A DNA stretch of 64,000 nt from Thermomicrobiales bacterium. Its GTDB lineage: Bacteria > Chloroflexota > Chloroflexia > Thermomicrobiales > UBA6265. Shown one piece after another: positions 1 through 64,000 of the stretch. The position numbers were made by a program, and so were the translations under genes. Location: contig JAMLHN010000006.1 of assembly GCA_023957115.1 (NCBI GenBank), positions 62,001 to 126,000 on the forward strand, read 5' to 3'. Under the pieces are notes generated by a model. That model saw only the letters and a list, made by a program, of their open reading frames with translations, did not search any database and was not told the origin of the DNA. The stretch's first letter is position 1. Every line of letters starts with the position of its first letter.

Positions 1-85
1 ACATCCACTCCATATGTTCCCAGGCTTTATCCGTCGAGGCCTCCGCGATAACCTCGTCCAACTGAGCGGTAACTGATTGCGCCAT
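1..85 (-). CDS. Partial gene, N-terminus only (possibly a peptidase)
   Basis: An ATG at 83-85 (complement) with GGGGAG just upstream opens a frame that runs off the left edge after 28 codons. The visible N-terminus is charged and soluble, with no signal peptide. Its W-E-H-M-E-W run resembles the start of M28-type aminopeptidases, but this is weak. It is the last visible gene of the transport operon, 65 bp after the permease at 151-975, so it probably acts on the imported compound. Confidence 0.5.
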   Translation of the reverse strand, partial: MAQSVTAQLDEVIAEASTDKAWEHMEWM

Positions 86-150
86 ACCAAGCACTCCCCT
101 TTTGTTCTACCTGCGCTCGATGCCGCCAACGTCTGTACGGCATCCGCGCG

Positions 151-975
151 CTAAACCAGTTTTGAGAATCCGAATGTTTTCTCGAGCACGATGACGAGGA
201 TCGACGCGGCCACGATCAACGTGGTCGAAATCGCCGCAATGACCGGATCGAGCCCGTCGGTGGTGTAGGAATACATGATCACCGGGAGGGTCTTGATACG
301 CGGACCGGTCAAAAAGAGCGCAACGATCAGATCGTCGAACGAGATGATGAACGCAAAGATCGCGCCCGCCAGCAGACCGGGTCGGATCGCCGGCAAGGTC
401 ACCTTCTGGAACACCTGAAATGGGTTTGCCCGTAGCGATGCGGCCGCTTCTTCGAGGGACGAATCGACCGCCTGGACACTGACCAGCACGGATCGAAAGA
501 CGTAAGGGAAGCAGATGACGGTGTGGGCAAAGATGATGCCCCGCAGGGAAAACGTCATTCTGGTCGCCTGCATGAACTCGAAGATCGCAAAGGCGATGAT
601 GATGGTCGGCAGCACCAGCGGTGAGAGGAAGAAGAGGCTCAAAAAGGTGCGGCCCGGGAACTTGTAGCGAGCAATCCCCAAGGCCGCCGCCGTACCAAGC
701 ACCAACGACAGGACCGTGGCTCCGAGCGCCGCCTTGAGACTTGTCTCGAGCGCCGGCATGAATGGGCGGTAATCGAACATTCGCCGGAACCAGTCGAGAG
801 TAAAGCCTTCCGGCGGAAAGGTCATATACCGGGTTTCCGTGAACGCAGCCCCGATGACGACAATCTGCGGCGCCAGCAGCACCACGAGAATGAGCAGCAA
901 TCCCAGGCCGGCAAAGACTTGAAAGAACGGGAACTTGAACGTTCGCCTTGATGTCTGACGTGCAACGCTGGCCAT
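151..975 (-). CDS. ABC transporter permease, PotC-like
   Basis: This 274-residue inner-membrane permease belongs to the spermidine/putrescine/opine (PotC/YdcV) type of ABC importer. After a short basic N-terminus it has six hydrophobic segments. The cytoplasmic coupling motif reads E-E-A-A-A-S-L-R-A (about residues 164-172) and contacts the ATPase. The start is the ATG at 973-975, 12 bp after the stop of the partner permease, indicating translational coupling. Only a polyamine/opine-class substrate can be claimed, because family and context do not separate polyamines from other amino compounds. Confidence 0.9.
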   Translation of the reverse strand: MASVARQTSRRTFKFPFFQVFAGLGLLLILVVLLAPQIVVIGAAFTETRYMTFPPEGFTLDWFRRMFDYRPFMPALETSLKAALGATVLSLVLGTAAALGIARYKFPGRTFLSLFFLSPLVLPTIIIAFAIFEFMQATRMTFSLRGIIFAHTVICFPYVFRSVLVSVQAVDSSLEEAAASLRANPFQVFQKVTLPAIRPGLLAGAIFAFIISFDDLIVALFLTGPRIKTLPVIMYSYTTDGLDPVIAAISTTLIVAASILVIVLEKTFGFSKLV

Positions 976-987
976 GGCGCCTCCGGC

Positions 988-1893
988 CTACATCGACCAC
1001 CGCCGGACAATCCGGCCGTAGATAAGAAGAAGAACGAGGGTGGCCACCAACAGCACGGTTGTGACCGCCGCGGGAAATGACCAGACGAAGAGTCCGAGAA
1101 TCTGGTCTCGAATGAGGACGGCCGCCATCATGGTGCGCGCGCTTCCAAGCAGCACCGGGGTGACGAAGGATCCAAGCGTCAGGATGAACACGAGCACCGA
1201 GCCGGTGACGATGCCCGGCGCACTCAGGGGAAGCGTTACCTTCAGGAACGTCTGCAGGCGATTGGCGCGCAGCGAGGCCGCAGCCTGTTCCAGCGATGGA
1301 TCGATCGTCTGGATCGCGCTCACCAGCGAGAGCACCATGAAAGGCACGAACACCTGCACCAACGCGATCGTGACCCCTAGCTCGTTGTAGAGCATTCGAT
1401 AGGGTTCATCGATCACGCCGAGCCACATCATGAAGCGGTTGACCGGACCACGATCGGAGAGGATCACCATCCATCCGTAGGTTCTGACAATGATGCTGGT
1501 CAGCAGGGGAGAGATAACCGCGAATACCAGAAAGGCGCGGATCCAGCTGTTGCGAATCCGAACGATGCCGAGCGCGATCGGATAGCTCACGAGCAGATTC
1601 ACGATCGTCACCATGAAGGCGATCTTGAACGTGCGCGTCATGATCGAACGGTAGAGCGGCTGGGTAAAGAGTTTTTCGTAGTGGTCCAGCGTCCAGACCG
1701 GCGATTCACCGGCGGACGGGCGCTCCTGCATCACACTGAATGAAAGAATTCGCAATCCAGGCAGGACAAAGAGCAACGCGAGAAAGATCGTCGCCGGTGC
1801 AACCAACAACAACCAGGCAGGCGGCCTGGGGAACCCGGGCGGTCGCTGCCGCGAACTCGTTGCCATGGTGGGCGTGGACTGCGCAACCGACAT
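988..1893 (-). CDS. ABC transporter permease, PotB-like
   Basis: This 301-residue permease pairs with the PotC-like subunit. It shows a Pro-rich cytoplasmic N-terminus, six hydrophobic helices and the coupling loop E-Q-A-A-A-S-L-R-A near residues 186-194. I chose the ATG at 1891-1893, which gives an MSVAQ start one base after the racemase stop. An upstream in-frame ATG at 1950 would overlap the racemase by more than 50 bp and is less likely. The two permeases, ATPase and binding protein make a complete importer in one operon. Confidence 0.9.
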   Translation of the reverse strand: MSVAQSTPTMATSSRQRPPGFPRPPAWLLLVAPATIFLALLFVLPGLRILSFSVMQERPSAGESPVWTLDHYEKLFTQPLYRSIMTRTFKIAFMVTIVNLLVSYPIALGIVRIRNSWIRAFLVFAVISPLLTSIIVRTYGWMVILSDRGPVNRFMMWLGVIDEPYRMLYNELGVTIALVQVFVPFMVLSLVSAIQTIDPSLEQAAASLRANRLQTFLKVTLPLSAPGIVTGSVLVFILTLGSFVTPVLLGSARTMMAAVLIRDQILGLFVWSFPAAVTTVLLVATLVLLLIYGRIVRRWSM

Positions 1894-1894
1894 A

Positions 1895-2611
1895 TCAGAT
1901 CGCCAGAGCGAACGATTCCGCGGCCGGTGACGGCTGATACGCGATGCCACTCTGGCGCAACCCCATGCGGACCAGACTCTCTGCCATCATCAGGGCTGCC
2001 TGGCCACCGTCGATCACCGGCACACCGGTTCGCCGCGTCAGCTCAGGCGCCATCCCCCACATGGCCATGCATCCGATGATGAAGGAATGCGCCCCCTGCG
2101 CAACGCCTTCGACAATCGCGGCTTCCAATAGATCGAAGGTGCGTTCCAGATCCGAGCGGATCTCGAGAACATCGATGGGAATGCATGCCACTGAGGTCAG
2201 ACGGTCTCCGAGTCCCGCGGCACGAACCCGCGCCTGGATATGCGCGGGCGATCCGGCTGAGCTGAGATATCCAAATGTGTCGCCGATGAGCCGAGCGATC
2301 GAGAGCGACGACGTCGCAGGTCCGACGACCGGAATCGAGACCCGCTCGCGCGCGGCCGCAAGTCCGGGATCGTCACCACACCAAATGATCGCCGCGTCGC
2401 AGCCGCTGTCCTGCGCCAGCTTCGCAAGGCGAACCACGTGAATAGCGGAAAGATGCGATTCATACGCATCGACGATTCCGGCGGGAGCATCAGGATTCGG
2501 AATCATGACGACTTCGGTATCCGGCGCGGCGGTTGCCTGCAGGTAACGTTGTCGCTCGACGAGTCCTTCGTCACTCAATCCGCTGGACGCCATGACAACT
2601 GCGATCTTCAC
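1895..2611 (-). CDS. Asp/Glu/hydantoin racemase or maleate isomerase family protein
   Basis: A 238-residue cytoplasmic enzyme of the two-cysteine Asp/Glu/hydantoin racemase superfamily. Both expected cysteines are visible, in I-I-W-C-G-D-D (first half) and G-C-M-A-M-W-G (second half). The family deprotonates and reprotonates a substrate carbon without PLP, so it racemizes amino acids or hydantoins or isomerizes maleate-like diacids. The start is GTG 2609-2611 behind a TAGGAG ribosome site; a longer frame upstream lacks such a site. Lying between the ATPase and permease genes, it likely handles the imported compound. The exact substrate is not deducible. Confidence 0.8.
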   Translation of the reverse strand: MKIAVVMASSGLSDEGLVERQRYLQATAAPDTEVVMIPNPDAPAGIVDAYESHLSAIHVVRLAKLAQDSGCDAAIIWCGDDPGLAAARERVSIPVVGPATSSLSIARLIGDTFGYLSSAGSPAHIQARVRAAGLGDRLTSVACIPIDVLEIRSDLERTFDLLEAAIVEGVAQGAHSFIIGCMAMWGMAPELTRRTGVPVIDGGQAALMMAESLVRMGLRQSGIAYQPSPAAESFALAI

Positions 2612-2699
2612 CGTGACTTCTCCTACCTGTCTTTCTGAGAACGAGTTACCCGAATGCACTGCTCGTTTTCGAGCATGACGCTCATCGAGCGAAACCCTG

Positions 2700-3782
2700 C
2701 TATGCCACAAGCAACACCGCATCGTGGGGCGCCCAGCTCACATATCCGTTGTCCCCAATGGCCAGTTCGGGACCGCCAATGTTGGTCTGGTCGCAAATGA
2801 GCGGGTGTCCCCCCACGTCCAAGTAGTACCGAATGATCGAACCCATGTAGACCAGGTTGTCGACGCGACATGGCAGGACGTTGTGACCGGCCGCGGATTC
2901 GGGATTGCGGGAGATCCGTACCTTTTCCGGCCGAATGAGCAGCTTCGACGCCGAGGCTGGATCGACCCCGTTGACCGCGACCCGCACGCGAAGCTGATCG
3001 CCGAGCAGGAAATCCGCGCCCGCAGCACCGGCAGGGGTCGCGGAGCCGTCGATCAGGTTCGAAACTCCGATGAAGTCCGCGACGAACGCCGTTCGCGGAT
3101 GCTCGTAGATCTCCTCCGGTGTGCCGATCTGCTCGATCTGCCCGGCATTCATGACCACGATGCGGTCTGACATGGTCAGTGCCTCCTCCTGGTCATGCGT
3201 GACGAAAAGCGTCGTGATGCCAAGACGGCGCTGCAGTTGTTTGATTTCGATGCGCATCGACTGACGCATCTTCAAGTCGAGATTGGAGAGCGGCTCATCC
3301 AATAGCAGAACCGCCGGGTTCATGACGATCGCCCGGGCAAGCGCAACCCGCTGCTGTTGTCCACCGGAGAGCTGTCGAGGCAGTCGTTTCTCATAACCGG
3401 AAAGGCCGACCGCGGTGAGCGCCGTGGAGACCCGCTCTACAATCTGGTTCTTCTTGACCTTGGTGATCTTCAACCCAAACGCAACATTGTCGTAGACGGA
3501 GAGATGGGGAAAGAGCGCATAGCTCTGGAAGACCATCGCGAAGTCACGCTTATGCGGTGGAATGTCATTGACGATCTCTCTGCGAATCTCCACCGTTCCT
3601 TCGTCCGGTAGGATGAACCCGGCAATCATGCGGAGCGTGGTCGTCTTGCCACAGCCCGAGGGGCCCAGAATGGAAACGAATTCGCCCTGATCGATCGACA
3701 GGGAGACATCGCGCACCACCGCGTTGCCGTCGTAACGTTTCGTGATATTCGTCAGGATCACGTCTGGCAGAACTTGGCCCAT
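2700..3782 (-). CDS. ABC transporter ATP-binding protein, PotA-like
   Basis: This 360-residue ATPase energizes the importer. It has Walker A (G-P-S-G-C-G-K-T-T, near residue 40), a Q-loop, the signature LSGGQQQRVALARA, Walker B LLLDEP followed by a D-loop, and the switch His in VTHDQEEA. A C-terminal TOBE-like beta domain (from about residue 240) is typical of the MalK/PotA regulatory half. The ATG at 3780-3782 lacks a strong ribosome site. The gene lies between the binding-protein and racemase genes on the same strand. Confidence 0.93.
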   Translation of the reverse strand: MGQVLPDVILTNITKRYDGNAVVRDVSLSIDQGEFVSILGPSGCGKTTTLRMIAGFILPDEGTVEIRREIVNDIPPHKRDFAMVFQSYALFPHLSVYDNVAFGLKITKVKKNQIVERVSTALTAVGLSGYEKRLPRQLSGGQQQRVALARAIVMNPAVLLLDEPLSNLDLKMRQSMRIEIKQLQRRLGITTLFVTHDQEEALTMSDRIVVMNAGQIEQIGTPEEIYEHPRTAFVADFIGVSNLIDGSATPAGAAGADFLLGDQLRVRVAVNGVDPASASKLLIRPEKVRISRNPESAAGHNVLPCRVDNLVYMGSIIRYYLDVGGHPLICDQTNIGGPELAIGDNGYVSWAPHDAVLLVA

Positions 3783-3863
3783 AGATGCTTACCGTTTACG
3801 CCGTGCAACAAGCTCGAAGAGAAGGAGATAGGAGGAGGCGCGATGCCTCCTCCCGCAAAGCGG

Positions 3864-4974
3864 CTACTCAGCCGGAAGCCCGAAGATCGTGTTCCACTGC
3901 TCAGTCCAGTCGGCGCGCATGCTGTCGAACTGGTCCCAGTCCGGAATGATGAGCCGGTCGATGCCATCCTGGCCGTCCGGTATTCGCTCCCCCACTTCGT
4001 CCGGCAGCTCGACGTCCATGCGCGATGGCGCATAGGAGAACGCTGCGGCGAAGGCTGCCTGCTGCTCTGGCTCGAGCGCGAAGTTGACGAAGGCATACGC
4101 CGCATCGATGTTCGGAGCCCCCTGGGGAATGACCATGTCGATCAGCACGATCGTGGCGCCTTCGTCTGGGGTCACATAGCCAAGCGGCAACCCGGAATCG
4201 ATTGCGTTCCAGGCACGGCCGTTGTACCAGGGGCCAATCCAGGCCTCCTCGGTCTCGAGCAGATTGACCATCTGACCGGCCGATGTGTACTGCGTGAGCA
4301 CGTTGGGCGCCAGCTCGGACAGCTTCTCCCAAACAGGGGTCAGATCCCCATCCCAGGACGTGCCGAGCATGTTCGCAAGGGGCGGAATGAACAGGTCCGC
4401 GCCATCTACGCCAGTTGGCGTGACCACATGTCCCGCATAGTCGGCGTTCCAGAGCTCTTCCCAGGACGTGGGGTTGGTCGTGACATGGTCGGTGTTGTAG
4501 ACGAGTCCCATCTCGCCGAAATAAGCGGGAGTGGAAATGCCGTACGCGCTGGCGAGCTCGGGGTAGACGAACTCGAGATTGGGGATGACCGTCGCATCGA
4601 CGGCCTGCAACACATCTTCATCTTTGAGCTGGTGAACCTGAATTCGGTTCAAGGCCACCACATCGAATTGTGGATTGCCCTTCTGTTGCAGCAACTGAAC
4701 CTCCGGCAGCTCGCCGGTATCCATCACCACCGAAACATCGAACGCTTCCTGGAATGGATCGACCCAGGCGCTCTGGAGCGCCTCGGTCATAGCACCGCCC
4801 CAGGTGCGGAAGATCAGCTCACTGCTCACATCCTGTCGTGCCTTGGCGGAGAACGCCAGCACGCGCAGCCAACGCCGCGGCAGAAACCGCCGCAGCGCTC
4901 TTGCCGAGCTGCCGCCGGTTGATCGAGCGACGCTGCATCGCTTCGAACACTCGGGTGAGATCTCGAGACTCCAT
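3864..4974 (-). pseudogene. ABC transporter substrate-binding protein, PotD-like, interrupted by one frameshift
   Basis: The protein has two pieces in different frames. The N-terminal piece starts at ATG 4972-4974 behind a strong AGGAGG site and carries a twin-arginine-like leader (Q-R-R-S-I-N-R-R-Q-L-G-K followed by an Ala-rich core). The mature part, in the other frame, is a PotD-type binding protein with L-I-F-R-T-W-G-G-A-M-T-E near its start and ends at 3864. The frames meet near 4855-4865, where one indel restores a protein of about 370 residues. The break falls at the leader/mature junction, so the gene could be silent or this could be a sequence error. It would capture the substrate outside the membrane for the adjacent permeases. 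Confidence 0.8.
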
Positions 4975-5034
4975 GAACTTCCTCCTGTCGATTGCGTTCA
5001 ACGCGTCCATCCGGGATGCTGACCCGGCACTTTG

Positions 5035-6144
5035 CTAGATCAGCCGGGAGTCGTAGGGATACGGCGTGAGAAGCTCGTATCCGGTTTGCGTGACGAGCAC
5101 GATGTCTTCTGCGCGCAGACCGCCGACCACCGGATCGTAGACACCCGGCTCGACGTTCAGCACCATGCCTGCCTGAATCGGCTCGTCGACGCCACCATCG
5201 AATGGATCGCTGATGATCGGTCGCTCCTGAAGGAGCACCCCGATTCCCGATCCTGTCACGTGACGATGAATTCGATCCGCAAAGGGCGACGCCATGATCA
5301 CGTCGCGCGCGACGCGATCCAGATCGCTTGCCATGACACCGGGCCGGATGGCCTCGATCATCGCTCGGTTCGCGCGGTAGGCGGTCTGATGGATTGCTCG
5401 CTGGGTGTCCGTGACCGCATCGCCCACGATCGTCGATCGAGAGAACTCGGCGGTGTAGCCATCGTTGACGGCCCCGATGTCGACGAACACGAAATCACCT
5501 GGCTCGAGCACCCGGTCCGTCGCGAACCGGCGACGGACAATGTCCCCATTCGTGCTGCACAGGGTCAGAAACGCGAATCCCTCGGCGCCAGCCATACGAA
5601 CGGCGTATTCACCGGCGGCGGCGATATCCAGCTCGGTCTTGCCGGCAACCGCGGTAGCGAGCGCCGCCTCGATCCCCTTCGTGACCATCGCAAGTCCAGC
5701 TCGCATGGCGGCAATCTCACCTTCGGTCTTGATCAGACGTGCGTTTTCCCAAGGTGTGCTATCGAAAACGAATGTCCCCTTCAGCCCGGCCATGATGTGC
5801 GCGGGGGCGAGATCCACGGCAACCGTCCCCCCATTTGGAACGAGCCGATCCAGGACTGGCTGCAGCTCCCCGGCCCAGGTGGCCTGATTGATCGGGAGGG
5901 CAGCGGTTTCGAACCGATCGCCAGCAATCTCTCGCAAGCCCATGAGGTCGATCTGCGGAACGAAGACGATCATCGTCTCTTTGGTGACGATGGCTGCGAC
6001 CCGCAGGTTGATGGAGGAGGAAAACGGCGGCTGGTACGGCGAAATGTACCGGAGATTCTCGAGCCGAAACGTCAACAATGCGTCAAAGCCCGAACGATCG
6101 AGCTCATTTCGCAGACGCGCGCCTGTTTCAACCCAGCGCTCCAT
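5035..6144 (-). CDS. M24 family metallopeptidase (Xaa-Pro peptidase/creatinase-like)
   Basis: A 369-residue pita-bread enzyme with an N-terminal creatinase-like domain (about residues 1-130) and a C-terminal catalytic domain. Likely dinuclear metal ligands are the Asp in V-D-I-G-A, the Asp ten or so residues later, the His in H-V-T-G-S-G-I-G, the Glu in N-V-E-P-G and a last Glu in R-A-E-D. I chose ATG 6142-6144, preceded by AAAGGGG. It is the promoter-proximal gene of the transport operon. M24 relatives cleave Xaa-Pro dipeptides or hydrolyse creatine-like amidino compounds; either suits an operon importing a nitrogenous substrate. Confidence 0.85.
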   Translation of the reverse strand: MERWVETGARLRNELDRSGFDALLTFRLENLRYISPYQPPFSSSINLRVAAIVTKETMIVFVPQIDLMGLREIAGDRFETAALPINQATWAGELQPVLDRLVPNGGTVAVDLAPAHIMAGLKGTFVFDSTPWENARLIKTEGEIAAMRAGLAMVTKGIEAALATAVAGKTELDIAAAGEYAVRMAGAEGFAFLTLCSTNGDIVRRRFATDRVLEPGDFVFVDIGAVNDGYTAEFSRSTIVGDAVTDTQRAIHQTAYRANRAMIEAIRPGVMASDLDRVARDVIMASPFADRIHRHVTGSGIGVLLQERPIISDPFDGGVDEPIQAGMVLNVEPGVYDPVVGGLRAEDIVLVTQTGYELLTPYPYDSRLI

Positions 6145-6158
6145 GACAACCCCTTTCG

Positions 6159-6179
6159 GAGTTCCTTTCAGAGGAACTC
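6159..6179. promoter_or_regulatory. Inverted repeat, probable operator 1
   Basis: A perfect inverted repeat with 8-bp arms GAGTTCCT and AGGAACTC separated by 5 bp. It lies between the promoter at 6200-6228 and the M24 start codon. Its core GTTCC-N7-GGAAC recurs at 6312-6328, which suggests a dimeric repressor binding both sites. The regulator is not in the window. Confidence 0.55.
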
Positions 6180-6199
6180 TATTTTCTCTGATGGAACCC

Positions 6200-6228
6200 A
6201 GTCTACGTTGCCCTGTGGACGATGTCAA
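6200..6228 (-). promoter_or_regulatory. Sigma-70-type promoter of the transport operon
   Basis: On the minus strand TTGACA (6223-6228) and TAGACT (6200-6205) are separated by exactly 17 bp. The predicted transcription start, near 6193, lies about 50 bp before the M24 start codon, placing operator 1 in the leader. Confidence 0.7.
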
Positions 6229-6311
6229 TTGTCAAATCGGCCTATTGCGGCACCGTTCTTCTGGGCAGGTTGCCAAAAACCATCCGATCTGTTCCCTTTT
6301 CGCGGCATTTA

Positions 6312-6328
6312 GTTCCTTCTAGTGGAAC
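6312..6328. promoter_or_regulatory. Inverted repeat, probable operator 2
   Basis: GTTCC-TTCTAGT-GGAAC has the same half-sites and the same 7-bp spacer as operator 1. It lies 69 bp upstream of the divergent gene at 6397. Single half-sites occur nearby at about 6193 and 6289. Paired sites either side of the divergent promoter region suggest joint control. Confidence 0.5.
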
Positions 6329-6396
6329 GTACCCACAATGGTTTCTGATGCTAGGATTGGCCCATCAACCATCGAGCGCATTGGGGAGAATTCCAG

Positions 6397-6861
6397 ATGG
6401 ACAACGACCGAGCCCTGCACGACCGGGTCACTCGCCACGTCGCCAACACACGTTTTCCGTTTCCGGACCAGACGGACTGGCCGGAAACCTACCGGACGAT
6501 CGTCAATGCAGGAAATCCCTCGTACGGGATCGAGATCGATGGGGAGATGGTGTTCCCGGACATCGTCATCGTGGATGACACGAACGCGTTGCGCGAGATG
6601 GGAGAGATCGAGACCAGCGTATCCCCGGGCCAGCTCGTGAAATGGGCTGGGATGTCGAAGTCGCTCCCGTTCAACGAGCAGGATCGCTGCTATTCGTTCT
6701 TCATCTATGTTCCGGAGGGGTTGCAGGAACAGGCAACCACCTTGCTGGAGACGAACGAGATTCCGTACGCGGGTGTGCGGAGCTACCGGGTCGAATCAGC
6801 CGGCTCGGTGCGCGTAGTGCCCTTCAAGACGCCCGGAGCCGCGAAAGACCATCGCGAGTAA
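6397..6861 (+). CDS. Conserved-looking hypothetical protein, 154 residues
   Basis: I do not recognise the family. The protein is soluble and acidic, with no signal peptide or membrane segment and a single cysteine. It has an aromatic N-terminal stretch (F-P-F-P-D-Q-T-D-W-P) and a central beta-rich region with E-M-V-F-P-D-I-V-I-V-D-D. It starts at the ATG at 6397 and is divergent from the peptidase/ABC operon, sharing the intergenic region with the two GTTCC-N7-GGAAC sites. That makes a co-regulated role in uptake or breakdown of the same compound likely, though unproven. Confidence 0.65.
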   Translation: MDNDRALHDRVTRHVANTRFPFPDQTDWPETYRTIVNAGNPSYGIEIDGEMVFPDIVIVDDTNALREMGEIETSVSPGQLVKWAGMSKSLPFNEQDRCYSFFIYVPEGLQEQATTLLETNEIPYAGVRSYRVESAGSVRVVPFKTPGAAKDHRE

Positions 6862-6951
6862 TCGTCCCAGCTGAGCAGCGGGAGCCAAATACGATTCAAC
6901 GACTCACGCCGGTGGATCGCGCCTCCAGCTGGCCGATGGTTCGCCATCGGC

Positions 6952-7821
6952 TCAAGGATCATCCGGCGCGATCGGAGCGCCGGTACGAATGCGACGGAGT
7001 TCGGCGTTGACCTCTGCCCCGAGCAATAACACCGCGCTCGAAAGGTAGAAATACAGAAGCAAGACGACGATTCCACCCAGACTGCCATACGTCGCGCTGT
7101 AGTTGGTGAAGCTGGAGACGTAGAGCGAAAAGCCAAACGAAGCGATAAGCCACAACACGACGGCGACCACCGCTCCCGGCGAGATGAGCGTGAACCGCCG
7201 TTCGACGTTCGGTGCAAGGTAATAGATCAGCGCTGCCGTCACCATCAGAAGCAGCGCCAGCACCGGCCATCGCAGCCAGGTCCAAAGGGTCACGAACAGA
7301 CGACCCAACCCCGCTTCACTGGCGATCCATTCGATCGCGCGCGGCCCGGTCAACATGAGTCCCGCACTGGCAATCAACAACGCGGCCAATCCCAACGTGT
7401 ACGCAATTGATAGAGCGTAGCGTCGCCAGGCTGGGCGCGTCTCCTCGACTCCATACGCCACGTTCATCGCGTTCATGACCGAGCGGATACCAGACGAGGC
7501 GCCCCAGATCGCCATGATGATACTGACCGACAATAGTCCACCGCGTGTCTGCCCCTGAATCTCGCCGACCACATCGACCACCATCCGGTAGCTGTCCGCG
7601 GGAAGGGCAGATTCGGCTTGATCAAGGAGCCAGTCGAAGAACTCGGGGACATTCAGAACGCCGAGCAGGGCGATCAAGAAGATGAGAAAGGGGAAAAGCG
7701 CGAACAGACCGCTGAAGGCAAGGGCAGCAGCATAGGTAAGCATGTCATCTTTGGAGAATGCCCGGAGCGCGCCCTTCAAGAGATCATTCGGTTTCGTATA
7801 ACCAAGACCGGGAAGTCGCAA
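6952..7821 (-). CDS. YihY/BrkB family inner-membrane protein
   Basis: A polytopic membrane protein of about 289 residues with six hydrophobic segments. It begins with an amphipathic stretch (D-D-M-L-T-Y-A-A-A-L-A-F) that leads into the first helix, as in the YihY/BrkB family. The last helices carry N-Y-S-A-T-Y-G-S-L-G-G, the family's most conserved region. Family function is poorly defined and the former RNase BN label is wrong. I prefer the TTG at 7819-7821, which has AGGAG eight bases upstream; an ATG at 7935 would add about 38 residues that look non-coding. The gene is monocistronic. Confidence 0.85.
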   Translation of the reverse strand: MRLPGLGYTKPNDLLKGALRAFSKDDMLTYAAALAFSGLFALFPFLIFLIALLGVLNVPEFFDWLLDQAESALPADSYRMVVDVVGEIQGQTRGGLLSVSIIMAIWGASSGIRSVMNAMNVAYGVEETRPAWRRYALSIAYTLGLAALLIASAGLMLTGPRAIEWIASEAGLGRLFVTLWTWLRWPVLALLLMVTAALIYYLAPNVERRFTLISPGAVVAVVLWLIASFGFSLYVSSFTNYSATYGSLGGIVVLLLYFYLSSAVLLLGAEVNAELRRIRTGAPIAPDDP

Positions 7822-8254
7822 TAAGAACGCTCCTGAAGGCTGGACGCAAGGGCGAGCCTGCGCGCACTCGTCTCCCTGGATGTGAACTTCAGGCACGACA
7901 GCCGCAGTGAACCGGGAAGCGATCGGTGCCCTCATACGGGACCAGCTATCCAGTCTAGTCGACGCCCTCCATGGCGCACGTGTTTGGTAAGGGGGCCGTC
8001 CAGTGGCCCAGACCGGCTCAGGTGGCTCATCCGATCGAGCACGTCGGGGAGACGCCACACGATGCAAGAAGGCGCTATGAATGGGAGGGCGGAGATACTA
8101 GCCGAATCCGCGTGTCAAGATCGAAAAGGGTGACGCCACCAGGCTTGCGTACCCGCTCCCAGTGGCGTCATTCTTGGCATCAAACGCAACAATCCGACGA
8201 CCTCGTCGATCGCCGGATCCGCAAAACCCCAGTATTTATGCGGCTTTCTCGAGG
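7822..8254. other. Non-coding stretch between YihY gene and tRNA-Lys
   Basis: Reading frames here are open only by GC bias. I see no recognisable protein, tRNA or long hairpin. It probably holds the promoter of the YihY gene near its left end. Confidence 0.5.
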
Positions 8255-8326
8255 TGACCCCCCCGGGACTCGAACCCGGAACCAACGGATTAAAAGTCCG
8301 GTGCTCTGCCATTGAGCTAGAGGGTC
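8255..8326 (-). tRNA. tRNA-Lys (anticodon UUU)
   Basis: The minus strand folds as a complete cloverleaf. The acceptor arm GACCCTC pairs with GGGGGTC (one G-T pair), the D arm is GCTC/GAGC, and the anticodon loop is CTTTTAA with anticodon TTT at 8292-8294. The T arm is CCGGG-TTCGAGT-CCCGG and the discriminator base is A. The 3' CCA is not encoded. Confidence 0.95.
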
Positions 8327-8405
8327 AAGCGCACACTAACGCGGCGCATGCTGATGCTACGCGAAGTGGGCGATGTTCGACCAGCCTCGTGCAGCTTTAG
8401 TGATG

Positions 8406-10427
8406 TCAGGCGTGTTTGGCGCGTCTCGGTTGCGTCAACGACAGGCCGGCTCCAGCCGCCAGAGCCGCAAATCCAAGCAGGGCCAGGAGCGAGAGTTCAC
8501 CCAGACCACGCGTTCCTTCACCAGTCGATGGAAGCGTTGAGACGCTCGCAAGCGGATTGGCCACCAAATTCCGCGTGTGATACCCGGGGTTCCCCAACGA
8601 CGAACCAGTGTAGTTGCCGATCCCGCCGGCGACGGATCCACCGCCATTATTACCGATCGAACCGCCACCATTCGAGGCTCCGCCACCACCGCCGATAGAA
8701 CCGGGATTCGGCGCAGGCTCGACCGGCGCCTCCGGCATCGTCGCGGGCTCATCGCATCCGAACGCGGCGATCTCGACGACATCTCCGGCCGCAATGGTGA
8801 ACCCGTTCCGGGCATCCGAACCATTGGCGAAGAGCGCGCACCCGCTGGCGGACGAAAGCCGATAGGTCCCAGGCACCAGATGCGTGAAGTTGAGCGAGCC
8901 ATTCCCGCCCGTCGAAGCCGTAGAAATCACGTTGCCATCGCCATCGAGCAGCGATACCACGATTCCTGCACCGGAGCGAGCGCACCCGGTTGTCCAGTTA
9001 CCCCAATTCGAGGGATTGACCGACCCACTGACCGCCGACCCGCACCAGAACAGACTGGCCGAAACCGAGCCCGTCAGAATCGTGCTATTGATCGTTGCCG
9101 TCACGGAGCTACCTTCGGCGACCGTAACGTCCGCCGAAGCTCCAGTTGGGCCGTCGGTAACGACATAGTCACCGGCGGCGACATCGACCGATGTGCTGCC
9201 ATCCTCTCCAAGATCGATGGCCAGCGGGGCCGATTCCCCCCCCAGTGAGGAAACATTCACCGTCTGGTTGCTCGGTACACACGATTCGTTGTTCGGGCCC
9301 CCGTCGATCGTGATGAAGGTGCCTTCGTCCCCTTCGGCACAGTCATAGCGCTGGATCGTGAGCGTGCCCTTCGGACCAGGCACGTAATCGACCGCGAGCA
9401 CGATCGTCGTGGACCCACTGCGCACTTCGAGTGCCGTGGATGCGTTGTCATTGGCAATCGTGTACTCGCCAACCGGCAATGTTCCCGTCCAATTGCCGCC
9501 CCCATCGGTCACAACCGAATAGGTTCCGCCCGATCCGGTCACGGTGAACGCCCCACCGCCATCCGGCTCGCAACCAAGCGCCGCCGATTGCACGGCCAGC
9601 GGACCGACAACGATGAATTCAGTACGAGCCTCGCCCGATGTCGGGCACTGACCATTGGAAACCTGCAAACGACCGGCGGTCGCAACCTCGATATTCACGA
9701 GATATGCCGAAGCTCCGTCGGACGCCTGGACGGTCACCGAGCCCGATCCATCCGGGACGTAACCAGACGGAAGTGTGGATTGATCCTCCACGAACGTAAC
9801 CGTGCTGCCTTCGGGGGCATCGAATGAGACAACGCCGGATCCACCGGTCGCACCAGTGCCAAGCGATCCTTCAGCGGTCGAAGCGGTGATTCCAATGCCC
9901 GCCGCCGGCGAGCAATCGGAACTTCCGGACGGATCCCCACCGGCATAGTCGCTACTGCAGAGATAGACCACGAGCGAGACGCCAACCGACGCCGGTTCGA
10001 CGGTATCCGTTGCGGTCGGCGTTGGAGTTTCGGTCTCGGCAGGCTCAGAGGCCGTTTCGGTGGGAGACGCTTCGGAACCAGGCGTTCCGTCGCCAGTCGA
10101 GACGCCCGGATCTTCCTCGCCGCCGATTCCATCGCCGGTCGGCGTTTCCGTCACCGTGGGATCTTCGGTAGGCGATTCTTCCGGATCGGATTGTGCGCCC
10201 TCCTCCTCCGTATTGACGGGCTCCTCGCCGGAATCCCCAGTCGACGTCGTTTCCTCGCCACCAATGACGGTGGCCGGCTCGTCTCCGATCGAGATCTCGC
10301 CCTGACTTTGCGGAGTTGCGGTTGGGGAGGGCTCCTGCGCAACCACGGCTGCGGCCACTCCGGTCGACATGACCGACAAGAGCAACAACGCGGCAAGCCA
10401 GCGCAACATGGAAGAACGACGCATCAT
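8406..10427 (-). CDS. LPxTG-anchored SpaA/Cna-B-like surface protein
   Basis: About 673 residues. A Sec signal peptide (Leu-rich core then A-A-A-V-V-A-Q) is followed by a long Pro/Thr/Glu-rich stalk (about residues 30-150). Then come several beta-sandwich modules with G-x-Y-x-x-x-x-x-x-G-Y endings typical of prealbumin-like SpaA/Cna-B repeats and paired cysteines. A Gly/Asn linker precedes a sorting tail: LPSTGEG, a hydrophobic helix and a basic end (Q-P-R-R-A-K-H-A). The tail predicts covalent attachment to peptidoglycan by a sortase, none of which lies in this window. I chose the ATG at 10425-10427 (or the adjacent one at 10422); no strong ribosome site is visible. The giant Gly-rich gene is 172 bp upstream on the same strand. 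Confidence 0.85.
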   Translation of the reverse strand: MMRRSSMLRWLAALLLLSVMSTGVAAAVVAQEPSPTATPQSQGEISIGDEPATVIGGEETTSTGDSGEEPVNTEEEGAQSDPEESPTEDPTVTETPTGDGIGGEEDPGVSTGDGTPGSEASPTETASEPAETETPTPTATDTVEPASVGVSLVVYLCSSDYAGGDPSGSSDCSPAAGIGITASTAEGSLGTGATGGSGVVSFDAPEGSTVTFVEDQSTLPSGYVPDGSGSVTVQASDGASAYLVNIEVATAGRLQVSNGQCPTSGEARTEFIVVGPLAVQSAALGCEPDGGGAFTVTGSGGTYSVVTDGGGNWTGTLPVGEYTIANDNASTALEVRSGSTTIVLAVDYVPGPKGTLTIQRYDCAEGDEGTFITIDGGPNNESCVPSNQTVNVSSLGGESAPLAIDLGEDGSTSVDVAAGDYVVTDGPTGASADVTVAEGSSVTATINSTILTGSVSASLFWCGSAVSGSVNPSNWGNWTTGCARSGAGIVVSLLDGDGNVISTASTGGNGSLNFTHLVPGTYRLSSASGCALFANGSDARNGFTIAAGDVVEIAAFGCDEPATMPEAPVEPAPNPGSIGGGGGASNGGGSIGNNGGGSVAGGIGNYTGSSLGNPGYHTRNLVANPLASVSTLPSTGEGTRGLGELSLLALLGFAALAAGAGLSLTQPRRAKHA

Positions 10428-10599
10428 TTGTACGTAATCCCGACGCCCGGAGCCTGCTCCAGATTCGTCGTGCTGAACAATCCACACGCCCGGTTCATGG
10501 CGCACGATGCAGTGCGGGGGACGCGGGACCGGGTTGAGCGCATATGCAAACCCAACCGGAAATCCATCCTACCAGCGGCAGCAAAGGAGAACAACCCCG

Positions 10600-13500
10600 T
10601 CATCCGGCATTCCTCCGGCGCTGCGCGCGCACCCGAGCACGCTCCAGACGCTCCGCCTCTTCGTGCCGGCGCCGGACGAGGAATCCGAGGAACAGGAACG
10701 TCGAGCCGGCCAGAAATGCGACCGTCATCATTGCGCCAAGTTCCATACCATCCTCCGTCTGGCCACCAGTCGTCGGCAGCGCCTTGATCGATCGAATAAT
10801 GTCTTCGTTGGTCATGGTGGAGGGCGTCTTGCCTCCGCCATTATGGGTTGGCGTCGGGGTCACCGGGACAACGGGAGTTGGGGTCGGCGGGATCACCCCG
10901 GCGTCTCCGCTAACCGCATCGCCGCCATTTCCGCCGTCGCCACCTGCGCCGCCGTCACCGCCGGTCGCATCCCCGCTTACCGCGGTTCCGCCATCGCCGC
11001 CGGTCCCAGCGCCACCGGTTCCATCGGCGCCAGTCGCATCACCGCCGTCACCAGCGACATTGCCGCCGCCAGAAACATCCTGGCCGGTGACCGATTCGCC
11101 ACTGGCATGTCCACCGGCGCCGAATCCACCGGTTCCGTCGCCGGCCACCGAATTCGCCTGAGATTCAGGCGAACCCGCATCGCCACCAACGCCATCACCA
11201 CCGGTCGTACCGGCAAGGTCGATACTCGATTCGGCGTCTCCGCCAGCAACACCTTCAACGCTGACCGAGCCGCCCTGGTTTCCACCACCGGAGACATCGC
11301 CACAATCAGTGCCGCCATCGTCACCTTCGTTTCCGCCAATCATCGACGCATCGGCCGCCAGCACCGCCCCGAATCCGGTTGGCATTACCGCGCCAGAAAT
11401 CGCATCACATCCCTGCGTAAGGGTCATGACGGTCGGGCTTTCGATCCAGAATTCGGAAAGATCGGTGTCGACAGAAACCGCAGACTGCCCATCAACCGTG
11501 GTCACCACGCCGCCGCCGGATCCCTCACCGCCGGTCGCGCTTCCCCCATCGCTGGAGTCGCCACCATCTCCGTCGCCACCAGATCCAGGCCCGCCGGAAA
11601 CTGCCGCTCCCATCGTGACGCCACCGGTGGCATCGCCCGTGGCATCCCCACCGTCGCCGGCATTGCCGGTTCCGCCAGTTCCATCGGCTCCGGTTCCGTC
11701 GCCGCCGGTCGCTTCAGCATTGCCAGACGAGGCGGGTGCGCCGGTCCCACCGGTGCCACCCGATCCGCCGGTACCGCCAGTGGCGTCGCCAGATGTGGAG
11801 CTCGAGCCGTCACCACCGATGACCGTGTGCTCGCTCGAGCTGACATCGGAGTCGACACTCATCTCGACATCGGCATCTGCGCCGTCGTGACCTTCGGCGA
11901 CCCCGGAGATTGCGTCTCCGCCATCTCCCGCGGCGCCGCCGGCGCCACCGTCTCCGGCAGTCGCGGATCCACTCGTCGCGGTACCGCCATCACCGCCGGA
12001 GCCCGGGCCTCCAGTGCCCTGCCCGCCGGTGCCGGTACCGCCGGTACCACTCTGGTTGCTGCCACCGCTGACGTCGCCACCCTGCGTAGCCCCACCGGTT
12101 GCTGTACCGCCAGTGGCGTTGCCACCCAGGCCAGAACCCGCGCTCGAGCTCCCCGCATAGGCATTTCCACCGGCCGCGTTGCCGCCAGCATTGGAATCGA
12201 CCGTAGTCTCGACGGTTGCGTTTCCGGAGGTCACCGGACCGAGCGATGCGTCGCCGCCGCTGTTGTCGCCACCCGCGGTGCTTCCGCAGGAGCTCGAGCC
12301 ACCGGCTCCACCGTTGCCACCCGACGAGTTTGCGTCGCCACTGGCCTGACCACCTTCGCCGCCAACACCGCCGCTGCCACCAATCGCAGTACATCCGATC
12401 GTCGACGTGATGACCGAAACCGGTGCATCCGTTCCGAGCAGGCCCTCGATGACAGCTTGATCGTCGTCTGATAAGAGTCCGCCGTCAGCCAGGGCATCCA
12501 AGGCCTCGCCTCCGGTCATCGTTCCCGTGGTCACGATGCCGCCAATGACATTGCCCGAGGTGGCTGATCCGCCATCGATGGTTACGGAAACGTCACCCGC
12601 ATTCGCGACGCCTCCCGTGGCGCTGCCGCCATCACCAGCATCGCCACCGGCGCCGATACCACCGGTCGCGCCACCGCCGGTTGCATCCCCACCAATGGTC
12701 GAGCCGCCGGTCGTGTGTCCGACTGCCGATCCACCGTTGCCGCCAGCTCCAGTACCGCCGGCGCCATCCGCGCCGGTTCCGGAACCGCCATCAGCAGTGG
12801 CATTGCCGGTCGATACATCCGCGCCGTTGCCGCCGTTGCCGGCCGTTCCGGCCTGGCCGCCGGTTGCGTCTCCTGAGGCCGCGGACCCGCCGGTTCCACC
12901 GGTCGCAGAACCCGTCGGATCGACGCCCTGGACTTCGACATCAGATGATGCGTCACCGCCAGCGCCGCCGATCGCATCGCCGGTGACCGCGCTGCCGCCG
13001 TCGCCACCAGCCCCGCCGTCGCCACCAGCCCCGCCGGTCGCGGTTCCCGTTGTGGCCACGCCGCCGGCACCACCAGTCCCAGCTCCGCCGGTACCGGCGC
13101 CACCAGCTCCGTCACCACCAGCGCCGCCCATGTTGCCGCCGCCGGTGGTATCTCCACCGGTTGTTGCGCCGCTCGCCGCCGCGCCACCTTGCGCTCCACC
13201 GCCGACGGCACTACCTGCCGTCGAGGAACCCGCCGCCGCGCTGCCACCAGTGGCATCGCCACCGGAGCTCCCATCGACTGTTGTCGAAGCAGAAGCCGTG
13301 CCTGCGGTGACATCCCCATGGGTCGCGACACCCGCGGAATTGCCACCGCCGCTCACGTCGCCACAGCTTGCACCGCCACCGGCACCACCGTTGCCGCCGT
13401 TTGCCGTACCGCCGATGGCGCCTCCGCCCGAGCCAGCGTTTCCGCCCGCACCGCCAGTTGCCGAGCAACCGCCGGTAATCGAAATAATGTCGCCCTGAAT

Positions 13501-16500
13501 CGCGGTTCCCCCGGTGGCTGCACCACCGATTACCACTGCGGTTACGATATTGGTATCGACCGACCCGCCATTGGCATTGCCGCCGGTCGCATTTCCGCCG
13601 TTCCCAGCCTGGCCCACGGTCGCCGCGCCGCCGGTTCCGTCACCAGCGGTTGCATTGCCACCCTGGGTCGCGCCGCCGGTGGTATCTCCAATGGCCGCGC
13701 CACCGGTTCCACCCGTGCCAAGTCCGCCGGTACCATCGCCACCGGTTCCAGCCCCACCATTTGCCGAAGCGTTCCCGCTCGTCGCGGAACCACCGGTTCC
13801 GGCGTTGCCGCCGGCGGAGCCATCGGCCCCGGTCGCGTCACCAGTCGAGGCGTTTCCACCGCTGCCACCGGCCGAAACCGCATTCGCAACGGCATATCCG
13901 CCATTCGCCAAGGCATCGGCCGACGCATCTCCACCGTTGCCTCCAAAGGCATCGCCGGAAAAAGCGTTGCCGCCGGCTCCGCCGTCGCCTCCAGTGCCTC
14001 CGGATCCAGCATCGGCATCGCCCGCGGTCGCGGTTCCACCCGCCCCACCGGTTCCAACGCCACCGGTACCGGCGCCCCCAGCGCCACTGCCGCCGTCACC
14101 GCCTTGATTGTTTCCACCAGTTGTATTGCCACCCTGGGTTGCGCCGGACGTTGCGCTATCGCCCGAGCCGAGACCGCCGGTCGCGTCGCCACCCGCGGAG
14201 TCGCCCGCGGTCGCGTTCCCACCCGTCGCGCTTCCGCCGGTGCTGCCGCCAACGTTCGTTTCGCTCGATGCGCTTCCACCGGTGACATCACCGTGGACCG
14301 CGCCATCTCCATCGGAGCCGTTGTTGCCGCCAGTGGTGTCGCCGCAGCCTGCACCGCCACCGTCTCCGCCTACGCCACCATTCGCGGAGCCACTAACGGC
14401 CGCGCCACCGAAGCCACCGTCACCACCAGGGCCTCCGATTGCATCGCAGCCGTCGACGATCGAAACGACGTTACCGCCTTGCGCCAGACCGGACGTGGCA
14501 TCCCCGCCCACGACGGAAGGAACTTCGTCCTGACCCGGGCCGACCGTGGTGCTCGCGGTGCCACCCGTGGCATCGCCACCGGTCGCCGAGCCACCGGTCT
14601 GACCGTCACTGGCCGTGGCCGCACCACCGGTGCCTGTGCCACCAGTTGCCGAGCCACCAGTCGTCAGTCCACCATATGTCGCGCCAATGGCGTCGCCGCC
14701 ATTCCCGCCGATTCCCGAGCCACCCGTACCGGAGCCGCCGGTTCCAACGCCACCGCCGGCGGACCCGGAACCCGCGGCGGCATTGCCACCATCCGCTCCC
14801 GTCCCGCCAACGCCGCCCGAACCCGGATTGGCATCACCGCTGAACGCATTGCCACCGTTACCGCCGGTCGCGGAGCCCGTGGCGTCTCCGCCCCAGCTAC
14901 CAATGGCACTCGCCTCGGCATCGCCACCGTTTCCGGCCATGGAGTCACCCGAGATCGCGGTTCCCGCCTGTCCACCGGCTCCGCCAGTACCGCCGTCACC
15001 GCCGTTCGCGGTGCCGCCTGTGGCGGTCCCTCCGCTTCCACCGGTTCCGGTTCCGCCAAGCCCGAGACCACCGGTGCCGGTTCCACCGTCGCCGCCCTGG
15101 TTTCCACCACCCTCGGTGTCGCCGCCGGTGGTATCGCCGCTCGCCGCGGATCCGCCCGTGGCGCCACCGCCAGCAGCATTGCCGCCGGACGACGAGCCAC
15201 CGGTCGCATTGCCACCCTGAGCATTACCGCCGGTGTTGCCTGTTACCTGAATCGTCGATGAAGCGTTGCCACCGGTAGTGTCGCCATGAACGGCATTTCC
15301 GCCATGATTGGAGACGTTGAAGGTCGATCCGCAGCTCGGCACATCGCCGCCGCTGCCGCCGTCGCCACCCGTTGCACTCCCACCATTCGCAGCAGCGCCG
15401 CCATAGCCGCCGTCTCCACCCTGGCCACCTGCTGCGTTGCAACCAGTTGTGGGATGGTACGTGCTACCACCGACCGCAACGACATTTCCATTGTTGGTTG
15501 CGCCACCCGACTGGACCCAATCTCCGGTCACATCGGTGATGCCATCCCCGCCGGTGGCCGTGCCACCCGTGGCGGATCCACCGTCACCACCATCGCCAGC
15601 CGTGGCTTCGCCGCCGGCCGCGTCGCCACCGGTCGCGTCACCGCCGGCGGTATCGCCCCCAAAGGTGCCGCCACCGGCATCGCCGCCGGACCCGCCGGTT
15701 CCGTCGCCACCGTGACCGCTGCCCGCAGTTGAATTTCCGCCGGTCGCCGACGCGTTTCCGCCGGTTGCGGTCCCGCCGTTGCCACCAGAACCGCCAGGAC
15801 CGCCCTCCGCGGTACCGATAGATCCCGCATTGGCGCTACCGCCCGTGCCGGCATCGGCCTCGGCGTCAGCTGAGCTGCCGGTCCCAATGGTCGATTCGTA
15901 TTCCGAGCTATTGCCATCGTCACCGGTGGAAATCAGGCCACCGATCGCCACGGTGCCGAGCCCAGCGTCGCCGCCGTCTCCGCCCTGACCACCGGTTCCA
16001 TCGCCGGCAACCGCGTTACCGCCGGCGCCTGCGTTCGAGCCGCCGGCCACGCCAGGGCCGCCATAGGCATTCCCGCCTTGCCCAGCGATATTCCCTCCGC
16101 CGATCGTCGTGCCACTCGTGACCGCGCCACCGACCGCCGCGCCACCGTTTGCAACTCCACCAACGGCGCTTCCCCCGGTCGAGGATCCGCCAAAGGCAGC
16201 TCCGCCGGTGGCATCGCCGCCGGTGTTCCCATCAACAGTCACAATCGAGATCGCGTTGCCGGAACGGAAGTCTCCAACAGTGGCGTTGCCACCAAGTCCA
16301 TTGCCATCGGTGGTGGTCTGATCGGATGCAGCGCCACCAACCCCGCCAGCACCGCCGCTTGCATTCGAACCGGCCGTTGCAGCCCCGCCCAATCCAGCGG
16401 AACCCGAGTTGCCGCCGACTGAAACACCGGACTGGGTCGCGCCGGTGACGCTCCCTCCCTGGCTGGCGGATCCACTTACCTGAACCGTGCCATGGGAGGA

Positions 16501-16911
16501 CTGGCCCCCGGTGACATTGCCGCTGGCGTTGCCGCCGACCCCGTCTCCGCCAATCGCGTTTCCGGCGGTGCCGGCATTGCCGCCCGTGGAGTTGCCGCCG
16601 GTTGCGTTTCCACCCGTCGTCGAGCCTCCCGTTGCGTCTCCGCCAACCGTTCCGCCGGACGACCCACCCGAATTGCCGCCAGTCGCGTCCCCGCCGGTCG
16701 CATCGGCTCCGGTGGCATCGCCCCCGGTTGCGTCGCCATCTCCGCCGGTGCCGCCACCGGAGGTTCCACCATCCTGATAGAGCTGGATTCCATTCCCTGC
16801 GGAGGGCGCGAACGAGGCAAGCGTTGGATTGACGAACGCAACCAGGCTGAGCACAAGCAAAGCGACAGCAGCCAGACGAAGTCCGGTGCCGATCCGCTTC
16901 ACGACTCCCAT
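10600..16911 (-). CDS. Giant Gly-rich macro-repeat protein with LPxTG wall anchor
   Basis: A 2103-residue secreted protein. The signal peptide (about residues 1-32, core A-A-V-A-L-L-V-L-S-L-V) leads into nearly 2000 residues built from short G-G-[ND]-A-[TS]-G-G words. At larger scale there are five macro-repeats of about 327-358 residues. Each contains one cysteine pair 34-36 residues apart (Cys 491/527, 822/856, 1149/1183, 1507/1542, 1835/1870) embedded in G-C-x-A-x-G-G and C-G-[DS]. A Pro/Thr spacer precedes the sorting tail with LPTTGG, one helix and an Arg-rich end. The composition recalls PE_PGRS, silk-like and polyglycine-II proteins; a structural role on the cell surface is inferred. 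The + strand is strongly C-rich here. Start ATG 16909-16911; AGGAAG lies upstream. Confidence 0.88.
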   Translation of the reverse strand: MGVVKRIGTGLRLAAVALLVLSLVAFVNPTLASFAPSAGNGIQLYQDGGTSGGGTGGDGDATGGDATGADATGGDATGGNSGGSSGGTVGGDATGGSTTGGNATGGNSTGGNAGTAGNAIGGDGVGGNASGNVTGGQSSHGTVQVSGSASQGGSVTGATQSGVSVGGNSGSAGLGGAATAGSNASGGAGGVGGAASDQTTTDGNGLGGNATVGDFRSGNAISIVTVDGNTGGDATGGAAFGGSSTGGSAVGGVANGGAAVGGAVTSGTTIGGGNIAGQGGNAYGGPGVAGGSNAGAGGNAVAGDGTGGQGGDGGDAGLGTVAIGGLISTGDDGNSSEYESTIGTGSSADAEADAGTGGSANAGSIGTAEGGPGGSGGNGGTATGGNASATGGNSTAGSGHGGDGTGGSGGDAGGGTFGGDTAGGDATGGDAAGGEATAGDGGDGGSATGGTATGGDGITDVTGDWVQSGGATNNGNVVAVGGSTYHPTTGCNAAGGQGGDGGYGGAAANGGSATGGDGGSGGDVPSCGSTFNVSNHGGNAVHGDTTGGNASSTIQVTGNTGGNAQGGNATGGSSSGGNAAGGGATGGSAASGDTTGGDTEGGGNQGGDGGTGTGGLGLGGTGTGGSGGTATGGTANGGDGGTGGAGGQAGTAISGDSMAGNGGDAEASAIGSWGGDATGSATGGNGGNAFSGDANPGSGGVGGTGADGGNAAAGSGSAGGGVGTGGSGTGGSGIGGNGGDAIGATYGGLTTGGSATGGTGTGGAATASDGQTGGSATGGDATGGTASTTVGPGQDEVPSVVGGDATSGLAQGGNVVSIVDGCDAIGGPGGDGGFGGAAVSGSANGGVGGDGGGAGCGDTTGGNNGSDGDGAVHGDVTGGSASSETNVGGSTGGSATGGNATAGDSAGGDATGGLGSGDSATSGATQGGNTTGGNNQGGDGGSGAGGAGTGGVGTGGAGGTATAGDADAGSGGTGGDGGAGGNAFSGDAFGGNGGDASADALANGGYAVANAVSAGGSGGNASTGDATGADGSAGGNAGTGGSATSGNASANGGAGTGGDGTGGLGTGGTGGAAIGDTTGGATQGGNATAGDGTGGAATVGQAGNGGNATGGNANGGSVDTNIVTAVVIGGAATGGTAIQGDIISITGGCSATGGAGGNAGSGGGAIGGTANGGNGGAGGGASCGDVSGGGNSAGVATHGDVTAGTASASTTVDGSSGGDATGGSAAAGSSTAGSAVGGGAQGGAAASGATTGGDTTGGGNMGGAGGDGAGGAGTGGAGTGGAGGVATTGTATGGAGGDGGAGGDGGSAVTGDAIGGAGGDASSDVEVQGVDPTGSATGGTGGSAASGDATGGQAGTAGNGGNGADVSTGNATADGGSGTGADGAGGTGAGGNGGSAVGHTTGGSTIGGDATGGGATGGIGAGGDAGDGGSATGGVANAGDVSVTIDGGSATSGNVIGGIVTTGTMTGGEALDALADGGLLSDDDQAVIEGLLGTDAPVSVITSTIGCTAIGGSGGVGGEGGQASGDANSSGGNGGAGGSSSCGSTAGGDNSGGDASLGPVTSGNATVETTVDSNAGGNAAGGNAYAGSSSAGSGLGGNATGGTATGGATQGGDVSGGSNQSGTGGTGTGGQGTGGPGSGGDGGTATSGSATAGDGGAGGAAGDGGDAISGVAEGHDGADADVEMSVDSDVSSSEHTVIGGDGSSSTSGDATGGTGGSGGTGGTGAPASSGNAEATGGDGTGADGTGGTGNAGDGGDATGDATGGVTMGAAVSGGPGSGGDGDGGDSSDGGSATGGEGSGGGVVTTVDGQSAVSVDTDLSEFWIESPTVMTLTQGCDAISGAVMPTGFGAVLAADASMIGGNEGDDGGTDCGDVSGGGNQGGSVSVEGVAGGDAESSIDLAGTTGGDGVGGDAGSPESQANSVAGDGTGGFGAGGHASGESVTGQDVSGGGNVAGDGGDATGADGTGGAGTGGDGGTAVSGDATGGDGGAGGDGGNGGDAVSGDAGVIPPTPTPVVPVTPTPTHNGGGKTPSTMTNEDIIRSIKALPTTGGQTEDGMELGAMMTVAFLAGSTFLFLGFLVRRRHEEAERLERARVRAQRRRNAG

Positions 16912-17552
16912 CTGATGGAGTCTTCCTGGGCTACGCATCGGGAGCCTTCACCAAGATGTGCTCCAACCTTCCCTGCGAATGCGGAGCCAGTGCCGGCTCC
17001 CATTCACACCACATGGCGCCGCAAGAACACAACGAGCCGACGGGCGCATTCGCACCCTTCGGCTCAGTCCTACTCCCGCCTTCCCGCACCGTCGATCATC
17101 AATCGTTCTTTCGGCCGTACGACCCATGTCCCCGGTTGCGTCCAGGTCGTCCAAACCGAACCCTTTCATTCTCCCGCACAAGGAGAATGATGTTTGAAAG
17201 AGCGTCCGCACGTCAGACGCGCGCCGGCAACGAATCGAGGGGCGTAGATTGCATTTCGAACGCTCGATCGTGCCGGATCTCTCTATCGCATCTTATCGGC
17301 CCAGTCCGGGTATTGCAACAGCCACTACCAGGACAAGCGAGCAAGTAGACGCAATTTTAGCGAACGCTGCTGCGGATTGACCGCAATGTAGAACCAATCC
17401 ACTGCCGCCAGGCAAGCGTTCCTCTCGGATAGAGTAGTGTTTTCGTTCGTCTCTCGGTGTCGATGAGCGTCGACACCGGCCGACGCTCGCACCGGTCCAG
17501 ATGAACATCGAGGATTTTGTCCCGGTTCATCTCACTCTGGAGGTCACTCACT
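16912..17552. other. Non-coding divergent control region with hairpins
   Basis: Six hundred bases between divergent surface-protein genes without a credible gene. It holds short inverted repeats: GGAGCC/GGCTCC at 16984-17001, CATTCTCC/GGAGAATG at 17167-17189, and GGTGTCGA/TCGACACC at 17456-17477 in the leader of the cupin gene. A riboswitch was considered but no known core motif is recognisable. Confidence 0.5.
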
Positions 17553-18830
17553 ATGCCACTCCGGCTCCTGGGCCGACTCGCCCTGGTCATACCATTGCTT
17601 GCCATCACACTGACCGGTGCGATTCTGCCCGCCGCCGCTCAGGACGACGGCGAATCAGGAGTACTGATCGACGTCACGCTCGATGCCGGCGACTATCCCG
17701 TCGCCCCGGCATTCGTTCGGCTCTTGCGCATCACACTCGAGCCCAACGCCAGCAGCCCGCTGCACACGCACCCTGGACCCGAGATCGCGCTGGTCGAGCG
17801 TGGAACGCTGACCGTTCAGGTCAATGGTCCGGCCGAGCTCGATGTCGCAGATCAGGACCCTGGCGACGGAACGCCCGCATCCGGACAGCTCGCTCCAGCC
17901 GGCTCCGAGTTCGAGATGACCGCGGGCGATCAGCTTGCCTACCTGCCACAAACACCGATGACCTTCCGGAACGCTGGGTCCGAACCCGTTTCGATTCTGA
18001 GTGTGGTCCTTCTTCCGGCCGGACATCAGCACCCCCCCGGCATTACGTATCTCAATGGGCAACCGGCAACCGATGCCTTCGACGGCGTGACTCCCCAGAT
18101 CCTCGGTGACGGCGTTGCATCCGCCATGCCGGCAAACGGTATCCGGATCGTCGTCGACGAGCTCAGCCTCGATCAGGGCGCGCCAATTCCCGCGTCATCC
18201 AGTCAGACGCTGCTCTCCCTCCAGCAAGGTGGGCTCGACTTCACCGTCATTGGGGGCAAGGCGCAAGTCTCCCGAGGAGCGACGCCCGGTCCGCAGTCGG
18301 ACACGCCTCCAGGCACCGAAAACAATCTGGCCGTGAACGATGCACTCTTCTTCCCACTCGGGAATAAGGAAGCCGCACGACCCGAGACCGATGCGCCGAT
18401 TTCATTTCTGCGCATGACAATTTCTCCGGCCAGCCCGCAATCTGAGCCAACGCCGACCGGTGAAGGTCAGGCAGAGCTTCATGTAACCGGAACCGAAATC
18501 ACCCCGACTCCAGCGCCGGGCACCGGGACGCCGGTTTCCGCGGCAACGAGCACGCCGGAAGCGCAGGCGTCACCGACGGCCACCCCACCAACTGGGCCAC
18601 AGGAAGGCGACAGCATTGTGGTGAACTCCGAAGGCGTCAACCTGCGCGCATGCGGAAGCACCGACTGCGAGATCGTGACCCAGCTCTATTTTGGGCAGAC
18701 CGTAACGATCCTGGGGCAATCCGAAGATGACGGCGAATACATCTGGTGGCCAGTGTCAGTCGATGACGACCCGTCGATCACCGGATACGTGGTACAGGAC
18801 TTCCTCGATTTGCCGGAATCGGGCGAGTAG
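17553..18830 (+). CDS. Secreted cupin protein with C-terminal SH3b domain
   Basis: A 425-residue exported protein. The ATG at 17553 follows GGAGG at good spacing and begins a Sec signal peptide ending in P-A-A-A-Q. A first cupin barrel (about residues 35-150) contains P-L-H-T-H-P-G-P-E, a likely metal site of two His and a Glu. A second barrel-like segment follows (about 180-290). A Thr/Pro linker leads to a bacterial SH3 domain (about 350-420) with V-N-L-R-A-C-G and a Cys pair. SH3b domains often bind cell-wall peptides, so attachment to the wall is likely. The ligand is unknown. Confidence 0.8.
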   Translation: MPLRLLGRLALVIPLLAITLTGAILPAAAQDDGESGVLIDVTLDAGDYPVAPAFVRLLRITLEPNASSPLHTHPGPEIALVERGTLTVQVNGPAELDVADQDPGDGTPASGQLAPAGSEFEMTAGDQLAYLPQTPMTFRNAGSEPVSILSVVLLPAGHQHPPGITYLNGQPATDAFDGVTPQILGDGVASAMPANGIRIVVDELSLDQGAPIPASSSQTLLSLQQGGLDFTVIGGKAQVSRGATPGPQSDTPPGTENNLAVNDALFFPLGNKEAARPETDAPISFLRMTISPASPQSEPTPTGEGQAELHVTGTEITPTPAPGTGTPVSAATSTPEAQASPTATPPTGPQEGDSIVVNSEGVNLRACGSTDCEIVTQLYFGQTVTILGQSEDDGEYIWWPVSVDDDPSITGYVVQDFLDLPESGE

Positions 18831-18978
18831 ATTCGCCGCGTCGAGGTAACTGGCGCGCCGGTTGCCTCGATACGCGAGTCTGGTAGCATCCGGCGTGCCG
18901 CGCTCGGCGGTTCGTGTAAATCCCGCGTCTTGCTTTTGCGGGTGAACGCAAGTCACCCATTCTCCGAGGTTGAACACG

Positions 18979-20370
18979 ATGCTCAAACGAAGATTGCGAA
19001 CTCTCGCCCTCGCGGGCTCCCTGACGCTGGTTGGCGCGATTCCCCTCCTCCCGGTTGCCGCCACGGTCCAGCCGAGCTACGACACGATCAGAATCGACAG
19101 CGAGGGTTCTGCCACGCTGTATGAAGTGTCGATCGACTGGTCGCCCTTGGTGCTCAATCTGCCGGATGGCGGTGCTTGGGGATTCTTCACCGCCCAACTT
19201 CGCCTGCCAACCGAGCCCGGCGCCGACCCGACACTTTCCAACCGTCAGCTCTTCGCCACCCGCTTCGATCCGGGAACGGGAACCTGGCAGCCGGCCGTTG
19301 CCCTGCCAGGCGTGGTCAGCTTTGGTCCAACTGGCGTCGTCGACAGCACCGGCAACGCGCATCTCGTCTATACGATTCGAGGATCACTAGAGGCAGATTC
19401 GTACTCGACGCTGGTCTATCTGACCGCCGACGGATCGGGCCAGTGGAGCCAGCCCGCGGTCATCGTGCCCAGTGAGACCGCTGGACATCAGCTCAGCCCG
19501 GACCTGACCATCGACAGCGATGGCGGGATTCACCTCGCCTGGCAGGACCAGCGCGGCATTTCCGACGAGCTTCGCGCCGCCGACCCGTCCAATGCCGATG
19601 TCTTTGTCAGCGATCTGAACCCGGACGGTTCCTGGTCCGAGCCGGTCCAGTTGAACGTGCGGCCCGACGATCAGACGAACGCAAGCCGGCCGCAGCTCGT
19701 CGCCGATGGCGACCGGCTGGTGGCGGTCTGGTCGGTCTACAACACCGAGATTGGCCTCAACACGGCCACCACCCTGATGTGGAGTCAACGCAGCATCAAC
19801 GATCCGAATAGCTGGAGCGAACCACAGGCCGTCTTCGATCGGGGCTCGGACCTTATCGGCGGTCGTTTCCTCGATCTGGCCGACGATCCCGCCGGCGGCG
19901 TGACCCTTGTCTATGGGCGGCGCACCGAGGACGCGAATCAGCTCTACCTGCAGCGGCTGGACCAGGGTGGGGATGCCTGGAGCGAGGCAGCCCTCGTTGC
20001 CGAAGGTGACCGCGGCAGCTATCCGAAAATTGCCGTCGATTCCGATGGCACGACCTATATCGTCTACAACCTGGGAAGCGGTGTTTCGGTGAAAGTCGGA
20101 GCCATTGCGATCGCTCCAGGCGAGACCGTCGCCGGCACGGAAGAAACGATCACCGCCGGCGAAGAGGGCATCCAGGGGATTGCCGCCGTTTCGGTCGATA
20201 CGCTCGGCCGCCCGTGGATCATGTATTTCCATCAGCCGCTGCAGCAACCCGTGGAAGAGGCGCGCGTGCTGCGCTCGGCCTCGATCTCGAGCGCCCCGGC
20301 CGAAGCCCCCGTCACCGATGCGACGGTCGAAGCCGAGGCTCCGGAGGCATCCCCCGAAGCGTCGGAGTAG
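18979..20370 (+). CDS. Secreted beta-propeller-like (BNR/sialidase-fold) protein
   Basis: A 463-residue exported protein. The signal peptide (basic K-R-R-L-R, then hydrophobic, ending P-V-A-A-T) precedes repeated blades with Asp-box-like patterns such as D-S-D-G-G-I-H-L-A-W and D-S-T-G-N-A-H-L-V-Y, plus the recurring W-S-[EQ]-P words of BNR propellers. The Ala/Pro/Glu-rich C-terminus looks disordered and has no anchor. Sialidase catalytic residues are not evident, so carbohydrate binding or a scaffold role is safer than an enzyme claim. Start ATG 18979 follows GAGG by nine bases; the TTG at 18970 sits too close to it. It is co-oriented with the cupin gene 148 bp upstream. Confidence 0.75.
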   Translation: MLKRRLRTLALAGSLTLVGAIPLLPVAATVQPSYDTIRIDSEGSATLYEVSIDWSPLVLNLPDGGAWGFFTAQLRLPTEPGADPTLSNRQLFATRFDPGTGTWQPAVALPGVVSFGPTGVVDSTGNAHLVYTIRGSLEADSYSTLVYLTADGSGQWSQPAVIVPSETAGHQLSPDLTIDSDGGIHLAWQDQRGISDELRAADPSNADVFVSDLNPDGSWSEPVQLNVRPDDQTNASRPQLVADGDRLVAVWSVYNTEIGLNTATTLMWSQRSINDPNSWSEPQAVFDRGSDLIGGRFLDLADDPAGGVTLVYGRRTEDANQLYLQRLDQGGDAWSEAALVAEGDRGSYPKIAVDSDGTTYIVYNLGSGVSVKVGAIAIAPGETVAGTEETITAGEEGIQGIAAVSVDTLGRPWIMYFHQPLQQPVEEARVLRSASISSAPAEAPVTDATVEAEAPEASPEASE

Positions 20371-20423
20371 TCGGCGCCGCGAACCCGGCTCGCCGAAAAC
20401 CCGGAATTCAAAGTTGCGCACAA

Positions 20424-20449
20424 CGGTCCCGGATGATCATCCGGGACCG
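20424..20449. repeat. Perfect 26-bp palindrome
   Basis: An uninterrupted palindrome (arms CGGTCCCGGATGA) 53 bp after the propeller gene stop. It lacks a T-tract, so it is a possible operator or hairpin for the downstream repeat-protein gene rather than a classical terminator. Confidence 0.5.
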
Positions 20450-20543
20450 ATTGCGTTCGGCCAGGGTAGCCGGTACACTGGGTTTCGGTCTCCCGCTACG
20501 GGAATGTGAATCTGCGCGCCATGGGCACGGGTTCACCGCAGGG

Positions 20544-23500
20544 ATGGGTAGGTCTTTGAAACGTTCTTGGAACCGACAGTCGATCGCGATTGCCGCGGTT
20601 CTTTCCTTCCTGTTAGCGGCCTCTCTCGTCGCTCCGGGTGTGCGTGCCGATGATATCGGCGCCGGAGCCGATACGGAGGTCGATGCAGCCGCAATCGTTG
20701 GACTCGACTCAGCGTCGATAACCTCCGGGGGTGGACACACGGGCGGCAATGGCTTCGGAGCCGCCGCGGAAGGTGGACATTCGACCGGTGGTGACAGCAC
20801 GGGCGGCGCCGCAAACGGCGGCCCGGCGACCGGCGGTCCGGTCACGTCTGGAAGTACCTCAGCCAAACCAGCCGGCCAGGGGCAGAATGCCCAGGGTTCC
20901 GATGGGATCGATGGCAATCTTCTTCCGCAAACGACAACAACCTCTCCGTCATTAGTGACGATTTCTGGAGCCGATGGCGGTGACGGCACCGGCGGGACCG
21001 GTGGCACCGGCGCCAACGGGTTCAGCGCGATTGGCGGCGATGCCACCGGTGGCGGAGTTCGTGGCGGAAATGCGACCGGCGGCACCGGCACCGGTGGCGC
21101 CGGCGGTCTTGCCGGCAACGCGCAGGGCGGTAATGGCCGCGGCGGCAACGCATCCGGCTCGACCGTCGGCAATACGGCGGTTGGACAATCGGTCTCCGGA
21201 ACCGACTCCCAGGGTGGCGACGCCACCAGCTCGACGGTCAGTCAGGGCAATACGGGTGGCAACGGCGTCGGCGGAACCGGGACCGGGGGCAACTCCGAAG
21301 GCGGTGACGGCACCGGCGGCGCTGCCAACGGCGGCTCCGCGACCGGCGGCGTCGTCCGTGCTGGAGATACGACTGGCGGTCAAGGCGGCCAGGGCGGCAC
21401 CGGAACCGGTGGAGACGGAGGCGACGGCGGGGCGGTAACCCACGTCGCCAGTGAAATCACACAGAGCAGTGCACTGGACTGGGAAGGCGCTGGCAATACC
21501 CAGGTGCTAGGTGGCTCCGGTGGCGATGGCGCCGAAGGCGCCGGCGGAACCGGTGGCGATGGCGGCCTGGCGGTCGGCGGCGATGCCTTCGGTGGCAATG
21601 TCACCGGTGGCAACGGGACCGGTGGTAAAGGTGTCGGCGGCAACGCCGGCCAGGCGGGTACCGGCTACGGCGGCAATGGCACTGGCGGCAATGCCAGCGG
21701 TGACACAATTGGCGGCAGCGCCATCGGCGGCAACGCGGTTGGCAGCGGATCGATCGGCGGCTCAGCGCTCGCGCATACCGAAGGCGGCGGCAATCAAGGC
21801 GGCGCCGGTACCGGCGGTGCTGGCTATGGCGGCGACTCGCTCGGCGGCCAGGGCACGGGCGGTCAGGGCACCGGTGGAGGCGCCCAGGGCGGCGACGTTC
21901 ACGGCGGCACCACGACCGGGGGCACCGGCGGTACCGGCGGCACCGGACTCGGCGGCGATGGCGGAAACGGCGGCGATGTCGCATTGACCGAGATCGACGC
22001 TACGTATTCTGGCGGAGACGTGACGGTCACTGGTCTTGGCGGGAACACGGCGATTGCCGGAGACGGCGGTCAGGGTGGCGACGCCACCGGTGGTCAGGGC
22101 AGCGAAGGCGGAGATGCGGTCGGTGGTCGCGTCGTCGGCGGCAGTGTCACCGGCGGAAATGGCACCGGTGGCCTCGGCGTCGGCGGCAATTCCGGAACGG
22201 CCGGTCAGGGGCATGGTGGGAACGGTTATGGCGGCAACGCCAGTGGCACCACCGTCGGCGGCAACGCCACCGCGGGGAGCGGCGCCGGCTCCCAGGGTGG
22301 CGCCCTTTCGGACACAACGCATAACGCGAATGTCGGTGGGGTCGGTACCGGCGGCAACGGCTACGGCGGCGACGCTTTGGGCGGCACCGGCCAGGGTGGA
22401 TTCGGCCAGGGTGGCAACGCCACGGGCGGCGACGTCTACGAAGGCAACACCTATGGTGGAATCGGTGGTCAGGGCGGGCTCGCTCAAGGCGGATCTGGCG
22501 GCGCCGGCGGCAACGCGGTCATTTCTGGACTCGTCGTGACCTCCACGGACACACCGAATGGATCTATTTCCGCCATCAAGACTGGCGATTTCACCGCTGC
22601 CGGCAATGGCGGCGCGGGCGGCAATGCCCTTGGCGGCGATGCCGGCCAGGGTGGCTCAGCGACCGAATCGACCGGCGTTCTTGGCACGGTCGTTGGCGGT
22701 AAGGGAACCGGAGGCGCCGGTGTCGGGGGCTCGGGCGGCAACGCGGGTACCGGGCACGGCGGTAATGGCAGCAGTGGCAACGCAAGTGGCACCGGGGTTC
22801 CCGGCACGCAAAGCGACGCCGGTGGCACCACACCGGGCCAGATCGCGGTCTCCCCGAACATCTCACCGGATGATGTCGACGGCGAAGGCTACGACGGTGT
22901 CTCCGAAGATGGAGAGGGCCTCGAGGGCGATTATGCCGACGGCATTGCGACCCCTGGCGAAATCATCGAAGGCGAAACCGAGGACGGTCACATCGGCAAC
23001 GGTGGGGACGCCATCGGTGGACAAGGTGGGCAGGGCGGCAGCGCGGCGACCATCGGAATCATGACTTATGGATTCACGGGCTCCATCGATCTGACCCAAA
23101 CGGGCGCCGACTTCACGCTGGGCGGCAACGGCGGTGCGGGCGGTTCTGCGACCGGCGGCTATGGCTACATCGGAGGCAACGCCTTTGGTGGGGCCGGTGG
23201 CGCGGGCGGTGGGGCCTTCGATGCCCAGGTACTCGACCAGTCCTGCAACGTCTCGAATCTCATGTTCGATCTCACCAACGGACCGCGCGCCGAAATCGAC
23301 AGCGACTGCTCCCCCTCGACGGAAGCCGACCTCGTCTTTGGCGGCGTGGGCGGCGATGGCGGGACCGCGATCGGCGGACTGGGGCTGATCGGAGGCGGCA
23401 ACGCGATCGGCAGCGACGGTGGTGACGGCGGTTGTGGCCTTCGGTGGCGCATCGTATGGCGGCGATGGCGGCGGGCGGCAGCCGCGATTGCAACAGATGC

Positions 23501-23975
23501 CAATGCAACCGGTGGTGACGGCGGCGATGGTGGAAACGCCTCCGGAGTCATCGCAACGGCCGGCAACGGCGGCGCGGGCGGCGATGCAACCGCGTACGGC
23601 GGCGACGCGGTTGGCGGTGACGGTGGCGATGGCGGTGTCGCCGTCTCGACCGGCGGTACAACATCCGGCGGTAACGGGGGAGCTGGTGGCAACGCCACGG
23701 CCTATGGTGGCAACGCGACCGGAGGCAACGGCAGTCAACCCGGTTCGATCGACGCCGGCTCGGTCGGCGGGAACGGCGGAACCGCGGTCTCCGTCGGCGG
23801 CGATGCGACCGGCGGCAACGGTGGCGGCCTCGCCGACGGCGGTTGTGCCGTCTCGGTCGGTGGCAACGCGACCGGCGGTTCCGGCGGAACCGGCGGCTAC
23901 GACGGCTGTGGCGTCACCATGAACGACGCAGACGGTGACGGCATCTACGATATCGACTGGGGCAACGCCCCGTAG
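20544..23975 (+). CDS. Second Gly-rich macro-repeat secreted protein, no wall anchor
   Basis: About 1143 residues. A Sec signal peptide (basic K-R-S-W-N-R-Q, hydrophobic core, A-P-G-V-R-A-D) leads into G-G-N-G-x-G-G word repeats. These are arranged in larger units of roughly 185 residues that share G-T-G-Y-G-G-N-G-T-G-G-N-A-S-G-type passages. The end differs from the giant protein: no LPxTG or helix, but D-A-D-G-D-G-I-Y-D-I-D, an EF-hand/type-3-like calcium loop. Between about 23431 and 23478 the frame is locally wrong (L-R-W-R-I-V-W-R-R-W-R-R); the Gly-rich pattern continues in another frame, suggesting a compensated pair of indels. ATG 20544 is assumed; TTG 20556 is possible. Confidence 0.82.
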   Translation: MGRSLKRSWNRQSIAIAAVLSFLLAASLVAPGVRADDIGAGADTEVDAAAIVGLDSASITSGGGHTGGNGFGAAAEGGHSTGGDSTGGAANGGPATGGPVTSGSTSAKPAGQGQNAQGSDGIDGNLLPQTTTTSPSLVTISGADGGDGTGGTGGTGANGFSAIGGDATGGGVRGGNATGGTGTGGAGGLAGNAQGGNGRGGNASGSTVGNTAVGQSVSGTDSQGGDATSSTVSQGNTGGNGVGGTGTGGNSEGGDGTGGAANGGSATGGVVRAGDTTGGQGGQGGTGTGGDGGDGGAVTHVASEITQSSALDWEGAGNTQVLGGSGGDGAEGAGGTGGDGGLAVGGDAFGGNVTGGNGTGGKGVGGNAGQAGTGYGGNGTGGNASGDTIGGSAIGGNAVGSGSIGGSALAHTEGGGNQGGAGTGGAGYGGDSLGGQGTGGQGTGGGAQGGDVHGGTTTGGTGGTGGTGLGGDGGNGGDVALTEIDATYSGGDVTVTGLGGNTAIAGDGGQGGDATGGQGSEGGDAVGGRVVGGSVTGGNGTGGLGVGGNSGTAGQGHGGNGYGGNASGTTVGGNATAGSGAGSQGGALSDTTHNANVGGVGTGGNGYGGDALGGTGQGGFGQGGNATGGDVYEGNTYGGIGGQGGLAQGGSGGAGGNAVISGLVVTSTDTPNGSISAIKTGDFTAAGNGGAGGNALGGDAGQGGSATESTGVLGTVVGGKGTGGAGVGGSGGNAGTGHGGNGSSGNASGTGVPGTQSDAGGTTPGQIAVSPNISPDDVDGEGYDGVSEDGEGLEGDYADGIATPGEIIEGETEDGHIGNGGDAIGGQGGQGGSAATIGIMTYGFTGSIDLTQTGADFTLGGNGGAGGSATGGYGYIGGNAFGGAGGAGGGAFDAQVLDQSCNVSNLMFDLTNGPRAEIDSDCSPSTEADLVFGGVGGDGGTAIGGLGLIGGGNAIGSDGGDGGCGLRWRIVWRRWRRAAAAIATDANATGGDGGDGGNASGVIATAGNGGAGGDATAYGGDAVGGDGGDGGVAVSTGGTTSGGNGGAGGNATAYGGNATGGNGSQPGSIDAGSVGGNGGTAVSVGGDATGGNGGGLADGGCAVSVGGNATGGSGGTGGYDGCGVTMNDADGDGIYDIDWGNAP

Positions 23976-24003
23976 CCGCCCGGTTCAACAGTCAGAACCC
24001 TCA

Positions 24004-24036
24004 AACGGTGGTGGGATCTCTCCCACCACCGTTTTT
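24004..24036 (+). terminator. Rho-independent terminator
   Basis: A perfect 13-bp stem (AACGGTGGTGGGA with its complement) and a TCTC loop are followed directly by a T-tract, 28 bp after the stop of the Gly-rich gene. Confidence 0.9.
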
Positions 24037-24077
24037 TCGATCTCGTGCGTTCACGCGGAGCGTCGCCCTGGTAGAAC

Positions 24078-24251
24078 GGGTATTGCAGGCTCAACCGTCA
24101 TACCCGCTGCCCCGTAACGTCGCGCCATCGATGGCGACGCTACGTGGTTCGATGCGCGACGAAATCCAGGTGATTATCTGGAGGATGCCTTGCGGTGTAG
24201 CTGCCGGCCCTGTGCCGACGAACTTCGCCGGCACAGGGCCGGCAGCTACAC
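24078..24251. repeat. Cluster of three intergenic hairpins
   Basis: Between the terminator and the prepilin peptidase gene are CGGGTA/TACCCG arms (24078-24107), a GCCATCGATGGC palindrome with extended flanks (24113-24144), and a striking perfect 23-bp inverted repeat with an 11-base spacer (24195-24251). The last begins with GTGTAGCTGCCGG and ends with its complement. A looser relative of its GC-rich core (GCCGGCG/CGCCGGC) occurs at 61793-61836, suggesting a dispersed REP-like element. No gene is visible from 23976 to 24353. Confidence 0.7.
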
Positions 24252-24353
24252 GACTCAGGGTTGATATGCATGTGTCATGGACCCGGATTCCGTGCGACAG
24301 CACGCCGGTACACCGCTTATCGACGTTGTTTGGAACATGACTGCTTGCCCAGA

Positions 24354-25091
24354 TCACCGCAGGAGCGTCAGCAAACCACCCAAACAGAGAAACGGTCCAT
24401 ACGCGGTCGCGCGATGCCGGGATGACTCCGACAGGAGTGGCAATGCAATACTCCCAATGACCCCCAGAATCACCGAGAAGACCAGAGCGGGCACGATACC
24501 GTCTCCACGGACGAGCGCCCCAACCGCGGCGGCAATGTAGATGTCCCCGATCCCGATCGAGGAAACCTTCAGACTCATGCTGCGAAAGACCCATCGGGAA
24601 AGCGCGAAGAACGCAAGCGCAATTGCGATCCCGGCGCTGAGACCGACCATCGCGGATCCCATGCCACGAGGCCCATCGAGAAAGCCAAGCACCGTCGCAA
24701 CGACCAGCGCGAAGACGATGCTATTCAGGTAGAGGACATTCCCCCGGATATCGATGACCAGGATAAGTAGCAACGGAACCGCCGCGACCGCCGAAAACAC
24801 GAGCTGCCTACTATCGTCCCATTTCCAGCCAAGCAGCAAGAAATAGAGTCCGACTCCACCATCCCAAATGAATCGAAGTCTCGGCTGCTCGACACGACAC
24901 GATCGACAGCGATACGCGGTCAGGAACCCGTAGAACGGCAACCAGGTCGTCGGAGAGAGTGCCGACCGGCAACTGACGCAGGCCGGTTTCAGATGAGCGG
25001 TCCCCCGCCCCAATCCAATCTCCGAAAGATTCCAGAGAACGGCGCCAAGCAACAGACCGAGAAGGAACAACCCGGGGAGCAGCAAACTCAC
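24354..25091 (-). CDS. Prepilin peptidase (type IV leader peptidase, A24 family)
   Basis: A 245-residue polytopic membrane aspartyl protease that cleaves class III leader peptides of type IV pilin-like proteins. It has the cytoplasmic zinc loop with two CxxC pairs (C-V-S-C and C-R-S-C), a first catalytic Asp in V-I-D-I-R and the second in G-I-G-D. About seven hydrophobic segments are visible. The start is GTG 25089-25091, overlapping the aroE stop by four bases. It is the last gene of the mltG-aroE operon. No pilin gene is in the window. Confidence 0.85.
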   Translation of the reverse strand: MSLLLPGLFLLGLLLGAVLWNLSEIGLGRGTAHLKPACVSCRSALSPTTWLPFYGFLTAYRCRSCRVEQPRLRFIWDGGVGLYFLLLGWKWDDSRQLVFSAVAAVPLLLILVIDIRGNVLYLNSIVFALVVATVLGFLDGPRGMGSAMVGLSAGIAIALAFFALSRWVFRSMSLKVSSIGIGDIYIAAAVGALVRGDGIVPALVFSVILGVIGSIALPLLSESSRHRATAYGPFLCLGGLLTLLR

Positions 25092-25929
25092 GTACGCGCT
25101 GCCCGCGCAGCCAGGGCAGCCGCCATCATCACATCGACCGGAGGCGTTTGGCCCGACCAGATTTCGAGTGACCGCGCCCCCTGATAGACCAGCATTTCCA
25201 ACCCATCGACTGTCCGCAGACCGCGCGCTCGTGCTGCCTCGAGCAGATCGGTATCCCGATAGGTAATATCGACCACAAGGGCCGAATCGGCAAGCGCGCC
25301 GATCTGATCGCCGGTCAACGGCATTTCGCCACGTTTCCATCCGAGTGCAGTCGCATTGATGACGACATCCGCGGCAGCCAATACCCGATTCGCCTCAGCA
25401 GATCCGGACGCAGTGCCGACGACCAACACTGGTACGAGATCGTCCCGAAGACGTTCCGCCCGCTCGATCGAGCGGTTGAGTACGATCCTCGCGGCGCGCC
25501 CACCCCTTCGAGACTCAGCACCGCCGCCCGCGCGGCACCCCCTGCGCCCAGGACCACCGCGCGACACCCATCGAGCCGGTCGTCGTGCAGGCGCAGCGAC
25601 TGACTGAGTCCGTAGACATCGGTATTGTCTCCGGCGAGCCGGCCATCCCGGTTCGAGATGGTGTTGACGGCCCCGGCCCGACGCGCGAGATTCGAAACCT
25701 CATCGATGAGCGAGAGAACGTTTTCCTTGTGCGGCACCGTCACATTCGCGCCCAGCACATCGCGTTCCCGCAACGATGCGATTCTCTCGGGCAGCGTTGC
25801 GAGCGGCGTATGCCAGCGTTCGTAGGTTGCGGAAATACCCAGCACATCCAACGCCGGTTGTTGCATCGCCGGCGAAATCGAGTGTTCGACCGGATCGCCG
25901 ACAACCCCTACCCGCCGCCCACTGGTCAT
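25088..25929 (-). pseudogene. aroE: Shikimate dehydrogenase, interrupted by one frameshift
   Basis: AroE reduces 3-dehydroshikimate to shikimate with NADPH in aromatic amino-acid synthesis. The N-terminal part (from ATG 25927-25929) has S-I-S-P for substrate binding, N-V-T-V-P-H-K with the catalytic Lys, the N-T-D Asp and the start of the NADPH loop G-A-G-G-A-A-R-A. After about codon 140 the frame changes: the rest (I-V-L-N-R-S to the stop at 25088, including V-D-I-T-Y) lies in another frame. The break is within the GC-rich run 25491-25506, where one extra base explains it. It starts three bases after the mltG stop. A short GC slip makes a sequencing error plausible. Confidence 0.85.
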
Positions 25930-25932
25930 CGA

Positions 25933-27054
25933 TCAGGCCCCCGAGAACGGATCGCTGTTCGGGGCAGGCTCGCTCACGTCACCGGCGATGAAATCGATGT
26001 TCTGCTGCTGTTGGTCCAGTGTCGTGGCGAAGAGGTGGTACCCCGTGCCGTCGGCCCTGGCATAGAAGAAGTAGTAGGGCGATTCAGCCGGGAAGAGCAC
26101 CGCGCGAACCGATGAGTACCCTGGATTGGCGATCGGCCCCGGCGGCATTCCATACACCTGATACGTGTTGTAAGGACTCTCGGCATAGAGATCGTCGCCG
26201 GTGAGCTCCGGCCACCAGTTGCCTTCTGTCCCCAATGCGTACTGGACCGTCGGATCGGCATCGAGCCGCCAACCCTCCGCATAGCGCTTCATATAGATGT
26301 CCGCGATATAGGGGCGTTCTTCCGAAACCGCGGCTTCGCGCTCGACCAGCGATGCAAAGGTCATCACTTCATAGAGGGTGAGCCCCATCTCGGCCGCGCG
26401 GTCACGCATATCCTGCGGAATCTTCATATCGAAGTTGTTCAACATCGACTCGATGATCTCATTGGCAGACGAGTCGGGCGTGAAATTGTAGGTGTCCGGA
26501 AAGAGATACCCTTCCAGCGAGGCTCCCTCTGGACGGTCGGCCAGGAAGCTGAAATTTTCCGATGGATAGTCTTGCGCGGCCGTCATGAACTCATCGAACG
26601 TGCCGTTCCAGCCGAGCGCGACCAGCTCTTCGGCAATCTGCTCGGTACGCCACCCTTCGATGACGGTAATCGAGAGCGTCGTGTTGTCGCTGCTTGCCAG
26701 CGAACCGCTTTCCGCGTCCGATCCATCCGAGTTTCCGGTGATCGTATCGATAATCTCGCCGACCGACATCCCCTTGACGAGACGATAGGAGCCGGGTATG
26801 AGATCCTGATTCACGACCCGCATCCGGCTGGTGAAATAGGTTTTGCTGTTGATCAGTCCATTGTCTTCGAGCAGCGCGGCGATCGCATCCGTATCGTCGG
26901 CTTCGTTGATCTTGACCGTATAGACCTTCCCGATATCGTCGGGGCGGGATTCAGCCTGAAAATGCTCGAATGCGCGCGCGCCGCCCAGCAAGACGAGACC
27001 GGAAAGGACCAGAATGGTCGCGATTTTGAGAATTTGTACGAGCCATTGAACCAT
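25933..27054 (-). CDS. mltG: Endolytic murein transglycosylase MltG
   Basis: A 373-residue single-pass membrane enzyme that cuts nascent glycan strands in the periplasm-equivalent space and sets chain length. An N-terminal helix (about residues 8-25, I-L-V-L-S-G-L-V-L-L-G-G) precedes a LysM-like region. The YceG domain follows with the catalytic Glu in A-S-L-V-E-R-E-A and the conserved tail Y-G-M-P-P-G-P-I-A-N-P-G. Length is normal. It is the first gene of an operon with aroE and the prepilin peptidase, in tight coupling. Confidence 0.93.
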   Translation of the reverse strand: MVQWLVQILKIATILVLSGLVLLGGARAFEHFQAESRPDDIGKVYTVKINEADDTDAIAALLEDNGLINSKTYFTSRMRVVNQDLIPGSYRLVKGMSVGEIIDTITGNSDGSDAESGSLASSDNTTLSITVIEGWRTEQIAEELVALGWNGTFDEFMTAAQDYPSENFSFLADRPEGASLEGYLFPDTYNFTPDSSANEIIESMLNNFDMKIPQDMRDRAAEMGLTLYEVMTFASLVEREAAVSEERPYIADIYMKRYAEGWRLDADPTVQYALGTEGNWWPELTGDDLYAESPYNTYQVYGMPPGPIANPGYSSVRAVLFPAESPYYFFYARADGTGYHLFATTLDQQQQNIDFIAGDVSEPAPNSDPFSGA

Positions 27055-27191
27055 CGAGTTGGGGCCTGCGCAGAGTCCGTATATGATCGGAACGAAGCTC
27101 GGCGTCGCGGGGTTTCGCCGAATCGGGGAAGCAGCACGCTTCCGTGCAGTAGGTCATTGTAGTTTTGGACTCGGCTGCAAGACAAATCGGA

Positions 27192-28157
27192 ATGGCTCGT
27201 TTGGACAGGTCACTGCCTCCCTTGATCGTCATCTGCGGCGCCACCGCGACCGGCAAGACTGCCCTCTCGATCGAGCTCTGCCGCCGCTTCGATGGGGAGG
27301 TCATCAATGCCGACTCCCGCTACTTCTATCGTGGGATGGATATCGGGGTCGCGAAACCGACGATGGCCGAACGCAAAGGGGTGCCCCATCATCTGATCGA
27401 CATCCTCGATTTCGACGATTCCGAAGGAATGTCGCTTGCGGTCTTCCAGCAGCTCGCCTTCGCCGCGATCGACGATGTCCTCTCCCGCGGGAAACTGCCG
27501 TTCCTGACCGGCGGCACCCCCCTTTATATCAATGCCACGGTCGAGAACTGGCGTATCCCCGCAGTGCCACCCGACGAAGCGTTCCGCGCTCGGCTCGCGC
27601 ACGAGATCGAAACCAACGGGCTCGCCGCGGCGGTCGAGCAATTGCGTTCGGTCGATCCTGTCGCCGCCGAACGCAGCGGGACGAACCCGCGTCGCGTGAT
27701 ACGGGCCCTGGAGATCTATCGGGCCACGGGCAAACCGATGTCGGAAATCGAGGGAAAGGACCCACCTCGGTATCGCACCCTCGAGCTCGGCCTCTCCGTG
27801 CCACGAGAACAGCTTTACCGGGCGATCGATGCCCGCGTCGACGATCAGATCGCCGAGGGACTCGAACGCGAGGTGCGGACGCTCCTGGAAGCGGGTGTTC
27901 CACGCACGCATCCGGCGTTCTCCGCCCTCGGGTACCGCCAGCTCTTTCCGGTCATCGACGGCGACGAATCGCTCGAAAACGCGATCCAGACGATCAAGCA
28001 CGATACGCATCGCTACGTCCGCCACCAGGAAACCTGGTTGCGCCGCAACCCCCGAATCGTCTGGCTGGACACCACTCAACCAAACTGGCAACACCACGCC
28101 ATCCAGTCCATCGAAGAATTCCTCGCAACGCCTCCTTACGCGCCGAAACCCCGGTAG
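27192..28157 (+). CDS. miaA: tRNA dimethylallyltransferase
   Basis: MiaA transfers an isopentenyl group from DMAPP to A37 of tRNAs reading UNN codons. The 321-residue protein begins with the P-loop G-A-T-A-T-G-K-T, followed by N-A-D-S-R-Y-F-Y-R-G-M-D-I-G and the D-I-L-D and T-G-G-T-P-L-Y motifs. The C-terminal tRNA-binding insertion and the H-x-x-R-Y-V-R-H-Q-E-T-W-L region are intact. I start at ATG 27192; an in-frame TTG nine codons upstream is less likely. It is divergent from mltG. Confidence 0.95.
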   Translation: MARLDRSLPPLIVICGATATGKTALSIELCRRFDGEVINADSRYFYRGMDIGVAKPTMAERKGVPHHLIDILDFDDSEGMSLAVFQQLAFAAIDDVLSRGKLPFLTGGTPLYINATVENWRIPAVPPDEAFRARLAHEIETNGLAAAVEQLRSVDPVAAERSGTNPRRVIRALEIYRATGKPMSEIEGKDPPRYRTLELGLSVPREQLYRAIDARVDDQIAEGLEREVRTLLEAGVPRTHPAFSALGYRQLFPVIDGDESLENAIQTIKHDTHRYVRHQETWLRRNPRIVWLDTTQPNWQHHAIQSIEEFLATPPYAPKPR

Positions 28158-28518
28158 GGGCACCTCCCCGTGGGTGCGATACCGCCCCGTCTAGAGAAAC
28201 ACACGACCCCACGCTCGGTCCGTAGTCATCAACCCCTACGCCAGCGAGGCAAACCGCTCTCACCTGCGTCCATCGTCCTTCCAGCAAACCCCACTCACAA
28301 TCAGGCGTATGAGCTTCTGACTTCAGTCTGGAGATACCCCGAATACCCTCTCGGCTTCTCGACTCGACTCGCTGCTGCGCAGAGCCCCTCCACTTCGCTG
28401 CGCTACGGTCGAGGCGACAGTGGGTTTCCTTCGCCCAATCCCAGTCCCAACCGATCTGGTAGAGTGCTCCGAACGAGCCACTTGCCCGACATCGAGAACC
28501 TGGTTGGACACGCCCCGC
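28158..28518. other. Intergenic stretch with a repeated GC-rich element
   Basis: No gene is visible. The segment 28368-28424 closely resembles 32230-32284: both run CTCGCTGC, then CCCTCC, CTTCG, TGCGCT, CGGTCG and CGAC. This marks a dispersed non-coding element present twice in the window. Confidence 0.5.
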
Positions 28519-29862
28519 ATGGAACCGACCCGAATCCGTGAGATCGCCGTATCCCGTTGGTGGAACGGCGCCGATCTCTCCGCGCCATTGGCAACCACAG
28601 GCGACCGCACTGCGACCATCGTCTATCGCGGCTCTTGGTCACACGGACTTGGTCCCGACTTCCAACAAGCCATGGTCGATTTCGGAGACGGGCATTTGGT
28701 GGTTGGTAGTATCGAGATTCATCTGAAAACATCCGCCTGGCGGCAGCACGGACACCATCTCGATCCCCGCTACAACGATGTCATCCTCCATATCGTGCTG
28801 GACGATGACGCCGCCGAAACACGCCGGTCCGATGGCAAGATCGTTCCCACGGCGGTGATCCGGCCGGATCCCGAGCTGCTTGCCGCGCTGCTCGATGCTC
28901 CAGTCGACTGGAACCTGGTCGGCGACGAGGTCTGCGCCGAACACGTGACGCGAACCGAACCTCAGGCCGTTCGTGCTGCCCTTTGGCAACTCGGCGATGA
29001 GCGTTTGGGCATCAAGGTCGCCCGGCTCTCGGCCCGTCTCGAGCAGGAAACCCCCGCCGATCTGCTCTTCGAGCTGATCATGGATGGCCTCGGCTATACG
29101 GCCAACCGCGGTCCGATGCGTCTGCTCGCCCAGCGTATGCCGGTCCACGTGATCGACGCCATGCTGGCCTTGACTCCGCCTTCGGAACGATACGAGCTCG
29201 CGTCGGGACTGCTCCTGGGCGCCGGCGGTTTCCTTCCGCTCTCGCCGGCCGAGGCGGAGATCATCGGACTCCAACCAGGCGATCTTGCGCGCGCCGAACG
29301 ATGCTGGCAATCGCGCGGCGCTCCCTGGCATGGGGATCGTCTGGCCCCTACCAGTTGGGAGCGTGTGCGCATTCGCCCAGCCAACCACCCATTGATCCGT
29401 CTCGGCATGGCGGCGGCGCTTCTGACGAGCACCTTCGAGGGCCTGACGGCCGCCCTGGTTTCGACCGTCAAGTCCGGCGAGGATCCCATTGCGTTTCTGA
29501 TCGAACGATCCGCGTACGGTGCTCGGTCGGGTATGGGGCGGGGGCGGGCAATCGCGATCGTTTCGAGCGCCGTGCTCCCCTTCCTGCTCGCCCTTGCCGA
29601 GGCGACCGACGATCAGCAGCTCTCCGAACAGGCGTCGATCCGTTGGGAACAGCTGGAGGCAGGCGAACCAAACCGGCTCACCAGGCGTGCCATGCGACAA
29701 GTCTCGGGTGATGCACGACTGGGACGAATCGGCGAACGCGGCATGCAGGGATTGCTCCATCTGGATCGGACCTATTGTGAGCCACGGCGTTGTATGGAAT
29801 GCTCGATCGCGCACCTGGCGTTGTCGCGTCGTCCGCTCAGCGAGGTGGCTGCGCTAGAGTAG
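28519..29862 (+). CDS. DUF2851 family protein
   Basis: A 447-residue soluble protein matching the DUF2851 family as I recall it. The N-terminal part has the typical W-x-x-G-x-G-P-D-F and G-S-I-E-I-H patterns, the middle is alpha-helical, and the C-terminus has a cysteine cluster C-E-P-R-R-C-M-E-C that could bind metal. The G-P-D-F/E-I-H core resembles nuclease-type active sites, but activity is unproven. The start ATG 28519 was chosen because upstream codons look non-coding. It precedes the amidohydrolase gene by 37 bp. Confidence 0.75.
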   Translation: MEPTRIREIAVSRWWNGADLSAPLATTGDRTATIVYRGSWSHGLGPDFQQAMVDFGDGHLVVGSIEIHLKTSAWRQHGHHLDPRYNDVILHIVLDDDAAETRRSDGKIVPTAVIRPDPELLAALLDAPVDWNLVGDEVCAEHVTRTEPQAVRAALWQLGDERLGIKVARLSARLEQETPADLLFELIMDGLGYTANRGPMRLLAQRMPVHVIDAMLALTPPSERYELASGLLLGAGGFLPLSPAEAEIIGLQPGDLARAERCWQSRGAPWHGDRLAPTSWERVRIRPANHPLIRLGMAAALLTSTFEGLTAALVSTVKSGEDPIAFLIERSAYGARSGMGRGRAIAIVSSAVLPFLLALAEATDDQQLSEQASIRWEQLEAGEPNRLTRRAMRQVSGDARLGRIGERGMQGLLHLDRTYCEPRRCMECSIAHLALSRRPLSEVAALE

Positions 29863-29899
29863 GCACAGACTCGTTTCGATTCGAGGAGAAAGGCGGACC

Positions 29900-30766
29900 A
29901 TGGCAGCGAGGCCGATCGTCGATTCACATGTGCATATCTGGGACACCGATCGGTTCCCCATTCCCTGGTTAGAAGCCATTCCATCGCTGAACAAGCGAAT
30001 CTGGATCGACGACTATTTCGCCGCCACTGGTGACAAGAACGTCGAGGGATTCGTTTACATGCAGGTCGAAGTAGCGCCTCCCTATGCGCTCATCGAAGCC
30101 CAGACGATCGCGTCGCTGGCCGAAGTGGACCCGCGCGTGCTCGCCATCGTGCCCTGGGCGCCCCTGGAAGAGGGCGAAAAAGTCCGCGTCTTTCTCGAAC
30201 AGCTGGTGGCAATTTCGCCAAAGATCAAAAGCATTCGCCGCATCGTGCAGGGCGAGTCCGACCCCGAGTTCTGCCTGCAACCCGGATTCATACGCGGCAA
30301 CCAGATATTGGCCGAATACGGTCTGACCTCAGAGATCTGTTGCTACTACACCCAGCTCGGTCCCAATATCGAGCTGGTGCGTCAGTGCCCGGGAACCGAG
30401 TTCATCATGAATCACATCGCCAAGCCGAATATCCGGGGCGCCGAATTCGAGCCATGGGCGAGCCAAATGACCGAGCTGGCCTCATTCGGCAATGTGGTCT
30501 GCAAGATCAGCGGCGCGACCACCGAAGCCGACCTGGAACACTGGACATTGGAAGACGTGCGGCCCTACATCGAGCACACGCTCGACGTCTTTGGTGAAGA
30601 TCGCGTGCTCTTCGGCTCCGATTGGCCGGTCGTCACCCAGGGGGCTACCTACGTGCGCTGGGTCGATACCGTCGAGGAGCTCACTGCCCATTTCACGGAT
30701 GAGCAGAAAGAAAAACTCTGGCGAGGAAACGCGATCCGGTTCTATCGCCTGGAAAACGGAGGCTAA
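29900..30766 (+). CDS. Amidohydrolase-family TIM-barrel hydrolase
   Basis: A 288-residue cytoplasmic hydrolase of the COG3618/COG2159 group (lactonases and decarboxylases). The metal motif H-V-H-I-W is at residues 11-15 (V-D-S-H-V-H-I-W), a mid-barrel His is in N-H-I-A-K-P, and the last metal Asp is in F-G-S-D-W-P. Start ATG 29900 has a GGAG-rich leader. The gene is followed four bases later by a glutamine-synthetase-like gene. This pairing mirrors the fused amidohydrolase/GS proteins known as FluG, so the two probably act on one pathway. The substrate is unknown. Confidence 0.8.
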   Translation: MAARPIVDSHVHIWDTDRFPIPWLEAIPSLNKRIWIDDYFAATGDKNVEGFVYMQVEVAPPYALIEAQTIASLAEVDPRVLAIVPWAPLEEGEKVRVFLEQLVAISPKIKSIRRIVQGESDPEFCLQPGFIRGNQILAEYGLTSEICCYYTQLGPNIELVRQCPGTEFIMNHIAKPNIRGAEFEPWASQMTELASFGNVVCKISGATTEADLEHWTLEDVRPYIEHTLDVFGEDRVLFGSDWPVVTQGATYVRWVDTVEELTAHFTDEQKEKLWRGNAIRFYRLENGG

Positions 30767-30770
30767 ACGG

Positions 30771-32141
30771 ATGCAGGTTCGAGGAATGCTGACCCAGGCC
30801 GAGCTCACCGCCGCGATCGAGCGGGACGAGATCGACACGGTTATCGTCGCCAGCTGCGACATGCAGGGGCGACTCTTCGGAAAACGGGTCAGCGGATGGT
30901 ATTTCCTCGAACATGCGCACCAGCACGGCACCCATTTCTGCACCTATCTGCTCGGCACCGATATCGAGCTCGAAACTCCCAAGGGATACGAGCTGATGAC
31001 CTGGGAATCGGGGTATGGCGACTACCTCTCCGTCCCCGACTGGTCGACCGCCCGGCGCATTCCGTGGCTGGACGGCACCGCAATGGTGCTGGCCGATACC
31101 ATTGACGAATCGACCGGTGAAGAAATCCCCATCTCACCGCGCACCTTGCTCAAGCAACAGGTCGAACGCTGCCGGTCACTCGGATTCGAGCCGATGATGG
31201 CGTCCGAGCTCGAGTTCTATCTCTTCGACGAGAGCTACGCCTCGCTCAAGAAGAAGGACTATCGCGATTACGAGCTCGGCGGCGAATTCAACGAGGACTA
31301 CCAGCTTCTACAGGGGACCAAGCGAGAACCGTTCTATCGCCTGTTGCGCAATCAGCTCAGCGAGGCGGGGGTGCCGATCGAGTTCAGCAAGGGAGAAGCC
31401 GCGGTCGCCCAGCACGAGATCAACATTCACTACGGAAAGGCCCTGGAAGCAGCCGACCGGACCGTGCTCCTCAAGCACGGCATCAAGGAGCTCGCGATTC
31501 AGAACAGCGTGGCCGCGACCTTCATGTCCAAGCCGGAAGCGCATTGGACCGGATCGAGCGGCCATGTCCATTGTTCGCTGGCATCCACCGAATCCGGCCA
31601 GAATCTCTTCCCCGATGACACCGGCAAAATGTCCCAGACCATGCGCTGGTTTCTGGGCGGTCTGATCGACGGAACCCGCGCCCTTTCCTTGCTCATTGCG
31701 CCCTATATCAATTCCTACAAGCGATTCTCGTCCGCGAGCTGGGCGCCGGTCTACCTCGTCTGGTCGGAAGACAACCGCACCTGCGGGTTTCGTATGGTCG
31801 GCCACGGCAGCAGCCTACGTATCGAGAATCGATTTCCCGGGAGCGACAGCAATCCGTACCTCGTCTACGCGGCAATGCTCGCCATGGGCCTCCGGGGTAT
31901 CGAACAGCAAATCGAGCCAGGCGATCCCTACAAGGGGAATGGCTACCTCGCCACCGGCTTCCCTCGCGTACCCGCAACCCTCTCAGAAGCCATCTCCACT
32001 TGGGAAGAAAGCACCCTACCGGAAGAGTTCTTCGGCCGCATCGTCGCCTACCACTACCTTCATACCGCCAGGCTGGAACAGGAAGCCTTCGACCAGGCCG
32101 TCACCGACTGGGAACGCCGCCGCTACTTCGAACGTGGATGA
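30771..32141 (+). CDS. Glutamine synthetase-like gamma-glutamyl ligase
   Basis: A 456-residue member of the glutamine-synthetase superfamily, probably ligating an amine to glutamate at ATP cost rather than making glutamine. It has the beta-grasp N-terminus, the catalytic beta-barrel with S-E-L-E-F-Y, E-I-N-I-H-Y, the H-V-H-C-S ATP/metal loop, an N-R-T-C-G-F-R-like stretch and R-I-E-N-R-F-P-G-S-D-S-N-P-Y near the end. It resembles gamma-glutamylpolyamine synthetases (PuuA type) more than GlnA. Start ATG 30771 follows GGAGG. An Orn/Lys/Arg decarboxylase lies downstream, supporting amine metabolism. Confidence 0.82.
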   Translation: MQVRGMLTQAELTAAIERDEIDTVIVASCDMQGRLFGKRVSGWYFLEHAHQHGTHFCTYLLGTDIELETPKGYELMTWESGYGDYLSVPDWSTARRIPWLDGTAMVLADTIDESTGEEIPISPRTLLKQQVERCRSLGFEPMMASELEFYLFDESYASLKKKDYRDYELGGEFNEDYQLLQGTKREPFYRLLRNQLSEAGVPIEFSKGEAAVAQHEINIHYGKALEAADRTVLLKHGIKELAIQNSVAATFMSKPEAHWTGSSGHVHCSLASTESGQNLFPDDTGKMSQTMRWFLGGLIDGTRALSLLIAPYINSYKRFSSASWAPVYLVWSEDNRTCGFRMVGHGSSLRIENRFPGSDSNPYLVYAAMLAMGLRGIEQQIEPGDPYKGNGYLATGFPRVPATLSEAISTWEESTLPEEFFGRIVAYHYLHTARLEQEAFDQAVTDWERRRYFERG

Positions 32142-32151
32142 TCTTGTGGGC

Positions 32152-32322
32152 GTTGGGATTTAGGAGTTAGGAGTTGGGAATGGAATCGCCGAAGATGGAT
32201 TCGGGGTTCCAGCTGGGCTTCGGGCTGGGCTCGCTGCGGCGAGGAGGTCCCTCCCCTTCGTTGCGCTTCGGTCGGGACGACGGGTGTTTTACCAACTCCT
32301 AAATCCCAACTCCTAACTCCTC
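32152..32322. repeat. Heptamer-word inverted element A
   Basis: The left arm 32152-32179 is four 7-base words (GTTGGGA, TTTAGGA, GTTAGGA, GTTGGGA). The right arm 32292-32322 is the inverted form (CCTAAAT, CCCAACT, CCTAACT and similar). The 112 bases between hold the GC-rich element also seen at 28368-28424. It lies between the glutamine-synthetase-like gene and the decarboxylase; no gene occupies 32142-32487. Confidence 0.8.
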
Positions 32323-32487
32323 ACCCAGCCCAATTCCGTGTCTCCCGAACAACCCGCTCCTCCAAATTTGTGCATGAATCACAATTCGAGATATCTCGAT
32401 TGTGCAGGCTGGGCCTGATGTACCAGCAGCGATTGCGAGAGAATCGAGCGCAGGAGAAGCGAATCCGAAGGGGGCAACACCAGATCG

Positions 32488-34107
32488 ATGGCAACTATCG
32501 CCACCACCGCCGGCCGAAACGCGGCGCCACACAAAGCGCAGGAACCGGCGAAACCGTTCTTCGAGCCCTCGATCGTCGATGAACATGGCAAGCTCGATCA
32601 CCATCGCGCTCCATTCATCGAAGCAATTTCTGCCTATCGCGGCCAGAACATGACCCCCTTCTCCACGCCGGGCCACAAGCTCGGACGAGGAATGGACCGG
32701 GAGCTGGTCGCGCTCTACGGGCCGGATGCCTTCGCGTGCGATATCCCGGTAAGCGGTGGCGCCGATGCCATTCACTTCAACTTCGAAACTTGGCGACTGG
32801 CCGAAGAGCTGGGCGCCGATGCCTGGAACGCAGATCGCACCTTCTACCTGGTAAACGGATCGTCGACGGGGAATCTGGCGTTTCTGACCGCGCTCATTCG
32901 TCCCGGCGACAAAGTCATCGTTGCCCGGGACGTGCACAAATCGATGATGGTGGCGCTCATTCAAAGCGGCGCGCGCCCGGTCTATATCGCGCCGGCCTTG
33001 CATCCGACGCTGGATATCGGTCTTGGCGTCGAAGCGCACGATGTCGAGGAAACGATTCGCAAACACCCCGACGCAAAGATGGTCATTCTGGTCAGTCCAT
33101 CCTACTGCGGCGTCTCCTCCGATCTGAGCGCCATTGCCGGCGTCGCCCACGCGCACGATATTCCGGTTTATGTCGACGAAGCGTGGGGACCGCATTTCCA
33201 TTTCCACACCGCGTTGCCCCAGTCGGCCATGGACTCCGGGGTCGATGGCGCGGTTGCCAGCACGCATAAAGTGCTCGGTGCCTTCACCCAGAGCGCGGTG
33301 CTCCATATCAAAGGCCCGCGCGTCAATCCAGGCCGGGTCGCGGCAACGGTCGGCATGGCGCAAACTACCAGTCCGGCCTCGTTCATCCTGGCGACGATCG
33401 ATGGATGCCGCCGGCAAATGGTCAATCACGGTCGTGAGCTACTCGATGTCGCCATCGAGCTGGCCGAAGACGCCCGCGCTCGGCTCAAGCAGATCCCCGG
33501 CGTCTCCGTGCTCGACGGCGAAACGCTCGGCGTCGCCGCCTACGATCTCACCAAACTGGTCATCGACGTCCATGGTCTCGGGTTGACCGGCTTCCAGGTC
33601 GAGGACGAGCTTCGCTATCGCTACCAGATCAATCCGGAAATGAGCGATCTCACCAGCATCGTCTGCCTAGTAACGGTCGGCGATACCCAAGCCTCGATCG
33701 AACGGCTCGTCACGGCCTTCGAATCGATCTCTCACGGCCAGAACGGTTCGCGGAAGAAGGAAGCGCAATCGACCATGCGCTCATCGGGCTCGGTCATCGC
33801 GCCGGGGATCCAGGCGATGTCTCCCCGGGATGCGTTCTACTCCCACCAGCGCGCCATTCCGCTCGAACAGGCAGCCGGCGAAATCTCGGCCGAGCTCGTC
33901 ATCCCCTATCCACCCGGAATTCCGGTTCTGGCCCCAGGGGACGTGATCACCGTCGAAAAGCTGGAGTACCTCAAATTCGGCGCGGCCTCGGGGATGTACA
34001 TTTCCGGTGCAGCCGATCATCAGCTGCGCACGATTCAAGTCGTCGACGAGCCGAAACAGGGTGCCTGGACCCAGCAACCGTACTATTCGAACCTTTCGAG
34101 CCGCTGA
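32488..34107 (+). CDS. Orn/Lys/Arg decarboxylase (PLP, group III)
   Basis: A 539-residue PLP enzyme decarboxylating a basic amino acid to a di- or polyamine (cadaverine, putrescine or agmatine). It shows T-P-G-H-K-L-G near residue 63, the Gly/Ser phosphate loop N-G-S-S-T-G-N, the cofactor Asp in Y-V-D-E-A-W-G-P-H-F and the Schiff-base Lys in S-T-H-K. A C-terminal domain with Y-P-P-G-I-P is present. It lacks the N-terminal wing domain of the inducible enterobacterial enzymes. The specific substrate cannot be told. The end overlaps the GNAT gene by 47 bases. Confidence 0.88.
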   Translation: MATIATTAGRNAAPHKAQEPAKPFFEPSIVDEHGKLDHHRAPFIEAISAYRGQNMTPFSTPGHKLGRGMDRELVALYGPDAFACDIPVSGGADAIHFNFETWRLAEELGADAWNADRTFYLVNGSSTGNLAFLTALIRPGDKVIVARDVHKSMMVALIQSGARPVYIAPALHPTLDIGLGVEAHDVEETIRKHPDAKMVILVSPSYCGVSSDLSAIAGVAHAHDIPVYVDEAWGPHFHFHTALPQSAMDSGVDGAVASTHKVLGAFTQSAVLHIKGPRVNPGRVAATVGMAQTTSPASFILATIDGCRRQMVNHGRELLDVAIELAEDARARLKQIPGVSVLDGETLGVAAYDLTKLVIDVHGLGLTGFQVEDELRYRYQINPEMSDLTSIVCLVTVGDTQASIERLVTAFESISHGQNGSRKKEAQSTMRSSGSVIAPGIQAMSPRDAFYSHQRAIPLEQAAGEISAELVIPYPPGIPVLAPGDVITVEKLEYLKFGAASGMYISGAADHQLRTIQVVDEPKQGAWTQQPYYSNLSSR

Positions 34108-34975
34108 CGCCGAGCCGTTAGCCACGCTCCTGCGCAACTCGCTGGCCACGGGCGAGCAAAGCGGCCACACCGCGAGCGATTTCGAGAGTCTCATCGGCGC
34201 ATTCCCGATCGTGCGCCACCTGTTGGTGGCCGAGCTGGACGACGCGCCGGTCGGCATCATCAGTCCCGATCATCGATTGCTTCTGGTTCACCCGGATGTT
34301 CGACGCCGCGGCATCGGCCGTGCGCTGGTCGAGGCGGCGGAGGATGAAATTGCAAGCTCGCCGGATGGCCCCGTCGTGCTCTTTCCGCCGCATGGCAGCG
34401 AAGGAGCCATTGCGTTCCTCGAAGCGATTGGGTACGCCTACGACCACAGCTTCTGGCGATTCGGCCTGGATCCCGAACTACCGAGCCCATTGCCGGAGCT
34501 TCCGGACGATCTCTCGGTTGGTCACTATACGGATACCGAGATCCTGCCCTACATCGACCTGATCAATACCTCGTTCCGCGGTCATCCGACCCCGCTACGG
34601 GTAACACGGGAACAGATCGAGCATGTGCACGGAAAAGCAAGCTTCGATCCTGCCTCGATCGCAATCCTGCGCAATGAATCTGGCGATCTGATCGGCTTCT
34701 GCACGACCAGCATCGACCGGGACGCCACCCCTCCGGTCGGACATATCAACCTCGTCGGTGTGTTGAATGAACACCGCGGTCGTGGCCTGGGACGCTGGCT
34801 GCTCCTCTGGGGCATCCATCGCCTGCAATCCCAGGGAATCGACCAGATCGAGCTCTCGGTCGACGCCGAGAACGAAAACGCGGTCGGCCTTTATCGCTCG
34901 GTCGGCTTCGATCCCGTTGAGGAATGGCCGCAGTGGATACGCGTGGGGGCCTGCGTCTTGGGCCCTGAGTCCTGA
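34061..34975 (+). CDS. Tandem GNAT acetyltransferase
   Basis: About 304 residues with two GNAT folds. The N-terminal fold has V-R-R-R-G-I-G-R-A-L and the C-terminal fold has H-R-G-R-G-L-G-R-W-L with E-N-E-N-A-V-G-L-Y-R-S-V-G-F. Two-domain GNATs include mycothiol synthase-like enzymes; the acceptor is unknown. The likely start is GTG 34061, inside the last codons of the decarboxylase gene in another frame, so translation is probably coupled and the acceptor could be the amine product. The last 28 bases up to the stop are four heptamer words (34948-34975), so part of the C-terminus is repeat-derived. Confidence 0.75.
   Translation: MPGPSNRTIRTFRAADAEPLATLLRNSLATGEQSGHTASDFESLIGAFPIVRHLLVAELDDAPVGIISPDHRLLLVHPDVRRRGIGRALVEAAEDEIASSPDGPVVLFPPHGSEGAIAFLEAIGYAYDHSFWRFGLDPELPSPLPELPDDLSVGHYTDTEILPYIDLINTSFRGHPTPLRVTREQIEHVHGKASFDPASIAILRNESGDLIGFCTTSIDRDATPPVGHINLVGVLNEHRGRGLGRWLLLWGIHRLQSQGIDQIELSVDAENENAVGLYRSVGFDPVEEWPQWIRVGACVLGPES
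34948..34975 (+). repeat. Four-heptamer single arm overlapping the GNAT stop
   Basis: GGCCTGC, GTCTTGG, GCCCTGA and GTCCTGA run directly into the TGA stop codon of the acetyltransferase. The words match those of the elements at 42507 and 56154. No inverted partner is obvious before the next gene. Confidence 0.65.
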
Positions 34976-34994
34976 ACTGACTGCTGAACCGTAC

Positions 34995-36161
34995 CTACCC
35001 GATTGCCCGCAATCGCTCGGCAGCCGCCGCGATGGTGGCATCCGACTTAGCGAAGCAGAACCGGGCCAGAAGCGGCGCGGTCGACGGGTCCTGATAGAAC
35101 GCCGATGGCGGAAGCGCCACCACCCCAGCAGCTTCCACCAGCCACTCACAAAAGGCCAGATCGGTTTCGAACCCGCGATCCGCAATATCGGCCATCAGGA
35201 AGTAGCTTCCGCTGACCGGCAACGTCGTGAACCCGACCTGGGCCAACGCGGCCGCGAGCAGATCCCGCCGGTGGGTGTAGTCCCTTCGGAGCTGGTCGTA
35301 GTACCCATTCGTGCGGGATTGCTCCATCGCGCTTGCCATCGCATCCTGGAATGGGGTCGGACTGGCGAAGGTAACGAACTGGTGAACCGCCTGGATCGCC
35401 CCGACCAGCTCCGCCGGACCGACTGCATACCCAATCTTCCACCCGGTCATACTGAAGGTTTTCCCAGTCGAGTTGATCGAGATCGTCCGTTCCCACATCC
35501 CCGGCAGCGAGGCGATCGAAATATGCTGTGCCGGAGCATAGACAATCCGGTCGTAGACCTCATCGGTAATGACCAGAATATCTCGGTCGATCGCCAGAGC
35601 CGCGATCTGCTCGAGCTCCTCACGGGAGAAGACCTTGCCGGTCGGATTGTGTGGTGTATTGAGCAGAAGCACCCGGGTTCGCGGCGTGATTGCGCGTGCA
35701 AACGCATCTAGATCGAAGCGCCAGTCGGGCGGATTCAAGCGAACTGGAACGAAGGTCGCCCCCGCAATCGCCGCCGATGCCGGATAGGAGTCGTAGAACG
35801 GCTCGAACGCGACGATCTCGTCGCCAGGACCGGTAAACGCCTGGATTGCATCGAAGATCGCTTCGGTCGCCCCGTTGGTCACCACGACCTCCCGCGCCGG
35901 GTCGATCTCACGTCCAAACGACACTGAGTAGTCGATCGCCACCTGCTGCTTCAACCGGGGAGCGCCCGAGCTGATTGCATACTGATTCAGGTCGGCATCG
36001 ATTGCCTGCTTGGCCGCGTCCTTGACGAAGCCTGGGCCAGGGAAATCCGGGAATCCCTGCCCCAGATTGACCGCGTCGTACTGGCGCGCAAGTGCGGTCA
36101 TGCGCGTGAAGACCGAATCGCCAAATCCCTGAATTCGCGCATGCGCCCGCGTCGTCACCAT
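34995..36161 (-). CDS. Class I/II PLP aminotransferase
   Basis: A 388-residue aminotransferase of fold type I resembling methionine/kynurenine aminotransferases (YbdL/KAT type). It has N-L-G-Q-G-F-P-D-F near the start, N-T-P-H-N-P-T-G-K, the PLP-stacking D-E-V-Y-D, the Schiff-base Lys in S-T-G-K-T-F-S-M-T-G-W-K and a C-terminal Arg in R-F-C-F. It exchanges amino groups between an amino acid and a 2-oxo acid. It starts five bases after the oligoendopeptidase stop, so the two form an operon. Confidence 0.88.
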   Translation of the reverse strand: MVTTRAHARIQGFGDSVFTRMTALARQYDAVNLGQGFPDFPGPGFVKDAAKQAIDADLNQYAISSGAPRLKQQVAIDYSVSFGREIDPAREVVVTNGATEAIFDAIQAFTGPGDEIVAFEPFYDSYPASAAIAGATFVPVRLNPPDWRFDLDAFARAITPRTRVLLLNTPHNPTGKVFSREELEQIAALAIDRDILVITDEVYDRIVYAPAQHISIASLPGMWERTISINSTGKTFSMTGWKIGYAVGPAELVGAIQAVHQFVTFASPTPFQDAMASAMEQSRTNGYYDQLRRDYTHRRDLLAAALAQVGFTTLPVSGSYFLMADIADRGFETDLAFCEWLVEAAGVVALPPSAFYQDPSTAPLLARFCFAKSDATIAAAAERLRAIG

Positions 36162-36166
36162 GGTCG

Positions 36167-38002
36167 TTATTTTGCTCCGGCGGTGAATCCGGCTTCCTCG
36201 GCCAGTGCTTCCATTTCCCCGATCATCTCGTCGAAGACCCGCAATGCGGCGTAGACCGGCTCCGGCGTGGTCAGATCCGCGCCGCCTCGTTTGAGCACCT
36301 CGATCGGGTAATCGGAGCTTCCCGCCTTCAGCATGCCGAGATAGTTCTCACGGGCTCCCGGCCCGTCATCCCGGATCTTGCTGGCAATCGCCAGCGCGGC
36401 CGAGATCCCGGTCGCGTACTGAAACACATAATAGGCGCGGTAGAAATGCGGCACGCGGCTCCATTCGAGCTTCGACCGGTCGTCGTTGAGCACGCCGGGC
36501 CGGTAGAGCTCAGTCCGGCCGCCATAGATCTCGCTCAACGATTCGGGCGTCAACGGCTCACCCGCGGCGGCGGCCACGTGCGCCCGGTGCTCGAAGTCGG
36601 CAAACATCGTCTGGCGGATCAGCGTGCCCGAGATCGTATCGGCAAAATTGTTGAGAATCGAGAAACGCTCCTGTGGATTCTCTTTCGGTGTCTGCTCCAA
36701 CAGTGCCCAGGTCAACAACGTCTCGTTGATCGTCGAAGCGACCTCCGCCAGGAAGATCGAATAGCCGGCGTAGTGATACGGGTTGTTTGCCTGACTGTAG
36801 AAGGTGTGCATCTGATGGCCCGCTTCATGCGCCAGCGTGAAGACATGGTCGGTCGACCCGTTCCAGTTCATCAGGATGACCGGATTCGCCCCATACGTCC
36901 CCGACGAGTACGCGCCAGAGTTCTTGCCGGCGGTTTCGTGCCAGTCGACCGTCCGCTTGCTCATCAGCTCGCGCAAGTCGCTGGTATAGGTATCCCCCAG
37001 CGCTGTCAGGCTGCCGAGCACGGTGTCGACGGCTTCTTCGATACTGAACGTCCGCTCGGGCGCTGGCGACAACGGCACGTAGAGGTCGTAAAGCGCCAGA
37101 TCCTCCACGCCGATCAGTTTCGACCGCAGCTTGTAGTACCGCTCGATGATGCCGGTCGAATTGGAGACCGCTTCGACCAGACTGTCGTAGACCGACTCGG
37201 GAATGTTGTCGTCCAGCAACGCAGCCGCGCGCGCCGACTCGTAGCCCCGCACGCCGGCGTAGAAATTATCGTTTCGGACCGAACCCGCATACAGCGCGCC
37301 GGTGGTATTCCGGTGCTTCTCGTAGGCGGTCATGAGCTTGTCGTAGGCTCGGGCGCGCACCTCGCGGTTCTTGCTCTCCATCAGGAGCTGATAGCGCGAC
37401 CGGGTCAGCTTGATCAGCTTGCCCTCTTCGTTTTCGATCTCCCCGAAATCGAGATCGGCATCGTTCAAAGCGCCGAACGCCTCGGACGCGGTCCGCGCGA
37501 TCTCCGCCGACTGCGCCAGAATCGTCTCGACCTCGATCGATCGGACGTACGGGCGCTGGCGGGCAGCGTCCTCGAGCGCATGCCGGAACGGTTGGAGCTC
37601 GGGGGATTCCAGAAACTGGTTGTATGTCTCTTCGGGAATCTGTAGCAGCTCGGGCTGGAAGAACGCCAGCGCCTGGCTTGCCTGAATTGCAGCGCCAACC
37701 GCTCGCTCGAATGCAGCCGAGCGAAGCGGATCGGCAACGTTCTCATCCTTGCGCAGGTGGGCGTAGCCGGCGGCGCGCGAAATGACCTGCCGCGCGGTCA
37801 TCGAATCGTCGAGCGCCTGGCGCAACGTCGCCGCGGACTCGCCAAGCTTTCCCTGCCAGGACGCGGCCTGCTCGACCAGGCCCGGGATGCGGGCGAGATC
37901 GGCTTCGAACGCGTCATCGTCTGGATAATACGACGTGAGATCCCACGTCTCTTCGACTGGGACATCCTCCCGCGTCAGTTGCTCGATCGTTTGGGTTGAC
38001 AT
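36167..38002 (-). CDS. pepF: Oligoendopeptidase F (M3B metallopeptidase)
   Basis: A 611-residue cytoplasmic zinc peptidase that cuts medium-length peptides. The zinc site H-E-A-G-H is in L-A-H-E-A-G-H-Q-M-H-T-F (about residue 390), with a downstream Glu ligand in the I-F-L-A-E-V-A-S helix. Length and the helical N-terminus match the family. ATG 38000-38002 follows GAGG. It leads a two-gene operon with the aminotransferase and would feed it free amino acids. Confidence 0.93.
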   Translation of the reverse strand: MSTQTIEQLTREDVPVEETWDLTSYYPDDDAFEADLARIPGLVEQAASWQGKLGESAATLRQALDDSMTARQVISRAAGYAHLRKDENVADPLRSAAFERAVGAAIQASQALAFFQPELLQIPEETYNQFLESPELQPFRHALEDAARQRPYVRSIEVETILAQSAEIARTASEAFGALNDADLDFGEIENEEGKLIKLTRSRYQLLMESKNREVRARAYDKLMTAYEKHRNTTGALYAGSVRNDNFYAGVRGYESARAAALLDDNIPESVYDSLVEAVSNSTGIIERYYKLRSKLIGVEDLALYDLYVPLSPAPERTFSIEEAVDTVLGSLTALGDTYTSDLRELMSKRTVDWHETAGKNSGAYSSGTYGANPVILMNWNGSTDHVFTLAHEAGHQMHTFYSQANNPYHYAGYSIFLAEVASTINETLLTWALLEQTPKENPQERFSILNNFADTISGTLIRQTMFADFEHRAHVAAAAGEPLTPESLSEIYGGRTELYRPGVLNDDRSKLEWSRVPHFYRAYYVFQYATGISAALAIASKIRDDGPGARENYLGMLKAGSSDYPIEVLKRGGADLTTPEPVYAALRVFDEMIGEMEALAEEAGFTAGAK

Positions 38003-38054
38003 GCACTACCTCAGTTTCGAAACGTCATCGACATAGCGGTCAATCATAGTGCGA

Positions 38055-38170
38055 GCAGGCAGCACGCAGCAGGCAGCACGCAGAACGAGAAAAGATGGGG
38101 AGATGCCGGTGCCCGTGTCACTCATGCGAATCCAGCACCTCCGCGTGCCGCGTGCTGCCTGCTGCCTGCT
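38055..38170. repeat. Heptamer-word inverted element B
   Basis: The left arm 38055-38082 is GCAGGCA, GCACGCA, GCAGGCA, GCACGCA. The right arm 38143-38170 is GCGTGCC, GCGTGCT, GCCTGCT, GCCTGCT. Both arms are exactly four heptamers in inverted orientation, 60 bp apart. It sits between the pepF start and the ISAs1-type insertion. Confidence 0.85.
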
Positions 38171-38183
38171 TCGGCAGGGACTT

Positions 38184-39487
38184 CAGGGCTTATGCGCGAG
38201 TGAGCAGGGAGGGATGACAACGAACGAGCTCCACTGGCAGGATAGATCGTAGCTACCCGACCCCATCCCGCCAAGGAGCTCATCATGCAGTCTACGGTAT
38301 CCCCGACCCCGTTGGCCGTCACACCGGCCAGCCTGTTCGACGCCTTTGCCCAGGTGCCGGACCCACGGCGCGCCGCCAGCGTGCACTTTCCCCTCGCCGC
38401 GATCTTAGCCACGACGGTGGCGGCGGTCCTCTCCGGTCAGCAGTCGGTGCTGGCCATCAGTGAGTGGATCGCTCGGCAGCCCGCAGAAATGCGGACCTCC
38501 TTGGGCTTTCCCGATGCGACCACTCCCCACCAATCGACCGTACAGCGCCTTTTTGCCAAACTCGATAGCCAGACGCTGAGTCACGCGTTGAGCACCTTCG
38601 TAGCGTCGGTTGCCGAGCCGGGGGAGACGCCGCTCACCGGGGTTGCCATCGACGGCAAGGCGCACCGGGGCCGCTTGCCATTTGGCCACGCGGGCTGTCC
38701 GGTCCATGCCGTAAGCGCCATCTGCCATCGGACGGGGGTCGTCTTGGCACAGCACGCGGTCGACGCGGTACGGCAGACCGATCGCGCCGAGGCGGAACTG
38801 ACGGTTGCTCCGAAGCTGATCGAGCGCATCGCCTGGCCGGGACGGGTCCTGACGGGCGATGCCTTGTACTGCCAGCGGTCCCTGTGCCAGCAGGTGGTGG
38901 CGGCCGGAGGTGACTATCTGCTGGTCGTCAAGCAGAATCAGCCGCAACTCTTTGCCGATATCCAGCTGCTCTTCGATCCGCCGACACAGTTGCGCACCAT
39001 ACCCTTGCACGATCGACGACAGGCCGAAACGATCGAGTCCGGGCATGGACGACGGCAGGATCGGCGGCGGCTGACGGCATCGACCGACCTGGTCGGCTAT
39101 CTCGATTGGCCCGGGCATGCCCAGGTGCTGCGCATCGAACGCACGTGGGAGGAACACCACCAGCCACACCGGTCTCTCACCTATGCCATCACGAGTCTGT
39201 CCCCAGCACGAGCCGATGCCGCGCAATTGCTGGCGCTCAAACGGGGGCATTGGACCATCGAAAACCGGTTGCATCGATGCAAAGATGTCAACTTTGGGGA
39301 AGATGCCAGCTTGATCCATACGGGATCCGGGCCGCAGATCATGACGCTGGTGCGCGACGTCGCCATCGGTCTGCTCTACCTCACCGGTGTTCGGCAGATT
39401 GCGGCTCGGCTGCGGTGGCATGCCCAATACCCAGCGGAAGCCGTTGCCTTGGTCATTGACCCACTCCCTACTCGCGCATAAGCCCTG
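38184..39487 (+). mobile_element. Complete ISAs1-family insertion sequence
   Basis: A 1304-bp element bounded by a perfect 18-bp terminal inverted repeat (CAGGGCTTATGCGCGAGT at 38184-38201 and its complement at 39470-39487). It is flanked by an exact 10-bp direct repeat GCAGGGACTT at 38174-38183 and 39488-39497, the target-site duplication. It carries one intact transposase gene. Intact ends and duplication mean the insertion is recent. Confidence 0.95.
38285..39481 (+). CDS. ISAs1-family DDE transposase
   Basis: A 398-residue transposase with the N-terminal P-D-P-R-R signature of H-repeat/ISAs1 proteins. It has the first catalytic Asp in V-A-I-D-G-K-A, the second in L-T-G-D-A-L-Y-C-Q, and a C-terminal R-G-H-W-x-I-E-N-R-L-H with the Glu. 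The ATG at 38285 follows AAGGAG. The stop lies inside the right terminal repeat. The frame is intact, so the element may be active. Confidence 0.95.
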   Translation: MQSTVSPTPLAVTPASLFDAFAQVPDPRRAASVHFPLAAILATTVAAVLSGQQSVLAISEWIARQPAEMRTSLGFPDATTPHQSTVQRLFAKLDSQTLSHALSTFVASVAEPGETPLTGVAIDGKAHRGRLPFGHAGCPVHAVSAICHRTGVVLAQHAVDAVRQTDRAEAELTVAPKLIERIAWPGRVLTGDALYCQRSLCQQVVAAGGDYLLVVKQNQPQLFADIQLLFDPPTQLRTIPLHDRRQAETIESGHGRRQDRRRLTASTDLVGYLDWPGHAQVLRIERTWEEHHQPHRSLTYAITSLSPARADAAQLLALKRGHWTIENRLHRCKDVNFGEDASLIHTGSGPQIMTLVRDVAIGLLYLTGVRQIAARLRWHAQYPAEAVALVIDPLPTRA

Positions 39488-39506
39488 GCAGGGACTTAGT
39501 GTCATA

Positions 39507-39535
39507 TTGACAATTACTCCCGGCCTGACTATGCT
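39507..39535 (+). promoter_or_regulatory. nadA promoter
   Basis: TTGACA (39507-39512) and TATGCT (39530-39535) with exactly 17 bp between. The insertion sequence ends only 10 bp (one target duplication) plus nine bases upstream of the -35 box, so any upstream activator site has been displaced. Confidence 0.75.
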
Positions 39536-39633
39536 TGACGCAGTCATGAGGGAATCGGAGGCTGTCGAAAATGCACCGGTTGTCTGGCGTCAGACCCGGT
39601 TTCCCGATTCACCTCGAAGGAGCCCGAGGCCGA

Positions 39634-40884
39634 ATGTCCTCAACGATCAAACATCCTATCGATCCCTTGCCGCTCTCGCTGAAGTTTGGAGACAAGGGCT
39701 CGGAGTGGTTCGACAATCAGCAGCTCGGCGTGGCGACCTGCGTCCCTGAAGAGGGGACTGGCGCCTACGAGACGCTGTTCACCTACGGATCGACTCCCAA
39801 GAAACAAGCCAAGATCCCGCGTGAGTATTTCAAGATGCCGGTCGACGAGCGCGAGGCCCGCACCTGGGAAGCGCGCAATGCCATCGGCGACAAGCTGGTC
39901 ATTCTTGGACACCATTACCAGCGTGACGAGGTCATCAAGTTTGCCGATTTCCGCGGCGACTCCTACAAGCTCTCCAAGGAAGCCGCCACCCGCGGCGAAG
40001 CCGATTTCATCCTCTTCTGCGGGGTGCACTTCATGGCCGAAAGCGCCGAAGTGCTCGGTCAGCCCCACCAGCAGGTGATTCTGCCGAATATGGAAGCTGG
40101 TTGTTCGATGGCCGACATGGCCAAACCAGTCGATGTCGAGAACTGCTGGGCCGAGCTGAGACGCTTGGGAATCGGCAATGTCGTCCCGGTCACCTATATG
40201 AACTCGGCCGCCAGCCTCAAAGCCTTCTGCGGGAAGAACGGCGGCATCGTCTGCACCTCGTCGAATGCCGAGCGCGTCTACGATTGGGCCTTCGAATGGG
40301 GCGAGCGCATCCTCTTCTTCCCGGACGAGCATCTGGGACGAAATACAGGATTGAAGAAGGGTATCCCACTCGACAAGATGGTCGTCTGGGATCCGTTCCA
40401 GCCCCTCGGTGGCAACACCGAGGAAGAGCTGCGCAACGCGACGGTCATCCTCTGGAAAGGCTACTGCTCGGTGCATGCACGCTTCACGGTCGAGCAAATC
40501 GAGACCGCGCGGCTGGCGTACCCCGACGTGCAGGTCATCGTCCACCCGGAATGCGACTATCGGGTCGTCCAGGCGGCCGATTACGACGGCTCGACCGAGA
40601 AGATCATCAATACGGTCGTCGACGCACCAGCAGGTTCGACCTGGGCAATCGGCACCGAGATCAACCTCGTCAATCGCTTGCAGGAAGAACTGCCGGACAA
40701 GAAGATCTTCTGCCTCGATCCAGTCATCTGCCCCTGTTCCACCATGTATCGGGTACACCCCGCCTACGTGCTTTGGACACTGGAGCATCTGGCCCAGGGG
40801 GAGGTCGTCAACCGAGTCGACGTCGATCCAGTCACCAAGAAAGATGCCCTGATCGCGTTGGAACGCATGCTGCTCGTGCCGTGA
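39634..40884 (+). CDS. nadA: Quinolinate synthase A
   Basis: NadA condenses iminoaspartate with dihydroxyacetone phosphate to quinolinate for NAD synthesis, using a 4Fe-4S cluster. The 416-residue protein has G-H-H-Y-Q-R-D-E, the first cluster Cys in the M-E-A-G-C-S-M-A-D-M region, Y-M-N-S-A-A, H-P-E-C and C-P-C-S-T-M near the C-terminus. I chose the ATG at 39634, after GGAG; an upstream ATG at 39571 would add residues that look non-coding. No nadB or nadC is nearby. Confidence 0.93.
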   Translation: MSSTIKHPIDPLPLSLKFGDKGSEWFDNQQLGVATCVPEEGTGAYETLFTYGSTPKKQAKIPREYFKMPVDEREARTWEARNAIGDKLVILGHHYQRDEVIKFADFRGDSYKLSKEAATRGEADFILFCGVHFMAESAEVLGQPHQQVILPNMEAGCSMADMAKPVDVENCWAELRRLGIGNVVPVTYMNSAASLKAFCGKNGGIVCTSSNAERVYDWAFEWGERILFFPDEHLGRNTGLKKGIPLDKMVVWDPFQPLGGNTEEELRNATVILWKGYCSVHARFTVEQIETARLAYPDVQVIVHPECDYRVVQAADYDGSTEKIINTVVDAPAGSTWAIGTEINLVNRLQEELPDKKIFCLDPVICPCSTMYRVHPAYVLWTLEHLAQGEVVNRVDVDPVTKKDALIALERMLLVP

Positions 40885-40892
40885 CGAGGAGT

Positions 40893-41899
40893 TAGAGCAA
40901 AGACCTAAAGGGTTGCCAATGTGGCACGATCGTGCCATGCTGTGGCATGCCCCCGTGCCTATTCGGTCGACCTCCGTGAACGGTGATGGCAGCCGTGGCG
41001 GACGGCTGCTCCATTGCTGAGGCGGCCCACCGGTTTCCGTCAGGGTCGATGCGATCTATGACTGGCGGCGCCGACGGCAGACCACCGGGTCGCTGGCGCC
41101 GACGACCCGCCACTGCGGACGCCCTCGTCGCGTGAGCCCGGAGATGGATCGGGCACTGCAGGCGCAGATCGACGCGGAGCCCGATGCTACCCTGACCGAG
41201 TTGCAGGCGTGGCTGGCCACGGAGCATGGGCTCGTCGTCGGTCGTGGCACGGTCATTCGGGCCGTGGCGCGACTGGATCGTCCCCGAAAAAAGAGTCTGA
41301 TCGCCACCGAGCGCGATCCTGAGCAGCGGGCAGCGTGGCACCAGGACCAGGCGCGGTTGGTGGCCGACGATCTGGTCTTTCTGGACGAAACCAGTACCCA
41401 GATCACCCTGACCCGCCGCCATGGCCCGGCCCCGTGGGCACCGGCTGGTCGCGGCGGTTCCCCGCAACACGGACGCAACGTCACCTGCCTGGCCGCGTTG
41501 CGCACAACCGGGTGGGACCATCCCTGGTCTTCGAAGGTGCGCTCAATGGACCGGTCTTTGCCCAGTGGGTGCGCACGCAGTTGGTGCCGACCTTGCGACC
41601 GGGTCAGATCGTGATCCTGGACAACCTGAATGTGCATAAGGCTCCCGAGGCGCGGCGGGCCATTGAGGCCGCTGGGTGTCAGCTGCGCTTCCTGCCAGCC
41701 TATTCGCCGGACTTCAATCCGATCGAACTGGTCTTCAGCCGGCTCAAGACCCACCTGCGCACCATCGCCGCACGCACGGTCGATGCCTTGATGACGGCAA
41801 TCGGGGATGGGCTCAATGCCGTCACCGCCACCGATGCCCGCAACTGCGTGCGCCATGCTGGGTATTCTAACCAGGGCGACCTTTTCGGTCTGCGCTCTA
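40893..41899 (+). mobile_element. Degenerate IS630-family insertion sequence
   Basis: About 1007 bp bounded by imperfect inverted repeats: the left TAGAGCAAAGACC matches the complement of the right end at about 20 of 25 positions. TA is present at both outer ends, as expected for the TA target of IS630 elements. It sits eight bases after the nadA stop. The transposase is frameshifted, so the element is not autonomous. Confidence 0.8.
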
Positions 41900-42012
41900 G
41901 GAGCGGGGAGTTCGAGTTGGGAATTTCGAGTACCGTTCCTAACTCCTACATCCGAACTCCCAACTCCTCCGCTGGACTCCGAGCACCCGGCTCGCATAGA
42001 ATCCGCCCATGA
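40942..42012 (+). pseudogene. IS630-family transposase, frameshifted
   Basis: Pieces in at least three frames. A helix-turn-helix N-terminus (A-Y-S-V-D-L-R-E-R, then A-D-G-C-S-I-A-E-A-A-H-R-F) is broken near 40980. A central part has L-V-F-L-D-E-T-S (first catalytic Asp). After a shift near 41500, the C-terminal part has I-L-D-N-L-N-V-H-K and A-Y-S-P-D-F-N-P-I-E with the remaining acidic residues. The final frame runs past the right terminal repeat to a TGA at 42010-42012, overlapping the peroxiredoxin start. Confidence 0.82.
41900..41965. repeat. Heptamer-word inverted element C
   Basis: The left arm 41900-41927 (GGAGCGG, GGAGTTC, GAGTTGG, GAATTTC) and right arm 41938-41965 (CCTAACT, CCTACAT, CCGAACT, CCCAACT) are four words each with a 10-bp gap. 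It is wedged between the IS630 right end and the peroxiredoxin gene, so it lies in that gene's leader or promoter region. Confidence 0.7.
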
Positions 42013-42496
42013 CCGATCAGCCGTTGCCAGGACCACATGTTGGAGACACGGCGCCTGATTTCACGCTTGCCAGCACAAGCGGAACGTCGGTCACCCTCTC
42101 GAACTACTTCGGCGCCTATCGCGTGCTCCTGATCTTCTATCCTAAGGATTTCACCTCCGGCTGAACGAACCAGCTGTCCGCGGTTCGCAGGGCAATCGAC
42201 TCCTATCGAGATCTCGATACCGTTCCATTCGGCATCAGTGGAGACGACCTCGACAGCCACGAGCGATTCAAGGCGCATCTCAAGCTGCCATTCGATCTGC
42301 TGGTTGACGGGGATTTGTCCGCTCCCGCGAGTACGGCGCATTGAAACCGGTTCCGGGGCAACCCGGGGTCTACGGCGACAAGATCAACCGCACCGTTTTC
42401 ATCGTCGGCAAGGACGGTACGATCATCTATCGCGCCAACGGCATCCCGTCGACCGATGACCTGCTTACTACCATCCGCCACGCCGGGGACGAGTAG
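42009..42496 (+). CDS. PrxQ/BCP-like peroxiredoxin with UGA at the catalytic Cys (candidate selenoprotein), plus one downstream frameshift
   Basis: A thiol peroxidase of about 162 residues that would reduce H2O2 and organic peroxides, fed by thioredoxin. It starts V-G-D-T-A-P-D-F-T-L. Codon 52 (42162-42164) is TGA, exactly where the family has its peroxidatic Cys: F-Y-P-K-D-F-T-S-G-[UGA]-T. The frame continues perfectly afterwards (N-Q-L-S-A-V-R-R-A-I, then F-G-I-S-G-D). A hairpin follows the UGA at SECIS distance. The resolving Cys of PrxQ, five residues on, is Ser. Near 42321-42323 a one-base deletion shifts the frame; the C-terminal part (R-E-Y-G-A-L-K-P, F-I-V-G-K-D-G-T) ends at TAG 42494-42496. 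A plain pseudogene or error is the alternative. Confidence 0.75.
42175..42194 (+). promoter_or_regulatory. Candidate bacterial SECIS element
   Basis: TGTCC-GCG pairs with CGC-GGGCA around a three-base loop GTT (42183-42185), with a bulged A at 42189: eight base pairs including one G-T. The loop begins 18 bases after the UGA and its first base is G. These values fit the published bacterial SECIS rules (stem of 4-16 bp, loop 16-37 bases from UGA, G within the first two loop bases). Confidence 0.6.
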
Positions 42497-42506
42497 CAAG
42501 ACGAAG

Positions 42507-42657
42507 TCCTGAGTCCTTCCTGAGTCCTGAGTCCTGAGTCCTGAGTCCTGAGTCCTGAGTCCTGAGTCCTGAGAGGAACGGTAGTCTCAAATGGACACGA
42601 AGGTAGCGCGTTTGCGCCACCTTCTAACGATCTTCTCAGGACTCAAGCCTCAGGACC
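42507..42657. repeat. Heptamer-word inverted element D, long TCCTGAG array
   Basis: 42507-42573 holds TCCTGAG once, a partial TCCT, then eight perfect TCCTGAG copies. The inverted arm 42635-42655 reads CTCAGGA, CTCAAGC, CTCAGGA. The arms begin 11 bases after the peroxiredoxin stop and end against the pgi stop codon, so transcripts from both convergent genes would carry a strong hairpin. Confidence 0.9.
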
Positions 42658-44061
42658 TACACAACGTACGCCGGTCCCTCGGGCTCCCTGGTCAGAGTCG
42701 TGCGGAGATCCTCGTACCCCTCGCGGCCCATCAGCGCATAGGTGGCGTTCTTGCCGGCTTCGACGCCCGGTTGCCCGAAGGGGTTGACCCCGTAGAGTCC
42801 ACCGGCGACGACGGTCTGAAATTCGTGCATGAAGTAGAACTCGCCCACAATCGCGGCGTCGATGGTCGGTACCATCAGCATGAGATTCGGCCGGTTTGCT
42901 TCCGTCAACGCCCAGGCGGTCGCGATGCGCTCACGATCGAGCAATGTTCCGAGCTCGGCCCCGTCGAGGTAATCGAGGTCGGGAATCCCTTCCGGGTGCC
43001 GTCGATCTTCACCTCGGCGCGATAACGCTCGATCCCGGTGAGCAGAGCAGCTTGTCGTTCGGACCCTCGGTGTAGAGCTGAATCTGGGAATGCTGGTCGA
43101 TCGCCCCCAGCGCCTTGATCGGCGTCTGCCCGGCGAAGACTTCCTTCCCATCGGTCCCGAGTCGTTTGCCCAGGCTTTCCGCCCAAAGCTGCCGGAACCA
43201 GTCCGCGATACCGAAAAGCGCATCCGCATAGGGCATCATGACGAGCATCGACTTGCCCTTTTCGGTATCGGCCAGATAAGCGATCGCGGCAAAGAGCGCA
43301 GCTGGATTCTCGAAGATATCGGTCGATCTGCAGCGTTCCCGCATCGCGGCGGCGCCATCGAGCAGGCCGCCGATATCGACCCCGCACATGGCGGCCGGCA
43401 ACATGCCGACCGCGCTCAGTACGGTCTGACGCCCATCGACCCCGGGCGGAACGGGAAAGGTTCGATACCCCTCATGATCGGCCAACTGGCGCAGAAGGCC
43501 GCTCTCCGGATCGGTCGTGGCAACGATCTCAGCGCGGGCGTTTTCCTTGCCTACCGCCTTCTCCAACGCATCTTGCACGACCAGGAAGTTGGCCATGGTT
43601 TCGGCGGTCTGACCGCTCTTGGTGACGACATTGACCAGGGTCTTCGACAAATCGACGGTCGAGAGCGTAGCGGCAACTTTTTCAGGGTCGGGATTGTCAA
43701 GCACGAAAAAACGTGGCCCACCGCGTTGCGCTGCCGGGAGAAGGTTGCGATAGGGATGTGCGAGCGCCTGGATGGCGGAGATCGCGCCCAGCGACGAACC
43801 GCCGATACCGATCAGAATGAAATCGTCGTATTTGGAGCGGTTCTCAGTTGCGAATGTCTCGATCTCTGCGACAAGGGCCTTGTTGTCCGGCAAGTCGATC
43901 CATTTCTGATCGCCCGCTGCATGTTCCGCCCAAATCCGCTCGATCTCTTTGGCCGCTCTGGGAGCCACGGTCCTGAGCTGTTCATCGCTCAAGCCGCTCG
44001 CTTCTCCAACTGCCGAGACCATCGCATTCCGATAGTCGAGCCTGATACGCGATTCCGCCAC
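42657..44061 (-). pseudogene. pgi: Glucose-6-phosphate isomerase, two frameshifts
   Basis: Pgi interconverts glucose-6-phosphate and fructose-6-phosphate. The first 340 or so residues (from GTG 44059-44061 behind GGAGG) are intact, with I-G-I-G-G-S-S-L-G, T-K-S-G-Q-T-A-E-T and D-Q-H-S-Q-I-Q-L-Y. Near 43043-43047 the frame shifts for about 15 codons (T-G-I-E-R-Y-R-A-E-V), then shifts again near 42993-42999 into the last part. That part has V-G-E-F-Y-F-M-H-E-F and V-N-P-F-G-Q-P-G-V-E, which contains the catalytic-region C-terminus, and ends at TAG 42657. Two close indels in a central housekeeping gene point to local sequence error. Confidence 0.85.
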
Positions 44062-44103
44062 GACATCCTCCACTGTCTGCCATTCCAACCCGAAACGATG
44101 GTA

Positions 44104-44235
44104 GCACGCGGCAGGTAGCAAGCAGCACGCGGAGGAATCGGGAAACGACTGCGGCGCGACGCCCCTGCCAGCCTTCTCCGGCCCCGGGCCACCTTACTCG
44201 TTTCTGTGTGTCGCCTGCCGCGTGTTGCCTGCTAC
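44104..44235. repeat. Heptamer-word inverted element E
   Basis: The left arm 44104-44131 is GCACGCG, GCAGGTA, GCAAGCA, GCACGCG. The right arm 44212-44232 is CGCCTGC, CGCGTGT, TGCCTGC. The words resemble element B. It lies between pgi and the 2Fe-2S gene, right arm four bases from that gene's stop. Confidence 0.75.
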
Positions 44236-44238
44236 TCG

Positions 44239-44499
44239 TCAATCGTCGTCCGACGGCGGGACCGTTGCGGCCAGGGTATCGAGGCGGATTTGGCGCACCG
44301 GTGGGCGCATGGTCATCGGATCGTGCTCGTCTTCTTCCAGCAGGCGCCGGACCTCGCTGATGCAATACGCCCCCTGGCACCGGCCCATCCCGACACGGGT
44401 ATGCCGCTTGACATCGTTGACGGTCGATTTCCCTTCGGCGATGACCTGCTCGACCCGTTCCAGAGTGATGTCTTCGCATCGGCAGAGATAGTTGGTCAT
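44239..44499 (-). CDS. BFD-like 2Fe-2S binding small protein
   Basis: An 86-residue protein with four cysteines at positions 6, 8, 41 and 46 (C-R-C and C-Q-G-A-Y-C), the bacterioferritin-associated-ferredoxin fold that holds one 2Fe-2S cluster. Such domains are small subunits of heteromeric FAD amino-acid or opine oxidases. Its start overlaps the preceding FAD gene by four bases, so it is made with it. The C-terminal 35 residues after the cluster region look disordered. Confidence 0.88.
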   Translation of the reverse strand: MTNYLCRCEDITLERVEQVIAEGKSTVNDVKRHTRVGMGRCQGAYCISEVRRLLEEDEHDPMTMRPPVRQIRLDTLAATVPPSDDD

Positions 44500-45443
44500 T
44501 GGCTCACCTCGATCGGCACCTGCCAGGGCTGCCGGTGAATCGGCTCGGATCCGAGATACCGCGTACGATTGGGCTGGCGTTCGGCGATCTGGCCCGCGAT
44601 TCGGCCGACCTCGTCGTCACTCATACGCCCGAGGGATCGAACAAGCCGGGCGGCGGCATATGCCCCGTCCAGAGCACAGACGTCGACCGAATCGACCCCA
44701 GCGGCATCCCCTGCCACGACCAACCCAGCCGGAACATGATGCTCCTCCCCATGCTGATGCGGAGCCCAGCCGCCTTTTGCAGGCATCCAGACCAGGCTAT
44801 GCCCAGCCATCGTGGCAAGTTGCAGATCGGGTTCGCGGCCCACGGCCACAGCTACGATATCGACCGAAGACTCCTTGCCGTTCATCAACACTCGCTCGAC
44901 GCCGCCCCCCCCCCGAACGGAGATCGAGCGTGCGTCGTCTTCAGAAACAAGCGCCACGATCTGACCACCGGCGCCGCGAACCGCATGCGCGGTAACCGCC
45001 CCATCAGGACCGTCACCGAGGATGAGCACCCGCTTCCCGGGCAACACGCCGAACTCTCCGATCAACCGTCGCAACCCGGACCCGGTCATAACACCGGGAA
45101 GCGCGTTGCCATCGAACGCCAATCCGCGATCGATGGATCCGGTCGCCAGAATCACGTGCTCGCTTTCGAGCACCTCTGGGCCGTTGGGGGTTTCGAGGGG
45201 AATCCGCCAACCCGGGAAGAGCCCCCAGGCAATGGTGCTCGAACGAATCGTCACTCCGTGCGCCGCACAATCGGACAGGATAGAGGACAGATCGACCGCC
45301 TCGGTCCAATCGAAGAGCAGACGCCCTCCGGGTCTGGGCCGTTCGTCGATCACCGTGACCGTCAAACCGGCCCGTGCAGCGGTCGACGCAGCCGAGAGTC
45401 CGGCCGGACCTCCACCGACGATCACTACCCCTGGCGCGGTCAT
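44496..45443 (-). CDS. FAD/NAD(P)-dependent oxidoreductase (HcnB/opine oxidase subunit A-like)
   Basis: A 315-residue flavoprotein with the dinucleotide motif V-I-V-G-G-G-P-A-G-L-S-A-A at residues 7-19, a G-G-R-L-L signature, an A-T-G-S-I-D second-site motif and a final V-V-A-G-D-A-A-G-V. It resembles the alpha-type subunit of hydrogen cyanide synthase, opine oxidase and dye-linked proline dehydrogenases, which pass electrons between flavin and 2Fe-2S subunits. It overlaps both neighbours by four bases. The substrate-oxidizing DAO-type flavin subunit expected in these complexes is not adjacent. The run of ten C at about 44906-44915 is a spot for indel error. Confidence 0.85.
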   Translation of the reverse strand: MTAPGVVIVGGGPAGLSAASTAARAGLTVTVIDERPRPGGRLLFDWTEAVDLSSILSDCAAHGVTIRSSTIAWGLFPGWRIPLETPNGPEVLESEHVILATGSIDRGLAFDGNALPGVMTGSGLRRLIGEFGVLPGKRVLILGDGPDGAVTAHAVRGAGGQIVALVSEDDARSISVRGGGGVERVLMNGKESSVDIVAVAVGREPDLQLATMAGHSLVWMPAKGGWAPHQHGEEHHVPAGLVVAGDAAGVDSVDVCALDGAYAAARLVRSLGRMSDDEVGRIAGQIAERQPNRTRYLGSEPIHRQPWQVPIEVSQ

Positions 45444-45775
45444 GGGCCCACCTCAGGCTCGACCGCTCCGTGCCCGCGTTGCATACGGACGTCCATTCCG
45501 GCGCGCACTGGCGTCAGGCACGCCCGCTGGTTCGCCTGACCGTCGACGACGACCAGGCAATCCGCGCACCGGCCCACGAAACAAAAGCCGCCGCGCCGGT
45601 CGCCAGCAATCTCGGTCATCGTGAATACCCGCACCCCGGCCGCCAGCAACGCCGTCGCGATCGTGTCGGATTCATAGGCAACCACGGTCTGCCCTTCGAA
45701 GGACAGCGAAACAGGCGCGCCCGCCGGTTCGCCAATCCTGGCAGCGCTGTGTCGATTCTGCTGCTCGATCACCAT
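45440..45775 (-). CDS. 2Fe-2S ferredoxin-like subunit (HcnA/SoxA N-terminus-like)
   Basis: A 111-residue plant-type 2Fe-2S domain protein with cysteines at 65, 70, 73 and 86 (C-F-V-G-R-C-A-D-C, then A-C). The fold is that of the N-terminal part of sarcosine oxidase alpha and of HcnA. ATG 45773-45775 follows AGGAG. It is the first gene of a three-gene, translationally coupled operon, divergent from the class III aminotransferase at 45987. The pairing suggests oxidation or transamination of the same amino compound. Confidence 0.87.
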   Translation of the reverse strand: MVIEQQNRHSAARIGEPAGAPVSLSFEGQTVVAYESDTIATALLAAGVRVFTMTEIAGDRRGGFCFVGRCADCLVVVDGQANQRACLTPVRAGMDVRMQRGHGAVEPEVGP

Positions 45776-45986
45776 CGATCCACTCCTGAAACGTTTTGGA
45801 ACGCAGGCAGCATGGCATTTTTCGGTTGATGCCGTCAAACCATGATTCGCGTTTCGGATGGCTGGTGTATGCACGGCCTCCGCTATACTCCAGGCTCAAC
45901 AGTGGCGCGGATCTGCAGAGTCCCTTTTCGCCACCGAGGTCGGTTCGCGCTTTCCAGAGACGGCGCGTACCAGGAGGTCATACATA

Positions 45987-47408
45987 ATGGTCAAAGCTGC
46001 CGTGCGAAGCTCGTCCGAACAAGACACGACGACCGCCGAGAATTTTGCACCGGTCTATCTCGAAGAACGTGCTCGCGACCACGTCTGGATCCATAGTCTT
46101 CCCTGGGCCGAGCTTGCCGAGAAGGACGGCTTCCGCGTTTTCGATCGTGGCGAGGGATCGACGATCTACGACATTCAGGGCCGGGGCTATTTTGATGCCA
46201 TTTCCGGTCTCTGGGTCGTCAATGCCGGTCATGGCCGGGCCGATATTGCGGCGCGCATGGGCGAGCAGGCAGCCCGCCTGGCCTACGCCTCGGCAATGTC
46301 CTTCACGACGGTGCCCCAGGTACAGTTGGCGTCGATGATCGCCGAGCGCACGCCTGGCGATCTCAACCGCGTCTTCTTCTGCTCCGGCGGTTCGGAGGCG
46401 GTCGAGTCGGCCATCAAGATCGCCAAGCAGGTGCAGACGATGCGCGGATTCCCGCGTCGCTACAAGATCATCGGCCGGCGCGGGTCGTACCACGGTATGA
46501 CCTACGGGGCGATGAGCATCACGCAGTCGGTTCGTGACGAAGCTTCATTCGGTCCGTACATGTACGGCGTCTATCACGTTCCGCATCCGGACCGCTATCG
46601 CTCCGACTTCGGAGTCGAAGGCGAGCAGGCCGACATCATGGCTGCCAAAGCGGTCGAGCAGGAGATCATCTACCAGGGACCGGAGACCGTGGCCGCCGTC
46701 ATCGGCGAGCCGATCTCGACCGCGGCCGGGGTCCACGTTCCCTCGCCGATCTACTGGCAGATGCTGCGCGAGACCTGCGACAAATACGGCGTGCTGCTGA
46801 TCTGTGACGAAGTCATCAACGGCTTCGGCCGCACCGGCAAGATGTTCGCTCAGGAGCTGTTCGGTATCCAGGGCGACATCATGACCATCGCCAAAGCCCT
46901 CTCTTCCGGTTATGCGCCGATCGCCGCGGCGGTCGTAAGCGACAAGGTCTACGAGATCTTCAAGGAGAAGGATCAGGTCCCGATGGGCCACCTGCTCACC
47001 TTTGGCGGTCATCCCGTGGCCTGCGCTGCCGCCGTCCGCAACCTCGAGATCTTCGACGAGGAGAATCTGGTCGAGCGCGGCAATGAAATGGGGACCTACC
47101 TCGGCCAGCAGCTGCAAACACTCACCAAGCACCCGTCGGTCGGCGAGGTGCGCGGTATCGGCATGGTCTGGGGTCTCGATATGGTCGCCAATAAGGCGAC
47201 GCGCGAGAAGTTTGGCAAGGACAGCCAATTCAAGAAGAAGCTGGCCCAACTGCTGATGGAGCGCAATATCGTCACCCGCGTCTGGGACGTGCTGCACCTG
47301 GCTCCGCCGCTGGTGGTCACCAAGGACGAGATCGACAACGTGGTCGGTGCGATCGACGAGTCGCTCACCATCGCCGAGAACGAGTACGCCTCAGAGATCG
47401 TGGCGTAA
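45987..47408 (+). CDS. Class III (omega) aminotransferase
   Basis: A 473-residue PLP aminotransferase of the beta-alanine/putrescine/4-aminobutyrate group. It has S-G-G-S-E-A-V-E-S-A-I-K for cofactor phosphate binding, the Tyr/His in G-S-Y-H-G, C-D-E-V-I-N-G-F-G-R-T-G with the PLP Asp, and the Schiff-base Lys in A-K-A-L-S-S-G-Y. It moves a terminal amino group to an oxo acid such as pyruvate; the amine is unknown. Start ATG 45987 follows AGGAGG. TATACT at 45884-45889 could be its -10 box, though no good -35 box is seen. It is divergent from the FAD/2Fe-2S operon. Confidence 0.9.
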   Translation: MVKAAVRSSSEQDTTTAENFAPVYLEERARDHVWIHSLPWAELAEKDGFRVFDRGEGSTIYDIQGRGYFDAISGLWVVNAGHGRADIAARMGEQAARLAYASAMSFTTVPQVQLASMIAERTPGDLNRVFFCSGGSEAVESAIKIAKQVQTMRGFPRRYKIIGRRGSYHGMTYGAMSITQSVRDEASFGPYMYGVYHVPHPDRYRSDFGVEGEQADIMAAKAVEQEIIYQGPETVAAVIGEPISTAAGVHVPSPIYWQMLRETCDKYGVLLICDEVINGFGRTGKMFAQELFGIQGDIMTIAKALSSGYAPIAAAVVSDKVYEIFKEKDQVPMGHLLTFGGHPVACAAAVRNLEIFDEENLVERGNEMGTYLGQQLQTLTKHPSVGEVRGIGMVWGLDMVANKATREKFGKDSQFKKKLAQLLMERNIVTRVWDVLHLAPPLVVTKDEIDNVVGAIDESLTIAENEYASEIVA

Positions 47409-47432
47409 CCACTGCCCCAACTGCGCATCACG

Positions 47433-47469
47433 AAAAAGGGCTCCGGGTCTTTCCCCGGAGCCCTTTTTC
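47433..47469 (+). terminator. Rho-independent terminator
   Basis: A 15-bp stem with GGGCTCCGGG arms, flanking A and T tracts and a six-base loop, 25 bp after the aminotransferase stop. The A/T tracts on both sides make it usable from either strand. Confidence 0.92.
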
Positions 47470-47531
47470 TCTTAGACGGCCGTCGTCAGAGGCAATAGGC
47501 CGGAGGCCGGAGTAGCTGAGGGCGTGTCTGC

Positions 47532-48935
47532 TAATGGTTACAACTTAAGCGCATCTGTTCTGGCCCTGCCGCCTGGCGAGGCGCGCGCGCGGTGCCGTTT
47601 GACCAATCCCAGATCCCCTTGTGCGGGATCACTCAGCCAGGCGATCAGCCCGCGGGTCTCGCCCTGCTGGCACGCTCGGGCATAGTGATACAGACTGCGG
47701 AAGGTCAACTCGACCGAGATCCGCTCCGCCGACACCGCCAGCGCCTGTCCCAACTCGCCGCACAGATCCACCAGCATGGCGTACAGCAGGACCGTGGTCC
47801 ACACCTGTAGGGCAATTGCATTGGCGGTGCTGCCCCACAGATAACTCAAATGCAAGAGTCGCTTGCACTGCAAGAACGCATCTCTGCGCCAGCGCTGGTG
47901 AACAGAGCGATCACCTGTTCGGCCGAGATCCGCTCCGGATCAGGCTCGGTGGTGACCCACCAGTGCCACTGTTTCGATCGAGCCGACCGATGCGTCGCAC
48001 CGGATGTTGGCACGGACTGGAACGAAAGCGACCGAGGCGCACCAGCTGGTCGAGGGGGGTCGCGCCGTTGTCAGCGCCCCACGACCTCGTATGTCCAGCT
48101 TCGCGGTCCAGCGTCCCACCACCGCACTGCCGGCCTCCGTGAGCGCATCGAAGCTGGCAAAGGTGGAAAACCCCGATCCAGCACCACAATCGTGCCGGAT
48201 GGGGTGCACGCCTGCAGTTTTGGCAGGCTTTGCGGTCATTGACGGTGGCACCTGGGTCCACCCAGACCTGCACCGGCAGATGGCTGCCCAGGATCCAGCA
48301 CCGCCACCAGGGTGCCGCGCCAGCACAGTCCCGTCCGTGGCGCGCACGGCCTTCGATTTCTTGAAGACCGCTTCGAGCCGGCTACTGTCCAGGATCCAGG
48401 ACCCGCTGGTACGCCGGCGTGCTGCCAGCGCAGCTCGGCATGAAAGGCCGGAATGCGCGGCCCCGCGCACGCAGGCTGGGATCAATTCGGCAAACAGCTG
48501 GGCAAACAAGGCCGCCGGCAACGTATTCAACCGCTGAGAGATGGCTTGCTGGGAGACCGTGGTCGGCTCGACCCAGAGCAGCGGTTCGCGGGTCAGCATC
48601 TGCTTGGAGCACCGTCACCGAGGGATTCGTCGCCATACCAGTGACAGCAAAATCCCGACCATGACCGGCAAGCTCAGCACCCGCTCACGCAGCTCGCCCG
48701 GGCCCGGCCCAGATGCCGAGCGCCACCGGATAGATCAGCAGCGTCAGGTGCGCATCGAACTCCTCGGCGGATGGGGTGGGGTGGCGCGGGAGCGAGCATG
48801 GTCACGCGCATGCACGGTGGGAAAGCGACGAGCGGGGTTCTTGCAGGGCATACGGGACCTCCAGACGTAGTGTCGGACGATACCCTGAATGATCGCATTC
48901 GTACGCGGGGATCTGAGCTTAAGTTGTAACCATTA
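47532..48935 (-). mobile_element. IS4-like insertion sequence, degenerate transposase
   Basis: A 1404-bp element with a perfect 19-bp terminal inverted repeat (TAATGGTTACAACTTAAGC at 47532-47550 and its complement at 48917-48935). No clear target duplication is visible. It has inserted into a pre-existing repeat: flanking sequences 47491-47520 and 48941-48995 together match, in inverted order, 49636-49745. Confidence 0.85.
47538..48870 (-). pseudogene. IS4-type DDE transposase, several frameshifts
   Basis: Fragments in different frames can be stitched. The N-terminal part has F-D-A-H-L-T-L-L-I-Y-P and L-S-L-P-V-M-V-G-I-L-L. Then comes a segment with V-S-Q-Q-A-I-S-Q-R-L-N-T-L-P and W-I-L-D-S-S-R-L-E. 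The end has H-L-S-Y-L-W-G-S-T-A-N-A and Y-H-Y-A-R-A-C-Q. This layout resembles IS4-group (PF01609) transposases. With three or more shifts it cannot make a full protein as written. Confidence 0.7.
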
Positions 48936-49817
48936 ACCTGTGTGTCCTCTCGTGGATTGGGTTGTGGGGAGCGTTCTCCCAGGTTGAAAAACCCGGGGCT
49001 CACAGCGCCAAGCCTCTCCGAGGCTGGAGACGGGACGATTGTGGAAATGGGACCTGGGACCTAGGAAATCGATTAGGGGTAAATCATTAGGCGGTGGGAT
49101 CGACCGTGACGTCTCCGGAGACCGGGATCCAGCACCGAGTGAGGATGACGGGTAACCAGCCCGGGCACGATGATCTGCTGCCCAGGCCCGCGCTCGTTGC
49201 CAAACGTGCCGCTTGCCTCTATATTAGCACATGTGTTCTTTCTGTGTCAAGGGGTGTTCGCGAGACAACCCCTATCCCCCGACCCCTTTCCCCTCTGCGG
49301 AGGGGCAAGGGGGGACGAAGAGCGGACATCGGCAATAACCGATCGGACGAGATGCCTGCCTGCGTGATGCGTTCCTCTCCTTCGCGTATCTCCACCCGAT
49401 CATCTTGAGAGGGCTTTGCGCAAAGCCCCCTTCCTTCTCCCAGGCTTGGGAGAAGGAAGGGGGTTGGGGGATGGATGAGGGCCGCAACGCCGCCCCAAAA
49501 CCACCTCCTCACCGCACTCTGCGCCGCATATGCGCTCCCGTCGCCCCGAAGGGAGAGGGACCGGGGGTGAGGCGATCCGGGTTCTACCAACCGTCCGGCG
49601 GCCAAGGGCAACCACAGGAGGATTGCCCCTACCGACGTTCTCCAGGTTTCTCAACCTAGGGAAATGTTCCCAACAACCCAATCCACGAGAGGACACAGAG
49701 GTCCTCAGCTACTCCGGCCTCCGGGCCCCAGCCTATTACCTCATTCAACCGCACTGGACCTGGGCACCGGACACTGGACTGAAGAAGCAAAAAAACCTAA
49801 CTCCTAAATCCCAACCC
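48936..49817. repeat. Gene-free stretch of nested inverted repeats
   Basis: No gene is visible. The arms 48941-48995 and 49636-49700 are long imperfect inverted copies (TGTGTCCTCTCGTGGATTGG core). Inside lie a heptamer array 49043-49070 (GGAAATG, GGACCTG, GGACCTA, GGAAATC), a GGGCTTTGCGCAAAGCCC palindrome at 49411-49428, and a perfect 17-bp-stem hairpin at 49426-49463 (CCCCCTTCCTTCTCCCA arm, GGCT loop). Another heptamer array at 49752-49779 (CACTGGA, CCTGGGC, ACCGGAC, ACTGGAC) lies just outside. Confidence 0.75.
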
Positions 49818-49823
49818 CTAACT
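49796..49823. repeat. Four-heptamer arm overlapping the zinc-ribbon stop
   Basis: CCTAACT, CCTAAAT, CCCAACC and CCTAACT, the same words as the right arm of element A. The last word contains the stop codon of the minus-strand zinc-ribbon gene (49818-49820). Confidence 0.7.
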
Positions 49824-50207
49824 CCCCTCCTTACCCCGCTTGTTCGAGGTAAAGCAATCCCGGCAATAGACGGGGCGGCCGGAGCGCGGCTCGAACGGCA
49901 CGACCGTCTCCTTGCCGCATTGGGCGCAAACGGCCGGAAAGCCGCTGCCGCGGCGCTGACCGTTCGAACGTGAACCGTTGGTCGCCCCGCCATAGTGCCC
50001 CAGCGTCTCGGTCCAGGAGCTCTCGGGGTCGGTGTTGCGAATCAGGTCAGCGTTACGGGCAGCTCGCCGCGCCGCGCGGCAGTCGAGACAACGCACCGGC
50101 GTCCGAAATCCCCGCTGTTGGTAGAACCGTTCCTCTTCCTCCGAAAAGGAAAAAGCCTTCTGGCAATCGACGCAGACCAGCGCATGGGATTCGGTTCCAA
50201 CAGTCAC
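49818..50207 (-). CDS. Double zinc-ribbon protein
   Basis: A 129-residue soluble protein with two CxxC-x(n)-CxxC modules. The first is C-V-D-C ... C-L-D-C with a K-A-F-S-F-S-E-E-E-E-R-F-Y-Q-Q-R-G-F core, matching the probable zinc-binding domain zf-trcl. The second is C-A-Q-C ... C-R-D-C. Each likely holds one zinc ion. The start is taken as GTG 50205-50207, preceded by GGGAG; a longer open frame upstream lacks coding character. The role is unknown, with nucleic-acid binding possible. The 3' end overlaps a heptamer array. Confidence 0.8.
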   Translation of the reverse strand: MTVGTESHALVCVDCQKAFSFSEEEERFYQQRGFRTPVRCLDCRAARRAARNADLIRNTDPESSWTETLGHYGGATNGSRSNGQRRGSGFPAVCAQCGKETVVPFEPRSGRPVYCRDCFTSNKRGKEGS

Positions 50208-50295
50208 GCTCGAGATGCTCCCAAACCGCACGACAACAAACAAACGATTGTGGACTTCACCATACCGCAGCAAGGGGGGACGCCCAAAATTCGTA

Positions 50296-50949
50296 TCACC
50301 CGAATCCGAGCGCAGTGCGGAGATCATCGATGGTGGCGCAGAGCAGATCCGGTCCGGCGGCGAGCAGATCGGTATGGTCTGGGCTCCCCCACAACACGCC
50401 GATCGTCGCGACACCAGCGCTCTTCCCGGCAATGACATCGGCCGCGGAATCTCCGATCATGGCGGCGCTGGCCGGATCGTCGTGCGCAAGATCCGCAAGC
50501 GCCAGGACCAGCGCCATCGGATCGGGTTTCTGGCGCTCGACATCGTCGCCCGCATAGATCACCTGGAAATGGCCGAGCACCCCGAGGATATCGAGCGTCA
50601 TGATGGCGGTCGATCGGCTCTTACCGGTCACGACCGCCAGCTTGGTTCCGGCAGCCTGGGCATCGGCCAGCAGATCGGCCATGCCATCGAACAGATCGAC
50701 CAGATCGCGGTGCCGCCGTTGATAGGTCGCCACGTATCGTTCGATGGCGGCCTCGTGATGCTCGGCATCGAGCAGCTCACGGATGATGTAGTTGTCCGGC
50801 GGCCCGAACATCCCGCGAATCTCTTCCGGAGAGAGCTGCTCGCCGCTGATCGGACTCAAGGCATCGTTGAATGCTTCGTAGATCAGCGGCAACGTATCGG
50901 CCAGTGTGCCGTCCAGATCGAAGATCAGGGTCGAGTATCGGGGTGTCAT
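50296..50949 (-). CDS. HAD-superfamily phosphatase (phosphoglycolate phosphatase-like)
   Basis: A 217-residue haloacid-dehalogenase-type hydrolase with motif I D-L-D-G-T-L at residues 11-16, motif II in V-V-T-G-K-S, motif III Lys in K-P-D-P and motif IV I-G-D-S-A-A-D. A small helical cap lies between motifs I and II. It dephosphorylates a small phosphorylated metabolite; the true substrate is open. Its ATG overlaps the stop of the upstream crotonase by four bases. Confidence 0.87.
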   Translation of the reverse strand: MTPRYSTLIFDLDGTLADTLPLIYEAFNDALSPISGEQLSPEEIRGMFGPPDNYIIRELLDAEHHEAAIERYVATYQRRHRDLVDLFDGMADLLADAQAAGTKLAVVTGKSRSTAIMTLDILGVLGHFQVIYAGDDVERQKPDPMALVLALADLAHDDPASAAMIGDSAADVIAGKSAGVATIGVLWGSPDHTDLLAAGPDLLCATIDDLRTALGFG

Positions 50950-51737
50950 GTGCGGTTCATTCCTCGCTCGACCATAGAACGGAGCCTTCCTTCGTGATCG
51001 GGACTCGCCGCCGCGACCTCTTGCAGGTCGGCCTCGTAGACAAGGTGATCGTCAAGATCGTGGTGCATCGATTGATTCAGCGCCCGTTTGGTCAAACCAA
51101 GTGACGTTGCCGGTTTCGAGGCGAGCGACAAGGCGAGCTTCCGGGTTCGCTCCTCAAGCTCGGTCGCCGGAACGACCCAATTGACCAGTCCAATCTCGAG
51201 CGCCCGCTGCGCATCGATCCGATCGCCCAGGAAGGTCAGCTCGCTCGCCATACCTCGTCCGACCAATCGCGGCAGGAGCCAGGTGATGCCGGCCCCCGGG
51301 ATCAATGCAATTCCATGCGGCGCGCAGATGAACGAGGCACGCTCGGACGCGATCCGCAGATCCGCCGCCAGCGCAATCCCCAGACCAGCCCCGGTTGCCA
51401 CGCCGTTGATCGCGGCAATGACCGGTTTATCGATGGCCAGGATGCGCGACACGATTGGATTGAAGCGATAGCGGAGCTCGTCACCCGCGGCCCGCGCACC
51501 GGTCTCCGTCTCTTTGCGGTAGAGCTCATGCACGTCCTGCCCGGCGCTAAACGCTTCCCCTCGCCCAGTAACGACGATCACACGGACAACATCGTCCTTC
51601 TCGGCGGTCTTGAGCGCGGCCAGCAACGACTCGGCCATGACCTGGTCGAAGGCATTGCGCACGTCCGGCCGGTCGAGCGTGATGGTTGCGATCCCCTCCT
51701 CGACCAGATAACGAAGCGGGGCGGCAAACGAAGTCAC
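50946..51737 (-). CDS. Enoyl-CoA hydratase/isomerase (crotonase) family protein
   Basis: A 263-residue crotonase-fold enzyme acting on acyl-CoA. The first oxyanion-hole segment is in A-F-S-A-G-Q-D-V and the second in I-N-G-V-A-T-G-A-G-L-G. P-G-A-G-I-T-W-L-L-P-R replaces the more usual Gly-Gly-Thr; the hydratase Glu position in the second half is not clear, so isomerase activity of the PaaG type is possible. It overlaps the upstream crotonase and the HAD gene by four bases on each side. Confidence 0.87.
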   Translation of the reverse strand: MTSFAAPLRYLVEEGIATITLDRPDVRNAFDQVMAESLLAALKTAEKDDVVRVIVVTGRGEAFSAGQDVHELYRKETETGARAAGDELRYRFNPIVSRILAIDKPVIAAINGVATGAGLGIALAADLRIASERASFICAPHGIALIPGAGITWLLPRLVGRGMASELTFLGDRIDAQRALEIGLVNWVVPATELEERTRKLALSLASKPATSLGLTKRALNQSMHHDLDDHLVYEADLQEVAAASPDHEGRLRSMVERGMNRT

Positions 51738-52582
51738 GATCGGTTCCTCCCGAACTGCGCGGGGCGTTTCTCGAGAAACGCCCGCAGTCCTTCCTGCGTA
51801 TCGGGCGTGTCGAACAGGGCATTGAATCTTGCGCGTTCCGCGTCCAAACCATCTACTACCGGCAGATCGAAGGCGTCCAGCACCGCGGATTTGGCAGCGA
51901 TAGTCGCATCCAGCGATTTTGCCGCGATACGAGTCGCCAGGCGGTAGGCCGATGTGAGCACGAGGTCGTCCGGGACGACCTGGTTGATCAATCCCAGGTC
52001 GAGGGCCGCCCGAGCGGAAATCGGCTCACCCACCAACACCATCTCCATCGCCCGCGCTTTTCCAATCGAGCGAGGAAGCCGCTACGTCGCTCCGCCACCC
52101 GGTATCAGACCGAGCGCGATCTCCGGCTGCCCGAACCGCGCCGAATCACCGGCCACGACGAGATCGCACACCCAGACCAGCTCCGCTCCGCCGCCCAGCG
52201 CAAAGCCATTGACGGCCGCCACGATCGGTTTGCGAATCTGCCGGAGCCGTTGCCAGCATCCCAATTGCGGACGTGTCGCCATCTCGGCACTGGTGGCGCC
52301 GGCCATGGCCCCGATGTCCGCCCCGGCCGCGAAGAACTGGCGGCCACCGGTCACCACCATGACCCGGATGGTCTCGTCCCGATCGAAACGCTCCAACGCC
52401 TCGGTGAGCGCAACCAGCAACTCCACACTGAGCGCATTGCGGACCTGGGGCCGATGAAGCCGCACAAACGCGACGCCGTCCTGACGAGCTTCGAGCAGCT
52501 CATTGGATTCGATTGTCTCGCTCCAGGGGAGGTCGGTGAGCATATCTCCGCACGTTCCGGCTCGAATACGCGAATTTTGCAT
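51734..52582 (-). pseudogene. Second enoyl-CoA hydratase with in-frame amber codon
   Basis: A crotonase of about 282 codons in one frame interrupted by TAG at 52082-52084. Before it are F-F-A-A-G-A-D-I-G-A-M and N-G-F-A-L-G-G-G-A-E-L, with I-P-G-G-G-A-T just before the TAG. After it the frame continues R-L-P-R-S-I-G-K-A-R-A-M-E-M-V. The family has Gln at the interrupted place (G-T-Q-R-L-P-R), so a single C-to-T change (CAG to TAG) explains it. Start ATG 52580-52582, or 52543. It is first in the crotonase-crotonase-HAD operon. A nonsense mutation, an error or amber suppression are the options. Confidence 0.85.
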
Positions 52583-52599
52583 TTACCCTCTGCTACAGC

Positions 52600-54129
52600 A
52601 TGCCGCGACAGGATCGACCAGCATCTCGACGGAACGACTCCATGCCCTCAGCGGCGAATCCTCCTTCAGCCTCATCATTCAGCGCCGCGGTGACCCAACC
52701 GTCGTCGTGGCCGAGTATTACGAAATCGACTACGAGCAGCCGCTTGCTAATCAGACCGTCGGTCGTCTATGAGGGACGAGACTCAAGAATCGCCGCACCG
52801 TCGCAATGCACGCCTGGGTCGGAACATGCCCAGAATCCAGAATCCCGGGCACGCTTCCGCAAGGAAGCCCGTACCATGGCATTCATCCAGCACCCGAACG
52901 TCGCCCGCGTCTACGATCTCTGGGAGGACGACGCCTCAGCCTGGGTCGCCATGGAGCTGGTGCCCGGTCAGTCACTGCGCGAAGTCATTTCCCAACGCGG
53001 CCGCTTGCCGCTTTTCGAGGTCGAAGTCATCCTCAGCCAGTGCGCAAGCGCTCTCGACGCGTTACACCGTGCCGGCATGGTGCATCTCGATGTCAAACCA
53101 GCCAATCTGATCCAGGCGCCTGATGGCACGATCAAGCTGATCGACTTCGGCCTCGCCCAGCAAGCCGCGCAGACGCAAGAATTGCTTCATGGCATGGCCT
53201 ATGGCAGCGCCGCCTACCTATCGCCCGAACAGGCGTCGGGCGATCCGGTCGAAGCCGCCAGCGATGTCTACTCGCTCGGGTGCGTCGTCTATGAGCTGCT
53301 GACCGGCCGGGCGCCGTTCGAAGATCCGTATCGAACACGTAACTCGCAAGAGATGCTGCAAGCGCATCTCACCCTCCAGCCGGAACGACCCTCCGAGGCC
53401 GTCCACGACGGGAGCATTCCGGACTGGTGTGACGAGCTCGTGCTCTGGGCGCTGCTGAAAGATCCCGACGCTCGACTTGGGAGTCCCGGGCGGTTTGCTG
53501 AGCTCTTCGCGCAGGGAGTCGATGGCGAGCTCCAGGCCGCCGATATTCGACGCCTGCGTACACAACGCACTTCCCGGCCGGTGGTGCGGGCAACGGCGCC
53601 AGCAGCGGTTGCGCTCCCGGCCAACCCCGCTCCGGTCTCTGTTCTGCCGGACCCAGCGGCGCCTCCCAAACCGAGAAAACGCCCGCTGCTGTTGCGTCTC
53701 ACCAATCCGCTGCGTCCATTTCTCTGGCGCCTGGTGCTTGCCCTCTTCGTCGTCAACGTGCTGCTGGCCGCGGTCCTCTACATCCAACGCGGGGAAATAC
53801 CAGGAATCATCTCCGCGGAGGACACATCGCTCTCCGCCGGAGAGACCACCACCGTATTGGTCGATGGGCTCAACCTCCGCTCCGCGCCGAGTATGAGCTC
53901 AGCATCGATGGGGGTACTGAGCGCGGGTCAGCAGGTTTACCTCCGAGACGCACCCGTCGAAGCCGGCGGCGAAACCTGGTGGCCCGTGACGATCGGTAAC
54001 CCGGCGGACGGACTCGACGGCTACGTCTGGGCGAATGGCCTCGATGCCGGCCACCAAACCGTTCGCGACCGAATCGATCTTGGAATCGACAATGCCGTCG
54101 AGTGGCTGAAGGAGAAGGTCAGTGTCTGA
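52600..54129 (+). pseudogene. Membrane Ser/Thr protein kinase with extracellular SH3b domain; N-lobe frameshifted
   Basis: The kinase C-lobe is clear: catalytic loop H-L-D-V-K-P-A-N, I-D-F-G-L-A and Y-L-S-P-E-Q. A Pro-rich linker, one membrane helix (L-A-L-F-V-V-N-V-L-L-A-A-V-L-Y) and an extracellular SH3b domain (G-L-N-L-R-S-A-P, W-W-P-V) follow. The N-lobe appears in pieces of two or three frames between 52640 and 52860 (E-Y-Y-E-I-D-Y, V-Y-E-G, R-R-T-V-A-M-H-A-W, then A-R-F-R-K-E-A-R). The VAxK Lys is His in the best reading. This would sense the wall and phosphorylate cytoplasmic proteins, if intact. The end overlaps the next gene by eight bases. Confidence 0.75.
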
Positions 54130-55000
54130 AACGCGCGTTGCCGTCATCGGCGCCGGCACGATGGGTTCGCAAATCGCCCAACAGATTGCGCTACACGGCA
54201 TTTCGGTTGCGCTCGTCGACGAGCAACCGGAACAGCTCGAGCGTGCGCTGACAACCAACCGGAAACATCTCCAACGCCGGGTCGACAAGGGCACGATGAC
54301 CCCGCTCCAATTCGACGATGCGCTGGCGCGAGTCGAGCCGATGAACGATCTCGCCACCGCGGTAACCGGCGCAACGCTGGTCATCGAAGCCATCGTCGAA
54401 GATCTCGGTTCCAAACAGGCGCTCTTTCAGCAGCTGGACGAGCTGACGGGGTCCGAGACGATGCTCGCGACTAACACCTCGAGCATGACCGTCACCCAGA
54501 TCGCATCGGTCATCAAGAACCGCGGCCGTGCAATCGCCGTGCATTTCTTCAATCCCGTCCTGGTCATGCAATTGGTCGAAATTGCCCCGGCGCCGTTCAC
54601 CCGACCCGAGATCGTGCAACGCGCGGTCGCCTTCGTCGAAGCGATCGATCGCACCCCCGTTGTGCTGGATATGGAGATCGAGGGACTGCTGGCCAACCGG
54701 ATCATTGCGGCAATCCGGCGCGAAGCGTTCTGGCTGGTCGAGCAAGGCTACGCGACCCCGGAAGCAATCGATCGGGCCGTGCAGCTCGGATTACGGCATC
54801 CGATGGGACCGTTCGAGCTGGCCGATTTCAACGGACTCGACGTCGTCCTCGCGATCCAGCAACGGCGGTACGAACGCACCGGCGATGAGATGGACCGTCC
54901 CCCCAAACGCCTGGAAGCGCTGGTCGCCGGTGGAAAGCTGGGCCGCAAGAGCGGCGAGGGGTTCTACTCCTACGACGATTCCAGGGACCGCGCCACATGA
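54122..55000 (+). CDS. 3-hydroxyacyl-CoA dehydrogenase (3-hydroxybutyryl-CoA type)
   Basis: A 292-residue NAD-dependent enzyme oxidizing 3-hydroxyacyl-CoA to 3-oxoacyl-CoA. The Rossmann motif V-I-G-A-G-T-M-G-S-Q-I-A is at residues 8-19, the catalytic His is in H-F-F-N-P-V and Glu in V-E-I-A. The C-terminal dimerization domain has G-L-R-H-P-M-G-P-F-E-L-A-D. Length fits single-function Hbd enzymes. Overlaps of eight bases with the kinase gene and four with the acyl-CoA dehydrogenase gene imply one transcript. Confidence 0.93.
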   Translation: MSETRVAVIGAGTMGSQIAQQIALHGISVALVDEQPEQLERALTTNRKHLQRRVDKGTMTPLQFDDALARVEPMNDLATAVTGATLVIEAIVEDLGSKQALFQQLDELTGSETMLATNTSSMTVTQIASVIKNRGRAIAVHFFNPVLVMQLVEIAPAPFTRPEIVQRAVAFVEAIDRTPVVLDMEIEGLLANRIIAAIRREAFWLVEQGYATPEAIDRAVQLGLRHPMGPFELADFNGLDVVLAIQQRRYERTGDEMDRPPKRLEALVAGGKLGRKSGEGFYSYDDSRDRAT

Positions 55001-56145
55001 CCGACTTCTACCAGGTGGATAGCCTGCTCACCCCCGATGAACGTGCCGTGCGCGACCGCGTGCGCACCTGGGCTCGCGAGCGGCTGGCGCCCCGTGCGGG
55101 AGATTTCTGGGAACGTGGCGAATTCCAGGCAGATCGGGTGCTGGAGCTGGGAGAGCTCGGTATCGTCGGCGGCATCATTGGGGCGTATGGTTGTCCGTCG
55201 ATCAGCAGTGCCGCATATGGTTTGGCCAGCCAGGAGCTGGCCTATGCCGATTCGTCATTTACCACCTTCTTCGGCGTCCATTCGGGGCTCGCGATGGGGT
55301 CGATCGCGCTCTTCGGTACCGAGGAACAGAAGCAGCGATGGCTTCCTCCCATGGCGCGATGCGAGGTGATCGGCGCATTTGCGCTCACCGAACCCGAACA
55401 TGGCAGCGACGCCGCCCACCTGGAAACCGTCGCCGCTCCGGTCGACGGCGGGTATCGACTCAACGGAGGCAAACGCTGGATCGGCAACGGCGACAACTTC
55501 GGAGTCGCCGTCCTCTGGGCACAAACGCCGGATGGAATCGCCCCGTTCCTCTTCGAGCCGGACACCGATGGCTTCAGCCGAACGCCGATGCGCGGGAAAT
55601 TGGCGAAGCGCGGGGTCACGAATGTCGAAATGACCTTTGCGAACTGCTTCGTCCCCGAATCCCACCGAATGCCGGTCGCAGGATTCCGCAACGTGGCCGA
55701 GATCCTGCGAATCACCCGGCATCATGTCTCGTGGACTGCTCTGGGAGAGGCAATCGCCTGTTACGAAGCAGCCCTTGCCCACGCACGGCAACGGGTTCAG
55801 TTCGGGAAGCCGATTGGCTCCTTTCAGCTCGTGCAGGAAAAGCTGGTCGAGATGGCTACGGAGATCACCAAAGCACAGCTTCTTTCGCTGCAGCTCTCGC
55901 GGCTGCTGGATGCCGGCAACGCGACCGCCGGTATGACCGCCATGGCCAAAGCGAACAATTCGAAGATCGCGCGGGATTGCGCGCGCCTCGCCCGCGAGAT
56001 TCTGGGCGGCGACGGCATCCTGCTCCAGAACGACGTCATCCGGCACATGCTCGATATCGAAGCGATCTATACCTTCGAGGGCACCTGGGACATCAATACG
56101 CTCATCGCCGGCCGCGAGCTGACGGGATTGAGCGCGTTCGGTTGA
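54997..56145 (+). CDS. Acyl-CoA dehydrogenase (glutaryl-CoA dehydrogenase-like)
   Basis: A 382-residue FAD enzyme that makes an alpha,beta-double bond in acyl-CoA. It has A-L-T-E-P-E-H-G-S-D, K-R-W-I-G-N-G, a Q-F-G-K-P-I-G-S-F-Q FAD loop and the C-terminal Y-T-F-E-G-T-W-D-I-N-T with the catalytic Glu. This tail and T-E-P-E-H-G-S-D resemble glutaryl-CoA dehydrogenases. With the hydroxyacyl-CoA dehydrogenase and the crotonases on the other strand it completes the first three steps of a beta-oxidation cycle; no thiolase is in view. Confidence 0.92.
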   Translation: MTDFYQVDSLLTPDERAVRDRVRTWARERLAPRAGDFWERGEFQADRVLELGELGIVGGIIGAYGCPSISSAAYGLASQELAYADSSFTTFFGVHSGLAMGSIALFGTEEQKQRWLPPMARCEVIGAFALTEPEHGSDAAHLETVAAPVDGGYRLNGGKRWIGNGDNFGVAVLWAQTPDGIAPFLFEPDTDGFSRTPMRGKLAKRGVTNVEMTFANCFVPESHRMPVAGFRNVAEILRITRHHVSWTALGEAIACYEAALAHARQRVQFGKPIGSFQLVQEKLVEMATEITKAQLLSLQLSRLLDAGNATAGMTAMAKANNSKIARDCARLAREILGGDGILLQNDVIRHMLDIEAIYTFEGTWDINTLIAGRELTGLSAFG

Positions 56146-56153
56146 CTTTCGGG

Positions 56154-56282
56154 TCCTGAGTCCTGGGGCCTGCGTCCTGAGTAGTTTCGGGTGCCTCTAT
56201 TTGGGACCTTGTGAGGTCCTTATCACAGTCTGGCCAACACCGCGTTACGTTCTTCTCAGGACTCAAGACCCAGGACTCACGA
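56154..56282. repeat. Heptamer-word inverted element F
   Basis: The left arm 56154-56181 is TCCTGAG, TCCTGGG, GCCTGCG, TCCTGAG, starting nine bases after the acyl-CoA dehydrogenase stop. The right arm 56255-56282 is CTCAGGA, CTCAAGA, CCCAGGA, CTCACGA, ending directly against the stop codon of the convergent kinase-like gene. Both arms are exactly 28 bases. Confidence 0.9.
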
Positions 56283-58547
56283 CTACGCGTTGACCGAACC
56301 AGAAACACCGGTCGTTTCGGTCGACTTAAGTGGATTGCTGGCGCGGGCACGGGTGAGCACGGCTGCTACGCGATCCTGCTCGTCCGGGGTGAGGGTGGCG
56401 ATTGCGCCGTAGGGATCGGGATCGGCCGCGGTCAGGATGGCAACGTCGTCCTGGTTCCGAATCGCTTCGCGCAGTCGTTCCCGATGCGCTGCCCGCCGCA
56501 CATCGAGCTCGAGTCCCGCAAAATCGAGTCCATGTCCCAGATAGGGCGTGCTGACGCCGAAGACCTCGCGTGCCGCCGGCAGCAACCGCCCCAACCGCGC
56601 ATAGTCGGGCGGATTGGACACCGCTGCCCGGCGAATCGAGGCAACCAAACTGAGCCGGTCGGCGACACGCTGCACCGTTGCCCAATCGAGATCGCGTGGA
56701 AGCAGGGCTCCGCTGTTTTCGATGTCGTTCATGGCATCGACCAGTTTGCGATCGTCGTTTGTTTCCAATGCCTCACGTAGTCGCATCGTAGCGCGACGCT
56801 GGGCAATCAATCGCGACGCCCGCCGCTGCTCGGACGGGCCGAGCAACCCGTCCGCCTCCGGCGGCATCGCGGCGCGGAGCTCGGCGATGGCGACCGCGTC
56901 ACGATCCGCCAATGCCTTGCGAATCATCGTCAGCCACCGGCGACGTCCCTGCGCCAGTGCGATGCGCGCCTTGTCCTCGGTACTGAGATAGTCCGTCTCC
57001 TGCAGCAGCTCATCGAGCTGGCAGGCGAGAATTTGGTCATCGGCGTCGAGATCGATCGCATTCTGGAGCTGTTGCCATTTGATGGCCAACCGCACCGAGC
57101 GCTCGGCCGAACGGGAAATCCCACGCAGCTCATCCAGCTCGCCGCTCAGTGCCATGTCAGCAAGTTTTTCTCGATCGTCACGTTGTAACGCTTCGATCAG
57201 GCTGGCCCGCAGATCGCTTTGATGCAGTGCGCGCCGGTACGCGCGCCGTGCCGCTGGAGGCACGGCAATCACCAGCGATTCCGCCTGTTCGACTGCGGCA
57301 ATCAGCTCATCGTCGTCGCCAGAATCCATCGCGCCAGCAACGCGCTGCCGCACGTGCTCAGTCGCGAGATTCGTCGCCTGAATCGCATAGGGAATGACAT
57401 CCGGTTGGTGGCGTACGCCGGGCCAGAGGGCGACGACAGATTCGGCATCGCGATCGATGACTGCCTGAATGAACCCGGAGACCCGGTCGTCCTCCTCGAC
57501 ACGCGGCGCAACATCGAACCAGGTCGCCTCGGCGGCAACCGGCGCCGCCGGAGGCGCGACTGGCTGCGGCTCAGGTGGAGCATGTCGCTCGATGACGGCC
57601 TCGCGAGCCGCCTGCCAGGCATCGTCGATCGGCGGAACCGCATCGACCGCCGACTGGCAGGCCACGCGGAGAATGCCGAGCACGGCCTGGAATTCTTCGT
57701 CCTCCAACGTACGCAGGCGCTCGAAGAGCTTCGACTTGCCAGGCGAGGCGAGATCGGCCGCTCCGAAGAGCAGAGCGCCATCGATCCGGGAGGGTGGATC
57801 GCCAAACTCATCCCGCAACGCTGGATCGAGCGCGAGCGCCCGCAGGGACGTATAGATGAGCAGGGCGGCAAAATCGTCTCGCCGTTCTGGCGCGGAGGCG
57901 ATTCCACGTGGATGGCCGTAGGTCGCCGGTGGTTTGTGCTTGGAAACGGAGACCGCGCCTGGCCACCAGGCCGTGTCGTAATCGACCAGTATCGGACCAC
58001 GCTCCAGATCGATCATCACGTTCTGCCCGGTCAGGTTTCCGTGCGAGAACTCGACATCGCGGTTCGCGGCCAGGGCCCGCAACCACGAATTCGCGAGTGC
58101 GCTGAGGACGCGAGATTCGCGCTGACGCGCCGCGCGATCGACGGCTTCCAACAGCGTGGGGCCCTCGATCCATTCCATCGCGATCACCGGTTCGGAGAGC
58201 GAGCGGAAATCCGGGCCTGGAAGCAAGAGTCCTTCCGGGAAGAGATGGACGAACTGAACCAGCGGCGAATGCTCGGACGCACGCAAACGTCGCAACGTCG
58301 AATCCTTCGACAATCGCTGATACCGGGCGAGCACCGCATTGTCCAGCCGGTCGGTCAGGAAACAACGAAGCGCGACGTAGCCCGGGGCCGCGTTCTCCAG
58401 CCGGTAGACAACCGCGTCACGTCCAGCGACTCGGAACGGCTGATTCTCTCCAGCCATCGTGATCGAACCGCCGCCCAAGGCTCGGAATGCCGCCAGGTTT
58501 CTTCCCGGGCGGAGCATGGCGTGATCGAATGTGGCAATCGTGGGCAT
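56283..58547 (-). CDS. Kinase-like protein with long helical C-terminus (probable pseudokinase)
   Basis: A 754-residue soluble protein. Residues about 30-300 have a protein-kinase layout, but key residues are altered: the VAxK motif reads V-A-L-R, the catalytic loop reads H-G-N-L-T-G-Q-N instead of HRD, and the DFG is V-D-Y-D-T-A. A hinge-like E-W-I-E-G-P-T-L-L is present. The remaining 450 residues are charged and helix-rich, with repeated A-x-A-L-x-x-x-D-x-E words. Start ATG 58545-58547 has only a weak ribosome site. It is divergent from two membrane/coiled-coil genes, with which it probably works. An active atypical kinase cannot be excluded. Confidence 0.75.
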   Translation of the reverse strand: MPTIATFDHAMLRPGRNLAAFRALGGGSITMAGENQPFRVAGRDAVVYRLENAAPGYVALRCFLTDRLDNAVLARYQRLSKDSTLRRLRASEHSPLVQFVHLFPEGLLLPGPDFRSLSEPVIAMEWIEGPTLLEAVDRAARQRESRVLSALANSWLRALAANRDVEFSHGNLTGQNVMIDLERGPILVDYDTAWWPGAVSVSKHKPPATYGHPRGIASAPERRDDFAALLIYTSLRALALDPALRDEFGDPPSRIDGALLFGAADLASPGKSKLFERLRTLEDEEFQAVLGILRVACQSAVDAVPPIDDAWQAAREAVIERHAPPEPQPVAPPAAPVAAEATWFDVAPRVEEDDRVSGFIQAVIDRDAESVVALWPGVRHQPDVIPYAIQATNLATEHVRQRVAGAMDSGDDDELIAAVEQAESLVIAVPPAARRAYRRALHQSDLRASLIEALQRDDREKLADMALSGELDELRGISRSAERSVRLAIKWQQLQNAIDLDADDQILACQLDELLQETDYLSTEDKARIALAQGRRRWLTMIRKALADRDAVAIAELRAAMPPEADGLLGPSEQRRASRLIAQRRATMRLREALETNDDRKLVDAMNDIENSGALLPRDLDWATVQRVADRLSLVASIRRAAVSNPPDYARLGRLLPAAREVFGVSTPYLGHGLDFAGLELDVRRAAHRERLREAIRNQDDVAILTAADPDPYGAIATLTPDEQDRVAAVLTRARASNPLKSTETTGVSGSVNA

Positions 58548-58716
58548 AGCTCGTTTCGTGCTCGATCCCTGTACGTTCGCTGAGGATGGGGTACCAGCAG
58601 GGATGTCTTGAATGGTACATTGTCCCTGCGCAGAGGGAAGCGCACCGTCAGTCCACCCGCACGCGGACCCCTCGTCCGGACTCTTTCTTTCGACCGAGAT
58701 ACCCAGGCCTACCGGC

Positions 58717-60390
58717 ATGCGGCTTCGTTCAACTCCAACCGAATCATCCCCAGGCGATATCACCAACGGCGCGAATGCCGCGTGGCCCACGTCGCCCGGA
58801 TTCAGTCTCGATCGCGCTCGTCACCGCCCGTCGACGACGAGTGAGGTCACTCGTGAGCTGGAGACGATGGCCGCTTCGGTGGCCGAGGTCGATCCAAAAT
58901 CGGCCGAGCGCCTGAGCGATCTCGCCTCGTCGCTCGAAACCGACGAAACCCGGCTGCGCTGGGCCGATGTCGAAATGCGGCAGGCGTTCAACACGCAACA
59001 GATTGCGCATGCCTATGCGGTCAAGCACGAAGGTGGATACGTTCCGGCAATCGTCGACCGAATCGATCGATTGCGGAACGTCATGATTCTGCTTCCGATT
59101 CTCCTCACCTGGTTTGCCCTGTTCGAGGCAAGCCGCAACTACGCCAAGTTCATCGAAGCCAACCCGGAAGAGGTCCGAAAACCGTTCCTCCTCCTCTGGG
59201 AGGAGAATTTTGGCGGTACGGCTCCGTTCTGGTCACCGTCGTTTTCCATCCTGGCGCTTACCGACGCCGCCATCATCGCATTCATCATCTTCCTGACGTT
59301 CTATTCGCATGGCCGCCGAGAGGCGCGCGAGGAAGCAATCGACAAGAGCGCCGTCGCGTTCCAGACCGAGCTGGACAATGCGCTGGCCGAAGCTACCGTT
59401 GCGCTCGCCCCGGATCGTGCTGGGCGCCCGGCCATGCTGGCCCGCAGTGTCCACCGCCTGGCCGACCGATTCGACAACTCCAGTCAGGAGCTCCTGACCC
59501 GGCTCAAGGCCGAGCACGACCGGCTTGCCTCGATCGCCAATCGACGCGAGCGTGAGATCGCCGACTTCGGCGTATTCGCCAGCGGCATGCGAGCCGGCGC
59601 CGAGGAAACGCATCGTGTCCTGCTCGAGATGAAACAGCTCTCGACCGGATTGCAGGAAGCGCTCGAAGATCTGGCCAGTGAAGTCAGTGCCTCGGGCGAG
59701 AACCAACGCGCCTTGCAGAAATCGGTGACCTCCCTCGAACGGCTGATGGGAGCCGGAATGCAAAGCGACGCCGCACTGACCCGCAAGCTGGCCGAAGCCG
59801 CCGACGCGCTGGCCGATGCCGCGGACCGCTCACTTGCCGGTGCGGAAACCGCTTCGCAAGCCGGACGGCTGGCAACCGATGCAGTGCACGGCATCGTCGA
59901 TCTGACCGCTTCGCTCTCCGGAGGGCAAGCCCGCCTGGAACACGCCCTTTCCGAACAGACGGAGGCAAATGCCAAGCTGGCCGACTCGCTCCGATCGGGC
60001 ATGGGCGGCGTCAGTGCCTCCTCGCGCAGCCTCGGCGACATCTCGATGGCCCTGGCCCAGCTGCGCGAAGAGTTCAATCGCATGTCACAGCTCTCCGAGG
60101 AGCAGACGATGACCCTCGCCCGGCTTCTCTCCGAGCAGAACACCATGGCATCGAGCCTGTCCGACGTTGCGCGCGATCTGAGTGCCACCGGCGTGTCGAC
60201 CTCGTTGCGCCAGCGAGAGATGAACGACGAGCTCGGCTCACTCGTACGCCGGCTCGATTCACTGGCAGCCACGTTGACGCATATCGCGGGAGGCGCGGAC
60301 GCGGCCTGGCTGCAGGGCGGCTCCGCATATACCGAAGACGAACCCGCACCTCGCGGGCGCAAGGGCGGTTGGCCCGGTGGCAACCGCTGA
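58717..60390 (+). CDS. Two-TM membrane protein with long coiled-coil tail
   Basis: About 557 residues. A soluble N-terminal region is followed by two hydrophobic helices (roughly residues 122-140, M-I-L-L-P-I-L-L-T-W-F-A-L-F, and 177-197, A-I-I-A-F-I-I-F-L-T-F). A cytoplasmic-type Arg/Glu-rich stretch and about 300 residues of heptad-pattern coiled coil with Ala, Gln and Ser, similar to chemoreceptor tails, come next. The hairpin-forming E/K methyl-receptor tip is absent. ATG 58717 is my choice; ATG 58612 would leave only 64 bp to the divergent kinase-like gene, and ATG 58867 is a shorter option. Family unknown. Confidence 0.65.
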   Translation: MRLRSTPTESSPGDITNGANAAWPTSPGFSLDRARHRPSTTSEVTRELETMAASVAEVDPKSAERLSDLASSLETDETRLRWADVEMRQAFNTQQIAHAYAVKHEGGYVPAIVDRIDRLRNVMILLPILLTWFALFEASRNYAKFIEANPEEVRKPFLLLWEENFGGTAPFWSPSFSILALTDAAIIAFIIFLTFYSHGRREAREEAIDKSAVAFQTELDNALAEATVALAPDRAGRPAMLARSVHRLADRFDNSSQELLTRLKAEHDRLASIANRREREIADFGVFASGMRAGAEETHRVLLEMKQLSTGLQEALEDLASEVSASGENQRALQKSVTSLERLMGAGMQSDAALTRKLAEAADALADAADRSLAGAETASQAGRLATDAVHGIVDLTASLSGGQARLEHALSEQTEANAKLADSLRSGMGGVSASSRSLGDISMALAQLREEFNRMSQLSEEQTMTLARLLSEQNTMASSLSDVARDLSATGVSTSLRQREMNDELGSLVRRLDSLAATLTHIAGGADAAWLQGGSAYTEDEPAPRGRKGGWPGGNR

Positions 60391-60441
60391 TCCGCGCATG
60401 AGCCGTCTACGCCCCCAGCATCCAACGAGGATTGACGTCCG

Positions 60442-61590
60442 ATGAGGGTACGTCGCCGCCGCGAAGGCCGAGACATGATCCTGCTGGGCGGTTGGCTCTT
60501 TGCCGACCTCCTGCTCGGCCTGGCTATGCTCTTCCTGACCGCGAACACCGTCGGCACGCCGCCCCCGACCGCCACGCCGACGCCGTCTCCGAATGCCTAC
60601 GCCACGATGGCCGTTGCCGCGGCCGCGACGGCGACCGCTCAACAGAAAGAGCTCGACGAGCTCAATATCACCGCTACCGCGGTCGACCAGCAAGCCGCCG
60701 CAACCGCAGCGGCACAGGCCACCCAGCAGGCAATCCTGGCCCAGCGCGCCACCGAGGCGGCGCTCCTGCAGCTCACGCCGCAGGCCCGGACCGATGAAGA
60801 ACGCGCCACCGCCAATGCAGAAGCGACCCAACAGGCGCTTGCTGCCGAGGCGACGCTGGCCGCCTTTGCCACCCAGCAAGCCGAATCGAATCTGAGCAAC
60901 GACGAGCTGACCAATCAGTTGGCCACCGCGGCCGCGCAGGCCACGGAAAACGCGGCCAGCGCGCAGCAGACGATCGAGGCCCAGCAGACCCAGGCAGCGG
61001 AGGTGGCCCTGATTGCCACCCAAAACGCCGAATCCGGCGCGAACGATCTGGCGACCGCCCAAGCCGAGGCAGCAGCCGCACAGGCGACGGCAGAGGCGCT
61101 CGCAGCCGCGAATCAATCGAGCCGATTCCGATATCGCCAATGGCCCAGGCGGCAGAAGTGGTGAATCAGATCAAGCAATGGTTGCCGCCATCAGCACCCA
61201 GCAGCCTCGAATGCCACCGCGACCGTGCTCGCCCAGCAGGCAGCCCAGGGATCGATCGATCCTCGAAGGTCGAGCTCGATCGACGTCGACTACGCCGGTC
61301 CCCATAAATGGCGATCCGGACGCGATCGAGGAACCAGCGACGCCGTCGAATATCCCCCAACCCTATCAGGGTGCCGGAGTCGGTCTTTCACCACCTTTGG
61401 CTGGAGCTCGATCTCCAGACCGGTATCGCGGTCGCAGGAGCGGTCAATCAGATCCTGAGGACGATTTCGAGATCTCTGGCGATGCCGCGCTGGAAGACTT
61501 TGCATCGCTGCAGGATCTCCTGGCCGGGGTCGATCTCAACTTTCTCGCCAAGGCTGCGACGCGCTTGGCACGTAGACGGGCCCGGAGCCT
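60442..61590 (+). pseudogene. MotB-like single-TM protein with Ala/Thr/Gln coiled coil, frameshifted 3' half
   Basis: The first 230 codons are intact: a basic N-terminus, one helix with a buried Asp (W-L-F-A-D-L-L-L-G-L-A, Asp22) as in MotB/ExbD/ZorB, a Thr/Pro linker and an A-T-A-x-A-Q-x-A coiled coil. The frame stops at 61164 after a shift near 61120, but coding signal continues in other frames: N-A-T-A-T-V-L-A-Q-Q-A (about 61211), L-Q-T-G-I-A-V-A-G-A-V-N-Q-I-L-R (about 61412) and G-D-A-A-L-E-D-F-A-S-L-Q-D (61483). The last suggests a compact C-terminal domain ending near 61590. It lies 51 bp after the coiled-coil gene. Confidence 0.6.
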
Positions 61591-61718
61591 GAGCCCGAGC
61601 CCGGAGCCCGAGCCCGGAGCCCGAGCCCGAGCCTGAGCCCGGAGCCCGGAGCCCGGAGCCCGGAGCCCGGAGCCCGGAGTTCGAGCCCGAGCCTGGAGCC
61701 CGGAGCCCGGAGCCCGGG
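61578..61718. repeat. GAGCCCG minisatellite
   Basis: About 140 bases of tandem GGAGCCC and GAGCCC words with a few GAGCCTG variants, single orientation. Units alternate between 6 and 7 bases. It directly follows the frameshifted MotB-like gene. Confidence 0.85.
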
Positions 61719-61913
61719 AGAGTATCCGGCGCGAGCAACGGACGTGTTATGCGGCATCCGGGTTCCGAATAATTGTTTGGGGATCGGGTAGAGCAGGCCC
61801 TGTGCCGGCGGTGCTTCGCCGGCGGCTGCGGCCTGCGTCTGCAGCGCGATGCTCGGTCGGAGTGGAGGTGAGCCGATCATGCCTCATCTCGTTGTGTTCA
61901 CCCTGATTCCCTG
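61719..61913. other. Intergenic stretch with GC hairpin
   Basis: No gene is seen. 61793-61836 folds into a nested hairpin with outer arms GCAGGCC/GGCCTGC and inner arms GCCGGCG/CGCCGGC. It shares the GGCCCTGTGCCG word with the perfect hairpin at 24195-24251. Confidence 0.5.
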
Positions 61914-62987
61914 TTATGCGGAGAGAGCCCGGCGGTAGGTTTCTGCGGTCAGTTGGGCGGTACGAGACCAGGGAAATGCCGCGGCGCGTTCCAGGCCGCG
62001 GCGGGAGAGCTCTTCGGCAAGCTCCACATTCCCGGCCAGATCGACGATTGCCGCGGCCAGCGACGCCGCGTCCGGTTCGACGAGCATGCCCGCCTCCCCG
62101 GTGACTTCGGGATGCGAGGTCCGGTTGCTGGCAACGACCGGAACACCGTGCGCCATCGCCTCCAGGATCGGCAAACCGAATCCCTCGCTGAGGGACGGGG
62201 CAACGACGATCCGGGCATGTCGATAGAGTGCCTGCTTCTCACGTTCGTTCACGCGTCCGGTCAGCACGACACAATCCGTGAGACCGTATTGCTCGATGAT
62301 GGGACGAATGGGAGGGTAGACCACGGGATTCCCGGTGTGCGCAGCCCCCAGAAGGACGAGACGCCATTCTCCGCCAAGCTGCCGTCTTGCCGTGGCAAAG
62401 GCCGCCAACAGTGCCGGGAGATTCTTGCGAACGTCGAACCCACCCGCGTGGAGCAGATAGGGTCCGCAGACGAATGGCGGGGTCCCGCTATCGCTCGGCA
62501 TGTCGACGCCCATCGGAATCACGTCGATACGATCGCGCTCGATTTTCAGGATCTCCTGTACGGCAGTCGCGACGAATGCCGAGGGAACGATGATCCGGCT
62601 CGCCCGTGGGATGGTGCGGCTCATGACATCCGCCAGGACGCGCGCGGGCATCGAGGCGCGGTATTCGGGTATCTGCACGGGGATCAGGTCGTGCACCGTG
62701 ACGACCGCCGGGCGTCGGAACCGCGCCGGCGCGGCGAATCGCGTCATATGCAGAAGATCGACGCCGGCCTCGTCTGCTGCCTGAGCGACATCGAAGAGAT
62801 CCCACTTCAGCCGAGCCAGACGATTCGAGCGGCGCAGGAGTCCGCCAGGCGTAACCAGCGGTACGACGTCGATGCCGGAATCTCGGTTTCTGAATGCCGC
62901 GATCAACGCTTCGACATAGGTTCGCACACCGGACGGTGGATACGCGAGCGGGGCAATATCGAGGCCGATTCTGAGCGAATCTCTCAT
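61914..62987 (-). CDS. Glycosyltransferase, GT4 (group 1) family
   Basis: A 357-residue retaining GT-B glycosyltransferase. The N-terminal half has the P-P-S-G-V-R-T-Y acceptor loop and D-L-L-H-M-T. The C-terminal half has L-L-H-A-G-G-F-D-V-R-K-N, V-L-T-G-R-V-N-E, and P-S-L-S-E-G-F-G-L-P-I-L-E-A-M-A, the nucleotide-sugar E-x7-E site. It probably adds a hexose such as mannose to a surface glycan or lipid carrier. I chose the ATG 62985-62987; a TTG at 63029 is possible. It is a single gene in this window. Confidence 0.92.
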   Translation of the reverse strand: MRDSLRIGLDIAPLAYPPSGVRTYVEALIAAFRNRDSGIDVVPLVTPGGLLRRSNRLARLKWDLFDVAQAADEAGVDLLHMTRFAAPARFRRPAVVTVHDLIPVQIPEYRASMPARVLADVMSRTIPRASRIIVPSAFVATAVQEILKIERDRIDVIPMGVDMPSDSGTPPFVCGPYLLHAGGFDVRKNLPALLAAFATARRQLGGEWRLVLLGAAHTGNPVVYPPIRPIIEQYGLTDCVVLTGRVNEREKQALYRHARIVVAPSLSEGFGLPILEAMAHGVPVVASNRTSHPEVTGEAGMLVEPDAASLAAAIVDLAGNVELAEELSRRGLERAAAFPWSRTAQLTAETYRRALSA

Positions 62988-63271
62988 CGTCTTCCGGAAA
63001 ATCTGTGGGTACTTGTATTCCGACACCAACTCTGACGTGAACGTTCGAGATCCGCCGCCGGGAAGCCTGGGGCCGATGTCCGCAATCTCGTTCCCATCGT
63101 TTGGTCAGAGGGGGTAGTATAGCCATTGAGGTGATGGCCTCGGCTTCCGGTTTCGAGCCAGCGGTCCTGCGGAGATCCACTTCCAACGGCGGAACGGACT
63201 GGCAGGAGTCGCACAGACGTGCTAGTATTCCGGAAGTAACTTGTAAATAGTAACCACGTCGGAGATGACGA

Positions 63272-63613
63272 ATGTCCAAGTGCATTGAGATTACAGACGC
63301 CCAGTTCGATGACGAAGTCACGAAGTCGGATAAGCTGGTTCTGGTCGACTTCTGGGCGCCCTGGTGCGGCCCCTGCCGCGCAATCGCTCCCATCCTGAAC
63401 GACCTCGCGAAAGAGCGAGAAGATACCGTCAAGGTCGTCAAGATCAATGTCGATGAGGAGCAGGTCAATGCCGCTAAGCTGGGCATCATGACGATTCCGA
63501 CCCTCGTCCTCTTCAAGGACGGTCAGCCAGTCGATCGCTTGCTCGGCGGTTATCCCAAGCGCACCATTGTCGAGCGTGTCGAGAAGCACGTCTCGGCCCC
63601 CGTCGCGAGCTGA
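63272..63613 (+). CDS. trxA: Thioredoxin
   Basis: A 113-residue thioredoxin. The redox pair is in W-C-G-P-C (Cys32 and Cys35), the buried Asp is in V-D-F-W and the cis-Pro is in M-T-I-P-T. Cys4 is an extra N-terminal cysteine. ATG 63272 follows GGAG. Thioredoxin reduces disulfides and recharges peroxidases, so it could serve the peroxiredoxin at 42009, though the genes are far apart. A strong terminator follows. Confidence 0.97.
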   Translation: MSKCIEITDAQFDDEVTKSDKLVLVDFWAPWCGPCRAIAPILNDLAKEREDTVKVVKINVDEEQVNAAKLGIMTIPTLVLFKDGQPVDRLLGGYPKRTIVERVEKHVSAPVAS

Positions 63614-63640
63614 TCTCGGGCTATACAACGAATAGAACCG

Positions 63641-63670
63641 AAAAAGGGGCGGCCGAGTGGCCGCCCTTTC
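63641..63670 (+). terminator. Rho-independent terminator after trxA
   Basis: AAAAA, then arms GGGCGGCC/GGCCGCCC around a GAGT loop and a T-rich end, 28 bp after the trxA stop. Confidence 0.88.
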
Positions 63671-63673
63671 TTG

Positions 63674-63701
63674 TGGAGTTGGGATCTCGGAGTTTGGGCG
63701 T
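63674..63701 (+). repeat. Four-heptamer single arm after trxA
   Basis: TGGAGTT, GGGATCT, CGGAGTT, TGGGCGT follow the terminator immediately. Further 7-base words (GTCTTGG, GTTCTGG, GGACTGA) continue to about 63732. No inverted partner is seen before the window ends. Confidence 0.6.
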
Positions 63702-63853
63702 ACCTGGAGAAGTCTTGGGTTCTGGGGACTGATCCGGAGTCCGTCTGAACGCTCCGGGACGGCGTGGCGTCGATTCGCCGCGTTCCCAACGTTGAAACGC
63801 TGGGCTCATACTCCTTCAGTGCCTACGTTCGCGAACAAACGACGTGATCGTCC

Positions 63854-64000
63854 GTGACCATCCAGCGCTCGTTGTCAGCGCTTTTTGGCACGTCGTTCGA
63901 CTATCCCTTCGGAACCATCCGGATTCCGTATGAGAACAGCGAACTAGCCAAGTTTCGAGCCACGGAACCAAACGTCTTGCCATGTCTTGTCCATCTCAAG
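63854..64000 (+). CDS. Partial hypothetical protein, N-terminus
   Basis: A frame opening with GTG 63854 (in-frame TGA four codons upstream) stays open for 49 codons to the window edge. The predicted start is I-Q-R-S-L-S-A-L-F-G-T-S-F-D-Y-P-F-G, soluble with mixed aromatic residues. No ribosome site is convincing and I do not recognise the family. Confidence 0.35.
   Translation, partial: MTIQRSLSALFGTSFDYPFGTIRIPYENSELAKFRATEPNVLPCLVHLK

Follow-up and report, generated by a model that had tools for sequence, protein, structure and literature searches.

A glycine-rich protein encoded in the window, i.e., the whole stretch of 64,000 nucleotides of Thermomicrobiales bacterium DNA analysed here (GCA_023957115.1, contig JAMLHN010000006.1, positions 62,001 to 126,000), is built from an old macro-repeat of six homologous ~330-residue units that stay in register, and carries signals for export and wall anchoring. 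We read it, with a probability of roughly one half, as a sortase-anchored structural surface protein, whose acidic glycine-pentad modules would form a fibre or coat and whose Cys-bearing modules would be closed by a disulfide loop.

The open reading frame (10600..16938, reverse strand) encodes 2112 aa. The second ATG, at 16911, is an alternative start giving 2103 aa, with AGGAAG 10 nt upstream and thus a better ribosome-binding site than the start at 16938; the length of 2103 residues given by the first-pass annotation is the length from this ATG. Residue numbers of units and cysteines below follow the 2112-aa numbering. Glycine makes up 35% of the protein and proline 1.4%. The ten cysteines form the pairs 500/536, 831/865, 1158/1192, 1516/1551, and 1844/1879, spaced by 36, 34, 34, 35, and 35 residues, respectively, and the distances from first cysteine to first cysteine are 331, 327, 358, and 328 residues. 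A count of positions confirmed every figure of the earlier description, namely ten cysteines and no others, pairs 34–36 residues apart, and a period of about 327–358 residues. One cysteine pair per unit, as also claimed, holds for the five units described there; a sixth, unit 0 (residues 169–499), is full but Cys-less. The features are as follows.

20214..23975 (+), second secreted protein rich in Gly, similar in texture, without LPXTG (ORF)
16804..16911 (-), Sec-type signal peptide region: basic n-region and LAAVALLVLSLVAFV core, from the second Met
16477..16773 (-), N-terminal partial unit (C-terminal half), without Cys (profile model 214–312, 17 bits)
15442..16434 (-), unit 0, residues 169–499, full, Cys-less (285 bits to the unit profile; alignment)
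14449..15441 (-), unit 1, residues 500–830, Cys 500/536 (Cys count, alignment, profile)
15331..15441 (-), Cys loop 1, spacing 36 (Cys positions)
13468..14448 (-), unit 2, residues 831–1157, Cys 831/865 (Cys count, alignment, profile)
14344..14448 (-), Cys loop 2, spacing 34 (Cys positions)
12394..13467 (-), unit 3, residues 1158–1515, Cys 1158/1192 (Cys count, alignment, profile)
13363..13467 (-), Cys loop 3, spacing 34 (Cys positions)
11410..12393 (-), unit 4, residues 1516–1843, Cys 1516/1551 (Cys count, alignment, profile)
12286..12393 (-), Cys loop 4, spacing 35 (Cys positions)
10858..11409 (-), unit 5, half unit, residues 1844–2027, Cys 1844/1879 (168 bits, model 1–166)
11302..11409 (-), Cys loop 5, spacing 35 (Cys positions)
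10843..10896 (-), Pro/Thr wall-spanning spacer, VIPPTPTPVVPVTPTPTH (sequence)
10603..10779 (-), sorting signal: LPTTG (10765–10779), hydrophobic stretch, Arg-rich tail (sequence; genome sortases)
8406..10505 (-), LPSTG protein of 699 aa, SpaA/prealbumin-like domain (Pfam PF17802, above cut-off)

The repeat alignment proposed in the first-pass annotation was made with MAFFT from the segments between first cysteines and the 331 residues preceding the first pair; the resulting six units are in register, nearly gapless and ~49% identical. A profile of the unit finds in the protein five full units (including the Cys-less one at 169–499) and two halves, one at the C-terminal end and a weak one at the N-terminal end, the equivalent position of which scores 35–67 bits in all three homologues described below. 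The macro-repeat therefore reaches beyond the cysteine pairs, adding a sixth, Cys-less unit and a half unit at either end. It is neither chance nor simple low complexity. Scores of unit against unit lie at z = 10–15 above shuffled sequence with 20-residue blocks preserved, and rotation of one unit by half its length lowers the score by ~35–55%. Mismatch between units at codon positions 1, 2, and 3 is 0.34, 0.40, and 0.67, respectively, so that the protein is under selection in its frame, and among 1624 conserved residues only 589 share an identical codon; synonymous sites between units are saturated, and hence the repeat is old.

A search of whole genomes with one unit as query identified three homologues, all within the window's family: a paralogue in the window genome itself (L018, 2291 aa), L019, also labelled L049 (2345 aa), from genome G004, the MAG Thermomicrobiales bacterium ACE_CHL14, and L020 (2092 aa) from genome G015; the window protein is P0001. 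Matches occur in five out of 61 genomes of the order and, in a phylum sample of 400 genomes, only in G000 and G004, these absences being soft, since many of the genomes come in fragments and long repeats interrupt assembly. No match came from scanning named genomes with the whole protein as query, from tblastn against plasmids and phages, or from a sequence search of the PDB, and no Pfam (E 0.1) or NCBIfam family matches the protein.

All four proteins share one plan, consisting of a partial unit, full units 0–4, half unit 5, and LPXTG, with LPTTG/LPATG sorting tails at the C-termini of the homologues; P0001 thus conforms to the family pattern of six in-register ~330-residue units plus LPXTG. 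Full units of P0001, L018, and L019 lack one to seven of 332 shared columns, those of L020 one to 43, and identity among units of the family is ~45–50%. The third Cys unit is longer than the others, with 358 residues in P0001, 360 in L018, and 369 in L019, and the C-terminal insertion that it contains (VIEGLL... in unit 3 of P0001) is alike in the three Cys-bearing proteins (VIEGLLGTDAPVS, VFEGLGIDPIG, DVEGLLADWFVDPVS); the six-unit plan therefore predates their split. The tree of units is mostly unresolved (two out of 21 branches starred), and units at the same position in different proteins are just slightly more identical than other unit pairs; units may have been inherited by position or homogenised inside each protein. 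The 2079-aa antisense ORF across L049 was rejected as a gene, because it is the sense frame that shows the homology, has saturated third positions, and carries the sorting signals.

The gene neighbourhood is partly shared as well. The 699-aa LPSTG gene is the next one downstream of P0001, on the same strand. Upstream, a divergent block (17517–23975) encodes a cupin/SH3 protein, a BNR-repeat protein, and the second Gly-rich protein, the real start of which lies further in, at the Met of MGRSLKR; the same block also precedes the G004 homologue. Downstream GNAT, methyltransferase, and penicillin-amidase genes are common to the L018 and G004 loci. Thus, one G004 locus matches two loci of the window genome.

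Counted over all four proteins (24 units), both cysteines are present in 15 units, neither in nine, and a single one in none, although, since units and proteins are related, these counts reflect few independent events. Unit 0 has no pair in P0001, L018, or L019, and L020 keeps the repeat with cysteine entirely missing. The length of the loop varies from 34 to 56 residues across the family, with both end cysteines retained. All-or-none occurrence and variable length between fixed ends fit what a disulfide-closed loop would predict. The idea of stapled modules put forward in the first-pass annotation is borne out insofar as cysteines are kept or lost in pairs; stapling as a general requirement is contradicted by L020, which carries the repeat without cysteine. 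Disulfides could instead form cross-links between chains, and here the all-or-none pairing within units better matches intramolecular loops. The disulfide-forming enzyme VKOR is found in the window genome and in G015, where the protein is Cys-free, and a search of G004, where it is Cys-paired, found none; VKOR supports neither side, because its presence does not track cysteines.

The N-terminus of the protein, a basic n-region followed by a hydrophobic segment, reads as a Sec signal peptide, and the sorting tail consists of LPTTG, AMMTVAFLAGSTFLFLGFLV, and RRR.... The window genome has three sortase matches (PF04203, above cut-off). The LPTTG anchoring suggested earlier is supported by all these features, and the protein is probably fixed to the cell wall by sortase. 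Stand-alone copies of the central core are found behind twin-arginine signals in the window genome (L002), G004, and G048, and TatC is present in the window genome. The Tat pathway passes folded proteins; thus, the core probably folds alone.

The dominant sub-period is five, with the consensus GG-[DNST]-[AG]-T (80 clean pentads and 63 GGxGG triads). Measured as runs of five Gly and compared with shuffles, period-5 runs cover 39.6% of the core vs. 9.9% after shuffling (z 9.9), and the homologues give z 5.9–7.7. The core (1975 residues) contains 175 acidic residues and one Lys/Arg, and the respective numbers for the cores of the three homologues are 218/1, 174/8, and 117/7. We infer that the loss of Arg cannot come from base composition, because the DNA is ~65–70% G+C.

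Read from composition and anchoring signals, the protein's job would be mechanical or matrix-forming. An extended string of six homologous folded modules made of pentads and GGx words would project from the wall, and the anchored chain, Asp-rich and almost free of Lys and Arg, would form a fibre or coat that is hydrated, acidic, and protease-poor. In each Cys-bearing module, an intramolecular disulfide would close one loop of 34–56 residues, fixing the module entry.

Among other explanations, a disordered elastomeric brush similar to flagelliform silk, with cysteines cross-linking neighbouring chains, fares best, and we regard it as possible, if distinctly less probable than anchored folded modules. 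Flagelliform silk arranges GPGGX, GGX, and a spacer in ensemble repeats (PMC6168590), so its mix of five- and three-residue Gly words, distinct spacer, and long repeats are similar to those seen here. AlphaFold also found no structure: AlphaFold2 runs on 414 aa with 10 alignment rows and on 192 aa with 12 rows (window units plus L049), both shallow alignments, yielded no fold, with pLDDT of 38.8 and 37.6, respectively; at such depth the outcome weighs little against order. Weak strands at the Cys loop (pLDDT about 60) in the 414-aa model were not repeated in the 192-aa model, and Foldseek against the PDB with the pLDDT ~38 model gave no match, the confidence of the query being too low for this to have meaning. 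However, unit length is strictly conserved over saturating divergence, proline is scarce, and cysteines are paired in the all-or-none manner described above. We favour an ordered fold in strict register over such a brush, because the units are nearly gapless at ~45–50% identity.

Polyglycine II requires Gly triplets, i.e., a period of three. The first-pass annotation suggested a fold of this kind, which would make the protein a sandwich or rod stapled by disulfides, and the 35% of glycine, as well as short runs of GGxGG-type triads (GGxGGxGGxGG) in the Cys loop and elsewhere in the unit, speak for it. Nevertheless, P0001 has Gly runs of period 3 no more often than expected by chance (8.2% of the core vs. 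6.1% shuffled, z 1.0; z 0.2–3.0 in the homologues), whereas period 5 dominates (z 6–10), and polyglycine II is thus unsupported as the general fold; nor does the sequence, with triad runs that are short and local, show the Gly at every third residue that marks polyglycine-II proteins. Polyglycine II has been proposed for the PGRS domains of mycobacteria, in a model described as tolerant of large indels (PMC9436101), whereas the units of P0001 are nearly gapless. We consider this rod unlikely, although the short triad blocks could adopt polyglycine II locally.

Still less probable is a calcium-binding adhesin arm folded as an RTX-like beta-roll, with Asp-rich words as Ca sites. The 175 acidic residues of the core and its 19 GGxGxD words speak for it, but no Pfam match was found at E 0.1, including the RTX repeat of GGxGxDxUx nonapeptides (PF00353), and the words do not form tandem nonads: identity at lag 9 is 0.17, equal to baseline, and the period is five, not nine. 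Finally, a low-complexity slippage product without specific role, for which simple composition and patchy distribution in the order could be cited, is refuted as the main explanation and barely credible otherwise, given the conserved register of the units, their ~49% identity and saturated third positions, the six-unit plan in two genomes and a paralogue, the insertion confined to the position of the third Cys unit, and the near absence of Lys and Arg.

Within the preferred reading of anchored folded modules, we tentatively suggest that the ~330-residue unit may represent a new fold, in which glycine pentads build an ordered solenoid or spiral with only Gly, Ala, Ser, and Thr inside and one closing disulfide loop, forming a silk-convergent structural fibre; this is a possibility we rate well below the preferred reading itself. 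If the modules are folded, a chain with 35% Gly and hardly any hydrophobic or basic residues has kept a fixed architecture of 330 residues through long evolution, and this would be relevant both to the folding of glycine-rich proteins and to the cell covering of Thermomicrobiales. In the related Thermomicrobium roseum, an unidentified protein rich in Gly, Pro, Glu, and Ala dominates the wall (PMC2615216); a link between it and the P0001 family was dropped, as the searches of the order and of the phylum sample gave no homologues beyond the window's own family. The Cys-free L020 and the single-core mini-proteins provide natural controls for the role of disulfides.

The closest relatives, L018 and L019/L049, share with P0001 the six-unit plan, five Cys pairs, and LPXTG, and the ACE_CHL14 homologue also the gene neighbourhood. 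They differ in their longer Cys loops, of 36–56 residues, and in two features of L018 and L019 that P0001 lacks, namely eight cysteines placed in GDCTGxC words of the tail and a stretch of His/Gly tail before LPXTG.

Resemblances to more distant systems are partial. Springtail antifreeze proteins, for which polyglycine II is known, have Gly at every third residue. Like P0001, these proteins of Collembola are glycine-rich, with short extended chain elements, but they are much smaller and have neither a wall anchor nor a 330-residue unit (PMC10235112). Pentapeptide repeat proteins (PF00805, A(D/N)LXX) were rejected, with no Pfam match and no Leu/Phe in the pentad of P0001. PE_PGRS proteins of mycobacteria (PMC9436101) are likewise long, very Gly-rich, and located at the surface, with GGx, GGD, and GGN words; P0001 is not a member, having no PE domain (Pfam, E 0.1), pentads rather than dominant triplets, a fixed macro-repeat, Cys pairs, and LPXTG, and across different phyla homology is not detectable. 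Flagelliform spidroin (PMC6168590) resembles it in design, with no homology claimed, combining pentads and GGx triads, a non-Gly spacer, and long ensemble repeats; it is a eukaryotic silk with Pro-rich GPGGX and a charged spacer instead of the Cys loop. Repetitive LPXTG surface proteins (serine-rich, SdrD-type) differ from P0001 in lacking its stalk of pentads with 35% Gly and its 330-residue units, and P0001 matches no known adhesin domain or family of repeats, but both have a secretion signal, a long repetitive stalk, a Pro/Thr spacer, and an LPTTG-type signal with hydrophobic stretch and basic tail, together with sortases in the genome.

Besides the gene of the LPTTG-anchored glycine-rich repeat protein, three other features of the window are considered here:

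8406-10505, minus strand: LPSTG protein with a SpaA/prealbumin-like domain
20214-23975, plus strand: second large glycine-rich secreted protein, without LPXTG
38285-39481, plus strand: DDE transposase gene (PF13808 and PF01609)

The LPSTG/SpaA gene lies 94 bp downstream of the repeat protein gene, on the same strand, and its product is likely a second sortase substrate, encoded in one operon with the repeat protein.

The second glycine-rich protein ends in a DxDxDG-type motif, and its counterpart is kept at the homologous locus L049 of the Thermomicrobiales MAG ACE_CHL14 (2764-6273, minus strand). About 75 nt of its gene (window 23427-23505, plus strand) are in a different frame (GGCGLRWRIVWRRWRRAAAAIATDAN), with normal sequence on both sides, while the L049 orthologue reads through at this stretch; these two compensating frameshifts are either real or derived from the assembly.

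Small glycine-rich proteins with twin-arginine signals (L002, L042, and L027; 234-252 aa), found in the window's genome, ACE_CHL14, and G048, match the central core of the repeat unit and have no cysteines; a 264-aa ORF in another genome (G015:C182:5039-5269) matches this core more weakly.

At L049, an antisense frame across the homologous gene (10619-16858, minus strand) is open for 2079 codons, which is a by-product of glycine and alanine codon use. Within that assembly, a different contig carries at one end a fragment (L050) that is 97% identical to the first 134 residues of the ACE_CHL14 protein and is either a second copy or an assembly fork.

In both this homologue (L049 9800-16795) and the paralogue from the window's own genome (L018 5339-12211), the LPXTG motif is preceded by three GDCTGxC-like words, with eight cysteines in total, and by a His/Gly-rich stretch, these elements being possibly metal-binding.
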